In this document: one piece after another, positions 1 through 64,000 of the stretch
Numbering within the stretch: the first letter of the stretch is position 1
How the letters are laid out: each line of letters starts with the position of its first letter
Origin: Schistocephalus solidus
Lineage: Eukaryota > Platyhelminthes > Cestoda > Diphyllobothriidea > Diphyllobothriidae
Reading direction: 5' to 3'
NCBI GenBank assembly: GCA_017591395.1
Contig: WEDG01003419.1
Span: 1 to 64,000 of the forward strand
DNA length: 64,000 nucleotides
Made by a program: the position numbers and the translations under genes
Notes under the pieces: generated by a model
What the model saw: the letters and a program-made list of their open reading frames with translations, nothing else
Told to the model about the DNA's origin: nothing
The model's database searches: none

Positions 1-70
1 TAAGATATTTAATCTTGCTCTTGGTGAGCTTTATATTTTATGGAAGGAATCATACTGCTATTCAGGCGTC

Positions 71-985
71 GTGCCGTCGTTTTGGACGTTTAGGCCAACA
101 AATACACTGCCAGCAGTTTCGAAGATCTTTGAGACCTTGATCAAAGACAAGATGATGCGTCACCTAACAGAGAATAACATACGTAATGCGACTCAGCAGG
201 ATTTCTCGAAAAAAGGTCTTGTTACACCTTCCAGCTCTTTTCCTTTGATCATGTGCTACAATATAGAGACAGCGGTTTTGCAATTTACACGGTTTAATTC
301 GATTTCACGAAGGCTTTTGTTCGTGTTGACCATGATCTCCTACTGCTGAAACTTGCCTTCATTGGCATGGGGAACAAGCTTCTGAACTTAATATCTTCCT
401 ATTTGAACGCGCGTGCACAACAGGTTAAAATTTCTGATGTTATCTCCAACCCTACGCATGTGAGTAGCAGATTTATTTAGGGTAGCGTGCTCGGCCCGCT
501 TCTATTTTTGCTTTTTCAACGATGTTCATGATTTTTTCAGTATGGTAGGCCATTTTATGTACGCTGACGACTTACAAGTTGTCTATCGATATGAACCGGT
601 CGATCGCAACATCGTGCCTGAGCTCTATAAAAGGATCTTCAGGCCTTCGCTCAGTGGTGTTGCACATGGTGCCTTTCGCTTTCTTGGCACAAGTGCTCCG
701 TTATGGTAAGTGGTGACAACCATCAGCGTCATCTAAGCATAGACGGTCATGACCTTAATGTGCCCGGGGTTATAATGGATCTGGACATATCATATTCTAG
801 TAGTCTTAATCCGTCAGAGCACTGTGCACTGATTGTCTCAAAAGCACGCCAAACTACTGGGTTTATTCTCAGGAATTTTAAAACCGTCAATATTAGAATC
901 AGCCTCTATAAAATGTATGTCAGGCCTAGTTTGGAATACTGCTCGTTACTTTTAAGCCTTTTGCACGCTAGAGAGTGGAAGAAGG
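71..985 (+). pseudogene. CR1/Jockey-like LINE reverse transcriptase remnant
   Basis: This is a broken RT. The fingers region starts near 110 (KIFETLIKDKMMRHLTENN). It is followed, in another frame, by a palm stretch (KAF near 310) and by a GSVLGPLLF motif near 481-510 that is preceded by an in-frame TAG. The catalytic YADD box is intact at 560-571 and reads on into LQVVY. The thumb part (703-985) includes YKMYVRPSLEYCS. Several frame changes mean no functional protein. At about 985 the thumb runs in frame into the fingers of a different RT, so the open frame at 703-1230 is a chimera of two elements. Confidence 0.75.
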
Positions 986-1390
986 TTCATAAATATCGCC
1001 GTGTTCATAAAACGCCCACTCTTGCTAAACGCCTTGAAAAACTAATTGCAAAACAAATCACGGATTTTTGCATTAGCAATCAAATTTTTAAAATTTACCA
1101 ACACGGCTTTTTACCAGACCAATCTTGTGAAACCTGCCGCTTGTCTTTTCTAAATCTACTAACCTCTCTTCATAAGGATCATATATCTGTAGTAGTTATT
1201 TACTCTGATGTCAGTAAAGCATTCGATTAAGTGTCTCATAAACGACTTCTAGCTAAACTAGAAGCGATAGGATTTCATTGTCCCCTTAAATTGTTAGTAG
1301 TGGATTTCAAGGTACCGTACTTGGTCCTTGTTGTTCTTACTGTATACATGTAAGCGATATTTCATCGATAGTTAAACATCCTACCAACAA
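985..1390 (+). pseudogene. CR1-like LINE RT fragment, same family as the 8913-11710 copy
   Basis: The fingers and palm of an RT (HKTPTLAKRLEKLIAKQ, then DQSCETCRLSFLNLLTSL and VVVIYSDVSKAFD) match the family seen on the minus strand at 8913-11710. KAFD is followed by a TAA stop where relatives read KVPHKRL, and the downstream part (HKRLLAKLEAIGF) is still legible. The YADD region is missing. It lies in the opposite orientation to its relatives in this window, and only about 400 bp survive. Confidence 0.7.
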
Positions 1391-1814
1391 CGCTGTCAGA
1401 TTACGAGAATCGACCCGTTTGTTTCTCTGGAAGATCTCTTCCGCTTGATGGCGTTCAAGGACTCTAAATCCTGTGCCGGACTTTATTCTGAAGGCAATAT
1501 TGCTGGCTCTTGCATTCCGTTATCAGGTTATTCCTCAGTAGACACTACGAGACAGCCGTTCGCCGGCAGTACCTGTTGCCTGGTACCAGAATACCAGATT
1601 TTTACAACACTGAAAGAAGAAGTACTACACCGTGCACCTGTGTCGATACTTCCCTGTCCTGAACTTTCATCCGTTCAATGAGCTGCAGAGTTTTTCTCAT
1701 GAAAAACAATACCAAAGCAAACGATCAGGAGTTTTTCACTGTCGAAGCTCCGACCCCATACTTTTATATCCCTTTTTGACCTTGCCTATAAACTGGCACA
1801 TATATATAGGTGGA
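1391..1814. other. no recognisable feature
   Basis: Only short open frames occur here, without known motifs. It separates the RT fragment above from the 3' limit of the minus-strand LINE that starts at about 1815. Confidence 0.5.
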
Positions 1815-4532
1815 AAATCTCTTGACCGTTTAATAAAAGTGAGTTTGGAATGTTATCAGTTCCAACTGAATGTGAATTTTTAGGTGAGCTATTTCTTTTT
1901 GAATACATGAAGGCGAGAAATTAATAGTTGTTAGAAGCGAATTGGAAAGCAGAGGAATTGTGGGCGTGGGGCTAGTTTCAGTGGTAAATTGGTTGGCAAA
2001 AAACGAGTTAAACAATTCTGCTTTGCCCAAATCATCTGTCAAAAATTTTCTGTTACACTCAATAAGGGCGGAGTGACTTTCAGACGCTTAGCCGATGACC
2101 GAACATGAAAGATTTGAGCAACAGATTTGGATGAATTGGCATCACTTAGTGCCCAAGACTCCCTACGCTTATCTCGCGCGAGCCTTTATTCTCGATGCTA
2201 ATTCAAATATTTTTGCAATCCTTAAATGAACTGACAAAGAGCTTTTAGATGAATCTTTAAAGTTGCTTTTCGTAATTTTTTAAGTCTGTTCTGGAGAAAA
2301 TGCGGAACAGTAGAAGAAGCTGTATGTGAATTAAAAATCTTAAACGGGATAAAAAGCCTGGATTTTTTCTGTGAGGCTCTGGAATAGCTCACGGAAAAAG
2401 TTTAGATCGTTGATTAAGAATATGCTATGCCAATCTAGAAAGCTTACAAAATTATTTACTGTTTCATGGTTTATGTTAGCAAAGTTGAGGTTATTGCATT
2501 TAACCTCAGGCTTCGTAAGAAGGGGAACTGGAAGACAACAGTGAATTATTGCGCGATCACTTGTAAATAGATCATGATGAAAATTCATAAAGAGAGGGTG
2601 GACATCGTTTTGTAAAAAAATTAAATCTAAAAATGTTGTCATTTCTAGTAACTGATCTGACCAGTTGGGACATGTTTGAAAAGTTAATATTATCGACCAA
2701 TTTCTGATGTTTAGGCGGAGAGGAATTGGCCTGCCAGTCAATGTCTGGCAGATTAAAATCGCCTACGATTATTTTGACATCAAACTGAGTGTCTGCAACT
2801 TTTTCAAATAGTTTCACAGAGCTCGCTTTCATTGCCAGAATAACACGGAGGATTATAGACACAGCCAATTACCGCTTTTTTTATTGTGCGGGAGGATGAC
2901 TGAAGCAAAAGCATACATTTCCAGAAAAAGACGAAATGTCCAGATGAAAAGGGAAATGTACAAAGGATGACTTAATATAAAGGAGGCAACCACCGCCACG
3001 TTTTTCAGCGCGATCTTGTCGGTACAAATTGAAATTATCTATAGCAAGCGTCGAGTCAGAAATAAGAGAGTGAGCCCAGGATTCAGTGATGCACAGCACA
3101 TCTGGATCAAGCTCAAAGGCTACTGTTCTAAGCTCAGCCATCTTATTTACAACTGATCTCGCATTGAGTTAAACTAAGCTGAGCGTATTCCTGAGCGCAG
3201 GTTACGCTCATAGGTATTTATAAAAAAGGATAATTTGGTGGCGGAGAAGAAAACTGGAAAGAAGAAACGAAAGGTGGGAAACAAAATTGCTCTGGTCTAC
3301 AATTTGTCGAAATGTTACTGTTAAGAGAACTGAGATTATTGTACAGTGGCATATTTGGATGAAAACCTTGGAAGGGAAGGCTATATTGTGGCGTTTGAAA
3401 GATAGGGGACGGCATAGAAATGAGATTTTGAGGGACGTTAGCGAAAATTGGCGGAAAACGTGCATTTGAAAAAGGAATAAATGATTTCGAAAAAAACTGG
3501 TAGCATAATTTGAAGCGTTAAATATTTGTGGATTTCGGACAATTTTTTTGGGTTGGGAAAGATGCTAACGTTAGCGTTCGCAGATGTTGTAGATGCTGAG
3601 GGGTTAGCAGGTTTCCCATCGGTAATGCCATTGCTGATTTTCATGCCTGGATTAGCCACAGATTTAGATTTACTAGGAGTTTTCTTAGGGTTAGTAGATT
3701 TGTCAGGTATAGCAGGCATGGTTTGCTTCGGATGAGAAAGAAATGGAGTTGACACTATTTCCCTCAAACCAGCAAAAAGGATAACGTGTGAAGATTCAGC
3801 TGGAATCGAAATTCCTGTCGATCCGGAGGGCCGTGGGCTTGCTTTAGCTACAGGACAAATCTCTGAGATAACTTTTGGTATTGAAGGTGTAGACCAAGGC
3901 TTCTTGTTTGCTAATGAGGGTGAAACCCGACGTTCCATTGGGGTTTTATCCCTACAGATAAACAACTTGTTTTTTTTCAAATATTTAGCTGAGTGCTCAT
4001 GTCTAGAGAAAATAAGGTCAACTTCAATCGCTGAAAAAAGTTTGACCAGAATAGGAGGGTTTTTTTACTACGGGAAGATAACCTTTTAGCTTCAGCGACT
4101 TTAAAGTTAAAGCCGCACGAGTAAAGGAAATGAAATGCAACTTCCAGGGGGATTTTGCTCTTGGGAACGTTTTTTAAAAGAAAATTGAAACTTCTCTTAT
4201 GTTGGTCAAGTGACTCAGTACTGACCATGTTTATAAAAGGCTCTAGTTTCGCGCATTGTTGAGAAGTGAGTGAAGACAATTTTCCCTCAAAAATGGTACC
4301 AAGGATCGTGAAGAGAGAAACATATTTAGACATAAAGGTATTAAAGTTTTCCAGGGCGTCAAGGTCTAATTTCTTCATGCTTAAGGTGGGTTGTTCCAGT
4401 GGAAGTTTTACGCGAAGAGGATGTTTGCGTCTAAGTACTGACTGGGGTTTCATATTGGTTTTAAAATATAAGTACTTTTTAAATCAATAATACGAAGGAA
4501 AATTGTTACTAGTGACGTTTTGCGGAATAAAA
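1815..4532 (-). mobile_element. CR1/Jockey-like LINE, copy A (ORF1, endonuclease, start of RT)
   Basis: Read on the minus strand, this copy has a 5' end near 4532 and an ORF1-like frame from 4453 (MKPQSVLRRKHPLRVK) with a frame change near 3977. A second ORF1 part (3980-3480) is rich in Pro, Ser and Lys. An AP-type endonuclease in several frames runs from 3470 to 2520 (LCITESWAHS near 3080, GDFNLPDIDW near 2750). The linker and N-terminal RT part (LGKAELFNSFFANQFTT) lie at 2042-1970. The element stops at about 1815, before the catalytic RT. ORF2 is broken by several frameshifts, so the copy is dead. Its first 1.9 kb is closely similar to copy B at 4553-6532, which it abuts head to tail. Confidence 0.8.
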
Positions 4533-5502
4533 GATTTAATATTTTAAGAAGACAACAGTGAATTATTGCGTGATCACTTGTTAAAATATCATGATGAAAA
4601 TTCATAAAGAGAGGGTGGACATAATTTGTAAAAATAAAATCTAAAATGTTGTCATTTCTAGTAACTGATCTGACCAGTTGGGACATGTTTGAAAAGTTAA
4701 TAGTATCGACCAATTTCTGATGTTTAGGCGGAGAGGAATTTGCCTGCCAGTCAACGTCTGGCAGATTGAAATCGCCTATGATTATTTTGACATCAAATTG
4801 GTTGTCTGCAACTTTTTCAAATAGTTCACAGAGCTCGCTTCCATTGCCAGAATAACACGGAGGATTATAGACACAGCCAATTAACGCTTTTTTATTGTGA
4901 GGGAGGATGACTGAAGCAAAGCATACATTTCCAGAAAATGACGAAATGCTCAGCTGAAAAGGGAAATGTACAAAGGATGACTTAAGATAAAGGAGGCAAC
5001 CACCGCGACGTTTTTCAGCGCGGTCTTGTCGGTACAAATTGAAATTATCTATATCAAGCGTTGAGTCAGAAATAAGAGAGTGAGCCCACGATTCAGTGAT
5101 GCACAGCACATCTGGATCAAGCTCAAAGGCTACTGTTCTATGCTCAGCCATCTTATTTACAACTGATCTCGCATTGAGTGAAACTAAGCTGAGCGTATTC
5201 CTGAGCTGCAGGTTACGCTCATCAGTATTTATAAAAAAAGGAAAATTTGGTGGTGGAGAAGAAAACTGGAAAGAAGAAACGGAAGGTGGGAAACAAAATT
5301 GCTCTGGTCTACAAATTGTCGAAATGTTACTGTTAAGAGAACTGAGATTATTGTACAGCGGCATATTTGGATGAAAACTTTGGAAAGGAAGGCTATATTG
5401 TGGCGTTTGAAAGATAGGGGGTGGCATAGAAATGAGATTTTGAGGGAAGTAAGCATAAAGTGGCGGAAAACGTGCATTTGAAAAAGGAATAAATGATTTC
5501 AA
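4450..5502 (-). CDS. LINE ORF2 fragment, AP-like endonuclease domain
   Basis: This frame of 350 codons runs on the minus strand from 5502 down to 4450. Residues 1-100 are low complexity, rich in Pro, Phe and Ser. An endonuclease/exonuclease/phosphatase fold follows, with N in SLNARSVV (about residue 110), E in CITESW (about 135), D and N in GDFNLPDVDW (about 245), and SDH near residue 315. In active elements this domain nicks target DNA to prime reverse transcription. The last 35 residues or so belong to the neighbouring copy's 5' region and are not part of the protein family. The true start is unclear because the upstream low-complexity stretch has no landmark. Confidence 0.7.
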   Translation of the reverse strand: MKSFIPFSNARFPPLYAYFPQNLISMPPPIFQTPQYSLPFQSFHPNMPLYNNLSSLNSNISTICRPEQFCFPPSVSSFQFSSPPPNFPFFINTDERNLQLRNTLSLVSLNARSVVNKMAEHRTVAFELDPDVLCITESWAHSLISDSTLDIDNFNLYRQDRAEKRRGGCLLYLKSSFVHFPFQLSISSFSGNVCFASVILPHNKKALIGCVYNPPCYSGNGSELCELFEKVADNQFDVKIIIGDFNLPDVDWQANSSPPKHQKLVDTINFSNMSQLVRSVTRNDNILDFIFTNYVHPLFMNFHHDILTSDHAIIHCCLLKILNLLFRKTSLVTIFLRIIDLKSTYILKPI

Positions 5503-6532
5503 AAAACTGGTAATCTAATAAGAAGCGTTAATTATTTGGAGATTTCGGCCAACTTTTGGGTTGGGAAGGATGCTAACATTAGCGTTCGCAGTTGTTGTTG
5601 ATGCTGAGGGGTTAGCAGGTTTCCCATCGGTAATGACATTACTGATATTTATGCCTGGATAAACCAATGATTCAGATTTACTAAGAGTTTTCTTAGGTTT
5701 AGTAGATTTGGCAGCTATAGCAGGCATGGTTTGCTTGGGATGAGAAGGAAGTGACGTTGACATAATTTCACTCAAACCAGGAACAAGGTTAACAGGTGAA
5801 GATTCAGCTGGAATCGAAATTCCTGTCGATCCGAAAGGCCGTGGGCTTGCATTAGCTACAGGACAAACCTCTGAGATAACTTTTGTTATTGAAGGGGTAG
5901 ACCAAGGCTTCTTGTTTGCTAATAAGGGTGAAACCCGACGTTCCATTGAAGTATTATCCCTACAGATAAACAACTTGCTTTTTTCAAATATTGAGCTGAG
6001 TGCTCATGCTTAGATAAAATAAGGTCAACTTCAATCGCTGAAAAGGTTTTGACCAGAAAAAGCCGGGTTTTTACTACGGGAAGATAACCTTTTAGCTTTA
6101 GCAACTTTAATGTCAAAGCCGCACGAGTAAAGGAAATGAAATGCAACGTCCAGGGGATTTTACTCTTGGGGACGTTTTTAAAAGAAAATTGAAACTTCTA
6201 TTGTGTCGGTCAATTGACTCGGTACTGAACATGTTTATAAAAGGCTCTAGTTTCACGCATTGTTGAGAAGTGAGTGAAGACAACTTTTCCTCAAAAATAG
6301 TACCAAGGATCGTGAAGAGAGAACCATATTTAGACATAAAGGTATTAAAGTTTTCCAGGGCGTCAAGGTCTAATTTCTTCATGCTTAAGGGGGGTTGCTC
6401 TAGTGGAAGTTTTACGCGAACTGGATGTTTGCGTCTAAGCACTGACTGGGGTTTCATATTGATTTTAAAATATAATTATTTTTCAAATCGATAATACGAA
6501 AGGAAAATTGTCACTAGTGACGTTTTGCAAGG
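4553..6532 (-). mobile_element. CR1/Jockey-like LINE, copy B (5' part only)
   Basis: This is the second tandem copy of the same LINE, with the same 5' terminal sequence as copy A (an AAGGAAAATTGT motif near 6490 and near 4497). ORF1 opens at 6457 (MKPQSVLRRKHPVRVK) and is frameshifted near 6113 and 5970. The 350-codon frame 5502-4450 carries an intact AP-endonuclease domain: SLNARSVVNK, CITESWAHS, GDFNLPDVDW and a terminal SDHAIIHC. These are the metal-binding and catalytic motifs of LINE endonucleases. The frame then runs out into copy A's 5' end, so RT is absent. The short leader (about 75 bp before the ATG) is shared by both copies, which suggests a genuine 5' end. Confidence 0.82.
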
Positions 6533-8047
6533 CAGCAAATATGTACCGCAATTACAAGAGCGGTGCTTGATCTAATGTCAACAATTATCGGCAAGTCATC
6601 CTAAACTCCATTTTCTGTAAAATAATGGAATCAATAATCAAGAAAGCAACCATGAAGTTCCTTGAGAAAAATCGATTACTCTCAGATCTCCAGCATGGCT
6701 TCAGACAGAATCGCCCCTGTGTTTCCAGTTTATTACTCTCCAAAGAGCAGTGGACTCGTGCACTGGACGAAAACGGTAGGCTTGATGTCATATACACTGA
6801 TTTCAAGAAGGCGTTTGACTGTGTCCCACACAAACGTCTCATCTGCAAATTATCTGAAATTCGCCTAAGAGGATTCTACTGACATGGATCGCAGACTTTG
6901 TTACAGGTAGATTGCAAACTGTGTGCGTCGATACCTCGAAGTCAACACCTACTCTGGTTCTAAGTGGTGTCCCCCAAGGCTCGGTATTAGGGCCTTTACT
7001 CTTCTTAGTGTACATCAACGACTGTGTCGACGACCTGGAATGCAGCGCCATCATGTTTGCAGATTATGTTAAATTTTGGAGGGTTATCAGATCTGATTCC
7101 GATGGGTGCGCATCTCAAGAGGATCTCAACCGTCTTAGCAACTCATCTGCTCGTTGGCTCTTAAACTCTTACGTTGGAAAGTGTGCGTTACTAAGACTGC
7201 GAACCAGAAGGACCATGGAGGAGGATGATTCATACCAATACATTCTCAATGGGCAGCTCCTTTCAATTGTTGAGGAACAGAAGGACATCGGTGTTTTAAT
7301 AAACTCCTTACTTAAACAATCTTCACAGTGTTTAAAGGCAGCTAAATGCGCTACACAGTTTTAATTTGCTCTCAGACGTGGATTTGTGCCGATTGATAAG
7401 GAACTCTTCCGAAAAGCCTACGGGGTAATTGTTCGATCTCACTTGGAATATGCCGTCCGTGGTTTAAGAAGGATCATCTCCAGCTGGAACGAGTGCAGGC
7501 GAGGGCTACTAAGATGGTCAAGAATCTTAGTCATCTGCCTTACGAAGCCAGACTAGTTGAACTTGATTAGTTGTCTCTAAATTACAGGCAAATACGCGGT
7601 GACCTCATCCAAACCTACCGGATTTTCAGAGGCCGCGAGTGTGCTCTAGAATTTGCTGACTTCTTTGAATTGGCTGGGAAGGAACATCTGCGGGGTCCTC
7701 CCCTTAAACGGCAGAGGAATTTTGTCCACACGGACGTCCGTCGGAACGCCTTTTCGCAGAGGGTCGTTGGAGCATGGAACGTACTCCCTGACAAGGTGGT
7801 CCTTTCAGAAACTGTTGACACATTAAAATTCAAACTAGATACTCATTTTCTGAGAAACTATTGAAAATATAATGAAGATTGTGTAAACAGTGGCAGCTTG
7901 TGCCCGGCCCAGACATATCGATGACTCAACATTTTCATTTGTCAGATTTATCACTGTAAACGTTTGTACTATTGACATTTTTGCATGGGAATAGGGAGCT
8001 CAATGGTGAAAGCCTACTTCTCTCAATAAAGTGACTTAAAGTGACTT
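6533..8047 (+). mobile_element. CR1-like LINE RT segment with short 3' repeat tail
   Basis: RT fingers and palm start at about 6590 (KATMKFLEKNRLLSDLQ, DVIYTDFKKAFDCVPHKRL). A frame change near 6880 leads into SGVPQGSVLGPLLFLVYIND (6961-7020) and then FADYVKFW, where the catalytic F/Y-A-D-D has become F-A-D-Y. Another frame break occurs at 7364. The C-terminal LINE tail is at 7571-7861 (SLNYRQIRGDLIQTYRIFRG, then AFSQRVVGAWNVLP). The 3' end carries an AATAAA and a tandem AAAGTGACTT repeat (8024-8047). The catalytic change and the frameshifts make it inactive. Confidence 0.8.
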
Positions 8048-8912
8048 AACAGAGATGACGGAAACACGGTGGCTTCGATATACTTTGACCTATAAAAAGC
8101 GTTCGATAAAGTCCCCCAGCAAAGGCTAATAGTGAAGCTAATAAGACATGAGATTGTGTCTCCTCTTCTCGACTTTCTAAATTCTTACCTTCAAAACCGA
8201 TATCAGGTAGTGCACATTCCAATCTTGGTCTCAGAACCATCTCATATTAGTAGCGGAGTACTTCAGGGGACTATCCTAGGTCCCCTCCTATTTCTTATAT
8301 ACATTCACCACTTATCCTTTATATCAATGTCAGCTAAAACATTTTTATAGGCAGATTACTTAAAACTTGCATATGCATCTAACAAGCATACAGTAGCCAG
8401 TTCGCACAGAACTATTGAAAATGATTTTTAAAAAATAAGCGAATGGATTATTCAATGGCAAATGCCATTCTCGCCAAGTAAATGTCATCTCCTGATTTTT
8501 TGCCCACAAAGCTTCCTCCCTTGACTTAAACGATCAGGAACTAACCAAGACAACATCAATAAAAGACTAAGGTCTTAGCTATACAAATACTCTTGATTTA
8601 TCTCCGCACGTTAAACAAATATCACCAGGCTGTTTAGGCTATGCGGATTCATTTGTAAAATTTTCTTATCGACAATATAAAATGTACGTTTTACCTCTCA
8701 TGGATTATTGCTCTTCAACGCTTTCGGATAGAAGACTCCCAAATAATGTCAGCTTTTAAAAATCACACACGACTAAGATATTCTCAGAATGCATAAACTA
8801 ACAAACCAAAACGGTCCAGGAGACACAAGAAATTATGAAAATTGTATGAACATTCCTAAATCCAAAAAGGCTATCTGATCCAACTTCTATTCCATTAGAT
8901 ATGCAACAATAT
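8048..8912 (+). mobile_element. LINE RT fragment, left half of an interrupted element
   Basis: The palm motifs are legible on the plus strand (ASIYFDL, a stop, then KAFDKVPQQRL; SGVLQGTILGPLLFLIYIHH at 8250-8309). The YADD position reads stop-A-D-Y near 8349. From 8458 to 8912 the sequence is repeated almost exactly at 11711-12163. The element's C-terminus continues only after that second copy. It was therefore split by the minus-strand LINE at 8913-11710, and the 8458-8912 segment is the left copy of the duplicated target. Confidence 0.72.
8458..8912. repeat. left copy of about 455 bp direct repeat flanking a LINE insertion
   Basis: It starts GCAAATGCCATTCTCGCC and ends CAATAT, and matches 11711-12163 with roughly a dozen differences by eye (about 97 percent identity). 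The two copies exactly bracket the minus-strand LINE, as a target-site duplication would. Confidence 0.8.
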
Positions 8913-11710
8913 TTAGAATTTAGAATTTATTTAGAATTTATATTTATATTTGGTTAGCACCGGGAAGGTACTGTCTAAGCAAACATTAGTAACGAAATAA
9001 AGTTAGGACAATGTGTGCAGATAAAATGTACAAATTCATAACTTGTCCTGCTATGTCAACAGTTAGCAATGTTTTAAAATTAAATGTGAACTAGAAAAAA
9101 TAGGCAGTGAAAAAAACTCCTACCATGAAAATGGAGGCAGAGTTCAATAGGCCTTCATTTTTCGAATAGAAGGTAGGAGAAAAAAACTGCTTAGGAAAAA
9201 ATAGTCAGGTGGTAGAATAGGGTAATACTGCAGTAGCATTTCAGAATGAGATAATGAAACGTCGAGGTGATTCGTTCTTGATCACTTAGGCGTATGAAAA
9301 CAGAAGCTCACGAAAATGCGTCAATGAACTTAAGGCCTCAGCATCATAGGATCCAGAATTGAATTCTGATGATGGTTAGTATCCAAAGAAACCGCAGCAT
9401 TTAAGACTGTGGACCACCGAATGTGTACGTCCGAATGACGTCATCGTTTGGAGGACGGGTGATATAGGGAGACATTATAGTTCATGGGCGTCTTGAGGTA
9501 GCGTAAATATAGTTTCAAGAGGGTTACTCAAATTCCCGATGGTCCTTTCTCCGAGTCATGGGGAAAGCTACTGGGAAAGATGAGGAAAATAACAGGTTAA
9601 TAGAATCAGTGTTTAGATAAATGTGCAGTCTTCGCTTGAATGCAGAAAGACTAGTTGACGACCTTATTTCAATTGGCAAGTTATTCCAAAGAAAACTATA
9701 CCTAGAAGCAAAGAAGAGAGAGCGTTTACGCGTGGAGGATGCAGGGGGCGGTATAATTAGTGCAGAATTTCTTAGGTTATAAGGAAGACTAACGGGGGTA
9801 ATGACAGAAAGCTTGGGGAGAGTAAAACTATTATTTAGTCGAAAAAGGAGACAAAAGCCTGTTTCAAGTCTCCTGACCCAAAGAAATTTTTGCTTCGTTA
9901 GCTGGCATCTTGTTGAGTAGGAAGTAGTTGAAAGAGTCGGAAATAGGAGTTTTTTTGTGAAATGTCTATGGACATTTTCAATTTTTGAACGGCTAGATTC
10001 GTTCATCAAACCGAAGAAAGGACAGAAAATTCAAGAATGGGAAGTACAAACATACGATAAAGTCTTAATTCAATTTCAGGAAGGTAGAAATTATAAGAAA
10101 TAAAGCCGCAAATCTGAGCAGCTTTGGCCGTAATTCTATCGGCATGAGGCGAAAGATCTAATTTATTGGTGTAGCTTAAGCCCAAGTCCTTGATGGAGGA
10201 ACATTCAATCATATGGCAACCTTCAAAGATAAGAGGTTGCGGCAGCCTTACAGGCCCAAAACTCATGTAGCGACACTTAGTAGGTGAGAAATCCATTAGC
10301 CATGGGGAGATCCAGGCCGAAAGAGCGTCTAAGTCTGAATGAATTTGTTCTAGGCACCGTTCAGTCGTGGAGTTAGAGAAGAAATACACGCATTTGAGGT
10401 TATCAGCAGAAATAAAAGATTGAGAATGTTTAACTATCAATGAAATATCATTTATATACAGAAAGAACAAGAAAGGACCTAATACGGTACCTTGAAGGAC
10501 ACCACTAACAATCGGGGTTGCACTTGAGTATGAGGACCCTACTAAAACCTTTTGTTTTCGATCATTTAGGTATGATCTAATTAAGTCAGTAAGGGGACTA
10601 CGAAATCCTATAGCTTCTAGTTTAGCTAGAAGTCGTTTATGAGGCACCTTATCGAATGCCTTACTAAGATCAAAATAGATAACTACTACAGATAGATTAT
10701 CATTACGAACAGAGGTTAGTAGATTTAGAAAAGACATGTGGCAGGTTTCACAAGAACGGTCCGGTAAACAGCCGTGTTGGGAAAAGTTGATAATTTGATT
10801 GCTTATGCAAAAATCCGTGGTTTGTTTTGCAATTAGTTTTTCGAAGAGTTTAGCAAGAGAGGGAGTGCTATGAACACCGCGATAGTTATGAATGTCCGAG
10901 CAGGAACCAGATTTAAAAACTGGTATTATAATAGAAGTTTTCCAATAATCGCGGAAGAAACCATTTTCGAGAAATACTGAGAATAATTTGCTAAGTAAAG
11001 GTGGAAAATCCCTTAACTGTTTAATAAGTGAGTTTGGAATGTTATCAGTTCCAACTGAATGTGAATTTTTTAGGTGAGCTATTTCTTTTTGAATACACGA
11101 AGGCGAGAAATTAATAGTTGTAAGAAGCGAATTTGAAAGCAGAGGAATTGTGGGAGTGGGGCTAGTTTAAGTGGTAAATTGGTTGGCAAAAAACGAGTTA
11201 AACAATTCTGCTTTGCCCAAATCATCTGTCAAAAATTTTCTGTTACACTCAAGTAAGGGCGGAGTGACTTTCAGACGCTTAGCCGATGACCGAACATGAA
11301 AGATTTGAGCAACCGATTTGGATGAATTGGCATCACTTAGTGCCCGAGACTCCCTAAGCTTATCTCGCGCGAGCCTTATTCTCGATGCTAATTCAAAGAT
11401 TTGTGCAATCCTTAAATGAACTGACAAAGAGCTTTTAGATGAATCTTTAAGTTGCTTTCGTAATTTTTTTAAGTCTTTTCTGGAGAAAAATGCGGAACAG
11501 TAGAAGAAGCTGTATGTGAATTAAAAATCTTAAACGGGAAAAAGCCTGGATTTTTTCTGTGAGGCTCTGGAATAGCTCACGGAAAAAGTTTAGATCGTTG
11601 ATTAAGAATATGCTATGCCAATCTAGAGTGCTTACGAAATTATTTACTGTTTCATGGTTTATGTTAGCAAAGTCGAGTTTATTGCATTTAACCTCAGGCT
11701 TCGTAAGAAA
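8913..11710 (-). mobile_element. CR1-like LINE, copy C (5'-truncated, nearly full RT and 3' UTR)
   Basis: Read on the minus strand: RT N-terminus 11427-11167 (AKRLKVTPPLLECNRKFL, LGKAELFNSFFANQFTT), fingers near 10880-10740, palm 10737-10006 (VVVIYFDLSKAFDKVPHKRL, SGVLQGTVLGPFLFF), then thumb and C-terminal region 10009-9524 (FLWVRRLETGF, YSFLWNNLPIEIRSS). The YADD box is replaced by S-A-D-N at 10399-10410, so the RT cannot be active. The 3' UTR (9520-8950) contains a long-range hairpin. The 3' end at 8913-8950 is a short TTAGAATTTA-type repeat. The 5' end is truncated in the endonuclease-RT linker at 11710. Confidence 0.83.
9104..9190 (-). repeat. structured element in LINE 3' UTR (copy C)
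   Basis: Plus-strand text GCAGT...ACTCCTA (9104-9123) is complementary to TAGGAG...ACTGC (9174-9190), forming a two-part stem with an A-rich internal loop. The same layout recurs at 12882-12968, 15580-15666 and 18271-18356. Confidence 0.6.
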
Positions 11711-12163
11711 GCAAATGCCATTCTCGCCAAGTAAATGTCATCTCCTGATTTTTTGCCCACAAAGCTTCCTCCCTTGACTTAAACGATGAGGAACTAACCA
11801 AGACAACATCAATAAAAGACTAAGGTCTTAGCTATGCAAATACTCTTGATTTATCTCCGCATGTTAAACAAATATCACCAGGCTACTAGGCTATGCGGAT
11901 TCATTTGTAAAATTTTCTTATCGACAATATAAAATGTAAGTTTTACCTCTCATGGATTATTGCTCTTCAACGCGTTTGGATAGAAGACTCCCAAATAATG
12001 TCAGCTTTTAAAAATCACACACGACTAAGATATCTCAGAATGCATAAACTTACAAACCAAAACGGTCCAGGAGACACAAGAAATTATGAAAATTGTATGA
12101 ACATTCCTAAATTTAAAAAGGCCTTCTGATCCAACTTCTATTCCATGAGATATGCCACAATAT
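11711..12163. repeat. right copy of about 455 bp direct repeat
   Basis: It matches 8458-8912. It begins directly at the truncated 5' end of the minus-strand LINE and runs without a break into the missing C-terminal end of the interrupted plus-strand LINE. Confidence 0.8.
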
Positions 12164-12270
12164 GGAATGCCCTGCCAAGTTCTATTAGAAATAGTCAAAC
12201 CTTACTAAAATTTAAGATAAAAATTAAACGCTATCTGTTTAATAATACTACACATATTTTTGAATAGTAA
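12164..12270 (+). mobile_element. C-terminal end of the interrupted LINE ORF2
   Basis: The frame reads IWNALPSSIRNSQTLLKFK and then IKRYLFNNTTHIFE and a stop at about 12268. This is a standard CR1-like ORF2 C-terminus and completes the fragment at 8048-8912. Confidence 0.7.
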
Positions 12271-12656
12271 AGTACCTTTTTCAAGTCAGTTCTTTAACAT
12301 GGAATTCGAGACGAAAGGGCTTTGATAACGCCAACTTCAGGAAACAACATTAACGCATATATATTTTGAGTTTCATTTTTATGCTGACTCTTCTTGATGA
12401 GCTGACTGCTATTATGAACATAGAAGTCAATCTACAAATCCAAACGTAATGGGCGATGACGGCGATGACTCCCACGAGAAGTTACTCTCGTCAATTTCTG
12501 AACCTCCTACGATTACCTGCAATGCACATCGAGAGGAAGACTTATCACCTTGTTTTTTGTTACACTCTCCGTGCACGAGCAAGCCATAACTGGTGGTCAC
12601 ATAACTGGTCACATTTATGCCTTCTCTTTGGCTTCACACGAAGCTCTCACTTTAAT
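12271..12656. other. no recognisable feature
   Basis: This probably includes 3' UTR of the preceding plus-strand LINE. No gene-like frame is supported. Confidence 0.4.
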
Positions 12657-14930
12657 GAGATATAAATAAATAAATTGAATATTTAGGGCCCAGAGAGCCC
12701 CGTCATTTCAAACTAAGCATCGCGGTTAAAATAAATACAAAGTGGATAATTCTTTCACTATGTGAGCAGCCATATTAACAGCAGAAATGAACAATATGGT
12801 ATGCATATCCGATTCAGAAAGATTTGCCATTTTTAAAACAATAGTCAACCATCTTTAAGAATAAACGGTGAACTAGAAAAGAAGCAGTAAAAAAAACTCC
12901 TACGGTTAAATCGGAGGCGGAGTTCAGCGAGCCGCCAATTTAAAAAAAATTAGGAGAAAAAACTGCTTCACTAAAAAATTAATAGCTAGATGCAATGGGA
13001 TAGTGCTGTGATGTTGCTGACAACGTATGAGGGTTTGGAACACTCCTTGTCGTGTAAGAGATAATATATCAGACAGAGCTACTGTTTGTAACCACCAGTG
13101 GAGGTGAGAAGGACGAACTCATCGTTGACACCAGGGTCAAAACGAAGAGGGGACAGTAGAGGTCATGAGATCATCATCGAGATGCGACCTTGCCGACTGC
13201 ATAGTCCACCAATCAAAAGTCAAAACCACCAGAACCCGCCTTGATCCTCAACAAGGTTGTCAAGAGTTTGCGATGCTAGTTTAAAAAGAGGGGGGCGAAA
13301 AAGTGAATTCAAAGATTGACTCTGCAGAGGATGATGGAAATATAATAAAAGACCAATATAATATCAAGGGAGCTGCCTCAAATACCAAGAGGACCATTTT
13401 CGAAATCCAAAAGTTGCGAGTTAGGGAATAAAACAGAAAATAAGGACTTTATATCTTCCTTAGTTAAATGTTTGCATAACTTTGTTTTGAAAATAGCTAG
13501 TGTGGAGGACAACCTAATTTTTCGTGGAAGATTATTCCAGATGAAAGCATATTTGGAGTTAAAAAAATGAGACCGGTTAATTTTGGAACTAAGGCGTGGT
13601 GAAATGATCATGGAGGAATTACGAGTGGCATATGGTCAATCTACCGGAGTGACAGCGTTAATACGTGGGAGATTTGGGCTAGAGTTAACGCGAAAATGGA
13701 AGCAGAGACCGGCTTCGAGTCTTCGAAACCACAGAAATTTAATGTTTGCTAACTGGCATCTATCCGTATAAGAGATACTGGATCCAGGAAGAGAAAATAG
13801 TCTTCGAGTAAAAACCCTCTGAACTTTTTCAATCTTACTGCGGTCAGAGGCGTTCAGCAGCCCAAAGAGGGGACAGCAGTATTCTAGAATAGGAAGAACA
13901 AACATGCGGTACAGGTCTAACTTTATTTCCGGAAGGAAGAAATTATGCGATATAAAACCACATATCTGTGCAGCCTTTGCAGAAATTCGATCTGCATGAG
14001 GCGATAATGCTAGCTTGTTCGTGTAACGTAGACCTAAGTCTTTTATGGTTGATCGTTCTCAAAGTGTAATATTTTAAAATACGAGGGTCCAGGAAGCTTA
14101 GCGGGGCCAAAACACATTAAACTACTCTTGGATGAAGAAAACTCAATCTGCCAAGTACAGCTTAAACGTGAGAGCGTAAGTAGATCAGTGTTGATTTTAT
14201 CCACGCAACTATTGGCACTGTCTTTAGAAAATGAATAAATGCACTTGAGATCGTCAGCGTAAAACAAAATTTTTGTGAATTTGTGAGTAAAGTTGAAATT
14301 TCGTTTTTTGTACAGAATAAAGAGAAGGGGACCTAGAACCGTGCCTTGAAAAACGCCACTCGTGATCGGTTGAGGCGTCGAGTAGCTTTTACCTTCTAAG
14401 ACCTTCTGGCTGCGGTAAGACAAGTAGGAACTAATGAAGTCAAGGAGAGGAGGCCAGATGCCAAGGGCTTCCAGTTTCACCAGAAGACTTCTGTGCGGTA
14501 CCTTGTAAAAGGCTTTGCTCAGGTCAAAGTAGATCACAACCACTGACTGCTGCTCATTACGAAGGGACGTAACGAGTTTGCGAAAAGCTAAATGACACAC
14601 TTCGCATGATCTCCCAGGTAGAAAACCATATTGCGAGTCACTTAAGAGCTTATTTTCTAAGCGAAAGTCGAGAATTTGATTAAAAATAATTTTTTCAAGA
14701 AGTTTTGATAGAGCCGGGGTTTTGTGAACGCCTCGATAATTATTTACGTCCGAACGAGATCCCGCCTTGAAGACAGGAAGAATAATAGATGTCTTCCATG
14801 AGTCAGGAAAGAATCCGTTTAAAAGATAAAATGAAGATCCATGGCTAAGCAATCGGGGAAAGCTCGGCACTCTCTTAATAACTGAGTTTGGAATACCGTT
14901 ATCCATTATCTGAAAAGGAGCTTTTTTCGA
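12657..14930 (-). mobile_element. CR1-like LINE, family F copy 1 (RT with intact YADD, 3' UTR, TAAA-type tail)
   Basis: On the minus strand, RT runs from 14906 to about 14043 (NGFFPDSWKTSIILPVFKAG, NNYRGVHKTPALSKLLEKII, SVVVIYFDLSKAFYKVPHRS, TSGVFQGTVLGPLLFILY). An intact YADD follows at 14250-14261, reading on into LKCIYSF. After a frame change, thumb and tail parts lie at 13905-13636 (FVLPILEYCCPLFG) and 13611-13378 (YAFIWNNLPRKIRLSS). The 3' UTR extends to 12657 and ends in an ATAAATAAATAAA-type tail as seen on the plus strand. It is 5'-truncated at about 14930. Relatives have D where this copy has Y in KAFYKV. Confidence 0.82.
12882..12968 (-). repeat. structured element in LINE 3' UTR (family F, copy 1)
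   Basis: Outer arms AAGCAGT (12882-12888) and ACTGCTT (12962-12968), middle arms ACTCCTA and TAGGAG, and an inner GGCGG / CCGCC pair (about 12916-12936) form a nested long hairpin. Confidence 0.65.
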
Positions 14931-15351
14931 AGTTAAATACTAAATTTTTAAATTTTTTCCGATAGCGTTTTCATTTTTATACATAATTTTATTATTTTTA
15001 AAGCATTTGCTTTAGAACTAATTTGCAAAACTCATTTTGTTTATCTCTGCCTGTTAGAAGTATATTTTTGCGTTTTTAAGATCATGTATGCTGTACGTTA
15101 TTCGAATGTGCAACAGGCCTGAAGCCTAGGCTTTGATCAAGCTTGATGAAAGGACTAGTATTAGTTGTTTCATAAAGCTAGATCAAACGTATTTAGCACT
15201 ATATTATCAAATACAAATATGAAGACTTTAGGACAGCATTGAAAGTTTTTAACCGTTGAACTTTTCTTGCTCCTTATCCATTTCCACCTTTTTAGCAATC
15301 GGTTCAACTAAGTCGTATTAGTCGGCAGACCCCAAACCGGAATCAACTGCG

Positions 15352-15753
15352 CTTGTATAAATAAATAAATAAATTGTATATTTAAGGCCCAGAGAGCCCC
15401 GTCATTTCAAACTTAGTATCGCGGTATAAATAAATGCAAAGTGGATAATTGCTGCTCTATGTGAGCAGCCATATTAACAGCAGAAATTAACAATATGGTA
15501 GGCATATCCGATTCAGAACGATTTGCCATTTTTAAAACAATAGACAACAATCTTAAACATAAACGGTGAACTAGAAAAGAAGCAGTAAAAAAACTCCTAA
15601 GGTTAAATCGGAGGCGGAGTTCAGCGAGCCGCCAATTTAAAAAAATATAGGAGAAAAATACTGCTTCACTAAAACATTAATAGCTAGATGCAATGGGATA
15701 GAGCTGTGATGATGCTGACAACGTATGAGGGTTCGGAACGCTCCTTGTCGGAA
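15352..15753 (-). mobile_element. LINE family F copy 2, 3' UTR fragment
   Basis: The sequence from the ATAAATAAATAAA tail through AAGGCCCAGAGAGCCCCGTC and the hairpin at 15580-15666 matches 12657-13045 and 18043-18450. Similarity stops at about 15753, so this is a severely 5'-truncated insertion of about 400 bp. Confidence 0.8.
15580..15666 (-). repeat. structured element in LINE 3' UTR (family F, copy 2)
   Basis: The same nested arms as at 12882-12968: AAGCAGT with ACTGCTT outside, and GGCGG with CCGCC inside. Confidence 0.65.
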
Positions 15754-17084
15754 CTCTCCTTTCCGGTCGATTCAGAAAAAGTTAGGAAGGCGACTTATAG
15801 GGACGTGGAAATAATTCGGTAGCCTTCTTCACGGGAGTATATCTGGACGTTGCGTGCTCTAAAGGATTCGTCATGCGATATAACACCACTGAATAGAAGG
15901 TAAACGATGCGATGGATGTAGGAAGTTATTTTAAAACAGAGACGTTTTATACGATAGAGACAGTGTATCTGGAATATTGGGGTTAAAGGTACAATATGAT
16001 ATAATAAGGGAAAAGGGGAAATGTATGAAATACGAGTCAGGTATACTGAACACGTTTATGAATGAAAAATATTACGAGGGGGACTTATCGGAAGTCGGCG
16101 GCGTGTCCAATTCCCCATCACGTGAGGTGTTATTCACCGTCTACAAAAACGGAAGTGGTCCTGTTAAAACAAAAATAGGTGGTTTTGGTTCCGGTCCGTT
16201 ACAGCTCACATCTGATTCGAAGTGTCTATGCCTTCGAATCGACCGCAGACGTTTCAACCTCTGTCGAATGAATACTCTAAAACGTAGATAACAGACTATT
16301 CTTGACCGTAACAACTCCTACCTAGACACATTCATCGCCATTCTGTATAGCTGTTTTATTTTCAAATTTGCTATTTCTAAACTTTGGAGGTCAGGTTTTT
16401 TACTTTAAACAAACTCCTCATTTCGAACACTGCTGTTTAAGCATTGAAATAAAAGAAAGCTAAAGTGGTAACGGAAAAGAGGAGTTCGTTTTAGGTTTTT
16501 TCCTGTGTTCCTAGGATTTGACGGCGACCAAAAAGTGCCCTATCAATAAACCTATTTATTAATTTTATTTCTTTAATCGATGCAAATATCCGAGGGCGCA
16601 GTGCTCAAAGTATTCCTTCGATCACCATCTGCTAAATGCAACACTTGACGCTCTGCTGACACAACATGTAATTGTTCCAACGAGAGCACGTGCAGAAAAA
16701 AAACATGTTGTTTATATCTCGTCTTCAATAAAGATTCTGACAGCATAGACGAGGAATGCTGCTTCTTCTACTTTGTCTACGTGATCGTGCAGAAATTTTG
16801 CGGGAGTACGTTATATATTCTTTACCATCTGCAAAAAAATGAAACAAGGCCCAATCTATGACGATGAGAATTTTGCCAAATGAGAGCTGAAGCATCACGA
16901 CTTGACTAAGATCTTCTCTTCTCCGGGAATGTCACTGAGGACGGGAATTTATTAAAGGAGGGTTTGTTGAATCTAATAAAATTTCAATGTCCATTATAAA
17001 ACAATAAGCATTTCCGACAAACCGCAGTGGCGAACACGAGATAAAAAAAGAGAGATTAACAGGATATTTAGATATAAGAATGTA
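15754..17084. other. no recognisable gene
   Basis: A 104-codon open frame at 15977-16291 has no motif I recognise and no neighbour to support it. The rest is AT-rich non-coding DNA. Confidence 0.4.
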
Positions 17085-18042
17085 TATTTGGTTAGCGCCA
17101 GCAAGACACAGTATAAAAATACAAGAGTAGCGAAATAGACCTCCATTTTCAAATAGAGGGTAGGAGAGAAAAATCTGCTTAGGTAGGTGGGTGAATATGC
17201 TAATACTGCAGTAGCATTTGAGAATAAGATATTAAATCGTCGATATTGTTCGTTTTTGATCACTTTGGCGCATGAAACAAAATCTTGCGAAAAGGCGTCA
17301 GTAAACTTGAGTCCTCAACATCTTAGGATCCAGAATGTAATTCCGATGATGGAAAGTATCCAAATAAATGACAGCATTTTAGACTGTGAACGTCCGAATT
17401 TGTACGTCCGAATTTACTTCATCTATTAAATGACTGTTGCTATAAGGAGACATCATGGTTCGTGCGGAATCGACGTAGAGAAAAAATAGTTTCAAGAGGA
17501 CCACTTTAATCCCCGATGGTCCTTTCTCCGAGTCATAGAGAAAGCTGCTTGTAAAAGATGAGGAAAAAACAAGGTAAATAGAAAAAATGTTAAGATTAAC
17601 GGGCAGTCCTCACTTAAATGTAAATAGACTAGTTAAGGACCATATTTCAATAGGCAAGTTATTACAAAGAAAGCTATTAAGAAGCAAAGAAAAGAGAGCG
17701 TTTACACGTGGAGGATGCAGGAGGAGGTATAATTAGTGCAGAATTTATAAGGTTATAAGGATGACTAACGGGGGTGATAACAGAAAGCTTGGGGTGATTT
17801 GAGCTATTTTTAAGTCGGAAAAGGACACAACAGCCTGCTTCTAGTCTCCTGAGCAAAAGAAATTTTAGCTTCGTCAGCTGGCATCTGGTTGAGTAGGAAG
17901 TAGTTGAAAGAGTTGGAAACGGGATATTTTTGTAAAATGTGTTTGGAGATTTTCAATTTTTGAATGACTAGAATTGTTCATTAAACCGAAGAAAGGACAG
18001 CAAAATTCAAGAATGGGAAGTACAAACATACGATAAATTTTT
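17085..18042 (-). mobile_element. copy-C-family LINE remnant, left part (3' UTR and C-terminal RT)
   Basis: It is similar to 8950-10060: a partial 3' UTR (one hairpin arm, TAGGAGAGAAAAATCTGCTT, survives at 17161-17180) and decayed C-terminal RT sequence around 17510-18035. It is cut at about 18042, where a family F element begins. The matching remainder resumes at about 18795. Confidence 0.7.
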
Positions 18043-18794
18043 CATAAATAAATAAATAAATAAATTGTTTATTTAAGGCCCAGAGGGCCCCATCATTACA
18101 AACTTAGTATCATGGTTTAAATAAATACAAAGTGGATAATTGCTGCATTATGTGAGCATCCATATGAACAGCAGAAATGAGTAGTATGGTAAACATATCC
18201 GATTCAAAAAGATTTGCCATTTATAAAACAAAAGTCAGCAATCGTCGGCATATACGGTGAACTCGAAAAGAAGCAGTGAAAAAAACTCCTAGGGTAAAAA
18301 TCGGAGGCGGAGTTCGGCGAGCCGCCAATTAAAAAAATAGGAGAAAAAAACTGCTTCACTAAAAAAATTAATAGCTAAATGCAATGGGATAGTATTGTGA
18401 TGTTGCTGACTGCGTATGAGGGTTCGGGACGCTCCTTGTCGGGTGAGAGGTAATATAGCAGTCAGAGCTACTGTTTATAAACACCAGTGGAGGTGAGAGA
18501 GGACGAACTCATCGTAGACAACATGGTCGAAACGAAGAGGGGACAGTAGAGGTCACGAGATCATCATCGAGATGCGACCTTACTGACTGTATAGTCCATC
18601 ACCAAAGAGGCGAAACCATCAGAACCCACTTCGATCATCAACAGATCCTGGAGACTATCGTCAGGGTTGCAAATTCGAAGGAAAGTATCAAGGTTGTCAA
18701 GAGTTGGCAATGCTAGTTTAAAAGGAGGGGAAGAAAAAGTGAATGCAAAGATTGACTCTGCAGAGGATGATGGAAAATATAATTAGATACCCAT
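18043..18794 (-). mobile_element. LINE family F copy 3, nested insertion (3' UTR only)
   Basis: The ATAAATAAATAAA tail, the AAGGCCCAGAGGGCCCC block and the hairpin (18271-18356) match family F copies 1 and 2. The fragment sits inside a copy-C-family element. A TTTCATA motif lies at both edges (near 18040 and 18796), consistent with a short target-site duplication. Confidence 0.75.
18271..18356 (-). repeat. structured element in LINE 3' UTR (family F, copy 3)
   Basis: Outer arms AAGCAGT (18271-18277) and ACTGCTT (18350-18356), with inner GGCGG / CCGCC, as in the other copies. Confidence 0.65.
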
Positions 18795-19570
18795 ATTTCA
18801 TATATCTTATTTCAGGAAGGTAGAAATTATAAGAAATAAAGACGCAAATATGAGCAGTTCTGGTCGTACTTCTATTGGCATGAGGCGAAAGATCAAATTT
18901 ATTGATGGAGGAACAATCAGTCAAAAGGGCAACCTTTATAAATAAGAGGCTGCGGCAGCCTTTCAGGCCCAAAACTCATAAAGCGACAATAAGAAGGTGA
19001 GAACTCCATTAGCCATGTGGAGCTCCGGGCCGAAAAAATGTATAAGTCCGAATAAATTTTTCTAGGCATGATTCGATCGTAAAGTTGGAGATGAAACAAA
19101 GGCATTTAACGTTTATCAGCATAAATAAAGATTGAGAATGTTTAAGTATCGATGAAATATCAATTATGTAAAGTAAGAACAACAAAGGACCTAAAATGGT
19201 ACCTTGAAGGACACAACTCACAATCGAGGTAGCACTTGAGAATGAGGACCCCAATAAAATTGCTTGTTTTCGATTAGCTAGGTATTACCTAATAAAGTCA
19301 GTAAGGTAATATGAAATCCTGTAGCCTATATTTAAGCTGGAAGTCGTTTATGAGGCACATTATCGAAAGCCTTACTAAGATCAAAATCGATAACTGCTAC
19401 GGATAGATTCTCATTACGAAGAGAGGTTAGTAGATTTAGAAAAGACATGTGGCAGGTTTCACAAGAGTGGTCTGGTAATAAGACATGTTGGTAGGCGTTA
19501 AGAATTTGATTTATTATGCAAAATCCGTGATTTGTTTTGCAAATAGTTTTTATTTGAGTTTTCATGTTTC
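18795..19570 (-). pseudogene. copy-C-family LINE remnant, right part (RT)
   Basis: On the minus strand the fingers and palm lie at 19540-19330 (LLPDHSCETCHMSFLNLLTS, VIDFDLSKAFDNVPHKRLPA). VLQGTILGPLLFLLYIIDIS lies at 19254-19130 and thumb parts at 18972-18800. The catalytic YADD region is unreadable (LFMLINVKC), and many frameshifts are present. It continues the element interrupted at 18042. Confidence 0.75.
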
Positions 19571-20462
19571 TGTCTCTCAATGGTCCCACTGGTGACCAAG
19601 TGAACAAGCGAGTCGAGACGTCTGCATTCCTGAAAGGAAAAAAACAGATATGTTACCATCGAAAATGTTACCAAGTATAAATAAATCAGATTCAATCTTC
19701 ATCATGAAGGCATTGCAGTTCTGTAAAGCGGACAGTTCCATCTGTTTATCTTTAACTATGGTTTGCATATTTAGTCAATGGTGAGAATACTAGGTGTTTC
19801 CAAGCAATGCTTGGGTCCCGAGGCAGGTCGCTTACGACGAGTTGAGATTTTTGGTTATATGTTTAGTCGAAAATATGAGCACAATCTTCGCAGGATACGC
19901 AGGGTAAATATGCTGCTATGGTTGATAGGTTGGCAGTAAAAATGGTTAGCGCAAACAACGTATTGTTGGAAATCAATAATGTTTTTAAAATGTAAAATTA
20001 AATTCCATGTTCACGCTTTATAATAATAATTTTGTACGCGAATTTATAAGGCTATGTCGAGTGAATCAGTGTGAAGTTGAACATTTGCACATATTGTAAG
20101 ATACAAAAAAACAGGTATATGTAGTTGTTTAAAGGTTAAAAATACAAAAATGTATCATCTTTTTAGCCAATTAACATAGCAAGAAACGAAGAAATCACTT
20201 CAAAGTTGATAATGAGAAATGAGGCTATGTCGGGTGAATACTATGAGACATAGATTTCCACTCATTGTTAACAGCAAACACCACAGGTATGAGCAGTTGA
20301 TAAATGGTTAGAAGAGCAAAACCTTTACCAAATATTAAGCCAATAAAGTCAGCAAGAAACGAAGAGATGCTTTCAAGATTTAAGATTTCACTTATCTTTC
20401 GAAAATCAAATCACGCGCCTTGACCTTGACCTTGTACGCTATTAATTGGGCATGTAAACATT
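19571..20462. other. no recognisable feature
   Basis: AT-rich sequence with no supported frame or motif. Confidence 0.4.
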
Positions 20463-20880
20463 TTGATGAAGACTGGTTTTCTTAACTCTTTGGTACGTTT
20501 GAAAGGTAACATCTTAAGAGTTCAAGATGAACTGCCATATGTGATCCGTCTAAATAACCTAAAGCTCTATCCTCTGAGTTATAGGCAGTTGCACGGAGAC
20601 TTGATAAAACCGTCCTTATTGTGCGTGGCGTGGATTGCGCACTCCTGTTTGATGACGGCTTCAAACTTGCCACTACAACTTTTGTCCGAGGGCATGCATT
20701 CAAACTACCTGTGCCCAAAGGGAAAGATTTGAGGCGAGGCAGTATTTTTCACCAACCGTATCATGGAACCGTGAAATAACCTACCTGCGGTGATTATAAT
20801 ATCCCACTCTGTGGATATATTCAAACACCTGCTTGACATATATATGTTGCAGCAGGTCGAGGGCTATGCAACTAATTAAC
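20463..20880 (+). pseudogene. degenerate LINE ORF2 C-terminal remnant
   Basis: The frame at 20463-20732 contains DELPYVIRLNNLKLYPLSYR followed by QLHGDLIK, which is the LSYRxxxGDLI motif found near the C-terminus of CR1-like ORF2 proteins (compare LNYRQIRGDLIQTYRI near 7575). The text after it is frameshifted but ends with a typical short tail near 20880. Confidence 0.55.
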
Positions 20881-23548
20881 ATTAAAAATATCAGTTTACT
20901 ACGTAACTCTTACTACATTCATTTGACTGAAACTTCTCAACATTGCTTCGAATTCCTGTGATTTTAAATTGAGAAATGAGGAGTTCAAAGAATGAAACTT
21001 CAATCCCTCAAAGACACTGAACTAAAGTGAAATTTTACCATACACTCTGCTGTGCACAAAGCAATGCGCACTTCGTGCGCAAAGTTTTCCAGCGATCAGT
21101 TAGATCCATTAAGGATGGTGAACTGTGTTCCGACGTCTACAGGGACCAACTGCTCTGCTGCTGATAAAGTGGTGAATAACACCGAAATTCAGGCTCACAT
21201 AATAAAGGATACGTTTATAATAGCATTTTTCATCCTCGTAATTTGGCACTAAAGATTCTCGTAATCTAGTGATTGTGCCCATGAACTTATACGGCATTTT
21301 CCCGCTAACTTATATTAATTTGTCCTTATTTTATTTCGTTTATATCTTTTGCTTATTGTTTGCTTTCATACTCTTTTTTATATGATTTCCCTTTTAATTG
21401 TCCACAATAAGCTAATGCAGGTGTTGAACTTACTTGTCACCTGTTTGATAATTGACTACGTACACTGCATAACGTCTGGTTTGTAAAAATGCTAGCTTTC
21501 AGAGAAAGGTTTTAACATTTTAACAGGTAACGTTTTTTGAATGAATTTTTTTAGATACCCAACATAGAAATTGGAAGCAATTAATTGGGAGAGCTAGTAT
21601 TGTCAAAGCCATGATATCACTAGGTCATATAAGTTTCCGTATTTAAGAAGTAAGGATACTTCTCTAAGTGTAAACTGTGGCGTATTGAAATAATAAGCCC
21701 CAAAAAATAGCCCGCGTTACTAAGTTTACAAGCGAATTCGGTCAATCCACCTCGCGTTTGTTTGAATCATTTTTTCTTTTTACACCGCGCCCTCTACGAT
21801 AGGATTGGTGATCACATCTCCCTCGCCCGCTATGAGGTACTGGTTGTTCTTATGTCGCCAGTTTACTGAAAAATAAAGACATTCAACTGTAGGCATAGTG
21901 CAAAGACTACAGCGTCCTTTGGAATTTATTGTGCTGATGTCAATAGTTATAGTAAATGTGGACTGGGGAGATTGATGACAGCGATCAATTCAATCCGCCG
22001 GCCAACTTAATGCAGCGCACGCTGCGATTTGCCAGCTTGATGGATAAATGATTGCCTGAAGCTGGGTTGATCCAATGATTTCCCTCTTAGACAGGGAACC
22101 TTTTTTGGTTAATTTGCGGTGTGCAGGTGTATCAAGCAACACAGTCATTTTACCGGTCGTCTTTTTGACTGCATGAAGTTGTGTCGAGTCGAACTAAAGT
22201 AAACAATCGTGCAGCCGTTTCCATTGATAATATGCTACTCCTAACTCCTGAAAGGACCTGAAGTGGCTGCAATCCATGTTTCTTACTAAGCGTTGGGTCA
22301 TATTTTATTCGTAAAATTTAGCCCCATGGTTTATTCGTCAATTGGCGTATCTTAACAAACCAAGTATATTATTCCCTCCTGACGCACTGTTCTTTGTTCC
22401 AACTCGCAACCAAACTGTCTACTCTTTCTTAACTACCTTAGCCATATTTTTTGCACAATCAGCTTCAGTTGATCTATGACTAGAGCATCATTAGCTTTAA
22501 GTTTTGGCTGGTTTTTCGCGTTGAAACACTCCCCTACTGAATTTTTCATATGAATTAGAGTCAAATAGTGCCGCGCCTGAATGTGCCACTTGTCGTAACC
22601 TTTGATTATCGGGTGTTTGCTTATGCGTTTCTTTGGATGTAGACCCGCAAGCTTCGTAGCCTGATATCAAAGTAACTATTATTTATGTACGCTAGTCCAG
22701 GCTGGTGTAAGTCAGTCTTATAGTTGGGTCCAGGTTTAAGTCGTGTTCTGTCTGAAAACTAACAAAAAATTTGGTGTAGGAGTAAGCCACTCCGAATGGA
22801 ATTCGTCACCAATGTGTAAAACCTTCGAATAGGTACTTCGCTTACAATGCATTTCGTTACCTGCTGTAAGATGCAAACAATATTATTCATCAAACTGTCA
22901 ATCGCTTTTGCCCAATTATCTGCATATTATCCTCCATGGACCCGTGTTACTGTGAATCATTCGCTGTTAGTCTTTTAGATACTAGTGCCCACCTCTCAAG
23001 AGTGCAAATGGTTTACTTATGAAATAACTTCTGAAGTGATAGATTCCCACAAAGTTTACCTTGCCGAATTTTATATTAACATCGTGCTCCAGTGCCATGT
23101 TTACTCCAGGGCAATCTGTTATGATATCGGATAAGATGATTAACATCCGTAAAACTCGCTCAAACCCTCCACCATATCATTATTTTTTTATAGACTGACC
23201 AATCCATGCTACGGTCTGCCCCAGGACAGATTCCGGCTACTCTAAATAGTTGCTTGTGTGTGGTTTGCGCACATCTTATGGTCAAAAATAGTTAGGCGCC
23301 ACGTTGGGTCACAGTAAAATAATCACCTCATGGTACTGGGCACTTTGCGTGGTTATCAGTTCATAGAAGTGACTACCTTTATGTGCGCCATGCAACCTTC
23401 TTACCTCTTGCACGCTTGCGCGGTATCTTATGTCCAATAATTGTAGTACCACAAATCATCTTCGTTGGGTTATTCACTGTCGTTTTAAATATTTTTCCAA
23501 CTGCTATCCGTTTGATCCCATGTTTCTAAAACAGTCGTTCCCTTGCAG
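20881..23548. other. upstream non-coding DNA, probably intron of the EP400-like gene
   Basis: No exon-like frame or recognisable mobile element was found over 2.7 kb. The first assembled exon begins at 23549 with a codon already in progress (phase 1), so at least one coding exon lies upstream, and this stretch is probably intronic. Confidence 0.45.
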
Positions 23549-24224
23549 AACCTTCGAGTTTCCAACTGGCTGACAAGGCAATGAAGATGGTTTCAAAGCG
23601 GCGTACTATAAAAGCTGGGACTGCTAACCAGAAATTAGAAAACACCTCTCCACCAGTCACACAAAAGGAACCTTTACAATCTATTGTGAACCCTTCGAAT
23701 TCAACGATTCGGGAATTGGAACTATTAGATTTGGAGTCGTCCTTGCTTTCGTCTTCTAATCTGCCTGTTTTGACTATAAAACCAGATGAACTTCCAGGTG
23801 GCGCAAACGGACCGTTGAATCGATTGCAAGTATCTTCGACTCAGAAAAACCCATGGATCCATCTTATTCCACACTCTGGCGCCCTAAAAAATAACCAAAA
23901 GAACGTAGTATATAATTATTTGTACATACCACATAAGAGAAGACGATCTGAGATTGCCAGTCCAATTCAATCCGCAGACGTTGAGGTTGCATGCGACCGC
24001 AATGATCTAAGGACAGAGATAGCGCAGGAAGCCAAGAGGGAAGCTTCAGTCCTACAGCAAATCTCAAAATTGGCAAAACAGGGCCTATGGTCTGCCACTC
24101 GACTTCCGAAGGTAATGGAACCTCATCGAGGCAGAGTTCACTGGGATTTTTGTTGGACGAGGCACGTTGGATGGCTACGGATTTCTCTGAAGAACGCAAG
24201 TGGAAGAAGCAAACAGCTAGAAAG
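23549..24224 (+). CDS. EP400: EP400-like exon: N-terminal region and start of HSA domain
   Basis: The acceptor is CCCTTGCAG before 23549, and the exon opens at codon position 2. The first 170 codons or so are Ser/Lys-rich and unrecognised. The HSA domain starts at GLWSATRLPKVMEPHRGRVH (about 24078-24140). The HSA domain binds actin and actin-related proteins in remodelling complexes. After HWDF the frame breaks in a run of five T (24147-24151); LLDEARWMATDFSEERKWKK continues one frame back, as if one T were missing. The exon ends after TARK at 24224 with a GC donor (AAG|GCATGT) in phase 0. This joins directly to the next exon, whose residues continue the HSA helix. Confidence 0.82.
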
Positions 24225-27200
24225 GCATGTTTTTTAAAATATTTTTTTGTCTTTTATTGTTATTATGAAAACGAAGTATTGCGTTAGCCATATGCGTTTG
24301 TTTGGTGTTTTGTTTTCCATTTTCCGTGATGAGGCACCATGAAGTCATGGTGCTATTTGTGTTGTCCAATGTCGGGAATATTGTTGGGGCCGTCACATGA
24401 ACTTGGCCATGTTTGCACTAACGATTGCAAAACTGAGAACTGGCTACAGGCGTCAATGTAATAATTTTGTGTAACGTACAAATTTTAGTGTAAATTTCTG
24501 TTTAGCCCAAGCCCGCATAATCCCTAAAAAGAATGTGAAAATGAGACTAACATTTGTTTCATAGTTGTCTCAGATTATTTTCCAAATATATTTGCCTCCT
24601 GTAGTCTTCCGTCTACTTGTTTTGATGTGTGTACGCCAGCCTTTTACAGTGAACTTGCAGAGCTTGTGGGCTTGTGGAGCCTTTAAGGTGCCAATGTACA
24701 GAAGTCCCAAGTGGCAGACTGGTAGAGATTCCGCAGTCTGACAACGTTCCTGATTTATTCAGACTGCAAGCGTGCGGTGGCCGATCTCCGCGCCATTACC
24801 TTTCTAGTAATTAATTTGGTTGCGTCCGAACCCAAACCTCTCCTGAGATTAGCTGACCCTTCCGTGTAGTAGTTTTTACCATTTAGCTGAGGCATATCAC
24901 CCTCTTAGTAAGCAATGAAACAGATTTGATTAGCTCAACTAACTTAGCAGTCTGTGCTGTTCTTATGAAAACCATAGACGTTACTGATCGCCATAATTAT
25001 GTTCGCTGAGCTCCACTTTCACTTGAAATTTTTCACTGGCACTGCATCGTCGGGCTCATAAAACGAGGTTATGGTCTCGCTTGTTTTCAGGATATGACAG
25101 ATCACTGTTACCCTTTACAATAGTCGATTTCTCTTTTAAACTGATCTACTAACAAGGGTGATTCAGTGCATCTTCCTAGTAGTGTATATCTGGGTTTATC
25201 AACATTCACGGTCGCACAAACTTGTCAAGTACTCTTCACGACCAATTTCCGTGTTTGAACCCTGGCTGTGCTCTTTGTCACGTTGGTGATCTCTGTCGCC
25301 GACTTGCAAAATACAGTTCTCCTTGTAAGTAAGAAGGCCGCTATAGCGCACTTAAAGATCGCCATTTGAGGATTTGGTAGCCGCCTCTTTTTTGCACACG
25401 GGATGGACACATACACATAATGAACGACGGTCTTAAGTTATTTTTACGATTCTACCATTCTTTGTGGAGACGTCTGAAGTCGGTGTGTTGTGTTGGTTTA
25501 CGACAAAGCCATTCCGTTCAGAATACTTAGGCGTGCTTAACAATACGGCGCTGAATTAACTATACTTGTCTCTAGTCGATTTTAAGATGAACGACTCTAG
25601 CCGGTCTGGAACACACTATAAAGTACACCCTCAGTACTTGCCGACCCAGATGATCCGCCCACAAGCTCGCCAACCTGATAATAATGTCACCGCTAGTTAT
25701 CATCCCACCTGAACCCATCTCTGGGTGATGACGGTGTCACGGTGACAAAGTGATCATAGGTACCTAATTTATGAAGGCAGCTTACGCTGTCCTTATTTCG
25801 CGCGGCTGATGGACCAACTTGTTGCAGTTCAGTTAACCGTTTGCATCCAAAGGCGCTCTTGCATTTCAGCGTAAGGATAAATGCGTCATTTGTCGATTAA
25901 AATCGCAGCCGATTCAGGTGCGGACATTGTTTATTCGCATTCTCGACTGGTTTTATCAACCTCGGGTCATTTTGTTTGCCTTCGTAGTTTTAAAACTACT
26001 TACGGTCTAAGATCCACCTTTTCAGTTGTTGTACTTGTAGTGGCTCAGTTGTGATCACACCTGATATAACCAGCCTTGATGTGTCATGCGTGACGATCCG
26101 CGGCAACGGATCTGGAGAGCTTGACTCATTCTCTCCTCCATCGAAGGATACCGAATACCGAAAGTCAAAGAACCACTTTCATATTTTGATGAACGGTGGG
26201 GAGCCAGGTTTGGAGTTATCCTCATTTCGACACCTCGAGGTAGGCGATGACGTCGGTTCGAAGGCCGCAACACATCTCTGGAAGCGGACGACGATAAATG
26301 AGCGCAAATCACATAAATATTCTTTTCGGATGGTCTGACATATCCTCGCAATGCTTTCAAAGCGAGTGCAGACTACCTTGTTTGAGGGAGAAATCAGTTT
26401 AATTCACTTGAAGAATGGCCCTGAGGCAGCGGTGACCGGACACCCCGTTTTCGGTCATCTTTTACGCGCACAGCCCAAAATTTACGGCCGTATAGGGGAA
26501 CTGGCTGGATGGTTCCATGGTAAACGCGGATCTCCATGGTTACGGAGATCTGGCATTAGGCCCACAGGCGTTTTACAAGGATTTAAAACTCCGTGGGACC
26601 TGTCTGCTATGTCCTGGGCCTCTCCAGTGTTGGTTTGTCGAAGCCTTTGAACATCAAGGCGTTTTTTACGTGCTATTTGGAGTGCTTACTTACTTATTTA
26701 AGGTGCGGATGAAAGGCGAACGTTTAAGCATGTCGGCACGAAAACCTGGTTCGACTACATGGGCACTACTAGTTTCGGCCCCATGCATCGATCTGTTCTC
26801 GCATACCCAGCTGTAGAGCATTTAGGCAACTAGAGTGTAATCGATGCGACTGACCTTATGGCCGTTGTTTGAATACAAGGTCAACAGACGTTTTTGGTGA
26901 TGCTGGAGGCACATTTGGTTGAGAGTCAGTTTTTGATTACCTAACTTCAGCATTCTTTGACCATTGTCTCACCGACATCCAAGCCCGCGGTGCGAATAAA
27001 TTGCCTTATTTAAGGTGAACATGATCTGCCTTTTCCGTGTGTAACCCAGACAACTGTTGTCGAACTCATCATACTTCAACTCTTTGTAATCCGCTGTCGT
27101 TCAAGAGCCTATAGGCAACTCTAAACTAAAATTTTCTTTTCAATGCTCTCTTCAAACATGCCCTAATGTGTTACTAAAGTAACTTTTGCGGGTCACCTCT

Positions 27201-28449
27201 TTGATTAAAAAGCAACAGAAATTCAAGAATTGCTTGCCTTTGTCGGGTAGGCCATGCCCTGTTCCTTTCTTCTTAATGACCAGAACCATCTCCACACTTA
27301 ATAGCTGTCATTTCAGTTACGAGAGTGATACTTCTATAGCCGAGTGTTCTGTCTTAAGATAACTTGATTAACGAGAAGTTTGAAGAAGGAATGGTCTTAC
27401 TGGATGCCGAATTTGGGTCGCAAAGGGCTAAATTGCTTCATTTATGTGCTGCCCTATAGTAGACCCACATTCTCCAACTAGCATCCTTGGTATGCCGTCA
27501 CGATGCAGAGAACTGAAAACTTTAAGACGATCGAATAGACCATGCGTAGTGAAAACCGAATGCTACGGTTTGTCAGTCAATCATTTTACTAAAGCAGCAG
27601 CTTTCTTGTCAGAATTTTTTTGTTGGTATTGTTTGACCTCGGGACCATTTTACTTGCTTCGGAAACCAGCGCGCCCGGGGTATGTGATGCCATTGCTTTA
27701 ACCACTCGTGAATAGTTTCATATGGGTGGGAATTACGCAGCTTCTATTTTACTCCCTCTTCCCACACATACACCTTATTCCCTTGGCATGACAAAGCCAC
27801 GAGTGGCAACAGGCGTGGGTGCTGTGACCAAAATGACTGATTCCATCCCTACACGGGCCACACATGCACCGGTCGTACATTAAAATCATACCTTGAAAGT
27901 GGGTCATGCAGCCTGACCGTCAGTTTAAATTAGGATGGAGTTTTCTGTCAGTTTTATCCTTCCAATCAATCACTCGTATGGAAATGTCCGCCAACTCGGA
28001 CTCATTCCTATTTCCACCTCGCATCGCATGCGATTGCCAAGTTCGGTCAAACTTTACTCTAGGTGAGACTAGAGGCACTGTTCAATAGAATAGTGTATCC
28101 GTCGGGTGTTCTAAATGTCGAGACCTCACCCTATAGCGCAGTCCGTCTACAGGATCCCTGATTGTCCATTAATTTAGTTCATCGCGCTTAAACCCATCGA
28201 TGAATCGGCCTACCATTCGCTAGCCTCAGTTATGCCAGGTAATTCCATAGTTCGGCTGTCTTAGCTGACAGGGTCCACCACTGTTCCAAGTATACATTGA
28301 GTACCACATTCTCTTTCTTCACCCCCATTCTGATCCGATGGTTAGATAAGGTCAATACGATCAGATATGGGTGTAGTCCGGCAAGATGAGTGAAAACTGG
28401 ACGTATTTGAGCAGCACTGCTTGAAGATCATCCTTCGAGTGAAGTACAC
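24225..28449 (+). other. intron of EP400-like gene
   Basis: This part of a 4.7 kb intron starts with a GC donor. No gene was recognised in it. Open frames at 26051-26816 and 27444-27701 have no motif I can name. The second contains FTKAAAFLSEF, faintly like a retroviral-type integrase, but I do not call it. Confidence 0.5.
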
Positions 28450-28835
28450 ACACTTTATCTCAAATCAGACAGTTCGCACTCGTTGCGAAAACATCGCAAA
28501 TATCCCAAGCCATCCAAGAAAGACGTCTGAGGTGGTCTGGGCACATTCTTCGTCGCTTACTTTACGAACTCGATTTTACTGCCCTTGATCCGGTACCAAA
28601 ACCCAACTGGAGGCGTCGAAGAGGGGGTCAGCTGAAAACCTGGATCGAGACAGTTTTTCAAGGCATGGAAGTTGTTCTTCGGTATTCGGTGTCCTTCGAT
28701 GGCGAAGAGAATCGATTTAATCATCCAGGTTTGCTGCCGCGAATCTTCACGCGTGGAGAGGCATGATCCAGGACCTCATCCAGGCCGGCTAGATCAGGCA
28801 TGATCGCAGCCGTAACAAGTACAAGTAGGCGGTTA
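28450..28835 (+). pseudogene. RTE-like LINE ORF2 C-terminal fragment
   Basis: The frame TVRTRCENIANI shifts into AIQERRLRWSGHILRR, then TALDPVPKPNWRRRRGGQLK and TWIETVFQGMEVV. This is the characteristic end of flatworm RTE-like reverse transcriptases (xRLRWxGHxxRR and RRRGGQxKTW). Two frame changes follow, and AWSRTSSRPAR is the frayed last part. It ends about 110 bp before the next host exon. Confidence 0.75.
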
Positions 28836-28944
28836 ATTCGCCATTAGACTAACTAGAATGTCTCACCTTTTTGGTCTTCCCGAACGGGTAACTTGAACTC
28901 GTCCGTGAGAATGCATATTTTACCTGTGGTTCTCTCCCTTTTAG

Positions 28945-29085
28945 CTGGCCTATTCCGCCAGGGCTTTTTGTTTGATGAAGCAGGAATTACAACGTCGTGA
29001 TGACGAGGCCATAGACCGCGAACGAAGGAAGGGCGCCACTGTGATTGCTCGCATGGTTCGCCAGTGGTGGGACGGTGTTTCTAAC
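28945..29085 (+). CDS. EP400: EP400-like exon: C-terminal half of HSA domain
   Basis: Acceptor CCCTTTTAG, donor GTAAGC, 47 codons, phase 0 at both ends. It reads LAYSARAFCLMKQELQRR, then DDEAIDRERRKGATVIARMV and RQWWDGVSN. This matches the second HSA helix of EP400 in length and pattern, with a charged stretch and then an R-I-A-x-x-x-A/M-x-x-x-W segment before a W-S/D-x-V/I end. Joining after TARK of the previous exon gives a continuous helix with no gap. That supports the unusual GC donor there. Strong coiled/helical character, Arg and Glu rich. Confidence 0.85.
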
Positions 29086-29575
29086 GTAAGCGTTTTTTCC
29101 TAAAACGTTCTCTAGGCCTTTGTTGCGTAAGCATTATTTATGCCAATTTCTGGTCTTTTCACCGACCACTGATAAGCTAGGTGCATGTCCATAAAAGCTT
29201 GTACACAAGTCTGAGTTATAAGAGTATTCTTTTGTTGATAGGAAGCGATTTGACGTTAGTCTAGGTTTTGATTCAGGACAGACGTTCTAATTGCTACGAT
29301 GATTATAATAACCTACATTTTGGAACTGGACGTAATTAGGAATGGCATTCCGAGCTTGACAATGTTTTCATGTCTTCTAACCTTTTTTCTGTCCGTGGTT
29401 TACGTACCACATAGCTTACTCTCTTTTTACACCAAGTCTTTCTGTCTGCTCAGGTCATTATCGATGTATTAGTCATTTGCTTATCGAATAATGCCGTTAT
29501 ATCATTTTAATCGTCTCTTTTGATTGACGCATGTTGATGCCAACCTTCAACTCCTTTCAACTCTTTTGTCCGCAG
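29086..29575 (+). other. intron
   Basis: A 490 bp intron from GTAAGC to CCGCAG, with no other feature seen. Confidence 0.7.
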
Positions 29576-30373
29576 ACTGTCGAGGCATGGGTTCTCTTGG
29601 CAAATCAGCGTCGCTGGAGGTCAACGTTGGTGCAAAACAAAAATAAGATCATTGCACTAACTGATTTGGGACCTACGTGGCTAGCGCGTGCAATCAACGA
29701 AACCCTCCCCGACTCCTTCGACTCAGATCTCACTCAGAATGCGGCCATCGGGTGTCTAAGCGAGCCTGAAGATGCCGATTGGAGACCGCCCTCCGCCCTA
29801 AAGTCGATAGACCTAGAGGAATCGACCGACGTCGGAGAGATCCGTGCCACCAGTATAACCACCACAAACAGTAGTAGCAGCTGTAGCAGAGTTGCTAGCT
29901 TTGAGAGTCTTGTAGACGCAGGCGATGCATTTAGCGATTTTCACTGTCCGCAAACGCCTACCTCACCCTTCAGTTGTGAGAAATTCACATGGGGCCTTCC
30001 TCGGGTTTTCCCCCCGCCTAGTCACCACCTCGGTGCAGGTCACAGTCAGGCCACCCGTGAGCCGACGGATCGCAGGACAGACGGTCTCTGCTCCTCCCCC
30101 TCACAACAGTCCACACTCACTTCGTCTGACTCTTCCCTCTCAATGGACAAAGAAGAAGTGCAGGAGCTGGAAGCGGACAATCGACTTCTTCTCGAGCACG
30201 TGCTGGAACCCTATATCTTGAATGGCTGGTCGCCCTGTGACACTGGCGCACAACCGAAGCGCCCATTGCTAGAAAGCGTCCTTTCAACACTGCCACTGCC
30301 CATCGAGTCGACGAGATCGCAAGAAGAGCGTTTTCCTGATACCCGGCTGGAACGCGAATGTGCAGCAAGTTTG
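29576..30373 (+). CDS. EP400: EP400-like exon: post-HSA region and acidic/Ser-rich linker
   Basis: Acceptor TTTGTCCGCAG, donor TTG|GTAGGT, 266 codons, phase 0 to phase 0. The first 24 residues (TVEAWVLLANQRRWRSTLVQ) continue the post-HSA helix, where EP400 has the EIKLxxELEEKRKKALNLQ stretch. The rest is low complexity with many Ser, Thr and acidic residues (for example LEESTDVGEI, SSSSCSRVASFESL, and SSDSSLSMDKEEVQELEAD). It is probably disordered and phosphorylated in life. No catalytic motif is expected here. Confidence 0.8.
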
Positions 30374-30457
30374 GTAGGTACTTGAGGTGACTGAGTAGTC
30401 CTTTTGTATTTTTGCATTCGTTTTGCTTAATTTTACCCTCCTATGTACGCGAACTAG
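30374..30457 (+). other. short intron (84 bp)
   Basis: GTAGGT donor and CTAG acceptor; AG at 30459-30460 is an alternative acceptor three bases on. Either keeps phase 0. Confidence 0.7.
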
Positions 30458-31189
30458 GAGGATCATCGTGGGCAGCAATCGACTGTTGACGTGCTACGGT
30501 ATGAGGCATCGGTCCCACTTGCACAAGTCCTTCCCCCCGGTTACCAAACTGTAACCGTACCCCCTACTGTGAACGATGAAAATCGCATTACCACTTTAAA
30601 TGACAATCAGTCCGTCTCAGGCCGGCAACTTCGATCAACGAGGAACTCTAGAGGGCCGTCGGCTGCCGCTACAGCTGCAAAGCGTGCTCTCCTTTTGCCG
30701 GCCCCACGTGTGCTGCGTCGGACGGCGCTTCACTCGGGTTTGGTAAATGGTTTGCCGCCGCACGAAAAGCACAATTTTGTCCATCATCATCATCCTTCTC
30801 CACACAGTGACGGACTCATCCCCGAAGTGGATCGGGAGAAGACGTCGCCTTCCTCACCGGATATCGGCAGTTTGGATTCCGACCTGACAATGGAGACCGA
30901 ACTCGACTCAGACGACGGAAATGAGTCGACCCATTCGGTCTGCTCATCAAGTGCCTCCAATCAGACCGTTAATGACAGACCAGAGCGTCGTCTCACAGTT
31001 CCACCTTGGCATCAGGAACATTACGGGGGCCCAGACCAACAACAGCAGCTTACTCCCAGACAATTACGTCGTCTGGCTCTCGAAGTGGCCTCCCTAAAAC
31101 GGATCAGACCGACAGCGGTGGACTGGCCTCGCCTCCTTCCCTCTTTGGCCCAATTTGCCGAATCCCTTTCCTACCCACTACTTCTCACT
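30458..31189 (+). CDS. EP400: EP400-like exon: linker before SNF2 domain
   Basis: It opens EDHRGQQSTVDVLRYEASVP and continues LAQVLPPGYQ, which resembles the short conserved EP400 motif with AELPL that precedes the SNF2 domain. The middle is disordered: an NRNSRGPSAAA-type basic stretch, a His run (HHHHP near 30782), and an acidic stretch (METELDSDDGNES). The end, LRRLALEVASLKRIRPTAVD then WPRLLPSLAQFAESLSYPLL, corresponds to the lead-in to the SNF2 N-lobe. Donor ACT|GTAAGT, phase 0, matching the next exon. Confidence 0.78.
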
Positions 31190-32590
31190 GTAAGTTAATT
31201 ATAATCCATTGACTTATAATAGGACTCGATTCACTTTCGAATCCTCTAGCTTATTTTTGGATAAAAAGTATGTTACACTACCGCAACTCTGAGTTTTGAG
31301 GATCATATTCAATTTATTTTATGCTTAAACTAGCAGATCAACGACTAACTCGATTGCTCTAAACTCCAGCAGCAAACCACATCAGTACTAAACTGATATA
31401 TCAGCGGGTTACCCTGCGAAACTTGTTTACTGTTGGTCTAAACCTCCGTTACTATTGAACTGAAGAGGGCATAAGTGTGCAGCCTGCATTCCTAGGCGTC
31501 CTTAAATATTTACACAAATATGTCGTGGCGCAATTTTTAAGCATTCCTTGAGCTGCTTAACAGGGCTGTACTGACTCCCCCTCCTCCACTGGTGTGTAAA
31601 CCAGTCTGTCTGTCGAGGACTTATGTGCCCCACCCAAAACCTTCCTTTACAGAAAGGCTAAATGGAGTCAGCTCTCCACTGCTAAAAGGGTTGAGATTGC
31701 TTGGTTGAACTGTGAACCCTCTAATCCTGAGGTTTATGCTGAATTCAGATGTTTACCCTCTTTTGACGTCCTGCAACTCCGTCCTTCTTCAACCGACATT
31801 CTATGCCGTTCCCTCTCAATGCCACTGGTAATATCTTTAGGCCATCAGCGTGCGCCTGGCTCACCAGTGTAACTGGCCCCCGCATAGTGTGATCTTGGTA
31901 GGTAGTAGAGAGCAGAGTGAGATCCTTCTAAGTAGCCCTCGGCACGTGGCCTTTCGGACGCGTCAACATTTGTGGTTTGGAATGTTTCCATCTGATGAAA
32001 TAACACGATTGAGACTCAGATTGTAGTAATTTAGCCTGTTGTTCGCGCGGGATCCTTGAAAACCTCCGTATTTGAAGTCTGGTGCGTGGGAAATCAGGAA
32101 TCGGGTCACGTAAAATAACTGTGCCCACGCCCATCTCAAGTTGGATTAACCCTGTTTTGCCATTCGAACATTACGTGTGTGAAGTAGATTTCGCGCAGGC
32201 CTGACTAAATATCCATCACTTCACGTAAAAGTCAGTGTTACATTCTCGTTACGGTGGTGCATCTCGTGACTTGGGGTGGTCAAACTATCGCGCTGCCTTG
32301 TTGGCGTGCTTTACTCATATCGCCTTAGGGCACCGCTACTGTCATACCGAACCATTACCCAAGTAATTCTACTGGATGCAGTGATTGCTTAGTCCGGCCA
32401 ATTCGAGTTGTTAATTGCAGAGATTTCACTACTGGTGCTAATGTTTTGTCTGGCATTCCTTCCACTGGGAGGAATTTTCACCCGCATGCTTCCCGCCCTG
32501 TCCAGGTAATCTCCTACTACCGAATACGAAACGGGGGAAGTCGTTGGTAAACGGTGAACCCTAATACAAGCAGCTCGTGCCCCACCTGTT
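31190..32590 (+). other. intron, unrecognised DNA
   Basis: First part of a 3.8 kb intron. No coding feature supported. Confidence 0.5.
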
Positions 32591-32599
32591 TGTCACCCC

Positions 32600-32990
32600 T
32601 GGGGGTACTTCTACCGGTAAGGATGCCGTGTATGACCGCCCAAACAGGACACGGTAAAAGGAACCGTTCACAATACATGTGGCTTTCCCAAATAATTATG
32701 TTTAGAATTAAGATAAAGGTCAGAGTTAAGTTTAGGGCTGGGTTTAATTTCGAGGTCAAGGTCAGTTGGGGTAAGGTTCAGGAGTAGGCTAAGACTTAAG
32801 ATTATCATCGTGTTGGCTGTAGGGTTTAGGTTAAGGGTAGGTCTAGGGTTAAGATTAAGGTGACCGTTTAGTTTTGTGTTAGGGCTAGTGGTAGTGTAAA
32901 GACACGGGTATATTTACTCTTCCTGAAATTTGCTGTAAGCTCACCTATTTTTAGTGGGCGGGGCTGTTCCTATTCCCGTATCCTCTTAAG
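32600..32990 (+). repeat. dispersed repeat with TTAGGG-like text (copy 1)
   Basis: A block of about 390 bp begins CCGTGTATGACCGCCCAAAC. It contains a G-rich, irregular series of GGTTTAGG, TTAAGGGTAGG and TAGGGTTAAG words (32700-32880). It closes with AAGACACGGGTA, then GGGCGGGGCTGTTCCTATTC. A second copy lies inverted at 57130-57490. Confidence 0.7.
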
Positions 32991-33175
32991 TGGCCGTACA
33001 AGACGTCCCTGTCCTTCGACCTCGTCGAACTTTGGGGTATAACCGGGTTCCGTCGAGTGAGTTTCAACTTGAGAGTTGGCGTCAGTTCTCATTACTGATG
33101 CGTTGGTGTGCCTGAATTCTTGGCCTTCCAAAGTCACCTTCGGCGCGCCCGGCGTTTGGGCTCTCGCAGCCCTCA
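32985..33175 (-). pseudogene. Penelope-like element fragment (C-terminal)
   Basis: The minus-strand frame reads VMRTDANSQVETHSTEPGY followed by TPKFDEVEG. This parallels the sequence at 52055-52140 (RTNDASSQVAAHSTGPGH, TYKFDEAGS) from the end of the GIY-YIG region. Only about 190 bp remain, abutting the dispersed repeat on its left. Confidence 0.6.
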
Positions 33176-33770
33176 ACTGTGTGACTACTGTAACATTTCA
33201 TTCTCGCGGACTCTCATAGCGAGTTTTAACAGTCACCAGAATTGTTAGCGCACTGAGACGAGAGACGCTTGGTGTCTAAACCGGGTATTTTTACCTGGTT
33301 CTATGTACTAGCTGAAAAGCGCCTGACTCACACGGCGTGTCTGCAGTAATTATGGCAAATTTTTCGCCACGATTGTAAGGCGAATCTTTTGTGCACAGTT
33401 GGGTTGGCCGTTCAATCAGTATGACGTCAGCCGCTTGGAGAAATGTATTTTCAGTCATGGCACAGTGGACTGCATCAGTGTGGCCCTGTTGCGGAATGAA
33501 ATCCAGGTGTTTTGCTGGAGAGCTGGGGATACACACGTCCGTGTTAGTTCTGGCCGAACAGAGCGGAGAAGCTTATGCTGCGCATGTCATGCCCTGAAAA
33601 CTGATAATTCCCAATTTCCGCCGGTATGTCAGAAGTCCATTATGCAACGTTGAAAGTCGGGATGGTTGGGTTAGCACCTGTAACAGGGGTAAAATTGGCT
33701 GTTTATAGTTACTTAGCTTCAAGTTGCCACTCCAGTGTTACGGTTTTTTGTTCCAACTACCTCTTCCTTC
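33176..33770 (+). other. intron, unrecognised DNA
   Basis: Several short overlapping frames, none with a motif. Confidence 0.45.
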
Positions 33771-33775
33771 TGCTT

Positions 33776-34222
<447 letters not shown>

Positions 34223-35013
34223 CAGTCTGAATACCGCCCAATTATGTGATGGTACAATTTTATATAGTGACCCATAAGTTATACTGAACTTAATGATCGA
34301 TTAACTTTCTGTCGCAACCGTCCTGGTGAACCTGCATGATCTAAATGAATACAGCCTTACCCGTTTTGTGGTGGGTTAAAATTCCACCGAGTTTTTGTCA
34401 GAACTAGACAGTCAGTTAATTTTTTATCGTTAAAATTCAGTGGGATGGCACGCTTGGCTTGGTCGTTTCTGTTTCCGTATGGAAGAAATACTTAAAACTC
34501 GAAACAAACGTATGGCAGAAAGGTTCGTAAATTTTTCAATGGCACAACAATTTGCGTACCACCCTGTAGAATCTGCGCGATTTCGCCATAATTCTTTTAT
34601 TCACCGAGTGACTCTTAATTCTACATAATTCACAAGTTAGAAGCGGTTGAAATTAACCACTTTATACAGTGGAATTGGAAGTCGTTACAAATTAATGAAC
34701 GGAAGTTGTTTTTTTGCGGAAAATTTCGCCAACCGTCATTTTTTTAGTAGCCCAAGTCACTTGAACCTGGGACCGCGCTATGCACCATTTACCTCTTTTC
34801 GCTTTCTTCCATATAAAACTAATTCACTGCTCATGTTTTTTTGGCATAATGCAGGACTAACTAATTGGTGCTTCACGGGGGCTTTACGCTTCCATACTCT
34901 CTCATTCGGTTGATTTTGGGTAAAAAACTAATCGCAGTCCCTAAAAGACCCTAACCCCTTTTCCCATCCCCTTGTAAACTCAGACCCTCTTTTTTACCGC
35001 GTCCTTCCCCTAG
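34223..35013 (+). other. intron, unrecognised DNA
   Basis: No feature seen; it ends in a strong polypyrimidine tract (TTTTTTACCGCGTCCTTCC) before the next exon. Confidence 0.5.
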
Positions 35014-35517
35014 GCTACACGTGACAAGTTAGTAATTCACCTCTCATCTCCCCATATTACAGATTCGGCAGTGGCATGGCTGCACGCTAGTTACAATCGT
35101 CGAACGCCAGCCTGTCTTCTCTCTCCCATGCCTTCCTCGTCAGACGCGGAGCTGACTCTGGCCGCTCACCTTGGTCAATTGGCAGTTCTGCGCCCCGACT
35201 CCTCATCTTCTGCATCCTCGTCACTGCCTTCCTCAGGTCCCACCACTGGCGACTGGGGTCCCCACCTCATCGTTTGTCCCCATGTCCTCTTACCGGCTTG
35301 GCGCAACCGCCTCGCCTACTTTTGCCCCGGCCTGCGCGTGGTTTGTATTGCGGGCGGCGCCGACAGTGGGAATACCGAGCCTGCGGGCACTGGCCGTCGT
35401 CTCCGTAGGAGCATCACACGTGGCCAGGTCAACATCTGTCTCACTTCCTTCGCGGCCCTTCGTTCTAGACCCAGTCGATATTCGTCCATTAAATGGAGCC
35501 TTGTCATTCTTGATCAG
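35014..35517 (+). CDS. EP400: EP400-like exon: SNF2 N-lobe with lost Walker A
   Basis: Acceptor CCCCTAG, donor CAG|GTAGGC, 168 codons, phase 0 at both ends. After a lead-in, AVAWLHASYNRR aligns with DWLxxLYxKxLNG of EP400. The following LLSPMPSSSDAELTLAAHL occupies the place of ILADExGLGKTxQxxxxxAHL, so the Walker A Gly-Lys-Thr is gone. Motif Ia is well kept (GDWGPHLIVCPHVLLPAWRN, then FCPGLRVVCIAGG). INICLTSFAAL-like text (VNICLTSFAALRS) matches the CITSY segment. WSLVILDQ ends the exon at Walker B, with Asp kept and the catalytic Glu replaced by Gln. A Ser run (SSSSASSSLPSS) forms a small insertion. Confidence 0.85.
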
Positions 35518-36058
35518 GTAGGCTTATTGTCCTTTGTCAGAAGTCACCTGCATCTTTGCTCCTAATGCCCGAAAAGCCCGCAAGTATAGAAAAAAAAAAC
35601 TCTTAAGTATGATATCGTCCTCAATGCCTACGTTCGTGTAGCTATTCGTCTTCACTGTTGCTGTTAACTTCAGAAGCCGTTGAAATCGTTCTTTGCTGCC
35701 TTAAAGTGCCTTTTTGTGGGCAGTTGCATTTTCTCTGGCCGTATTAAGCACTCACAGTTGAGCGGCGCACGATCTGAAGGGATGAGTAGAAAATATGGTT
35801 CAAGGATTGCAAAATCACCCGCATTTTTATACGCTCGTTTATTACCGATACCAAGCTATGCTCCAATCTCTCTCTCTCTCTCTATCTTTCTCTCTCTCTC
35901 TCACACACACACGACAGTTCGACCGTCGTAATCCGACGATGTCCACCGTATGCTCATGGGAAAGTTGAGCAGGGACGGTGACTTGCGCGTGATTTAGTTT
36001 AAAGTGATAGTAGACTTGCGCTGCATCTACCGCACTCTCTTCTCTTCCCCCACCGGAG
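35518..36058 (+). other. intron, with a CT/CA microsatellite
   Basis: Start of a 7.3 kb intron. A (CT)n followed by (CA)n tract lies at 35866-35912. A similar tract occurs on the other side of the RTE-like element at 41189-41228. Confidence 0.6.
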
Positions 36059-36395
36059 CCCGGTGTCAAAACAGAGTCAAGAAGACCGGAGGCGGGAGAG
36101 GACGCAGGTGGCTGGCGCGGCTGGGTCCCCTATGTGCTAGCCGCCCCTAGGCGTGCCACCACACCTCCATGTTCGGCATTTGTTATGGGAGCGCAACCCG
36201 AATAACGCCTGCCGTGCCCTAATTTGGCCCCCGTGTTGGTCCAACGCATCTACCACGTGGCCCGTTTAGGGGGCACACCTGAGTCCGGTGTCAAGACAGA
36301 GCCAAGAAGACCGGAGATGGGAGAGGGCGCAGGTGGCTGGCGTGGCCGGAGCCGCCCCTGGGCGTGTCACCACACCTGGCTCGGATCCCACGGAG
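36059..36395 (+). repeat. two-unit tandem duplication, about 100 bp per copy
   Basis: 36059-36168 and 36288-36395 share GGTGTCAA(A/G)ACAGAG, CAAGAAGACCGGAG, GCAGGTGGCTGGCG and CACCACACCT, with a start-to-start distance of about 229 bp. A second pair nearby shares AGCCACGG and CGTGATAG (about 36490-36548 and 36855-36910). Confidence 0.65.
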
Positions 36396-37199
36396 TAAGA
36401 GTGCCATAAAGGTCACATTAAGAAGGAGCCGTTGTAGCCTGACTCTCAGTCCGCCAGTCACACAAAACACACATTGTGCTGACCATGCAGTCCGAGTTAT
36501 CCCGTCAGTTGGCAACCTTCCAAGCCACGGCTTTTAGCGCACCATGATAGTTTCAAGCGCGTCAGATTGTTTATAGTGAGGAAAATGCGCTGAGCTCTCG
36601 ACCTCTCTCTCTCCCCCACCCCCACAGTCAGACTACTGTCCGAGCCGGTCAGTTGCCTGATGTGGGAGTGGGTGCGTTGGCTGACGGAGCGGCGTACCCG
36701 TCTTCGCGTGCCACAGCACGACCTGGCCGCCATAACGCACACACCAGGATTCACAAACTCAGGGGATATGGAGCAGCCATCGCCGTCTGACTCCCAGTCC
36801 ACTGGTCAGCCATTCGACACACACAGCACATACACTGAGCCGACGGCGTGGCCTGATGTAAGCGTCAGATTGGCAGCCTTCCCAGCCACGGTTTCTAGGA
36901 AACCGTGATAGACTCAGTTACATGGTAATGGTGAGGGTGTTGTCGATGTATTGGTGTAGGTAGTGTACGGTGATGTAACTTAGTCTCCGGTGGTTTAGCC
37001 TAGGTTTTTGTGAATGCGCATGTTTCCGAATAGGCCCATGCGATGAGTGAATGCACGAGGACAGTAAGGGCAGTGAAGGCGGCGATCTCTGCTGTGTGTT
37101 GGAGCTCCAGGCACTGGTTCACCAGTCTCTGTACGATGGATTCGCAAGTGACCGACCAGGCCGATGCGTGAGGTGAGTTTGCGGTCGCAATGAGGACAG

Positions 37200-39230
37200 T
37201 TAGGCGATAGTCCCCATCGTTGATGCTAGTAGTGGTGGTGGCGGTGGTGGTGTTGGGGTAACACGTGCTGAGCGTTGTGATGTTGTCTCGATGATGGTGG
37301 GACTAATTGAATTGATGGCAAGGGTGAGGGTGGGGGAGTCTGAAGGAGGGTTGGCAGAAGTTGACGTAGAATTTTGAATTGTCGGATTGTTGATGCATTG
37401 CGTCCAAAGATGTCCGACTAGGCCTATTCGCGCGCGGAAGGTGCGGAGACAGCGCGGGCATGTTGGAAGGGCCTGGGCATTGGCGATGTTGGTCCGCGGT
37501 GCTGGTGACTTTCGTGCCGCTCTTTTGGTCTTGGCAGCGGCGATCCTGTTGGCTTCGTAGATTGCTGCCCCTGTCTTCACTGTTCTCCTCCAAGCCGATC
37601 GATTCCGGGCAAGGTCCTCCCAGGACTCCGGGTTGATCTGAAATTGCTTCAGGGAGGTATTCAGAGTGTCTTTGTAGCGTCGTACTTGACCCCCTTGTCG
37701 ACGAGAATCCATGGCGACATCTCCGTAGAAGAGTCGTTTGGGTAGCTTTTCGTCGTCAATCCGCACAAGGTGACCGCTCCAGCGCAGTTGCAGTTGTTTC
37801 AACTGAGCGTAAATGCTGAGAATGCCTGTTCGTCCTAGCACTTCCGTGTCCGGTGTCCTGTCTTGCCAACTCAGCTTTAGTATTCTGCGGAGACAGCTGA
37901 GGTGGAAGTGGTTGAGCTTCCGCGCCTGCTTTTGGTAGATCGTCCACGTCTCCGCTCCATACAACAGCGTCGGCAATATGACAGCTTTGTACATCTTGAG
38001 TTTAGTGCTGAGGTGGAGACCATGTCGATTCCAGACCACATTTTGCATGCGTCCAAAGGCTTGACTGGCTTTAGCGATCCGATGGGCGATCTCATCGTCA
38101 ACTTTCGTGCTGCGTGAGAGATTGCTGCCTAGATACGTGAAGGTATCCACAGATTTAAGTTGGGCGCCATTGACATTGATGTGAGCTGTGGTGTAGAGAG
38201 TGTTGGGCGACGGTTGATGCATCACAACCGTTTTCTCAGTGTTGATGCGAAGTCCGAAGTTGTCACAGGCGGCAGCGAAGAGGTCCATGCTCCTTTGCAT
38301 TTCCTCTTCTGTCGTTGTATCAAGTGCGCAGTCGTCAGCGAATAGAAGTTCGTGAATGGCGGCTGTGGAGACACGCGAGCGGAAGTGCATCCGTCGTTGG
38401 TTGAGGAGGCGGCCGTCCATCCGGTAGGCGATGCGGATCCCGGGGCGTTCGTCACGGTAGGCATCTATTAAAATGGCAGAGAACATGAGGCTGAAGAGGG
38501 TAGGCGCAAGGACGCAGCCTTGCTTCACTCCGTTGGTCACTGCAAATGCTTCAGATACTGTCCCGTTGTCAGCAACGCGCGCCATCATCCCGTCGTGAAG
38601 CTGACGTACCATATGTGTGAACCGTTCAGGACAGCCGAATTTCCGCATGATTTTCCACAGCCCGTCTCGATTCACCGTGTCAAAGGCTTTCGTCAGATCT
38701 ACAAAGGTAGTGTAGAGGTGAGTTCGCATCTCTTGGCACTTCTCTTGCAGCTGGCGAGCAGCGAAGATCATGTCGATTGTTCCTCTATGTCGTCGGAAAC
38801 CGCATTGGCTTTCCGGGAGCAGTCCTTGCTCCAGGTGAGCGTTCAAGCGGTTGAGGAGAATGCGGGCGAAGATCTTTCCAGCGATGTTCAACAGCGAGAT
38901 TCCTCGGTGGTTGTTGCAGAGTTGGCGGTTCCCTTTCTTCTTGTAGAGGTGGACAATGGTGGCGTCTTTGAAATCCTGAGCGACTTTTCCTTGGTGCCAC
39001 ATCTCCTGGAAGAGTACTGTGAGTCGATTCATCAGCTGGGGTCCACCATGCTTGTAAATCTCAGCTGGTATTGTGTCCGAGCCAGGTGCTTTCCCGCTGG
39101 AGAGTTGCTGCACGGCCCTGATGGTTTCTTGGAGAGAGGTCGGCGTTGATTTCCACTTCAGGCAGGCGATCGATGGCGGCGTCGGAGATGGTGGAGGACT
39201 GGTTGAGAACGCTTTGAAAGTGTTCTGCAC
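37200..39230 (-). CDS. RTE-like reverse transcriptase with C2HC finger (open segment)
   Basis: This is the longest open frame in the window, 676 codons, running on the minus strand from 39230 to 37200. Motifs in order: [40 protein letters not shown], a palm [37 protein letters not shown], and an intact F-A-D-D catalytic box (38331-38342). Then come [10 protein letters not shown], the thumb YGAETWTIY, and RLRWxGH-type [21 protein letters not shown] zinc finger [22 protein letters not shown] follows at about 37463-37396. RT copies the element's RNA at the nicked target. The upstream start is a frameshift boundary, not a true start codon. Confidence 0.9.
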
Positions 39231-40435
39231 ATCGCGTTAGGATTTGCATCTTCTCAGTGAGCAGCGTCCTGCCGTCGGCACTGACAAGTGGGGCGGCGCC
39301 TTTGACGGGAGGTCCGTAGACAGTCTTGGTGGCGGTGAAGAAGTTCTTCCATTCGTTTCGGTCCGCGTACCCTTGGATTTCCTCGGCTTTGCGCGTCATC
39401 CAGGCATCCTGCATCTCCCGCAGCCGTTGCTGTACAAGGCGGTGACTTCGGTAGAAGGCTATCTTGTTTGCAGAAGTAGGGCGATCGATGTAGGCTTTGT
39501 GTAACTGGTTCTTCTCGACGAGCAGAGCGTTGATAGCTGCGTCGTTGTCATCAAACCAGTCTTGGTGCTGACGAAGTGCGTGGCCAAGGACATCCATGGC
39601 AGTGGATTGAATGGTATCTCTCAGCTGACACCAGCGGTTCTCCATGGAGATGCCCGCATCGGTGACTGGAAGGTTAGCTAGACGGTTGGCCAGTTCGTTG
39701 TTAAAATGTAGATGGTGAGCAGGCACATTCAACAAACAGTATTCAACTTACCTTGTGGTCGCTTACCTTGGGGTCTCCTGCGGGGTTGCAGACGGAGCCT
39801 CATCTTGGAGATGACGAGGCGGTGATCCGTCCATCCATCGGCATCGGGGATCGCCTTTGTCACCAGCACGTCCTGTTTATCTCGCCTCCGGACGAGAAAA
39901 TAGTCCAAGAGGTGCCTAGCACTCCTCTCCACGAAGAACGGTCTGTGCCGACGCGGGCGTTAAAGTCACCAAGGACAATTAACTTATCCACCTTCGGCAC
40001 AGTCGCCAAGAGGGAGTGTAGATCATCGTAGAATTTGTCCTTCGCCGCATCAGAGCTCGTCATTGGTGGAGCTTAGGCACTAATGATGGTCGTGAACTTG
40101 TCTCCCCGAAGTGGCAGGCGGAGGCACATAAGGCGATCATTTATAACCTGCGGTAGACAGGGCAGACGTCCCACAATGCCGTTCCGAATGGCAGAGGCGA
40201 CACCAGCGTCGCGTCTCTTTGCCTTTGGTCGGCCGCTCCAGAAGAAGGTGTAGCCGGCACCCACCTCCTCCAGCTGACCCTGTTCAGAGAATCGGGTCTC
40301 GCTGAGAGCAGCAATGTCAGCCTTGTGGCGCGCCAGTTCCCGAGCGACTAGCGCCGTCCTTCGTTCCGACCGGTTGCTCCTCCGATTGTTTAAAAGGGAA
40401 CGAACATTCCAGGCTGCTAGTGTGAGCGGACTCAC
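39061..40435 (-). pseudogene. RTE-like endonuclease region, broken
   Basis: Three open pieces on the minus strand make one endonuclease: 40435-40073 (NVRSLLNN, LSETRFSEQG, SGRPKAKRRDAGVA), 40063-39860 ([14 protein letters not shown]), and 39932-39061 ([40 protein letters not shown], then the linker). It is broken by a stop codon, a deletion and a frame change, so no nicking activity can be made from this copy. Confidence 0.85.
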
Positions 40436-40594
40436 CCGAGCAGTCGGGAGGGTACCCCGAAGGGTACGGTTGGGGGGATTTGGAGAGGAGTTGTTGTTGA
40501 TATTGTTTAGAGTTTTTTGACCGCATGTAATTGCAGTCTGCTAGCCACGGTCTGCTGCAGCTGTCGTGAGACCCAGCATTTGTTTAGGGCACCT

Positions 40595-40620
40595 TTTCTA
40601 GCCCCCTCCCCAGCGAGGGG
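40595..40620. repeat. short perfect hairpin in the RTE-like leader
   Basis: CCCCCTC and GAGGGGG flank CCCAGC near 40601-40620. It may be part of the element's 5' untranslated RNA. Confidence 0.4.
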
Positions 40621-40774
40621 GTAAGCAGTTCTATCCCTAAATAGGGCTGCTTAGTCACCCAGGCGGCTACCGAACTCCACTATGGGCCACGATTTGGGTT
40701 AGTGAGAGAACGGCCGATTCGCCTGGGCCGCCTACGTGATTGCATGTCGCGCTCACCGTAGGACTTTTCGACCG

Positions 40775-40950
40775 TGGGGAAGGAGGAAAGGGTGAGGATA
40801 GAGGAAGAAGAGGAGGGGTAGAAGCAAGATTAAGAAGAGAAAGAGAGAGGAGGGGGTGGAGGAGAAGTAGGAGGGGAGAGGGAAGTGGGGTGGGAAAAGG
40901 AGAGGAGGAAGGGCAGGGAGGACGGGAGAGGGCAAGAACAAGGGGAAGGG
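40775..40950 (+). repeat. purine-only tract, about 175 bp
   Basis: Almost every base on the plus strand is A or G, with only a few T or C interruptions. Such tracts can form triplex DNA. It lies just upstream of the RTE-like leader. Confidence 0.8.
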
Positions 40951-41099
40951 AGCAGACGTACCGGGTGTGAAGACGCACACAACACCGGAGACCCTCACCT
41001 GGTCTAGCCCGCAAATCGTGACGGTTGCCCGGCGTGTGGCCGCTGGGAAGAACCCAACTTCTAGATCCCACAGGTGAGAGTTGGGTACTAGCTAGAGGC

Positions 41100-42790
41100 G
41101 GCCACCGGAGCATTCACCACCTATACGAGACAGATGGAGCAACCAAATACTACCTGTGTGATGCTTCCCATAACTAGTACCCATACACCCCTCTCTCTCT
41201 CTCTCTCTCTCACACACACGCACACACCAGTGGCGTTAAACATCATGACTAAGTAAATCACCACACTTATGCGCGTGTTCGTACCCTCAAGTAGTCTTTT
41301 TTAACCACTGACACATCTGTTAGCATGTGTGTGGGAGGAGAGCTAGTTTAAACATCCTACGCGACCTTTCATCTTACCATATCTAGGCTTCCACGTTGAA
41401 CCTACTATTTCGATAATTCGCTTTTCTGTGAATAATTATTATCGAATCACGAACGACTGCGAACGCCCAAACAGACGAGCTCGACGAAGGGCATGCGAAA
41501 AATACTGTTTCCGGCGTCGCAATCACATCGCTCCGTCATATTACATCGACATTTCATGCCAGAGGTCCCCGTTTTCACACCGCCATTTTACCCTGCGTCC
41601 CTCTAGGAAGCTCATTTTTTCCCCTAATCGGAACCAGCATATGTGAACTAATAACAAAATCGGTTTATGTATATCCACTCCTAGCAGTTAACAGGGTTGA
41701 GCGAGTTTCCTCCCGCTTCTTGAAATAATGATTCTACTGCCGGTTATACTAGTGTAGTTCGAAGGGGTGTGTGGGTCCCTCAGTTTTTGCCATTTCTGCT
41801 GCTTTGTTATACGGTTGTACTTCAGGCTAGGCTGAGTGTTGCTAGTTATGATTTAATTTGATTCAAAATTTGCGGCGCTATTTCGAACTTGTCCGTTTTC
41901 TAGACACTACAAGTCTCGGGATCGAGCAAGATCCTAACCACGTTAATGAAGGTAACGCGCCCACTTGACTTCTGTATATACCTAACTTCATAAGGCATAC
42001 GGCGTACTGATGATAGGTTACAACCATGAAACAGCGGTCTGCGTCTTGCCTGTAGCACCCTTAGTAACCTACCTAGGGCAAGTCTTGCTTCGGAATGAAC
42101 GATAGCCATTTTTCACATTTAAAAAGTATGACATAGTTACATCCTCACACCAACACCTGCCACTTGACACCAACTCAGAGTGAGTAACTCAGGTTACAGC
42201 AGCGCCTCGCCGATAGACTCTCTGGTCGACCAGTAGATCGGGGATTACTAATACTGTTGTGGAAGCCGACTTACCTGTTTAGTTCCTCAAAGGAAACCAT
42301 CTTCGTGCTCTGGATTCCGAACAGACGAGGTTGCATTCGCATTTAGTCATCCGGTGATTCCCAAAAAGAACAAAGTGAACAATTAGCTCGAATGGGTTGC
42401 AAATTAAAAATTGCTGTAGCTTCACCACCGCTTGGCAGATGACGGCTGTTAGCGTACCTCAATTTATTGGAGTTTCTTTATTGTTGCAGCACTTGCCTGA
42501 GCCACGTGCAGCTCTTTCCGCAATCAATTAGCATTCGTGGCACTAGGTCTGTGCTCCGAAAATGCACCCACATGCGGTAATATCAACCAAGCAGTTTCTG
42601 AGGGAAGGCCATTCACGTGGTTCTCAGTGCAGACTGTTGCTGTCTTATTTCAGCGCAGGGAAGCCGTAAAAACGATTGATCCACAAGGGAAACTTGTGTT
42701 CCGATAGGAACAGCTCTGTATCCAGCAGATCTTTGCCTATTTTATGACGCAACTGTAACTCATTTTCACTGAACGGTGAATTTCGGGTAG
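41100..42790 (+). other. intron, CT/CA tract and unrecognised DNA
   Basis: (CT)n(CA)n at 41189-41228. No other feature seen. Confidence 0.5.
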
Positions 42791-42973
42791 GGGTTACTTT
42801 ATGTGGCCTCCCGGTGGGATATGGGAACAGCAAACGCCCGTGCCAAATTACAGGGTTTGGGTGTAGAAGGTAGACTTAGTGCTAGAACAGAGGAATATTT
42901 AGTCTTCCTGCAATTCGACGTGAGGTCGCACGTAATGCCGGTCGTTGAACGTTCGTATTCCCGCTTCCTATCG
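42791..42973 (+). CDS. EP400: EP400-like exon: end of SNF2 N-lobe (motif III region)
   Basis: Acceptor TCGGGTAG, donor TCG|GTAAGA, 61 codons, phase 0 at both ends. GLLYVASRWDMGTANARAKL follows the Walker B residue pair of the previous exon. RLSARTEEYLVFLQFDVRSH then VMPVV takes the place of RLLLIDSPLHNTFLELWTMVHFLVP. Leu, Phe, His and the final hydrophobic-Pro spacing are kept, but the S/T-G-T-P-L-Q-N type motif III is not. Confidence 0.72.
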
Positions 42974-43427
42974 GTAAGAGCCGTAGAAGTAATCCAGACA
43001 AATAATTTCTTTATCAGTAATGCCATTCTCGTTTCTTTTCACATTTCGTGCTCTCGGAACATGTCATGGACCTCCTCTTGTATTACTAAGCTACATCCTT
43101 CAAGTTTAACCCGCTATTAACCCTTGCTAACGCCATTAGTTGCAGCGTCAGCAAACTCTCGTCAAAGAAGCGAAAGGATATGCCTAGAAACCACAACTAA
43201 TTATTTTTAAATCTTAGCCCATTAGCTTTGTTCCCCTATCTCCGATTCTTTCACCAAGCTGTGTACGAAGGGAAAGTTGCAGTTCTCAACGTCTTTTTCA
43301 CCAAAACCTAGCTTAAGTGGTTTAATTTCTTCAGCCTGATAAACAAGACCAGAATCTTTAATTGATCCTTTAACCCCCAACCTCTGGATCAGCAGTCTAA
43401 TGTTCGAGTCTTTTATCCACCCTTCAG
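42974..43427 (+). other. intron
   Basis: 454 bp from GTAAGA to CCCTTCAG. Nothing else seen. Confidence 0.6.
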
Positions 43428-43991
43428 GCCCAACATCTCACTTCTGTCCGCTGCCCTTCCGCTTGTGCCACCGAAGACGAGAATGAGAGACCCCTATCTC
43501 GCAGTGACCGCGCTCTTTCTTTTGCGTACAACCAATACGGTGCCGCAAGCACCCAGCCGACCGTCTGTTCGGGCAGTGAAGGGAGTAGCTTGGGTGATGT
43601 GCAGAGGGGAGGAGCCGTCGGTGCATCCTCCCCTCTGGACTTCAGGCCGGCGAGCGCAAATCTGCTCAACGGCGCTGATGCTGCACCCCTCTCCGTCGAG
43701 AACGATGCACTTACGCACACCGCCTCCACTACTTCTACCCTCCCCGAGCTGGTCGAGCTCATAATTGAGAGCCTGAGCTCAGCTCGTCAACGGATCCTCA
43801 TCTACAGTGCTGACTTGCCTGCTGGCCTCTCCCACGTTCGCACGCTCTTTCACCTCCTCCTCACCTCCGCCAACCCCACGGAGGCCATTCTGAAAGAGAC
43901 GGCCAACTTAGTTGGATTGCCAAGTATCTTTAAGACTTCCGCCGCCGTCGACGCCGCTGCCTCCACCAATCACATGCTGTCTCGAAATGAG
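43428..43991 (+). CDS. EP400: EP400-like exon: insertion after SNF2 N-lobe
   Basis: Opens AQHLTSVRCPSACATEDENE in phase 0. About 100 residues are disordered and have no counterpart I know. A helical part then reads LPELVELIIESLSSARQRIL and IYSADLPAGLSHVRTLFHLL, which falls where EP400 has the stretch between the N-lobe and the FILRR motif. The end is uncertain. GAG|GTAGTA gives 43991, while a textbook GC donor (AAG|GCAAGT) nine bases later gives 44000. Both keep phase 0 and join the next exon. Confidence 0.72.
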
Positions 43992-44000
43992 GTAGTAAAG

Positions 44001-45568
44001 GCAAGTGAAATGCCCTTTCACGGTGGCCTGATTGTGTCCAGTTTTTTGTTTGTTAAAATCGGAGAAAGTAGAGACAAGGGTAACGGCAGCTTTTAAGTAA
44101 TCAACTTCAAATGAAGTCTTTTGGTCAAAATAGAACGTATTTCAATGTAAACCTACCTCTAACAATAAGCAAGCTTTTCAGCGATAATAATTTCCATGGG
44201 CAAATTCGACCCCGTTCATCCTGGATGACGAACTGGTTGAGCGTGACGTTCCTAAGTGTACACCAAAAAGCGTCCATCAACGCTCGTATTCCGTTCCCTA
44301 GTTATGTCACATCAACGAGCGTACTTTCTACTCATAGGTGTGGTTTGGGTTAATGGAAGCCCTTTTGTTGACCTCTCCGCAAGTCCAATCAAAGCCCCCA
44401 GACCACCGCCCTCCCGTCGCTAAAACAATCGGTTGAGCCGTAACTCGTTAGAAATGAGTTGCATGGGGTGGCCTAGGGGATCGATAGTTTTCCATAGTAC
44501 CTGCATCCGAGGGTAGACGTTCCCATCCACCCCACCGACTCACCTGCTTAGGGCTCTGAGATTGTGCCCGCCAACGGTGAATGAATGAAACCTCATTGAA
44601 TGGTGGGTAACACTCGTAATGTGGTAATAGTGCTGTGGCGTGGAATCTTGTTTAGGGGTTGCCGATTTACCAGCGGGGTGCCCAGCCAAGCCTGCGTGAT
44701 CTGCAACTGCTTATTCATCCGACCCCAGAGCCTTTGTAGGTCGTGGCACGTAATCGCTGAGGGCCGTTCCACTATCCACCATCGACGGGCGTGCTGACTT
44801 AAGCCAACAAACAGACTCAACCTTATTGACACTATTGTCATGCCGGAATGAGGGTCTTATTAAAATGATGATTACCTACTCGGAAGAAATAGGAATTCCA
44901 TTAGAAAAAAATAGTCTCCATTTCATTCCTTATCGAAAGGTCAAAAGTTGCATCATGCTAAACAATGTGTGTAGCACGCTTGTGTCGGTTAGTTGCTGTT
45001 ACCAGTTTTGTGACTATTTAAGCTATGCCCGGTCGTGGTCTTATTTTTCTACCAATATAGATGCTGTTTTCGGCACTTTTATCCTAACCTCCCCCTTCCT
45101 TTTACCCCTGCCCCCGATAAGAAAGATTGCAGTAGCTTTCCTAAAAGATAAGCCTCAGCGACAAATATCTCCGAATCGCTACGTAACATTCAATTCTGTG
45201 GGAGTGGTGGCAACCCAAGAATTTTCAATTTTTTTTAAATAAAACGATATTGTTTTACTTCATAAGTAGGCCTAAAGCTGGAATATGCGCACGTTGATCT
45301 AATTGGTTTCATCTTCAAGCGGTAGTGGTCGACCACCCGCCAGGTCAAGGTACAGCTTCGTTCGTCCACTTTTTGCGAAGTTCTTACACGGATGGGTGTA
45401 TGATTCTGTCAGTTCTACCGCAAAAGACTCGTTAAGGCTACGTTCCCAGGAGCACTGGCCACCCGAACTGTCAACTCTATATGCTGCCAGCACAAACTTG
45501 CGTTTTTGTCTCCTCTTTTCTCCCTGTTTTCATTTTTGTGAGCGAGCCCTTTTCATCCTGTCATACAG
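44001..45568 (+). other. intron, unrecognised DNA
   Basis: 1.57 kb without a supported feature. Open frames here are short and unlike known families. Confidence 0.5.
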
Positions 45569-45699
45569 ATGCTGGATCCGTTCATATTCCGATTCGAAGA
45601 GGATGAGGAGTGGGATTTGTTTGTCAAAGAACGCATCGTATCTTGCAGTCTTTCAGAGCCCCAGAGGGTCCTCCACGACCTCATCCTGAGAGATAAGTC
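45569..45699 (+). CDS. EP400: EP400-like exon: FILRR-equivalent helix
   Basis: Acceptor TCATACAG, donor TC|GTGAGT, phase 0 to phase 2. MLDPFIFRFEEDEEWDLFVK, ERIVSCSLSEPQRVLHDLIL and RDKS align closely with EP400's QPFILRRTKRDVEKQL... RLSNRQKALYEDVI. The Pro-Phe-Ile is kept but the basic RR-TK becomes R-FEEDEE, a charge reversal at a position that normally contacts DNA and positions the lobes. Confidence 0.87.
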
Positions 45700-45794
45700 G
45701 TGAGTGCTGTGTTTTTTTTGTTGTGAGCTATATCTGTCTTCGCAACCGCCTGATTTTTGGGCTACACAAACCAAACTTGCGTCCCCGCTTTTAG
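45700..45794 (+). other. short intron (95 bp)
   Basis: GTGAGT donor, CTTTTAG acceptor; the split codon TC+G gives Ser. Confidence 0.8.
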
Positions 45795-46570
45795 GTGTGA
45801 ACGTGCAGTAAAGTCAGGCAGTTTGGTCGACCTTCTGACCACCATGTCAGCCGGTGTCGGTGCATGCGTTCACCCCTGTCTCGGTGCCGGCAGCGCTGTC
45901 AGCCAGTCGAAACTTTTTCAGTTTTCCCTCGCGGGCCTCCTCGAAGATGCCAGTCCGCCCCCAGGACCTTTGCGTTTTCCACTTACTTCGCCGACGACAG
46001 CTTCAGCAGGCGTACGAGCCGCAGGTTTTGGGGGCAATCCACTGTCCTTTTGCACTACCTCAGATGTCCTCACCGCGGTGCGGCAGTTGCGGGCCGAGCA
46101 GGAACAACCCCTCTTCCTCACCAGCGCGTTATCTCTCTGTTCAGCTGTCGACACACCAAAGCACTTGCGTCAGCGATTGATTGAGCTGCTGCCACAGCCG
46201 GCGGATTTGGAACGCGGTCGCCCGTCCGCGGAAACGGCACCAACTGGGACCTTGACAGAGAATTCAGTAGTGAAGACGGTGGACCAGTCTCTGCTTCTTT
46301 CCATCTCCGAGAATCGCCCAAACGGCGTGCTCAAGCGCCATCCCAACCGAAATGCCAAAGATGCCCTCAACTCTGCAGTGCTTCGGGCCAAACGTATTCG
46401 TCTTGCAGACTGCAATGGTGACGACCACGAAGAACCCATGCCTGAGGGTGTGAAACGGGACCCCGAGTGTTCGGCTCTCTCTCGGTCCATGGGACTACCC
46501 TTTATCAGTAGTGAGCTGTTGGATATGCTTCTTTTGGAGGAATCCGCTTACGCCTCGGCGACCCAAAGAG
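45795..46570 (+). CDS. EP400: EP400-like exon: SNF2 insertion region
   Basis: It continues the split Ser codon: CERAVKSGSLVDLLTTM aligns with EALKSGHFVNVLSILVR, and ACVHPCLG with the RICNHPGLV motif (Cys and His-Pro kept). PPGPLRFPLTSP matches AGPLEYPSAS, and VDTPKHLRQRLIELL matches the KKIPRKLMEEI segment. The remaining half is the long EP400-type insertion between the lobes, with low-complexity text and a basic stretch (AVLRAKRIRLADC). The exon appears to end at 46570 with a GC donor (AGAG|GCGAGT) in phase 1. Reading on would add a run with no match before a stop at 46713. Confidence 0.82.
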
Positions 46571-46667
46571 GCGAGTTTGCTGTCCTCAATTCCCCCCGTT
46601 CTTTCTGCTGTTCAAAGCACTTCCTGAAGCCATTTTATAGTGTGCTCTCTCCCCCCACCCCTTACAG
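46571..46667 (+). other. short intron (97 bp) with GC donor
   Basis: GCGAGT at the 5' side, a polypyrimidine tract and CTTACAG at the 3' side. Phase 1 plus two bases restores Ala. Confidence 0.65.
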
Positions 46668-46801
46668 CCCTGAAACCGGAAGGTTTACCGCCTGTTGTCA
46701 AATCTGCATTTAACTCCTCCCCCATGAAGAAAAAACTGGTCTTATCCGATGGATTAGAGATGACGGCCGCTAATGAGCCCCCGTTATCTACTGATTCTAA
46801 G
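46668..46801 (+). CDS. EP400: EP400-like exon: insertion region
   Basis: LKPEGLPPVVKSAFNSSPMK, then KKLVLSDGLEMTAANEPPLS and TDSK. Donor AAG|GTGAGT, phase 0. No domain recognised; basic then acidic low-complexity text, probably a flexible link. Confidence 0.72.
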
Positions 46802-46886
46802 GTGAGTCCCAGTTTCTCATTCCCGTCTGTCTGATTGTCTGAAATCCTTCTCCTCGTCTCTCTCTTTCTCTCTCCTCACATTTCAG
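46802..46886 (+). other. short intron (85 bp)
   Basis: GTGAGT to CATTTCAG, with a TCTC-rich tract. Confidence 0.8.
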
Positions 46887-47107
46887 GTTGCTCATAATCT
46901 GGTAATCCAGAAGAAAAGGATCATGTGCATGCCCAAGGACTTTTCTGATTGGTACTCTTCGCTGACCTGCCAGTTGCTCCTGATTCCCAGCGTCGGCCAA
47001 GCTGTGGGAAGGCACTGTAACTCCCCCGTTGGTAATGCAAACGACAACTACGACAATTATATCTGGAATGTCGTGGGACACCAGCTTAACGACCTTGTCC
47101 GTACTGG
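46887..47107 (+). CDS. EP400: EP400-like exon: pre C-lobe segment
   Basis: VAHNLVIQKKRIMCMPKDFS, DWYSSLTCQLLLIPS, and a Asn-rich stretch ending NDLVRTG. It resembles EP400's LDxIYLVNERRCxxxPVYGxDLLxIC region just before the C-lobe. Phase 0 to phase 2; donor GG|GTAAGT. Confidence 0.77.
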
Positions 47108-47195
47108 GTAAGTGAACAGACATCCTTTTGGCATCATTCATTTAATAAACAGATCAGACAGCTTGCTGATTCTGTTTTTTTTACTGACTGTCCAG
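47108..47195 (+). other. short intron (88 bp)
   Basis: GTAAGT to ACTGTCCAG; split Gly codon GG+T. Confidence 0.78.
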
Positions 47196-47440
47196 TCCAT
47201 CGGCGTTATCAAACCTACTGTGTGTTCGCGATTCTGTCGTCGCCACGCCCCCCCTTCTGAAAACCTGTCTTCCCTCAGTGCAATCTCCCGATTCCTTTTG
47301 CCAATCCCTTCTGGTGGCTGTCGCGGAGAAAATAGGACCATACTTGCAATATCTCCTTCCCTTCCTGCCCTCATCGCGCTGGCTAAGCCGGTCTGCGTCG
47401 TCTCACCCTCGTTTCGCCTTGAGTTTCACTGCTTCCTCGG
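47196..47440 (+). CDS. EP400: EP400-like exon: lead-in to SNF2 C-lobe
   Basis: It reads PSALSNLLCVRDSVV near the start, then VAVAEKIGPYLQYLLPFLPS and finally HPRFALSFTASSG. The last part matches EP400's PELRLVQFDSGKL motif, with GKL completed by the next exon. The donor TCGG|GTACGC ends in phase 1, exactly what the exon at 49972 needs. The open frame continues to a stop at 47617, but that extra text has no match and would remove the SGKL junction. Confidence 0.78.
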
Positions 47441-49971
47441 GTACGCATGCCAAGTCCTTGCCCACTGCTGTGTATAATGTTCTTGTTCCTTTTTGGGACA
47501 CAAACACGCGTCTCTTTGCCGAAGCAGCTTACTTTTTCCCCTCCGAAACGGTTAACCCTCTTTCCGCCGCAAACTTGGCGTTCCTCAGGGCTGTTTTCTT
47601 ATCACACTCGCAAACCTAACATAATCTTGAAACTGCATCTCAAAACTTCATCCGTACTTTTCACTGACTATAAATAAAATGTATGTCCTCATATTCGCTC
47701 TCTGCCCGGCTTCTTGAAATTATTCGTTGCGCCAGATAAGGGATGCATTGTCTACTTTTCGGAGCAACGCGTACGCGATGCCTACAGCTGGCGATTTTTT
47801 GATTGGTCGTAGCCAATTGGTGGATTGCATCCAATTACAGTACCGATAATTGTCCAATGAGCTTATAAAATCTGCCTTGAGTCTGCAAAAAAAAAAACTT
47901 AATTGGTCGATATTTAGCACACAAATCCTTTACAGTTATCCCAGGTGTGGCAAACGCACTGCTGAGTCGGCACATACAGCCTTTTTTGCGTGGAAGGCCT
48001 GACTTTTGGTGTGTAAACTACAACACACTTCATAGTTAGGCGCTGAGCTTGCGTAAGTGGACCGTGCCACATCTTTTTTCGGATCTTTCGAATATAGGCT
48101 TGACAAAAGTGCTACGAATCTGAATATTCCCACATTTTTGAACATTTGAGCACTATATTTACACTTTTTCCTAGCCGATTGGCGCTTCAGAATTCATAAT
48201 TTGCTGGTTATAAATTATTAAATAATCCTCATAACCGCCTGACCGTTCAAATTGTCACTACATTTTGTGATCCTTGCACTGACAGTTCGTTTTTCACATT
48301 AACACAACATCTATAGTCATTTCATGGTACAGTGCACTCGAGGCACCGTCCTTTAAAAAGTCAACTCCACCAGCGCCTCCAGCTAAACCAGTTTAGAAGT
48401 TTGATTACGACGTTTACAGAACTATTGTGGGCAGTCTTTAACATTAGTGCAAATTATACGTTGTGTTAAGGCCGAGCCGCAATGTTTTTATTCTTATCCA
48501 ATGACTGCTGCTGAAAGTAGTTAGTAGGCTGGTTACGAGCACGCCTGACATTTATGGTGTACTTTCGAAGAAAAGAATCTTGTGTGATGCAACAAGTTCC
48601 TGTCTTAAACTTAGGAGGATCGTGCATGTTTATTCTCATAAAGCTAAATTCATGGCTGGCCGTCGTTCATCCGGGTCTGTGTCCTTGTATAGTCGGTAAT
48701 GCTTGCTATTAGTGGTCATGGGAAGGTCAGCGGTCGGTATGCAGAATGAGTGGGCCATCTGTTGAGGACATGCGGTGCGTACTCTGTTTAACTCGACGTT
48801 GTGTGAGTATGTCTCTGAAACAGGTAACGAACCCCGATGCCATTGTCTCCCCCGTCGTGGTCTTGTCACCAAGTTTGCGACCACTGCCATTCACGAATTA
48901 TCCTTTAGATCACCTGCTTGTCGCAGGGTTGCATCTGTCGACGCTTAGTAGTGGAATTTAATCTCTGCAGGGACTCCGAGATTCAGGAGATTCAGGGATA
49001 ACTTACGACAATTTTCAATATGCAATTACATGATCTGCAACAAAATTATGATGTTCGTCGAAGGGCTACTCTTCTCCAAGACCGCAGAGTTTCAATGTTA
49101 TGATGTATGTTATGCACAAAAGACTGACCAGGTGCTGAGGTCCTTCATAGAATAAGCATGTCACCTTTTTTCGGCGCTTCCATCACAATAATTTCCCGAT
49201 GCCTTGGCTTAGAAAATAAACCATCCCTGTGAAATTCTACGGTAGTTCTATGAATTTAAAAATTTTAATCGCGTCCGTGGCAATTGTAACCAGCATATAT
49301 CTTATTTTAAGTAGTTATTCGCGATGAATGTTAGCTGGCTGGTTCCATCTACCAGGGCTAATCTTAACTCGCAACGAAAATGAACAAGGTAGACTGTTAA
49401 CTCCTTCCAGGCCACCAGATGGACTTTTATGCCTTGACGACATACCACACCTTTGGCCTGCCTTGAACATTTGGCCTTTACCGCTGTTCTAGAAACATCA
49501 AATAGCTTTCACCAACTCAATGTCTCCAACTCCTGTCCAGAATTTTGCTGAAAGAGTTTTGATTAAAGCACTTGTAAGCCAAACCTGCGCCCATCTCTGA
49601 CAGATAGGATAACGGACTCTGAGCTTAGAAGGAACCGGCTGGGATAGGCGCGTTGTCTCCCTGCCAGATGTCCACGCTGGCATTTATCAGTTATTTAATC
49701 TCAGTGTAAGTCTAGTTCTCCTTCCCTTGCCGCTACTTAAGCGTCACCTGCACTGCGCATTGTAGCCGTAATGACCTTATTTTTGCCAATTTAGTAATTT
49801 GTACACGTGCTTTGCTTTGCATTGTTTAAAGCCATTTTTATCTCAGAACACCCGGAAGGTATTAATTGTTTTACTACGTTTGGTGCTAGAAAGACTTTTT
49901 TCATGAAGATATCTTCGATCTATTATACTGTACTTACCCCTAGCACACCTCATTTCCCTTCGTTCCTTCAG
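47441..49971 (+). other. intron (2.5 kb), unrecognised DNA
   Basis: No element or exon supported. It ends with a good polypyrimidine tract (CATTTCCCTTCGTTCCTTCAG). Confidence 0.55.
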
Positions 49972-50381
49972 GTAAGCTGGTGGCTTTGCAAAACCTCCTG
50001 AAAGACCTAATTTCAGGTGAGTCACCACCGCCTGTCAGCGACCACGATACCCAAAACAATGTGTACCACTCGCGTGTACCCTGGCGTCCGCGGTGCATTC
50101 TCCTCGTGGCCCACCGAACGACTTGCCTCGATCTTCTCCAGGCCTGGCTCACATCCCATCCCGTATTCAGTGCTTTTTCTCACCTCCGTCTGCCCTCAGA
50201 TCACCTGGATACGACCGCGGAGTTGAACAGCTGTCTGGAACGCGTGAACAATTGGCCGCTCGGCTCACACGGTCCCCTCCTCGTTCTGGTTCATGCACGT
50301 GCCCCCAGTCTCAGCTTGGCTGCTCTTAGGGCCGGGCCGGACACCCGCGTTGTTGTCCTGGATGCGGATTGGCGCATAGAG
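49972..50381 (+). CDS. EP400: EP400-like exon: SNF2 C-lobe with altered motif V
   Basis: Phase 1 completion gives G-KLVALQNLLKDL, matching GKLEALAILLQKLK. CILLVAHRTTCLDLLQAWL occupies motif IV (RVLILSQMxxMLDILExFL). LRLPSDHLDTTAELNSCLER equals YVRIDENASSEQRQELMRSF. GPLLVLVHARAPSLSLAALR covers motif V, where S/T-H/R-x-G-G/T-x-G-I-N-L is expected, so the key Gly and Asn are absent. VVVLDADWR keeps the D-x-D-W that follows. I place the end at GAG|GTTGTC (phase 0), which is a weak donor; text past it (VVDGLRTKF) is possible coding. Confidence 0.82.
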
Positions 50382-50496
50382 GTTGTCGACGGCCTACGCA
50401 CCAAGTTCGTTCATCTTCACTATTTAATGTTAACATTGCCGCTCGTACTGTTAGCGTTTTTGGTACTTTTCCTGGTTGCATGAGACACTAGACACA
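50382..50496 (+). other. start of a 7.3 kb intron
   Basis: Nothing recognised before the inverted-repeat element. Confidence 0.5.
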
Positions 50497-50532
50497 CGAA
50501 GAAGGAGACAAAATCACTAGCTTTATTAACCT

Positions 50533-50566
50533 GACGTTTCAGATTCTCACTCGAATCCATCATCAG
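50533..50566 (-). ncRNA. hammerhead ribozyme-like core (left arm)
   Basis: On the minus strand: CTGATGA (50566-50560), a short hairpin, then GAAACGTC (50540-50533). The CUGANGA and GAAA core boxes and the GUC cleavage triplet are intact. The self-complementary ACGT would form stem III only between two copies. I did not find a convincing stem I. Confidence 0.6.
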
Positions 50567-51699
50567 ATACAAAGTCAGATTTGCATATTGGATCGCCCAG
50601 AATTTGCAGCATTTATAGGATGAAGTTGCTAGACCACTACATGCCTATCAACATTGGCAGTTCCCGAGTGCATCGCAGCTAATTGCATGTGGTGTGATAG
50701 TTGCAATATGCATTTGTCATGCCGTTGCTGTGCGCCAGCCTACTTGTCAAGATTATCGTTTCCCACGCTCATCGCATGTGGTACGATGATAGCCCACAGT
50801 CGAGTTGCTGACAGCCGGATTTCGTCATCCATTTGAGCTCTTGGGTAATTGGGCTCGCCGACATTGGTACCAGGAGCAGTAGCCACCGCGTGTTCTCCGC
50901 GTGGCTAACTAATTTGCCCAGGGAAAGTCGTAACACCGAATATGGAGCCGGCAGGTTGTTGCGCTTGTTGATTGATTGATTACCGGGAAACCATGACTCG
51001 AGCAGTTTGCGGCTCACAAGGTTGTCGCCTCTAGCAACACTTCCGGCCTCATCAAACTTGTATGTACGCCCGGGTCCCGTAGAATGAGCCGCGACTTGGG
51101 AGCTGGCGTCGTTCGTCCTCACTGCTGCTGCATGCTCAGCTATTCGCGTTTGGAGTAGTCTTCCAGCTTCTCCGACATATTTGCTTTGCCCTCAACTGCA
51201 CCAGCCCCGATAAACGACCCCAGATATTCTCGCCCTGGCAGTGGGTCTTTTGGCCTCATGATCTGACACCTTATGTTTGCTTCCGGTCTGTGTGCAACTC
51301 CAATGCCAAGGGGTGTGAGAAGGCGGATGACGGCTTCCGAGAGCTTCTTCACGTACGGCTGGATTTTGTCTCGTCTCGTTTGCATAGGCACCGGTTGACG
51401 AAGTTGCGCGGGTAACCTTTCGTTTCAAACATCCGTCGAAGATATTGTAATTCGGCAACCTTGTCTTCCTGTTCACTGCAGTGTGTCTTCACACGCTGGT
51501 ATAGTGCCTTTACGCACCTGCGTTTGTGATTTACTGAGTGTCTACTGTTGTAACGCAGTATTTGCGTCGTGTTTTTTGCCTTCCTGAATACTTTGGTTTT
51601 TAGGTAACCACAATCTTTGCGGGATCAGGTGCTGGAATTCAAATAACATCTCAACGCTATCTTCCCGGACATAAAATTTACGATCGAGGAAGAGGAAAC

Positions 51700-52480
51700 C
51701 ACCAACTGACCTTTCTTGATGTCCTCGTCTACCGCAAAGATTGTGGTGGCCTAAAAACCAAAGTATTTAGAAAGGCGACAAACATGACATAAATATTGAG
51801 TTATAACAGCGGGCTCTACTATACGTGAAGAATCTCTCGGAAGCCGTCAGCCGCCTTCTCACACCCCTTGGCATTGGAGTTGCACGCAGACCGGAGGCAA
51901 CCATAAGGCGTCAGATCATGAGGCCAAAAGACCCACTGCCAGGGCGAGAATATCTGGGGTCGTTTATCGGGGCTGGTGCAGTTGAGGGCAAAGCAAATAT
52001 GTCGGAGAAGCTGGAAGACTACTCAAAACGCGAATAGCTGAGCATGCAGCAGCAGTGAGGACGAACGACGCCAGCTCCCAAGTCGCGGCTCATTCTACGG
52101 GACCCGGGCATACATACAAGTTTGATGAGGCCGGAAGTGTTGCTAGAGGTGACAACCTTGTGAGCCGCAAACTGCTCGAGTCATGGTTTTCCGGAAATCA
52201 ATCAATCAACAAGCGCAACAACCTGCCGACTCCATATTCAGTGTTGAGACTTTGCCTTGGCAAAGTAGTTTGCCACGCGGAGAACACGCGGTGGCTACTG
52301 CTCCTGGTGCCAATGTCGGCGAGCCCAATTACCCAAGAACTCAAATGGATGACGAAATCCGGCCGTCAGCAACTCGACTGTTTGCCATCATCGCACCATA
52401 TGCGATGAGCGTGGGCACCGATAATCTTGACAAACAGACTGACCGGTCAGAAAACTATCACACCACCTGCAACTAGCTGC
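51700..52480 (+). pseudogene. Penelope-like ORF fragment, right arm
   Basis: The plus-strand frame pieces are RT end (FLDVLVYRKDCGGLKTKVF, 51713-51770), a connector (LSEAVSRLLTPLGIGVARRP), GIY-YIG endonuclease start (SGVVYRGWCS, stop, QSKYVGEAGRLLKTRIAEHA), and C-terminal SSQVAAHSTGPGHTYKFDEA to NNLPTPYSVLR. The nuclease would cut the host target in active elements. A frameshift, a TGA and a deletion leave it dead. Confidence 0.8.
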
Positions 52481-52588
52481 GATGCACTCGGGAACTGCCA
52501 ATGTTGATAGGCATGTAGTGGTCTAGTAACTTCATCCTATAAATGCTGCAACTTCTGGGCGATCCAATATGCAAATCTGACCCTGTAT

Positions 52589-52622
52589 CTGATGATGGAT
52601 TCGAGTGAGAATCTGAAACGTC
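52589..52622 (+). ncRNA. hammerhead ribozyme-like core (right arm)
   Basis: CTGATGA (52589-52595), stem II GGATTC with GAATCT (52597-52602 and 52609-52614, one G-U pair), GAAA (52615-52618), then CGTC. Penelope-like elements are known to carry such motifs. The T at 52596 would be bulged; stem I is weak by eye. Confidence 0.65.
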
Positions 52623-52658
52623 AGGCTAATAAAGCTAGTGATTGTGTCTCCTTCTTCG

Positions 52659-53640
52659 CAACTGCTTCTTGTACCTGGCCTTCAAATTTCGCACAACAGC
52701 CGCGAATTTTACCGATATTATTTCGGTGTTTAACACAGCTGTGAGGGGTCCGGCTTACCCCCGTGTCCCTCAGCTAGTACCTTGCTGGCAGTATGATATA
52801 TCATGCATCTCTATTGTATACTATGAATATTATGCCGTTATCCCATTATCCCAGCTATTTACTTCATCTGTCGTTCTGCGCCTATAGACCACAGCATAAA
52901 GTGATTTACTACAAGTTAGTGATTAATTTTGCAGGAAATTGAAAAGCAGTCAGTTTGGTACTCTTCACGGTAGAAAGATGTACACATTCGTTTCTCTATC
53001 AGTACTCATCGTCGTTACATCACTATGTAGCTGACTTTATTACTCCGGTGATAAGGACTCCTGCTATAGTGGAATTGTAATATACTTGTTGAATAATTAA
53101 CCATACCGTCAGTATGGGGGCTAACTAAAAGTCCAGACACGTGTTTCATTCATTCTATACCACCCCATGTTGCAGCTGTGATAGATTCCGTTAATCCACA
53201 GTTCCTGATTAATTGTAACTCAAATTTTCACATGAACTTTCAGACTGAGTCCGAAAAGCTTTATTCCGCAGGATTTACTCTAAGTTCGCACATTTATTTT
53301 CGAGGCGATTAAGAAGCTTGACACGAAAGCACAACTCTTCTATCAGGAACGAGTTTATTACCTGGATTCTTTTGGCTTGTGTGATCTGTTGTCAGAAACT
53401 GTACTGCAAAAAAAATCAACTCGAACGATCCAGGTAGTTGTCTAGGTCGCCTTAACTTTTCTTGTTTCGACTCTTTACAGTTTTCATTGTTCCTCGCCCT
53501 TCTGTTGGATGGCTTCTCAGATGGCAATTTTTATTGTTCGGCTCTTCTCAGTTCTTCTCTCCCGTCGACAATTCCCACAAGAAGCGCAAAACATAGGTCC
53601 ATGACCGCATGGAATAGTGGGCAACAGTGGCCATATTGCA
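52659..53640. other. intron, unrecognised DNA
   Basis: No supported feature. Confidence 0.45.
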
Positions 53641-53699
53641 ATGGCTTCGGGTATTTTTTATAGGTTGCTGATGTTCTAGCTGGCTGCTTGATCTACGAA

Positions 53700-54032
53700 T
53701 AGAGGTAAGCAGACGTTGGCAGTGAGACGGGGTGACGATTTATCACAAGTGGCTGCCCACACCTACGAAACGGGTCACGCGTTTATTCCTGCAGACACTA
53801 CGATAATTGCCCACGTCAGAAGCAAGATAAGCCGAGAATTCCTTGAAATCTGGACCGCGGTCAATCGATTTATCGGTCTGCAGCCGGCATACAGAGCCCT
53901 GCGCAGTCAACTCCGGTTAACTTCACTGGTGCATGAATGACCTCTATCCCTTATAACTGTTGACTGTTTTTGTTACCGCTTTCATCTTTGACGGTGGGCT
54001 CCAGTAAGAGTTCCAAAGCTTGCACGAATAAA
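53700..54032 (+). pseudogene. Penelope-like C-terminal fragment, second family
   Basis: AVRRGDDLSQVAAHTYETGH, TIIAHVRSKISREFLEIWTA, VNRFIGLQPAYRALRSQL at 53716-53920 is the classic Penelope-like C-terminus (EHKLAVRRGD, VAxHxxETGH, SRxFLExW, PAYRxLR). It ends in AATAAAACC near 54029. Different sequence from the inverted-repeat family. Confidence 0.8.
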
Positions 54033-55560
54033 ACCATGATTTTGGCGAGCGAACAACCTCCTTTACTGATCTACGACTATTCATCTGACAGCCTCTTCAT
54101 TCTCGGTAATTTATCATGGAGAACCGTTTCACTATCCGCCACCGGCTGATGCGCTGTCCAACCCGAAATTAAGTCGGTAGGCAGATTCAGTTTGCTAAGG
54201 TTTTTGTCCTGTCGTGTAGGATGACTGCAGGACATGACATCAGCTTCCACTCGGATTGAGATGATTTTCAGATTGAATTTGTTCGACCTCACTGCTGATC
54301 TCATCATGTCCACCGCCGGCACTCTATTCTTGTGTCTGTGGTGGTAAATCAGGCGCATATATGGTGCTTGCCTAAATTGATACCTTCAACCTGCGCATCT
54401 AGCTTGTCTTTTTTACCCTAGAATATTGGTTCATGGGAATTTGAACATAGGACCGGTCTATCTGTTATGCCTTTAGATCTCAGTTTTGGGATCAAGTTTC
54501 GGCGTTTTCAAGTGCTGCTCTTGCAGACGAGTCTGCCGTTTTCTGCCAGTTTCCACGACATAGTCGCCATCATGACCAGAAACGCCGGGCAACGAATGGT
54601 TTAAATAAATTTCCCTGAGATCTCTTTCTCGGCTTCTCATCCGGAAGTCATGCCTCATCTTTTATGAATATTAGACTTTAGATTGGTTTTAACGTTAGCT
54701 TACGATGTCTGCATTTGTTCGTCCCTGGTGGATTTTAGTTGGATTTCGTGACCGAAATACGTCGTAACGCACCAGAAGCTCGGTTGTCCAAATTACGGTG
54801 GTCAAAATTTTATTCCTAGTTGCTCTCTTTAACGTGTCTTAGGCAGTTAGCTGACCTTTTAACAAGAAACAGGCTAGTTGGTTGTCACCGCGTTATTTTT
54901 TCTCTACCCCAGTTTGAATGCATTAGCTCACTTCACCTTCAGCTGGTCATGCATAGTCATCCTAGTCCGTAGACCACTACCCGAGTTTAATTAACCCTAA
55001 GCTGCTCGAAAACATTCTTTCCTTCACTTATTTGCTCAAAGAAAAGGTACCGTCGTTTTGTAAAAAAACTTTCGATTTCCGATTTATTTTGATTAGAACA
55101 GCATTAATAAAAGGAAGGACATGATGCTTTATAAATAAACATTTCACGTGAATGATGACCTTTACTCAAGCTTAAAATTTAAAGAAGGCATAATTTTCTA
55201 CCTCCTTCTCTTTTAACCATCATCTTTCTGTTGCCATGGGACCATGCGCCAATGAAAGGTCCTGAAATCACCACCTAATATAAACTCCATGACCACCAGC
55301 ACCCAATCCTGAGGTAGAAATTTGACCAACAATTTGTTGCAGCTGCTTACCCTTTTCGTCGTGACGCATGCGTTTTTTTGTGTTAGCCCGTCCTAGCGGA
55401 ATCTAGCATTCCATCGCACACTCAATTTTCGTCGGTAATCGTTACGTTCGGGAACTAACCTCGTCTGCGTTTTCTCAAATGGTCCATTAGGAGGTCTAAC
55501 CAATCAGCGCTTCGCCCAACCAAGGCAAATTTTTTCCTCAACACAGCCGTCAGAACCGGT
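54033..55560. other. intron, unrecognised DNA
   Basis: 1.5 kb without a supported feature. Confidence 0.45.
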
Positions 55561-55599
55561 ATTTGCATAATCCGACGACAACTAGGCCCCTTGGCCGCC

Positions 55600-56290
55600 A
55601 TGGCCCTTTATTTCTCACCAAGTGTGAGTTTGTAACTTCATCAAGAACAAAAATAAATGAGGCAATCTTTGCCAATACAAGTAAAAATGTGAGTCCGAGG
55701 AAGCAGTTGAGTAAACACTGGACGCGAATGGCCGAACACGTGGCAGCAGTGTGGAGAAGTGACGCCAAATCTCAAGTCGTGGCTCATTCGACGGGACCCT
55801 GCGACGCACTTAAGTTCGCAGGGAGCCAAATTCTCCTAAGAAGGGCAAGCTGCTTGACTCATGGTTCATGGGCCCCCAGTATATTAATAGGTCTACTGCC
55901 CTACCCACCCAATATTCAGTGTTGGGACTTAGTTTGACCAAAGTAATTAGCCGCTTTGGAGAGCGCGCAGACGAAAACACTGTTTCCAACGTGGGTTTTG
56001 GGTAGCCAGATAGCCGATCAATCCTTACGTCAACATCCAAAACGGGTGAGGAAAATTTAGAGCTTAACTACTCGAATGACGGTAGTCATTTGAGTATCGC
56101 ACCAACGAGCAACCATCCTCGCTCAAGGGGGAGCCGTTAATCGTCTTCGGTACGTGGTAGCATCGCGACTGCATCCTATACATGTTGCAACGCCTTATGC
56201 ATGATTTACCCGTGTCTGACGTTGTCTCTGATGATGGCTTCAAGCATAAATCCAAGACGTCAGGTGAATAAAATTCTCGTTCCAGTCAGG
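55600..56290 (+). pseudogene. Penelope-like C-terminal fragment, first family, decayed
   Basis: AEHVAAVWRSDAKSQVVAHS and TGPCDALKFAGS at 55733-55830 parallel the inverted-repeat family. KLLDSWFMGPQYINRSTALP lies in the next frame (55847-55906). CTGATGA at 56228-56234 and GACGTC at 56256-56261 are the remains of a hammerhead-like motif in which GAAA has become AAGA. It ends near an AATAAAA at 56266. Confidence 0.72.
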
Positions 56291-57129
56291 TTCCATTTGT
56301 TTCTGTTGTCGCGCGAATGTCAGCCGCCAGCCAATTTAAGGGCCCCATACCTGGAGAGTTTACGTGATTTTGTGATGTGTGCAATGGTCTCTCGCTCGTT
56401 CCTTACGAATTCCACCACTGCTTTCGTGGTTTTGGTTTCCAGGGCAGCTTTCCCTCCAATATCCACATGCGTTAATGTTTTACGTACGCGAAGTTCTGAC
56501 ATCATTGGAGCGCACAGTTACATAATTCTCTTTCTCCCTCCCACCTATCAAACCTGTTTTGCTCTCACTTCACTTGCAATTATGTGTGAAGGCACTTTTC
56601 TGCCTTTACGGTATGAATCTATGATGTGTGCGATGAACTATAAGCATTTGTTTCACTCCTTTCGCGCCTTGTGTGAAAGTATCTGCAAAACTATGCCCAC
56701 TGTAGTTGCAGGCACCCACAAATCTCGCAAGTGTAGCTATTTCCCTTTCCTCTCTACGTAATTTCCAACTTAATACTAATGGCCCCGGAGACAGTTAACT
56801 TCTCAAATGCTGCTTAAGCATAAAGCAGTCAATGTAACTTGTGCTGACCTGGCGTTGAGGGCGCCCTGATGTAGGTGAGAACGTTTGTAACTCGAAACAC
56901 GGTCGTCGTTTATACATTGTTTAGAATGCTGATTTTATCGCAGCCCGTGTGGTGTTGTTCACCCTTCAGGTTGTGCATAAACTTTATTGTTTGCAGAAAT
57001 CGAATCAAATCGTGCGGGGAACTCATCGATTCATTCGCAACGTACGGTCTGCCAAGCGAGTCTTTTTCAGTGTTTACTAGCACACTTTTATGTCCGGGAG
57101 CCAGGTTATGCATTCGTGACCCCGATGAT
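56291..57129. other. intron, unrecognised DNA
   Basis: A 186-codon frame (56201-56761) crosses into this stretch, but it has no motif and overlaps a Penelope end; not called. Confidence 0.45.
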
Positions 57130-57490
57130 AAAATACCTCCCATTCCCCTAAAAAAGACACGGGAATAGGAACCGCCCCGCTCACTTGCAGTACGTGACCT
57201 TGAGATAAATTTCCGCAGGGGTAAATTTACCCGTGTCTTGATGCTAACACTAACCCTAACATAAAACAACGGTTTCCTTAAACTTAACCCTACTCTTAAC
57301 CTAAACCCAACAGTCAACACGATAATAACCTTAAGCCTTGGCCTTATCATGACCCTAACCCCAGCTCTCAACCTAAACCTCAAACTTAAACCTCACCTTA
57401 ATCTGAAACATGATTTCCTTGGAAGTTAGCACGGAGCCCCATGTATTATGGGTCGTTTCTATTCGCATGTCCTGTTTAGGCGGTCATACA
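57130..57490 (-). repeat. dispersed repeat with TTAGGG-like text (copy 2, inverted)
   Basis: The minus strand starts TTGTATGACCGCCTAAACAG. Many GGTTTAGG, TTAGGGT and TAAGG words follow, and it ends AAGACACGGGTAAATT, then GCGGGGCGGTTCCTATTC and CCGTGTC. It matches 32600-32990 over the whole length with many small differences. The end boxes are the best-kept parts. Confidence 0.72.
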
Positions 57491-57733
57491 AGATATGCTT
57501 ACCCTTTATCCCCTTACTCAGACTAACACTCGGTCTATGCCTTAATCATACTCAATCTGCCCACATAGTCTCACCCGCTCTTCGTACGTTTGTTTACCTT
57601 CTACCTTATCAGGCTGCGGACCTGGGCCCTTAACGGCCTTGTAGACGCCCACTCACCGTCCGCGAGATCTCTCATGTCGACAGTGAAACAAAGCCCATCT
57701 ACCATGTCGCCGCCGCCACCTGCCCTCCTTCAG
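57491..57733 (+). other. end of intron, possible upstream exon extension
   Basis: The frame is open from about 57590. An acceptor at 57612 would add a segment starting RTWALNGLVDAHSPSARSLM in a different incoming phase (2). I prefer the acceptor at 57733 because residues match EP400 right after it. Confidence 0.5.
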
Positions 57734-58183
57734 GTGTACCGTCTGGTAACCGAATCGGACACCCGTGGCAGCATAGAGGCCTGTCTCTCAGAGACAGCCG
57801 CAGTTCGTTTACTGCCCGGATCGGTCTTTATGACTGCGTCTCCGGCTACTGCAGCGAAGACAGCCGCTGTCTCCGGTGCCAGCGCTGTCGCGCGTCGGTC
57901 GCAGCTGCTGGCCCGTGTGCAGCCCAACGTTGTGCAGGAACTCTTAACGAGGCTGCATCGACGAGCTGTTCGGGGATCAAAATCCGCCCTTAGCCGCCCC
58001 TCCATCTCTGACGTACGAGCTTCGGATAACTACGGGGTACGGCCGCCGCCGCACCAGCAGGAGGAGGAAGAACTCGACGCTGAGGAGGAAGAGGAAAATG
58101 CGGACGAGGAGGAGGAGGAGTGTGAGGATGATTCAGATTCTCCCTCCCTTTTCCAGAATCGGGAGCCTCTTTCAGAACCTCTG
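57734..58183 (+). CDS. EP400: EP400-like exon: after SNF2 C-lobe, acidic region
   Basis: Acceptor CCCTCCTTCAG, donor CTG|GTGGGT, 150 codons, phase 0 at both ends. VYRLVTESDTRGSIEACLSE and TAAVRLLPGSVFM align with EP400's IYRLVSGNSIEEKLLKNGTK segment directly after motif VI. The next part (ARRSQLLARVQPNVVQELLT) has no clear counterpart. A stretch of about 30 residues at 58048-58137 is nearly all Glu and Asp, a likely histone-binding acidic patch. No arginine-finger motif VI precedes it. Confidence 0.82.
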
Positions 58184-58310
58184 GTGGGTTTTGATCTCCT
58201 TCTATCGTGCCAATTTCAGCTCTTTGGGTTATAGACGGAACAAAACCTAGTAGAGAAGAACAGGTGATATTACAGCATGAGTCCTACCTTTATTTTTGTT
58301 CCTTCTTCAG
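58184..58310 (+). other. short intron (127 bp)
   Basis: GTGGGT to TTCCTTCTTCAG. Confidence 0.75.
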
Positions 58311-58433
58311 TATATCTTTTTACAAGGGTCTTATACTGAAGTGTTGCGCAGTGAAGAAGCGGCGGCATCACGATATCTCCTCCGACATTATCTTTTAGTA
58401 GAGGAAAAATCTTTCGGCAAGTTCGACGGGCTG
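58311..58433 (+). CDS. EP400: EP400-like exon: helical segment
   Basis: YIFLQGSYTEVLRSEEAAAS, then RYLLRHYLLVEEKSFGKFDG. It is similar in spacing to the LTPIEKYALNYLELFH helix of EP400. Donor CTG|GTGATG, phase 0, is weak; a GC donor at 58417 would break the phase to the next exon. Confidence 0.6.
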
Positions 58434-58680
58434 GTGATGTTAATAAACAAGAAAGCCTTCGACAAACCGTCCCGGTCCGTGGACCGGTATGTGGTGTAGA
58501 AGAAATGGTTGCCAGTCTGTTTAATCAGTAAAAAAGGGGAACCAACTCTTCCATGATTGTGAGTTAAACGGAAGACGCCACTGTAATTTAAAGCTTCGTC
58601 AAATTTGAAAGTAGTTTATATCTGCAAAAACATAATGCATTCGTTGATGAACGCTCACCGATCACTAACGGAACTCACTC
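58434..58680 (+). other. intron
   Basis: Nothing recognised. Confidence 0.45.
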
Positions 58681-58689
58681 GTTTCGCTC

Positions 58690-58930
58690 TGCCTTGAGGC
58701 TCACTCTCGAGCCCCGCCAGCAGCCGCACAGCTGCTAGTAATGGGATAGGCAGATAAATATTGCAGGCAAAGACAAGGGAGTCTGGAATGGCCATTTCTT
58801 GCTTATTAGCCGTCGTCAGCCAGCCATACCAACTCCAGGTAGTGCACCACCCGAGAATCGAACCCGCGACTCGTTGATCAGAAGTCCAACACTAACCATT
58901 GAGCAAATTGTGAGGACTTAATTAGACAGC
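58690..58930 (-). repeat. SINE-like repeat with tRNA-Arg-derived head
   Basis: On the minus strand, GCTCAATGGTTAGTG (A box, about 58903-58889) is followed by a TTGGACTTCTGATCAA anticodon-arm-like part and a perfect B box GGTTCGATTC (58864-58855). The pattern and the TCT anticodon position resemble tRNA-Arg. The acceptor arms (GTCCTCA and GTGGTGC) are not complementary, so it is not a working tRNA. The body continues toward 58690 without a poly-A end that I can see. Confidence 0.7.
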
Positions 58931-60825
58931 AGGATCGAGATTTTGAGGAACGTTTACTTCAGGTGTAGTTGGATGAACACTGCTGGCATGTATTGAAAAG
59001 AGCTGAAGGCCATATCGTAGCAACCGTATGCGATATTAAAAGAGTGGTTGCCGCTTAATTACTGCTATCTACTTTGGACTTCATTTTTGCAGTTCAGATG
59101 ACATATTCTAATTCTGATTCTTGATTAGTACCTATTAGGGGAGGAATCACGCTGAAGAACAGCTTCACTGGGTAAACATACCGTGTATGAAGCCTTTCCT
59201 TATGACTCTTTCCTTTATCAACTTATTCTCTACTATTACCCATAAAAAGGTTCGATACTTGCTATTTTCTTCAAATTTATCCCTTCATCTGTCTGCATAA
59301 GGCAAGATTTTTTTCACGGTCTCTCTAATTGAGCACACATTTTGCCCGCAATGGCCATTTCGGACTCATTTGTCGTCATCAACTGCCAGTATCCCAAGTG
59401 CAGATCCGGCAAACACATTTTTCCATTTTCACTGATTGCACCGTCGCGTCAAGAACGAGTGCAATCTGGTCGTTTGCGTGCCACCTATATCTTGCAGACT
59501 TTTTCCCTTGCATCCGACGTGATGGCAGTCTGTTGTTCAGTGTTGGAGTGTTAAACTTAATGTCCTAGTCCACCTGGATTAGAGTTTGCGCGCCTGAAGA
59601 CAGACTTGTCAGTCAGAAATAGCAATTGAAATCATCTTAATTTCCGTGGCTATTCTTTCTAGATCTTTTGTCCGATAACTTGTAGGTAGCCAGGATTGCA
59701 GTTGTAAGGCAAAGCGGGACACTCAATTTGGTTTTTTCGCCAAGCATAGTGGAATATTTGGTATTCGCACGTTTATTGGTTTTCCAGAACACAAGGCCGT
59801 ACCCCACGTACATTCAGATATAGGGTTCTTAAATCAACTTTTCCTGTACTAGAAGAAAATAAGGTACCATTTTGAAATGAATGCTCGTTTTCAATAGGAG
59901 CTGATTCTTTTGCCGAAAAACAGCTAAAGTAACTCTTAGCTGAAAATAACTATGCATACGCATTCCTCTGTGCAAACTTGTCAGATCCAGGTGGAAGCGC
60001 CTCTTCGAGAATACGCCTATCACAGCTTAAACAGTGTGTTGCTTTCTACACGTATACGCACAGTCGGTGATTTTGGTTAGTGTTTAGAGGCGATCGTTAC
60101 TGCTCTTGTTCTCCCATTTCCTTGAGCCGTCTGTTTGTTCAGTAAATAAGTTTTCAACTTTTTCAATCTCCCGGGGTAAACCGGAAGCAAGCTTCTTTGT
60201 GCTCGTTCTTTGTGGGCTCTGCGCACAGGAAGTCCTTGAACGCTTCTGTGGGCATCCATTGTTACGATGGCTGCGCGTGGCTCTGCTTTTATCCTTTATT
60301 CACAGTTCGCTACGCTTGCATAGGAAAATGGGCCTTCTCTGCAGTTCTCTCGACGGCCGTCTAGAATTTAACGTAGGCGACAGCACTATCTTCCTCTTGG
60401 AGGCATTGTCTCCTGTTCAGTCAACTTTTTTCAGAGCGTCCTGGTGATCCACTTTCGAGAACCTCGCTGAGTGCATGTACGCTCAAAGTCGAAAATGAAA
60501 GCAATTCACCCATCGCGTTTTTCCGTCTTCTGACTGGAAGGAATTGATTCCCGCATTGGAGTGGGTATGACTGTCCAGTCCTTCTGCCGATGAAGCCTCG
60601 AGGTCCTTTTCATAGGCCACCTTTCGCTTATAAGTGTCTACTACTGACACCTAATTTTTTTCGGTTTCCGACAGTTATTCGCTTCTTGTCCGCTCTTGTT
60701 GATAATAGTGCCGCTGACCCATTCGTTATGAGGCCCTTGTTTGCGTGTCCGTTTCCAGTGATTTACTACCCAAACAAACCGCTTTTTACCATTTCTCCCT
60801 TCTCTCTCTCTCTCCCTCTCCTTAG
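58931..60825 (+). other. intron, unrecognised DNA
   Basis: About 1.9 kb with short frames but no motif; ends with TCTCTCTCCCTCTCCTTAG, a strong acceptor. Confidence 0.5.
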
Positions 60826-61341
60826 CTTAACCAAGCTTTCGAGATGCACGAAGCGCCCCAAGATGTCCAGGCTCTGTACTCATCCTTGGCTGAGAACATG
60901 GCTATGACCGCAGAGTTCCACGACTGCAGCACCTGTTCTCGCTACCCGCACCATCGGTACTGGGAGAGCCGAGCATTTTCGGACAACTACTCCTCCCTTA
61001 CTCGCGACCTGACAGACGACCAGGTTGACCACCACGCACTTGATGGTTGCGAGTTTTGGGCCCCCGTGCCCTCCTCGCATCATCAGACAGGCCTTTGTAC
61101 CGAAAAGAACACCCTTGCCAACGAAATGGGTATTACCGACATGGAACTCTGGGAGGTGGGTCATTTTGACGTCGAACAGTGGGCAGAGGAATTCAATAGA
61201 CTAGTATCAGAAACACCAGACATAATCTCCTTTAAACCACTGTCAAGTGCTGAATGCGTCGCCGATGCCGTAGGTGCCTTCTCCTCCTCTCCGGAGCCGG
61301 GTGTCCATGACATCCCACTCTTCGATCTCCAGAGGCTCCCG
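60826..61341 (+). CDS. EP400: EP400-like exon: post-SNF2 region with W-x-P motif
   Basis: 172 codons, phase 0 at both ends, donor CCG|GTATGC. LNQAFEMHEAPQDVQALYSS is predicted helical. Later text (GCEFWAPVPSSHHQTG) parallels EP400's VMPLWTPPTPPQ. The rest is acidic and hydrophobic, ending SSPEPGVHDIPLFDLQRLP. The SANT domain expected further on is not in this window. Confidence 0.75.
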
Positions 61342-64000
61342 GTATGCAGTTTCTTTTCCGATTCTCTGCAATAGAACCTCGAGTTTTGTTGTTTTACATG
61401 ACATCAACCCTCTTCAAAGTTGTGCAAGTCAGTCTGCCACATTAGTTGTTCTAACTCATGAAATCTTATAAATTTCATGAGTTACGGCCCGTTACGTGAA
61501 ATCAGCGCAGGCCACCTCAACCATGGTTTGACATTATTAAAGAATCGATCGTTAGGAAAAATATGGCTTATTGTGGTTTACAAGTTAATATCGCCTTGTC
61601 TAGAACTACTAATTTTTTTAGAAAAGGTAGATATTATGAAAAGGTGAAAAATCGACCTAGTTGAGTAAACTAAAGTTTTAAATGCCAAACGATTAATAAA
61701 GTAGCAAAAGTAGAATTACTTTTGAAAGTTGTCTTTTTCAGAGTTTTGCACATACATATTCCTCTAGATTAAGCGCAACGTAAAGTATGAACGTCATCAA
61801 GCAGACTAACACGCGAGTGTATATTCCAACACCGTTTCACGAGATTTAGCAGTTTTCTTCAGCGTGTACATTGTCTTAGATGCGTTTAATCAAGGCAAAC
61901 AGATTTTCTGTTGATTGCGCTGATAGGGACGTCACAGGAATATAATATTTCATAAGCTCACATGTTCACTGGCCGGACACTGACTAATAAATTTAAATAG
62001 AATCGTCAGGTGGAATCATAAACGTACCATTTTGTACGATTTCTATTGTTAAATTTGTTGATATTTTTTTCGGGTTTTCTATTACGCTGAGTTTCAGATC
62101 GTCTCTGAAAATATGGTGAATTCTGTACGATTTTCAGTGTCTTCAGTCGACTTCCCATAAATATAGATTTCGTTCGATGTGTTTAGTAAAACCTTCAAAA
62201 TAAGGTATTTCTTAAAAACCTTTATCGAAGTAGTGAATTTTTGGCCATTCCTTATGATGCAGATGGCCGTCTGGGCCGAATTTGTAGCTTAAATCAAACA
62301 TGAAAACTCACTGTCTGAAAAATTATGTCCACAGCAAAAGCAGGGAAAATATATGCCTATAATTAGTTTAAAAAACTTTCTATAATAAGTTACCTTTTTT
62401 TAAAGCAAACGCTTTAATTAGATGTTAAGCTGTCGAATGTCTGCATAATTACCGTTTTTCCAAGGTGAAGTCAAGGAAAAACTGAGAATGTTTGACCAGT
62501 TTTTCGACTTCACTTCAAAGTATAGAAGATCAAAGAGCTCTGTTCTCTATTTCTATTGGAGCGTTTTTCGATATATTTGCTTTCTTCTCAGTCTAGTTCT
62601 AAGATTTCAAATGCACCAGAGAGTGGCCGATTTTATGCTTAGATTTTGCAATGCAATGTCAATCTTCTGCCCTTTGCGTTTCAAGTTTCCTTATTCATTT
62701 ATAGTCAACTGCAGACCAAAATTGCCTTGATAGGCTTCGTGTGTGCCATGAAAGCGAAAGGTGGTGGCGTTTCATTGCGTCTTTAAGGTCCTAATTATCG
62801 ATTTGGTAAAACAAAGTAAATTCACACAGGTTTATTGCGGCTTTTTTGTACAAATCATCATTAATTTGCAAAACTTAATTTTTTTAACTGAACCTGCCCT
62901 TGTTTTTTTCCGAAAACAATGTGATCTCTCAAATATGCATTTACTTGATTTTCGTGAAAACAAAACGAAATTTTCCATTTTCCGAAGGGATATATTTCAA
63001 AATTTTCCGGCTTATATTAATGCTTTCCTCCGTAGCTTTTACTAGCGTAGGAAAATTCCTGGGTAGCAAGAAACGTCGGATTTCGCCCCATGTAGCTCAG
63101 TTTTTCCACCAATAAACCGATCTGAAGTGAACTCTTTATTATCAAACAGATTTTAGTGCATCCATTCAATGCAACAAACAGGACTAAAACCTTAAAATGC
63201 CTGCCCCGCTTCTACCTAAAATTATGATTTCGACATTTCATGCGTTAGGCAATCTGCTGTAGGTTTTTACGAGAGCATCCTATCACTGATTGTTGTCATG
63301 ATCTGTGAATCCTTTTCAACCCTCAGTTAATCCTAGCTTAAAGTGAATGGTTAAAGGTTAAAATAAAGAGGAGTCGAGCAGTTGAAAAAATAGTTTATTT
63401 AGAGCCTTCGAACAGATTCAATATTCCATCATTGTCCTCGTTGATTTACTTATGCCACACCGAAAAACTCGGGTTAACTCAAAGAATACCCTTCTCTTTC
63501 TTCACGCTTCTCAGTTCTTTCGCGTATTACAGGTACCTGACCTACAAATTTCATGCCCTAAAGTGCATGTTACTGATCATAATTGCGAAGTGTGACTGGT
63601 CTGCTGTGATGGGTTCGCAGTAATTGTAAGCATGCGGTGTCGGGTTAATTTTGTGCGTTGCTTCACGCTGGCTTTATATTGACTTTCGAGTTGCCTACGA
63701 GGACATCACTCTGAAAAAATCGCAAAGCTCTATATGTCATTTTTGGTTGCTTTATCGTTGATCAATTTTACCGTAAAAAAATCGTCAGGAAGTTTTTCTG
63801 GCATTCGGTGTTTTAATTTTAAAAGTTCTTTATCCCTGTCCTTTTTAAAAAACAACCTGCGTTCTTGCATATTAATGCGTACGAGGTCCTTGGCATGCAT
63901 GTTTTTTAAAAGTGCTTTCGCAGCTCATATGACAGGAAGTTCTGAATCAACTTATAGAAATTACAGTCTAGCCAGGCATGTTTCAAGAAGTCCTATAGTC
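61342..64000 (+). other. non-coding DNA, probably intron
   Basis: AT-rich DNA with frames up to 105 codons (62488-62730, 62761-63045) lacking motifs. The EP400-like gene should continue downstream. Confidence 0.5.

Follow-up and report, generated by a model that had tools for sequence, protein, structure and literature searches.

Has the EP400-class gene of the cestode Schistocephalus solidus lost its Snf2 motor and yet been kept as a scaffold? An earlier note on positions 35014-50381 had suggested so, describing a possible motor-less NuA4/TIP60 scaffold. We followed this up in the window, that is, the whole 64-kb stretch analysed (the start of contig WEDG01003419.1, here also C2822), and in the rest of the genome assembly. 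A literature search on EP400, SRCAP and TRRAP in flatworms (Schistosoma, planarian) yielded, among the papers listed, no work on a flatworm EP400 by title and abstract.

An EP400-class gene and its SRCAP paralogue

The gene lies on the plus strand, spans about 23551-61341 of the window, far beyond 35014-50381, and continues along the contig. Twelve modelled exons (b to m, 28945-58150, exon m being counted only to 58150) can be joined in phase with 0 stops in 1732 codons; the two other frames of the same exons contain 55 and 70. The earlier statement that exon phases agree and reading frames are long holds, with the proviso that three joins (the end of exon h, the end of exon k and the start of exon l) use weak splice sites picked to fit the phase. 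Because of these joins, and because exons were chosen partly for their openness, the zero-stop count is not independent of the model.

Pfam recognized an SNF2-related domain (E 1.1e-10, 41.6 bits, cut-off 24.9), to which the open frame of exon e also gave a match (E 4.5e-10), and an HSA domain (E 2e-7, 31.7 bits, cut-off 23) in a query combining the second HSA piece of exon a, exon b and the start of exon c. In a PDB search, human EP400 topped 28 sequences (E 1.5e-13) with three pieces in order, the third of which (exon g) is weak by itself (11.1 bits). The N-lobe reached z values of 16.4 against EP400 and 19.0 against SRCAP (0/500 shuffles each), the C-lobe (exons l and m) 7.2 against SRCAP (0/500 shuffles) and 1.9 against EP400 (30/500), and the motor lobes are equally near both. 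Snf2 lobes of the Swr1 class are present and are separated by a large insertion (exons h-k). Judged by these similarities, the protein belongs to the Swr1 class, with human EP400 as its best match, and its motor lobes are too diverged for placement in a tree.

The nearest other gene in the genome is SRCAP on contig C2448, in which GLGKT, DE|AQ, LTGTPLQN and CHRIGQ are intact. A second, motif-complete EP400 was absent among the matches listed in the genome search, where the SRCAP paralogue alone appeared; the idea of a duplicate copy or second EP400 was rejected on this basis, the candidate lists being lower bounds. Identity of the motor lobes to human is 96/345 (28%) for the window gene vs 269/345 (78%) for the paralogue (p 4e-41).

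Loss of the motor motifs

Exons c (29576..30373, post-HSA region and linker) and d (30458..31189, linker reaching the motor) are stop-free with phase 0 at both ends. They are followed by exon e (35014..35517), which encodes the N-lobe and ends in LVILDQ; GDWGPHL and CLTSF are retained, the Q motif and Walker A are lost, and structure prediction for this exon alone was uninformative (pLDDT 34). As the earlier note had recognized, Walker A (LADEMGLGKTIQ in SRCAP and Swr1) has become LLSPMPSSSDAE, with LADEMGLGKT replaced by LLSPMPSSSD, within a single uninterrupted exon. Its reading of Walker B as D-Q was also correct: LILDEAQ corresponds to VILDQAQ, the glutamate being lost. An intron separates DQ from AQ, and since an intron occupies the corresponding place, in the same phase, in this genome's SRCAP paralogue (LILDE|AQNIKNF), this alignment is firm.

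Exon f (43428..43991) starts with AQHL of the DQAQ box and, after a long insert, carries the motif III region, QRILIYSADLPAGLSHVRTLFHLLL, in which IYSADLPA stands for LTGTPLQN. Exon g (45569..45699; MLDPFIFRFEEDEEWDLFVKERIVSCSLSEPQRVLHDLILRDK) comprises the FILRR and brace region, and the box is altered from QPFILRRTKRDVEK in EP400 to DPFIFRFEEDEEWD. Exon h (45795..46597) encodes VKSGSLVDLLTTMSAGVGACVHPCL (LKSGHFVNVLSILVRLQRICNHPGL in EP400) and then the onset of the between-lobe insertion, which continues in exons i (46668..46801) and j (46887..47107), both with agreeing phases, and ends in exon k (47196..47550), whose phases likewise agree. The donors of exons h and k are weak, and the score of the insertion end was reached by 24/1000 shuffles against EP400 and 113/1000 against SRCAP. 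The C-lobe lies in exon l (49977..50381), whose acceptor was picked for phase fit and which ends in DADWRIE; motifs IV and V are lost here, the latter degraded from LSTRSGGVGVNLTGADT to VHARAPSLSLAALRAGPDT. The C-lobe ends in exon m (57734..58183; VYRLVTESDTRGSIE), with a phase-0 donor after 58183. The losses of motifs III and V and the altered FILRR box had been pointed out before; those of the Q motif and motif IV come in addition.

An exon for motif VI was not recognized between 50383 and 57730, where scoring of 3169 AG..GT segments (30-260 bases, free of stops) gave a top score of 32, which was unconvincing. GxGKT/S is absent from the plus frames of 22000-64000, and DEAH/DEAQ/DEMQ, GTPxQN and RIGQ occur 0 times in all six frames of the window, scans that an intron-split motif would escape; on these results we rejected the idea that GKT or a DE box sits in a hidden exon. 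Motif columns invariant in EP400, SRCAP and Swr1 are retained in 9/36 cases vs 60/150 elsewhere (one-sided p 0.067, or p 0.023 with the five unmatched motif VI columns scored as lost). The gene thus shows neither the set expected of an active Snf2 ATPase (GKT, DE, motifs III, V and VI) nor the intact Swr1-class motor of a SRCAP. The losses support the description of an EP400-class protein with a long frame and a motor devoid of catalytic residues and, to judge from the sequence, this motor should neither bind nor hydrolyse ATP.

The HSA domain and the downstream region

Exon a (23551..24224) encodes the pre-HSA region and the N-terminal half of the HSA domain. Its start is provisional, 23551 being the start of the reading and an AG sitting just upstream of 23549, and its donor is of the GC type (AAG|GCATGT). 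The C-terminal half follows in exon b (28945..29085); intron place, phase and GC donor are identical to those in the SRCAP paralogue, and both genes read LAY immediately after this intron. Inside the HSA domain, at about 24147-24152, exon a contains a one-base frame shift: one frame reads GLWSATRLPKVMEPHRGRVHWDF and the following frame LLDEARWMATDFSEERKWKKQTARK, so that the whole HSA is not in a single frame as assembled. Over 26 aa, the second piece shares 57.7% identity with human EP400. Two ways around the shift are not favoured, namely a 23-base GT..AG stretch (24112-24134) as a frame-restoring intron, which would delete conserved HSA residues, and an in-frame splice from a donor at 24112 to exon b, which skips 113 bases including conserved HSA residues. 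The HSA exon is single copy in the genome and offers no second allele to tell error from lesion; the shift stems either from an error in the assembly or from a recent lesion. The assembly is imperfect, as one conserved exon of the paralogue was missing from contig C2448 when looked for. The earlier remark that this does not look like a pseudogene stands as far as the open 1732 codons are concerned, but had overlooked the shift. In a genome-wide HSA search, the window was absent among the matches listed.

HSA identity to human amounts to 27/76 both for the window gene (against EP400) and for the paralogue (against SRCAP), and to 30/76 between the two. Within the window gene, conservation of the HSA (27/76) does not significantly exceed that of the lobes (96/345; p 0.21), so the contrast between HSA and motor comes from the comparison with the paralogue. 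Human EP400 residues R807, K809 and H811 make contacts to DMAP1 and the post-motor domain, according to PMC11995519; the window gene has R, R and H at these positions.

Farther down the contig, an EP400-like SANT candidate (71934-72086 and 74032-74320) scored 78 in pairwise comparison (0/5000 shuffles), and its second exon ranks first of 974 ORFs; Pfam and PDB searches of the same region were both empty, so that the match is one of pairwise evidence. No SANT was seen on contig C2448 in 32001-92000. The post-motor domain helps to tether the acetyltransferase in human TIP60. In the window gene, the post-motor region has a probable exon n (60826..61341), whose score against this EP400 domain was reached by 116/1000 shuffles and is not significant; an ORF scan for the domain gave no convincing match, and neither did searches for the post-SANT region.

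Scaffold, duplicate or decaying gene

Nearly every residue that the motor needs is lost and a long protein is still encoded, so EP400 may be a pure scaffold here. We consider it rather probable that the gene is this animal's EP400, its Snf2 motor dead and the protein still under selection as a NuA4/TIP60 scaffold. Of the original proposal, the EP400 class, the loss of the motor and the lack of a second EP400 among the matches listed have stood; the HSA shift, the pairwise nature of the SANT match, the unrecognized post-motor domain and the equal nearness of the motor lobes to SRCAP and EP400 weaken it.

A duplication would be compatible with a scaffold. Window gene and paralogue may be lineage-specific duplicates of one Domino-like gene, of which one copy kept the motor and became SRCAP-like and the other kept only the acetyltransferase scaffold ends, an origin we regard as possible but doubtful. 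The HSA intron with its unusual GC donor, the DE|AQ intron and the LAY common to both genes speak for it, as do the HSA identity, which is higher between the two genes than between the window gene and human EP400, and the equal nearness of the lobes to SRCAP and EP400. Shared introns, however, may be ancestral, and the SANT candidate lies on the contig of the window gene. EP400-derived residues, moreover, occupy 17/97 changed columns in the window gene vs 9.9 expected (p 0.017), although the rates for EP400- and SRCAP-derived residues do not differ significantly (p 0.73); with the paralogue added, the window gene shares 9/57 EP400-derived and 0/7 paralogue-derived residues.

We judge it unlikely that EP400 has become dispensable in this lineage, that the motor eroded first and that the HSA shift marks the final loss of function. 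Such recent decay would account for the shift in a single-copy exon that joins exon b in frame only if 113 HSA bases are skipped, for the unrecognized motif VI and post-motor domain and for an HSA whose degree of conservation is not significantly above that of the dead motor, but it sits poorly with the stop-free codons and with an HSA as near human as that of the intact paralogue, and in an imperfect assembly the shift may be an error. When neutral decay of the human EP400 lobes was simulated, 14.5 stops had already appeared at 50% identity, and at 25% identity the mean was 22.8 stops in 572 codons (15-32, 30 runs). An old or processed pseudogene was rejected, the one HSA frame shift notwithstanding, in view of the open frames, the introns and the closeness of the HSA to human. 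It is very improbable that an alternative or trans-spliced exon supplies an intact motor in some transcripts, since nothing was found in its favour, the exon containing Walker A runs for 504 bases without interruption and aligns over its full length, and the plus frames of the window are without an intact Walker A or DE box, even if a separate motif VI exon, such as the paralogue has (62420 to 63170), could be missed.

The ATP-Mg-binding residues (GKT, DE) and the coupling motifs (III, V and probably VI) are gone, while the frame, the HSA and structural parts of the lobes are retained. In the favoured reading of a motor-dead scaffold, the actin/ARP and DMAP1 module would continue to be bound by HSA and pre-HSA, and TRRAP by the SANT end, whereas the dead motor and its insertion may serve only as a spacer or a structural base. 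Histones would be acetylated via TIP60 by a complex that moves no nucleosomes, leaving H2A.Z deposition to SRCAP alone.

Human EP400 shares with the window gene the order of pre-HSA, HSA, N-lobe, large insertion, C-lobe and, as a candidate here, EP400-like SANT, and the R/basic/H positions of the pre-HSA, but retains GKT, DE and motif VI and has a post-motor domain, which was not recognized in the window gene. SRCAP/Swr1 proteins have the HSA and the Swr1-class lobes, and intron places are common to the window gene and this genome's SRCAP paralogue; their motor, however, is intact, and it is the C2448 gene, with no SANT seen, that fills the SRCAP place. Fungal Eaf1, a NuA4 scaffold with HSA and SANT and without a working motor (PMC7239659, PMC11995519), resembles the proposed role; it is small and devoid of a motor domain, whereas the window gene still has one, in eroded form. 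By analogy, an Eaf1-like way of working may have been reached by an independent route, through silencing of the motor rather than its absence. Whether the two jobs united in proteins of the EP400/SRCAP class have been cleanly split in this animal, with SRCAP as sole nucleosome motor and EP400 turned by ATPase erosion into a motor-dead NuA4 scaffold convergent with Eaf1, appears to us evenly balanced.

The role of the EP400 motor inside TIP60 is unsettled. Purified human TIP60 exchanges H2A.Z (PMC11995519), so loss of the motor would not be free in every animal; on the other hand, H2A.Z levels reportedly stay the same when EP400 is depleted, and in Drosophila a DOM-A protein whose ATPase is dead can restore H4K12 acetylation, the ATPase being dispensable there (PMC7239659). 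DOM-A has HSA, motor and SANT, of which the SANT is a candidate in the window gene, but its motor is intact and the same as that of DOM-B, the two being splice forms of one gene, whereas the motor described here is degraded. If the scaffold reading is true, the cestode gene would be a natural counterpart of the dead-ATPase experiment in the fly, would provide an animal system in which both activities are genetically separated, and would be evidence on an evolutionary scale that the acetyltransferase job needs no motor.

Gene model, class and surrounding elements

The forward strand of the window carries one long multi-exon gene, of which twelve exons (b–m) were modelled from 28945, counted to 58150, with in-phase joins at AG/GT sites. 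A likely donor of exon m follows 58183. Three splice sites, those ending h and k and the one opening l, are weak and were picked to suit the phase. Exon a (23551–24224, + strand; GC donor) encodes the N-terminal half of the HSA domain, and an additional probable exon, n, lies at 60826–61341 (+). The span of 35014–50381 proposed in the earlier note corresponds to exons e–l, only part of the gene.

Retroelement-like frames were called by eye. Intron e–f holds a LINE-like element (37200–40540, −) with a 678-aa reverse-transcriptase-like frame, its upstream part being split over several frames. Two near-identical, inverted and facing 140-aa frames (KYVGEAGRLL.TRIAEHAAAVRTND...; 50769–51191, −, and 51986–52408, +) occupy intron l–m and may resemble GIY-YIG endonucleases of Penelope-like elements; a weaker copy is found at about 55640–55830. 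Intron d–e contains a long simple repeat (TCC/ATC, 33770–34230), and broken retroelement-like frames are present in the 5' part of the window (4450–5514, 10006–11166 and 14043–14939, −; 6571–7364, +).

The gene certainly belongs to the Swr1 class, but the lobes taken alone do not discriminate between EP400 and SRCAP. Pfam recovered the HSA (E 2e-7, with a query beginning after a frame shift in exon a) and an SNF2-related domain (E 1.1e-10, profile positions 52–142 of 290). Among the 28 sequences listed from the PDB, which comprised neither full-length EP400 chains nor SRCAP, human EP400 (9cae_A) was the top match (E 1.5e-13) in three ordered pieces (HSA 21.5 bits, N-lobe 19.8, brace 11.1), followed by Swr1 (E 2.7e-6). 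Pairwise z values against EP400 and SRCAP were 15.8 and 15.7 for the HSA, 16.4 and 19.0 for the N-lobe, and 1.9 (30/500 shuffles) and 7.2 (0/500) for the C-lobe. Among the 97 columns where the window protein departed from the ancestral state, 17 carry the residue by which EP400 differs from SRCAP and Swr1, whereas a BLOSUM null predicts 9.9 (p 0.017). SRCAP-changed residues number two, against an expectation of 2.2, and the difference between the two sharing rates is not significant (p 0.73).

The contig, C2822 (103821 bases), extends past the window and bears two SANT-like exons (71934–72086 and 74032–74320) that join in phase. They read PEWSLYEEAGLFQCVAKLQNIPL ... TITPNFNLAEFFLNNYQPTRVYRSCRQC, the EP400 counterpart being PEWLISEDWALLQAVKQLLELPL ... 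HTPNWDLVSDVVNSCSRIYRSSKQC, and score 78, a value reached by none of 5000 shuffles; the second exon tops the 974 ORFs of 58001–94000 (54, runner-up 43). Neither Pfam nor the PDB gave a match to this piece, so the putative SANT assignment is based on the pairwise match and position. No SANT match of similar strength was seen at 32001–92000 on C2448, the contig of the SRCAP paralogue, and nothing recognisable was found in the post-motor or post-SANT regions of the window gene.

Eroded motor and an SRCAP paralogue with intact motor motifs

Alignment to Swr1, SRCAP and EP400 bears out the loss of catalytic residues claimed in the earlier note (Walker A, the Walker B glutamate, motif III, the basic residues of the FILRR box and motif V); the Q motif and motif IV are gone as well. 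No motif VI exon was recognised in the gene, and because motif VI opens its own exon in the SRCAP paralogue, a separate diverged exon could have escaped notice. Retained are GDWGPHLIV, a CLTSF stretch, VKSGSLVDLL, VHPCL and DTRVVVLDADW. Invariant residues persist in 9/36 motif columns versus 60/150 other columns (one-sided p 0.067; p 0.023 when the five unmatched motif VI columns are scored as lost).

Both genes have an intron within the HSA (GC donor, phase 0, LAY next) and another between DE/DQ and AQ. These shared introns fix the Walker B alignment and, on sequence grounds, show common descent; they would fit an old duplication or one specific to the lineage alike.

In the assembly (603.7 Mb, 8019 contigs), the readable parts of the SRCAP gene on C2448 are intact (HSA, ILADEMGLGKTIQ, LILDE|AQNIKNF, LTGTPLQN and CHRIGQ). 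Compared with human SRCAP, two N-lobe pieces are 71% (128 aa) and 88% (66 aa) identical, a short middle piece containing intron read-through is 57% identical, and two C-lobe pieces reach 79% and 81%. Between the exons that should flank it (C2448, 45084–62091), the conserved brace exon (LHKVLRPFLLRR...CNHPNL) could not be located, which is either an assembly omission or a real loss; as the interval has no Ns, this suggests that the assembly is imperfect. Human SRCAP has at least 36 matches in the genome, C2448 being the nearest of those listed by identity; the others, among them C1397 (43%), C3609, C4727 and C6582 (65% over 60 aa of the C-lobe), look like other Snf2 classes. An HSA search of the genome listed at least two matches above the cut-off, C2448 and C3609, the split HSA of the window not being among them; the DNA of its HSA exon occurs once.

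Decay or retention as a scaffold

The simplest account, which we consider moderately probable, is that a motor-dead EP400 has been retained as an acetyltransferase scaffold, with histone exchange left to SRCAP. That the gene is instead in recent decay appears unlikely. Its HSA exon contains a one-base frame shift (about 24147–24152), either a recent lesion, which would speak for decay, or an assembly error, which would not; as it stands, it counts against the scaffold reading. Just upstream lies a 23-base GT..AG stretch (24112–24134) whose splicing would restore the frame; it is not favoured as an intron, being very short and costing conserved residues. Decay is opposed by the absence of stops in 1732 codons (55 and 70 in the other two frames), although this count carries less weight because exons were selected partly for an open frame. 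Simulated neutral decay of the human EP400 lobes to 25% identity yields about 23 stops per 572 codons, and 14.5 already at 50%. The paralogue is the better control: the HSA is as near to human in the window gene as in the paralogue (27/76 each), whereas the lobes match human at 96/345 versus 269/345 positions. Within the window gene alone, identity does not differ significantly between HSA and lobes (p 0.21). The lack of stops and the equal HSA identity argue against an old pseudogene.

In human TIP60 structures, BAF53a, actin, DMAP1 and EPC1 are arranged on the HSA, which serves as their pillar, and pre-HSA residues R807, K809 and H811 of EP400 contact DMAP1 and the post-motor domain (PMC11995519). 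H811 is the histidine of HWDY in human EP400 chain numbering, and the window protein has R, R and H at these positions. In Drosophila, DOM-A with a dead ATPase restores H4K12 acetylation, a result that its authors suggest may apply across metazoans (PMC7239659). We infer that a complex forms around the window protein; in S. solidus, an EP400 without a working motor would then serve as the scaffold of the acetyltransferase, and histone exchange would be handled by SRCAP.
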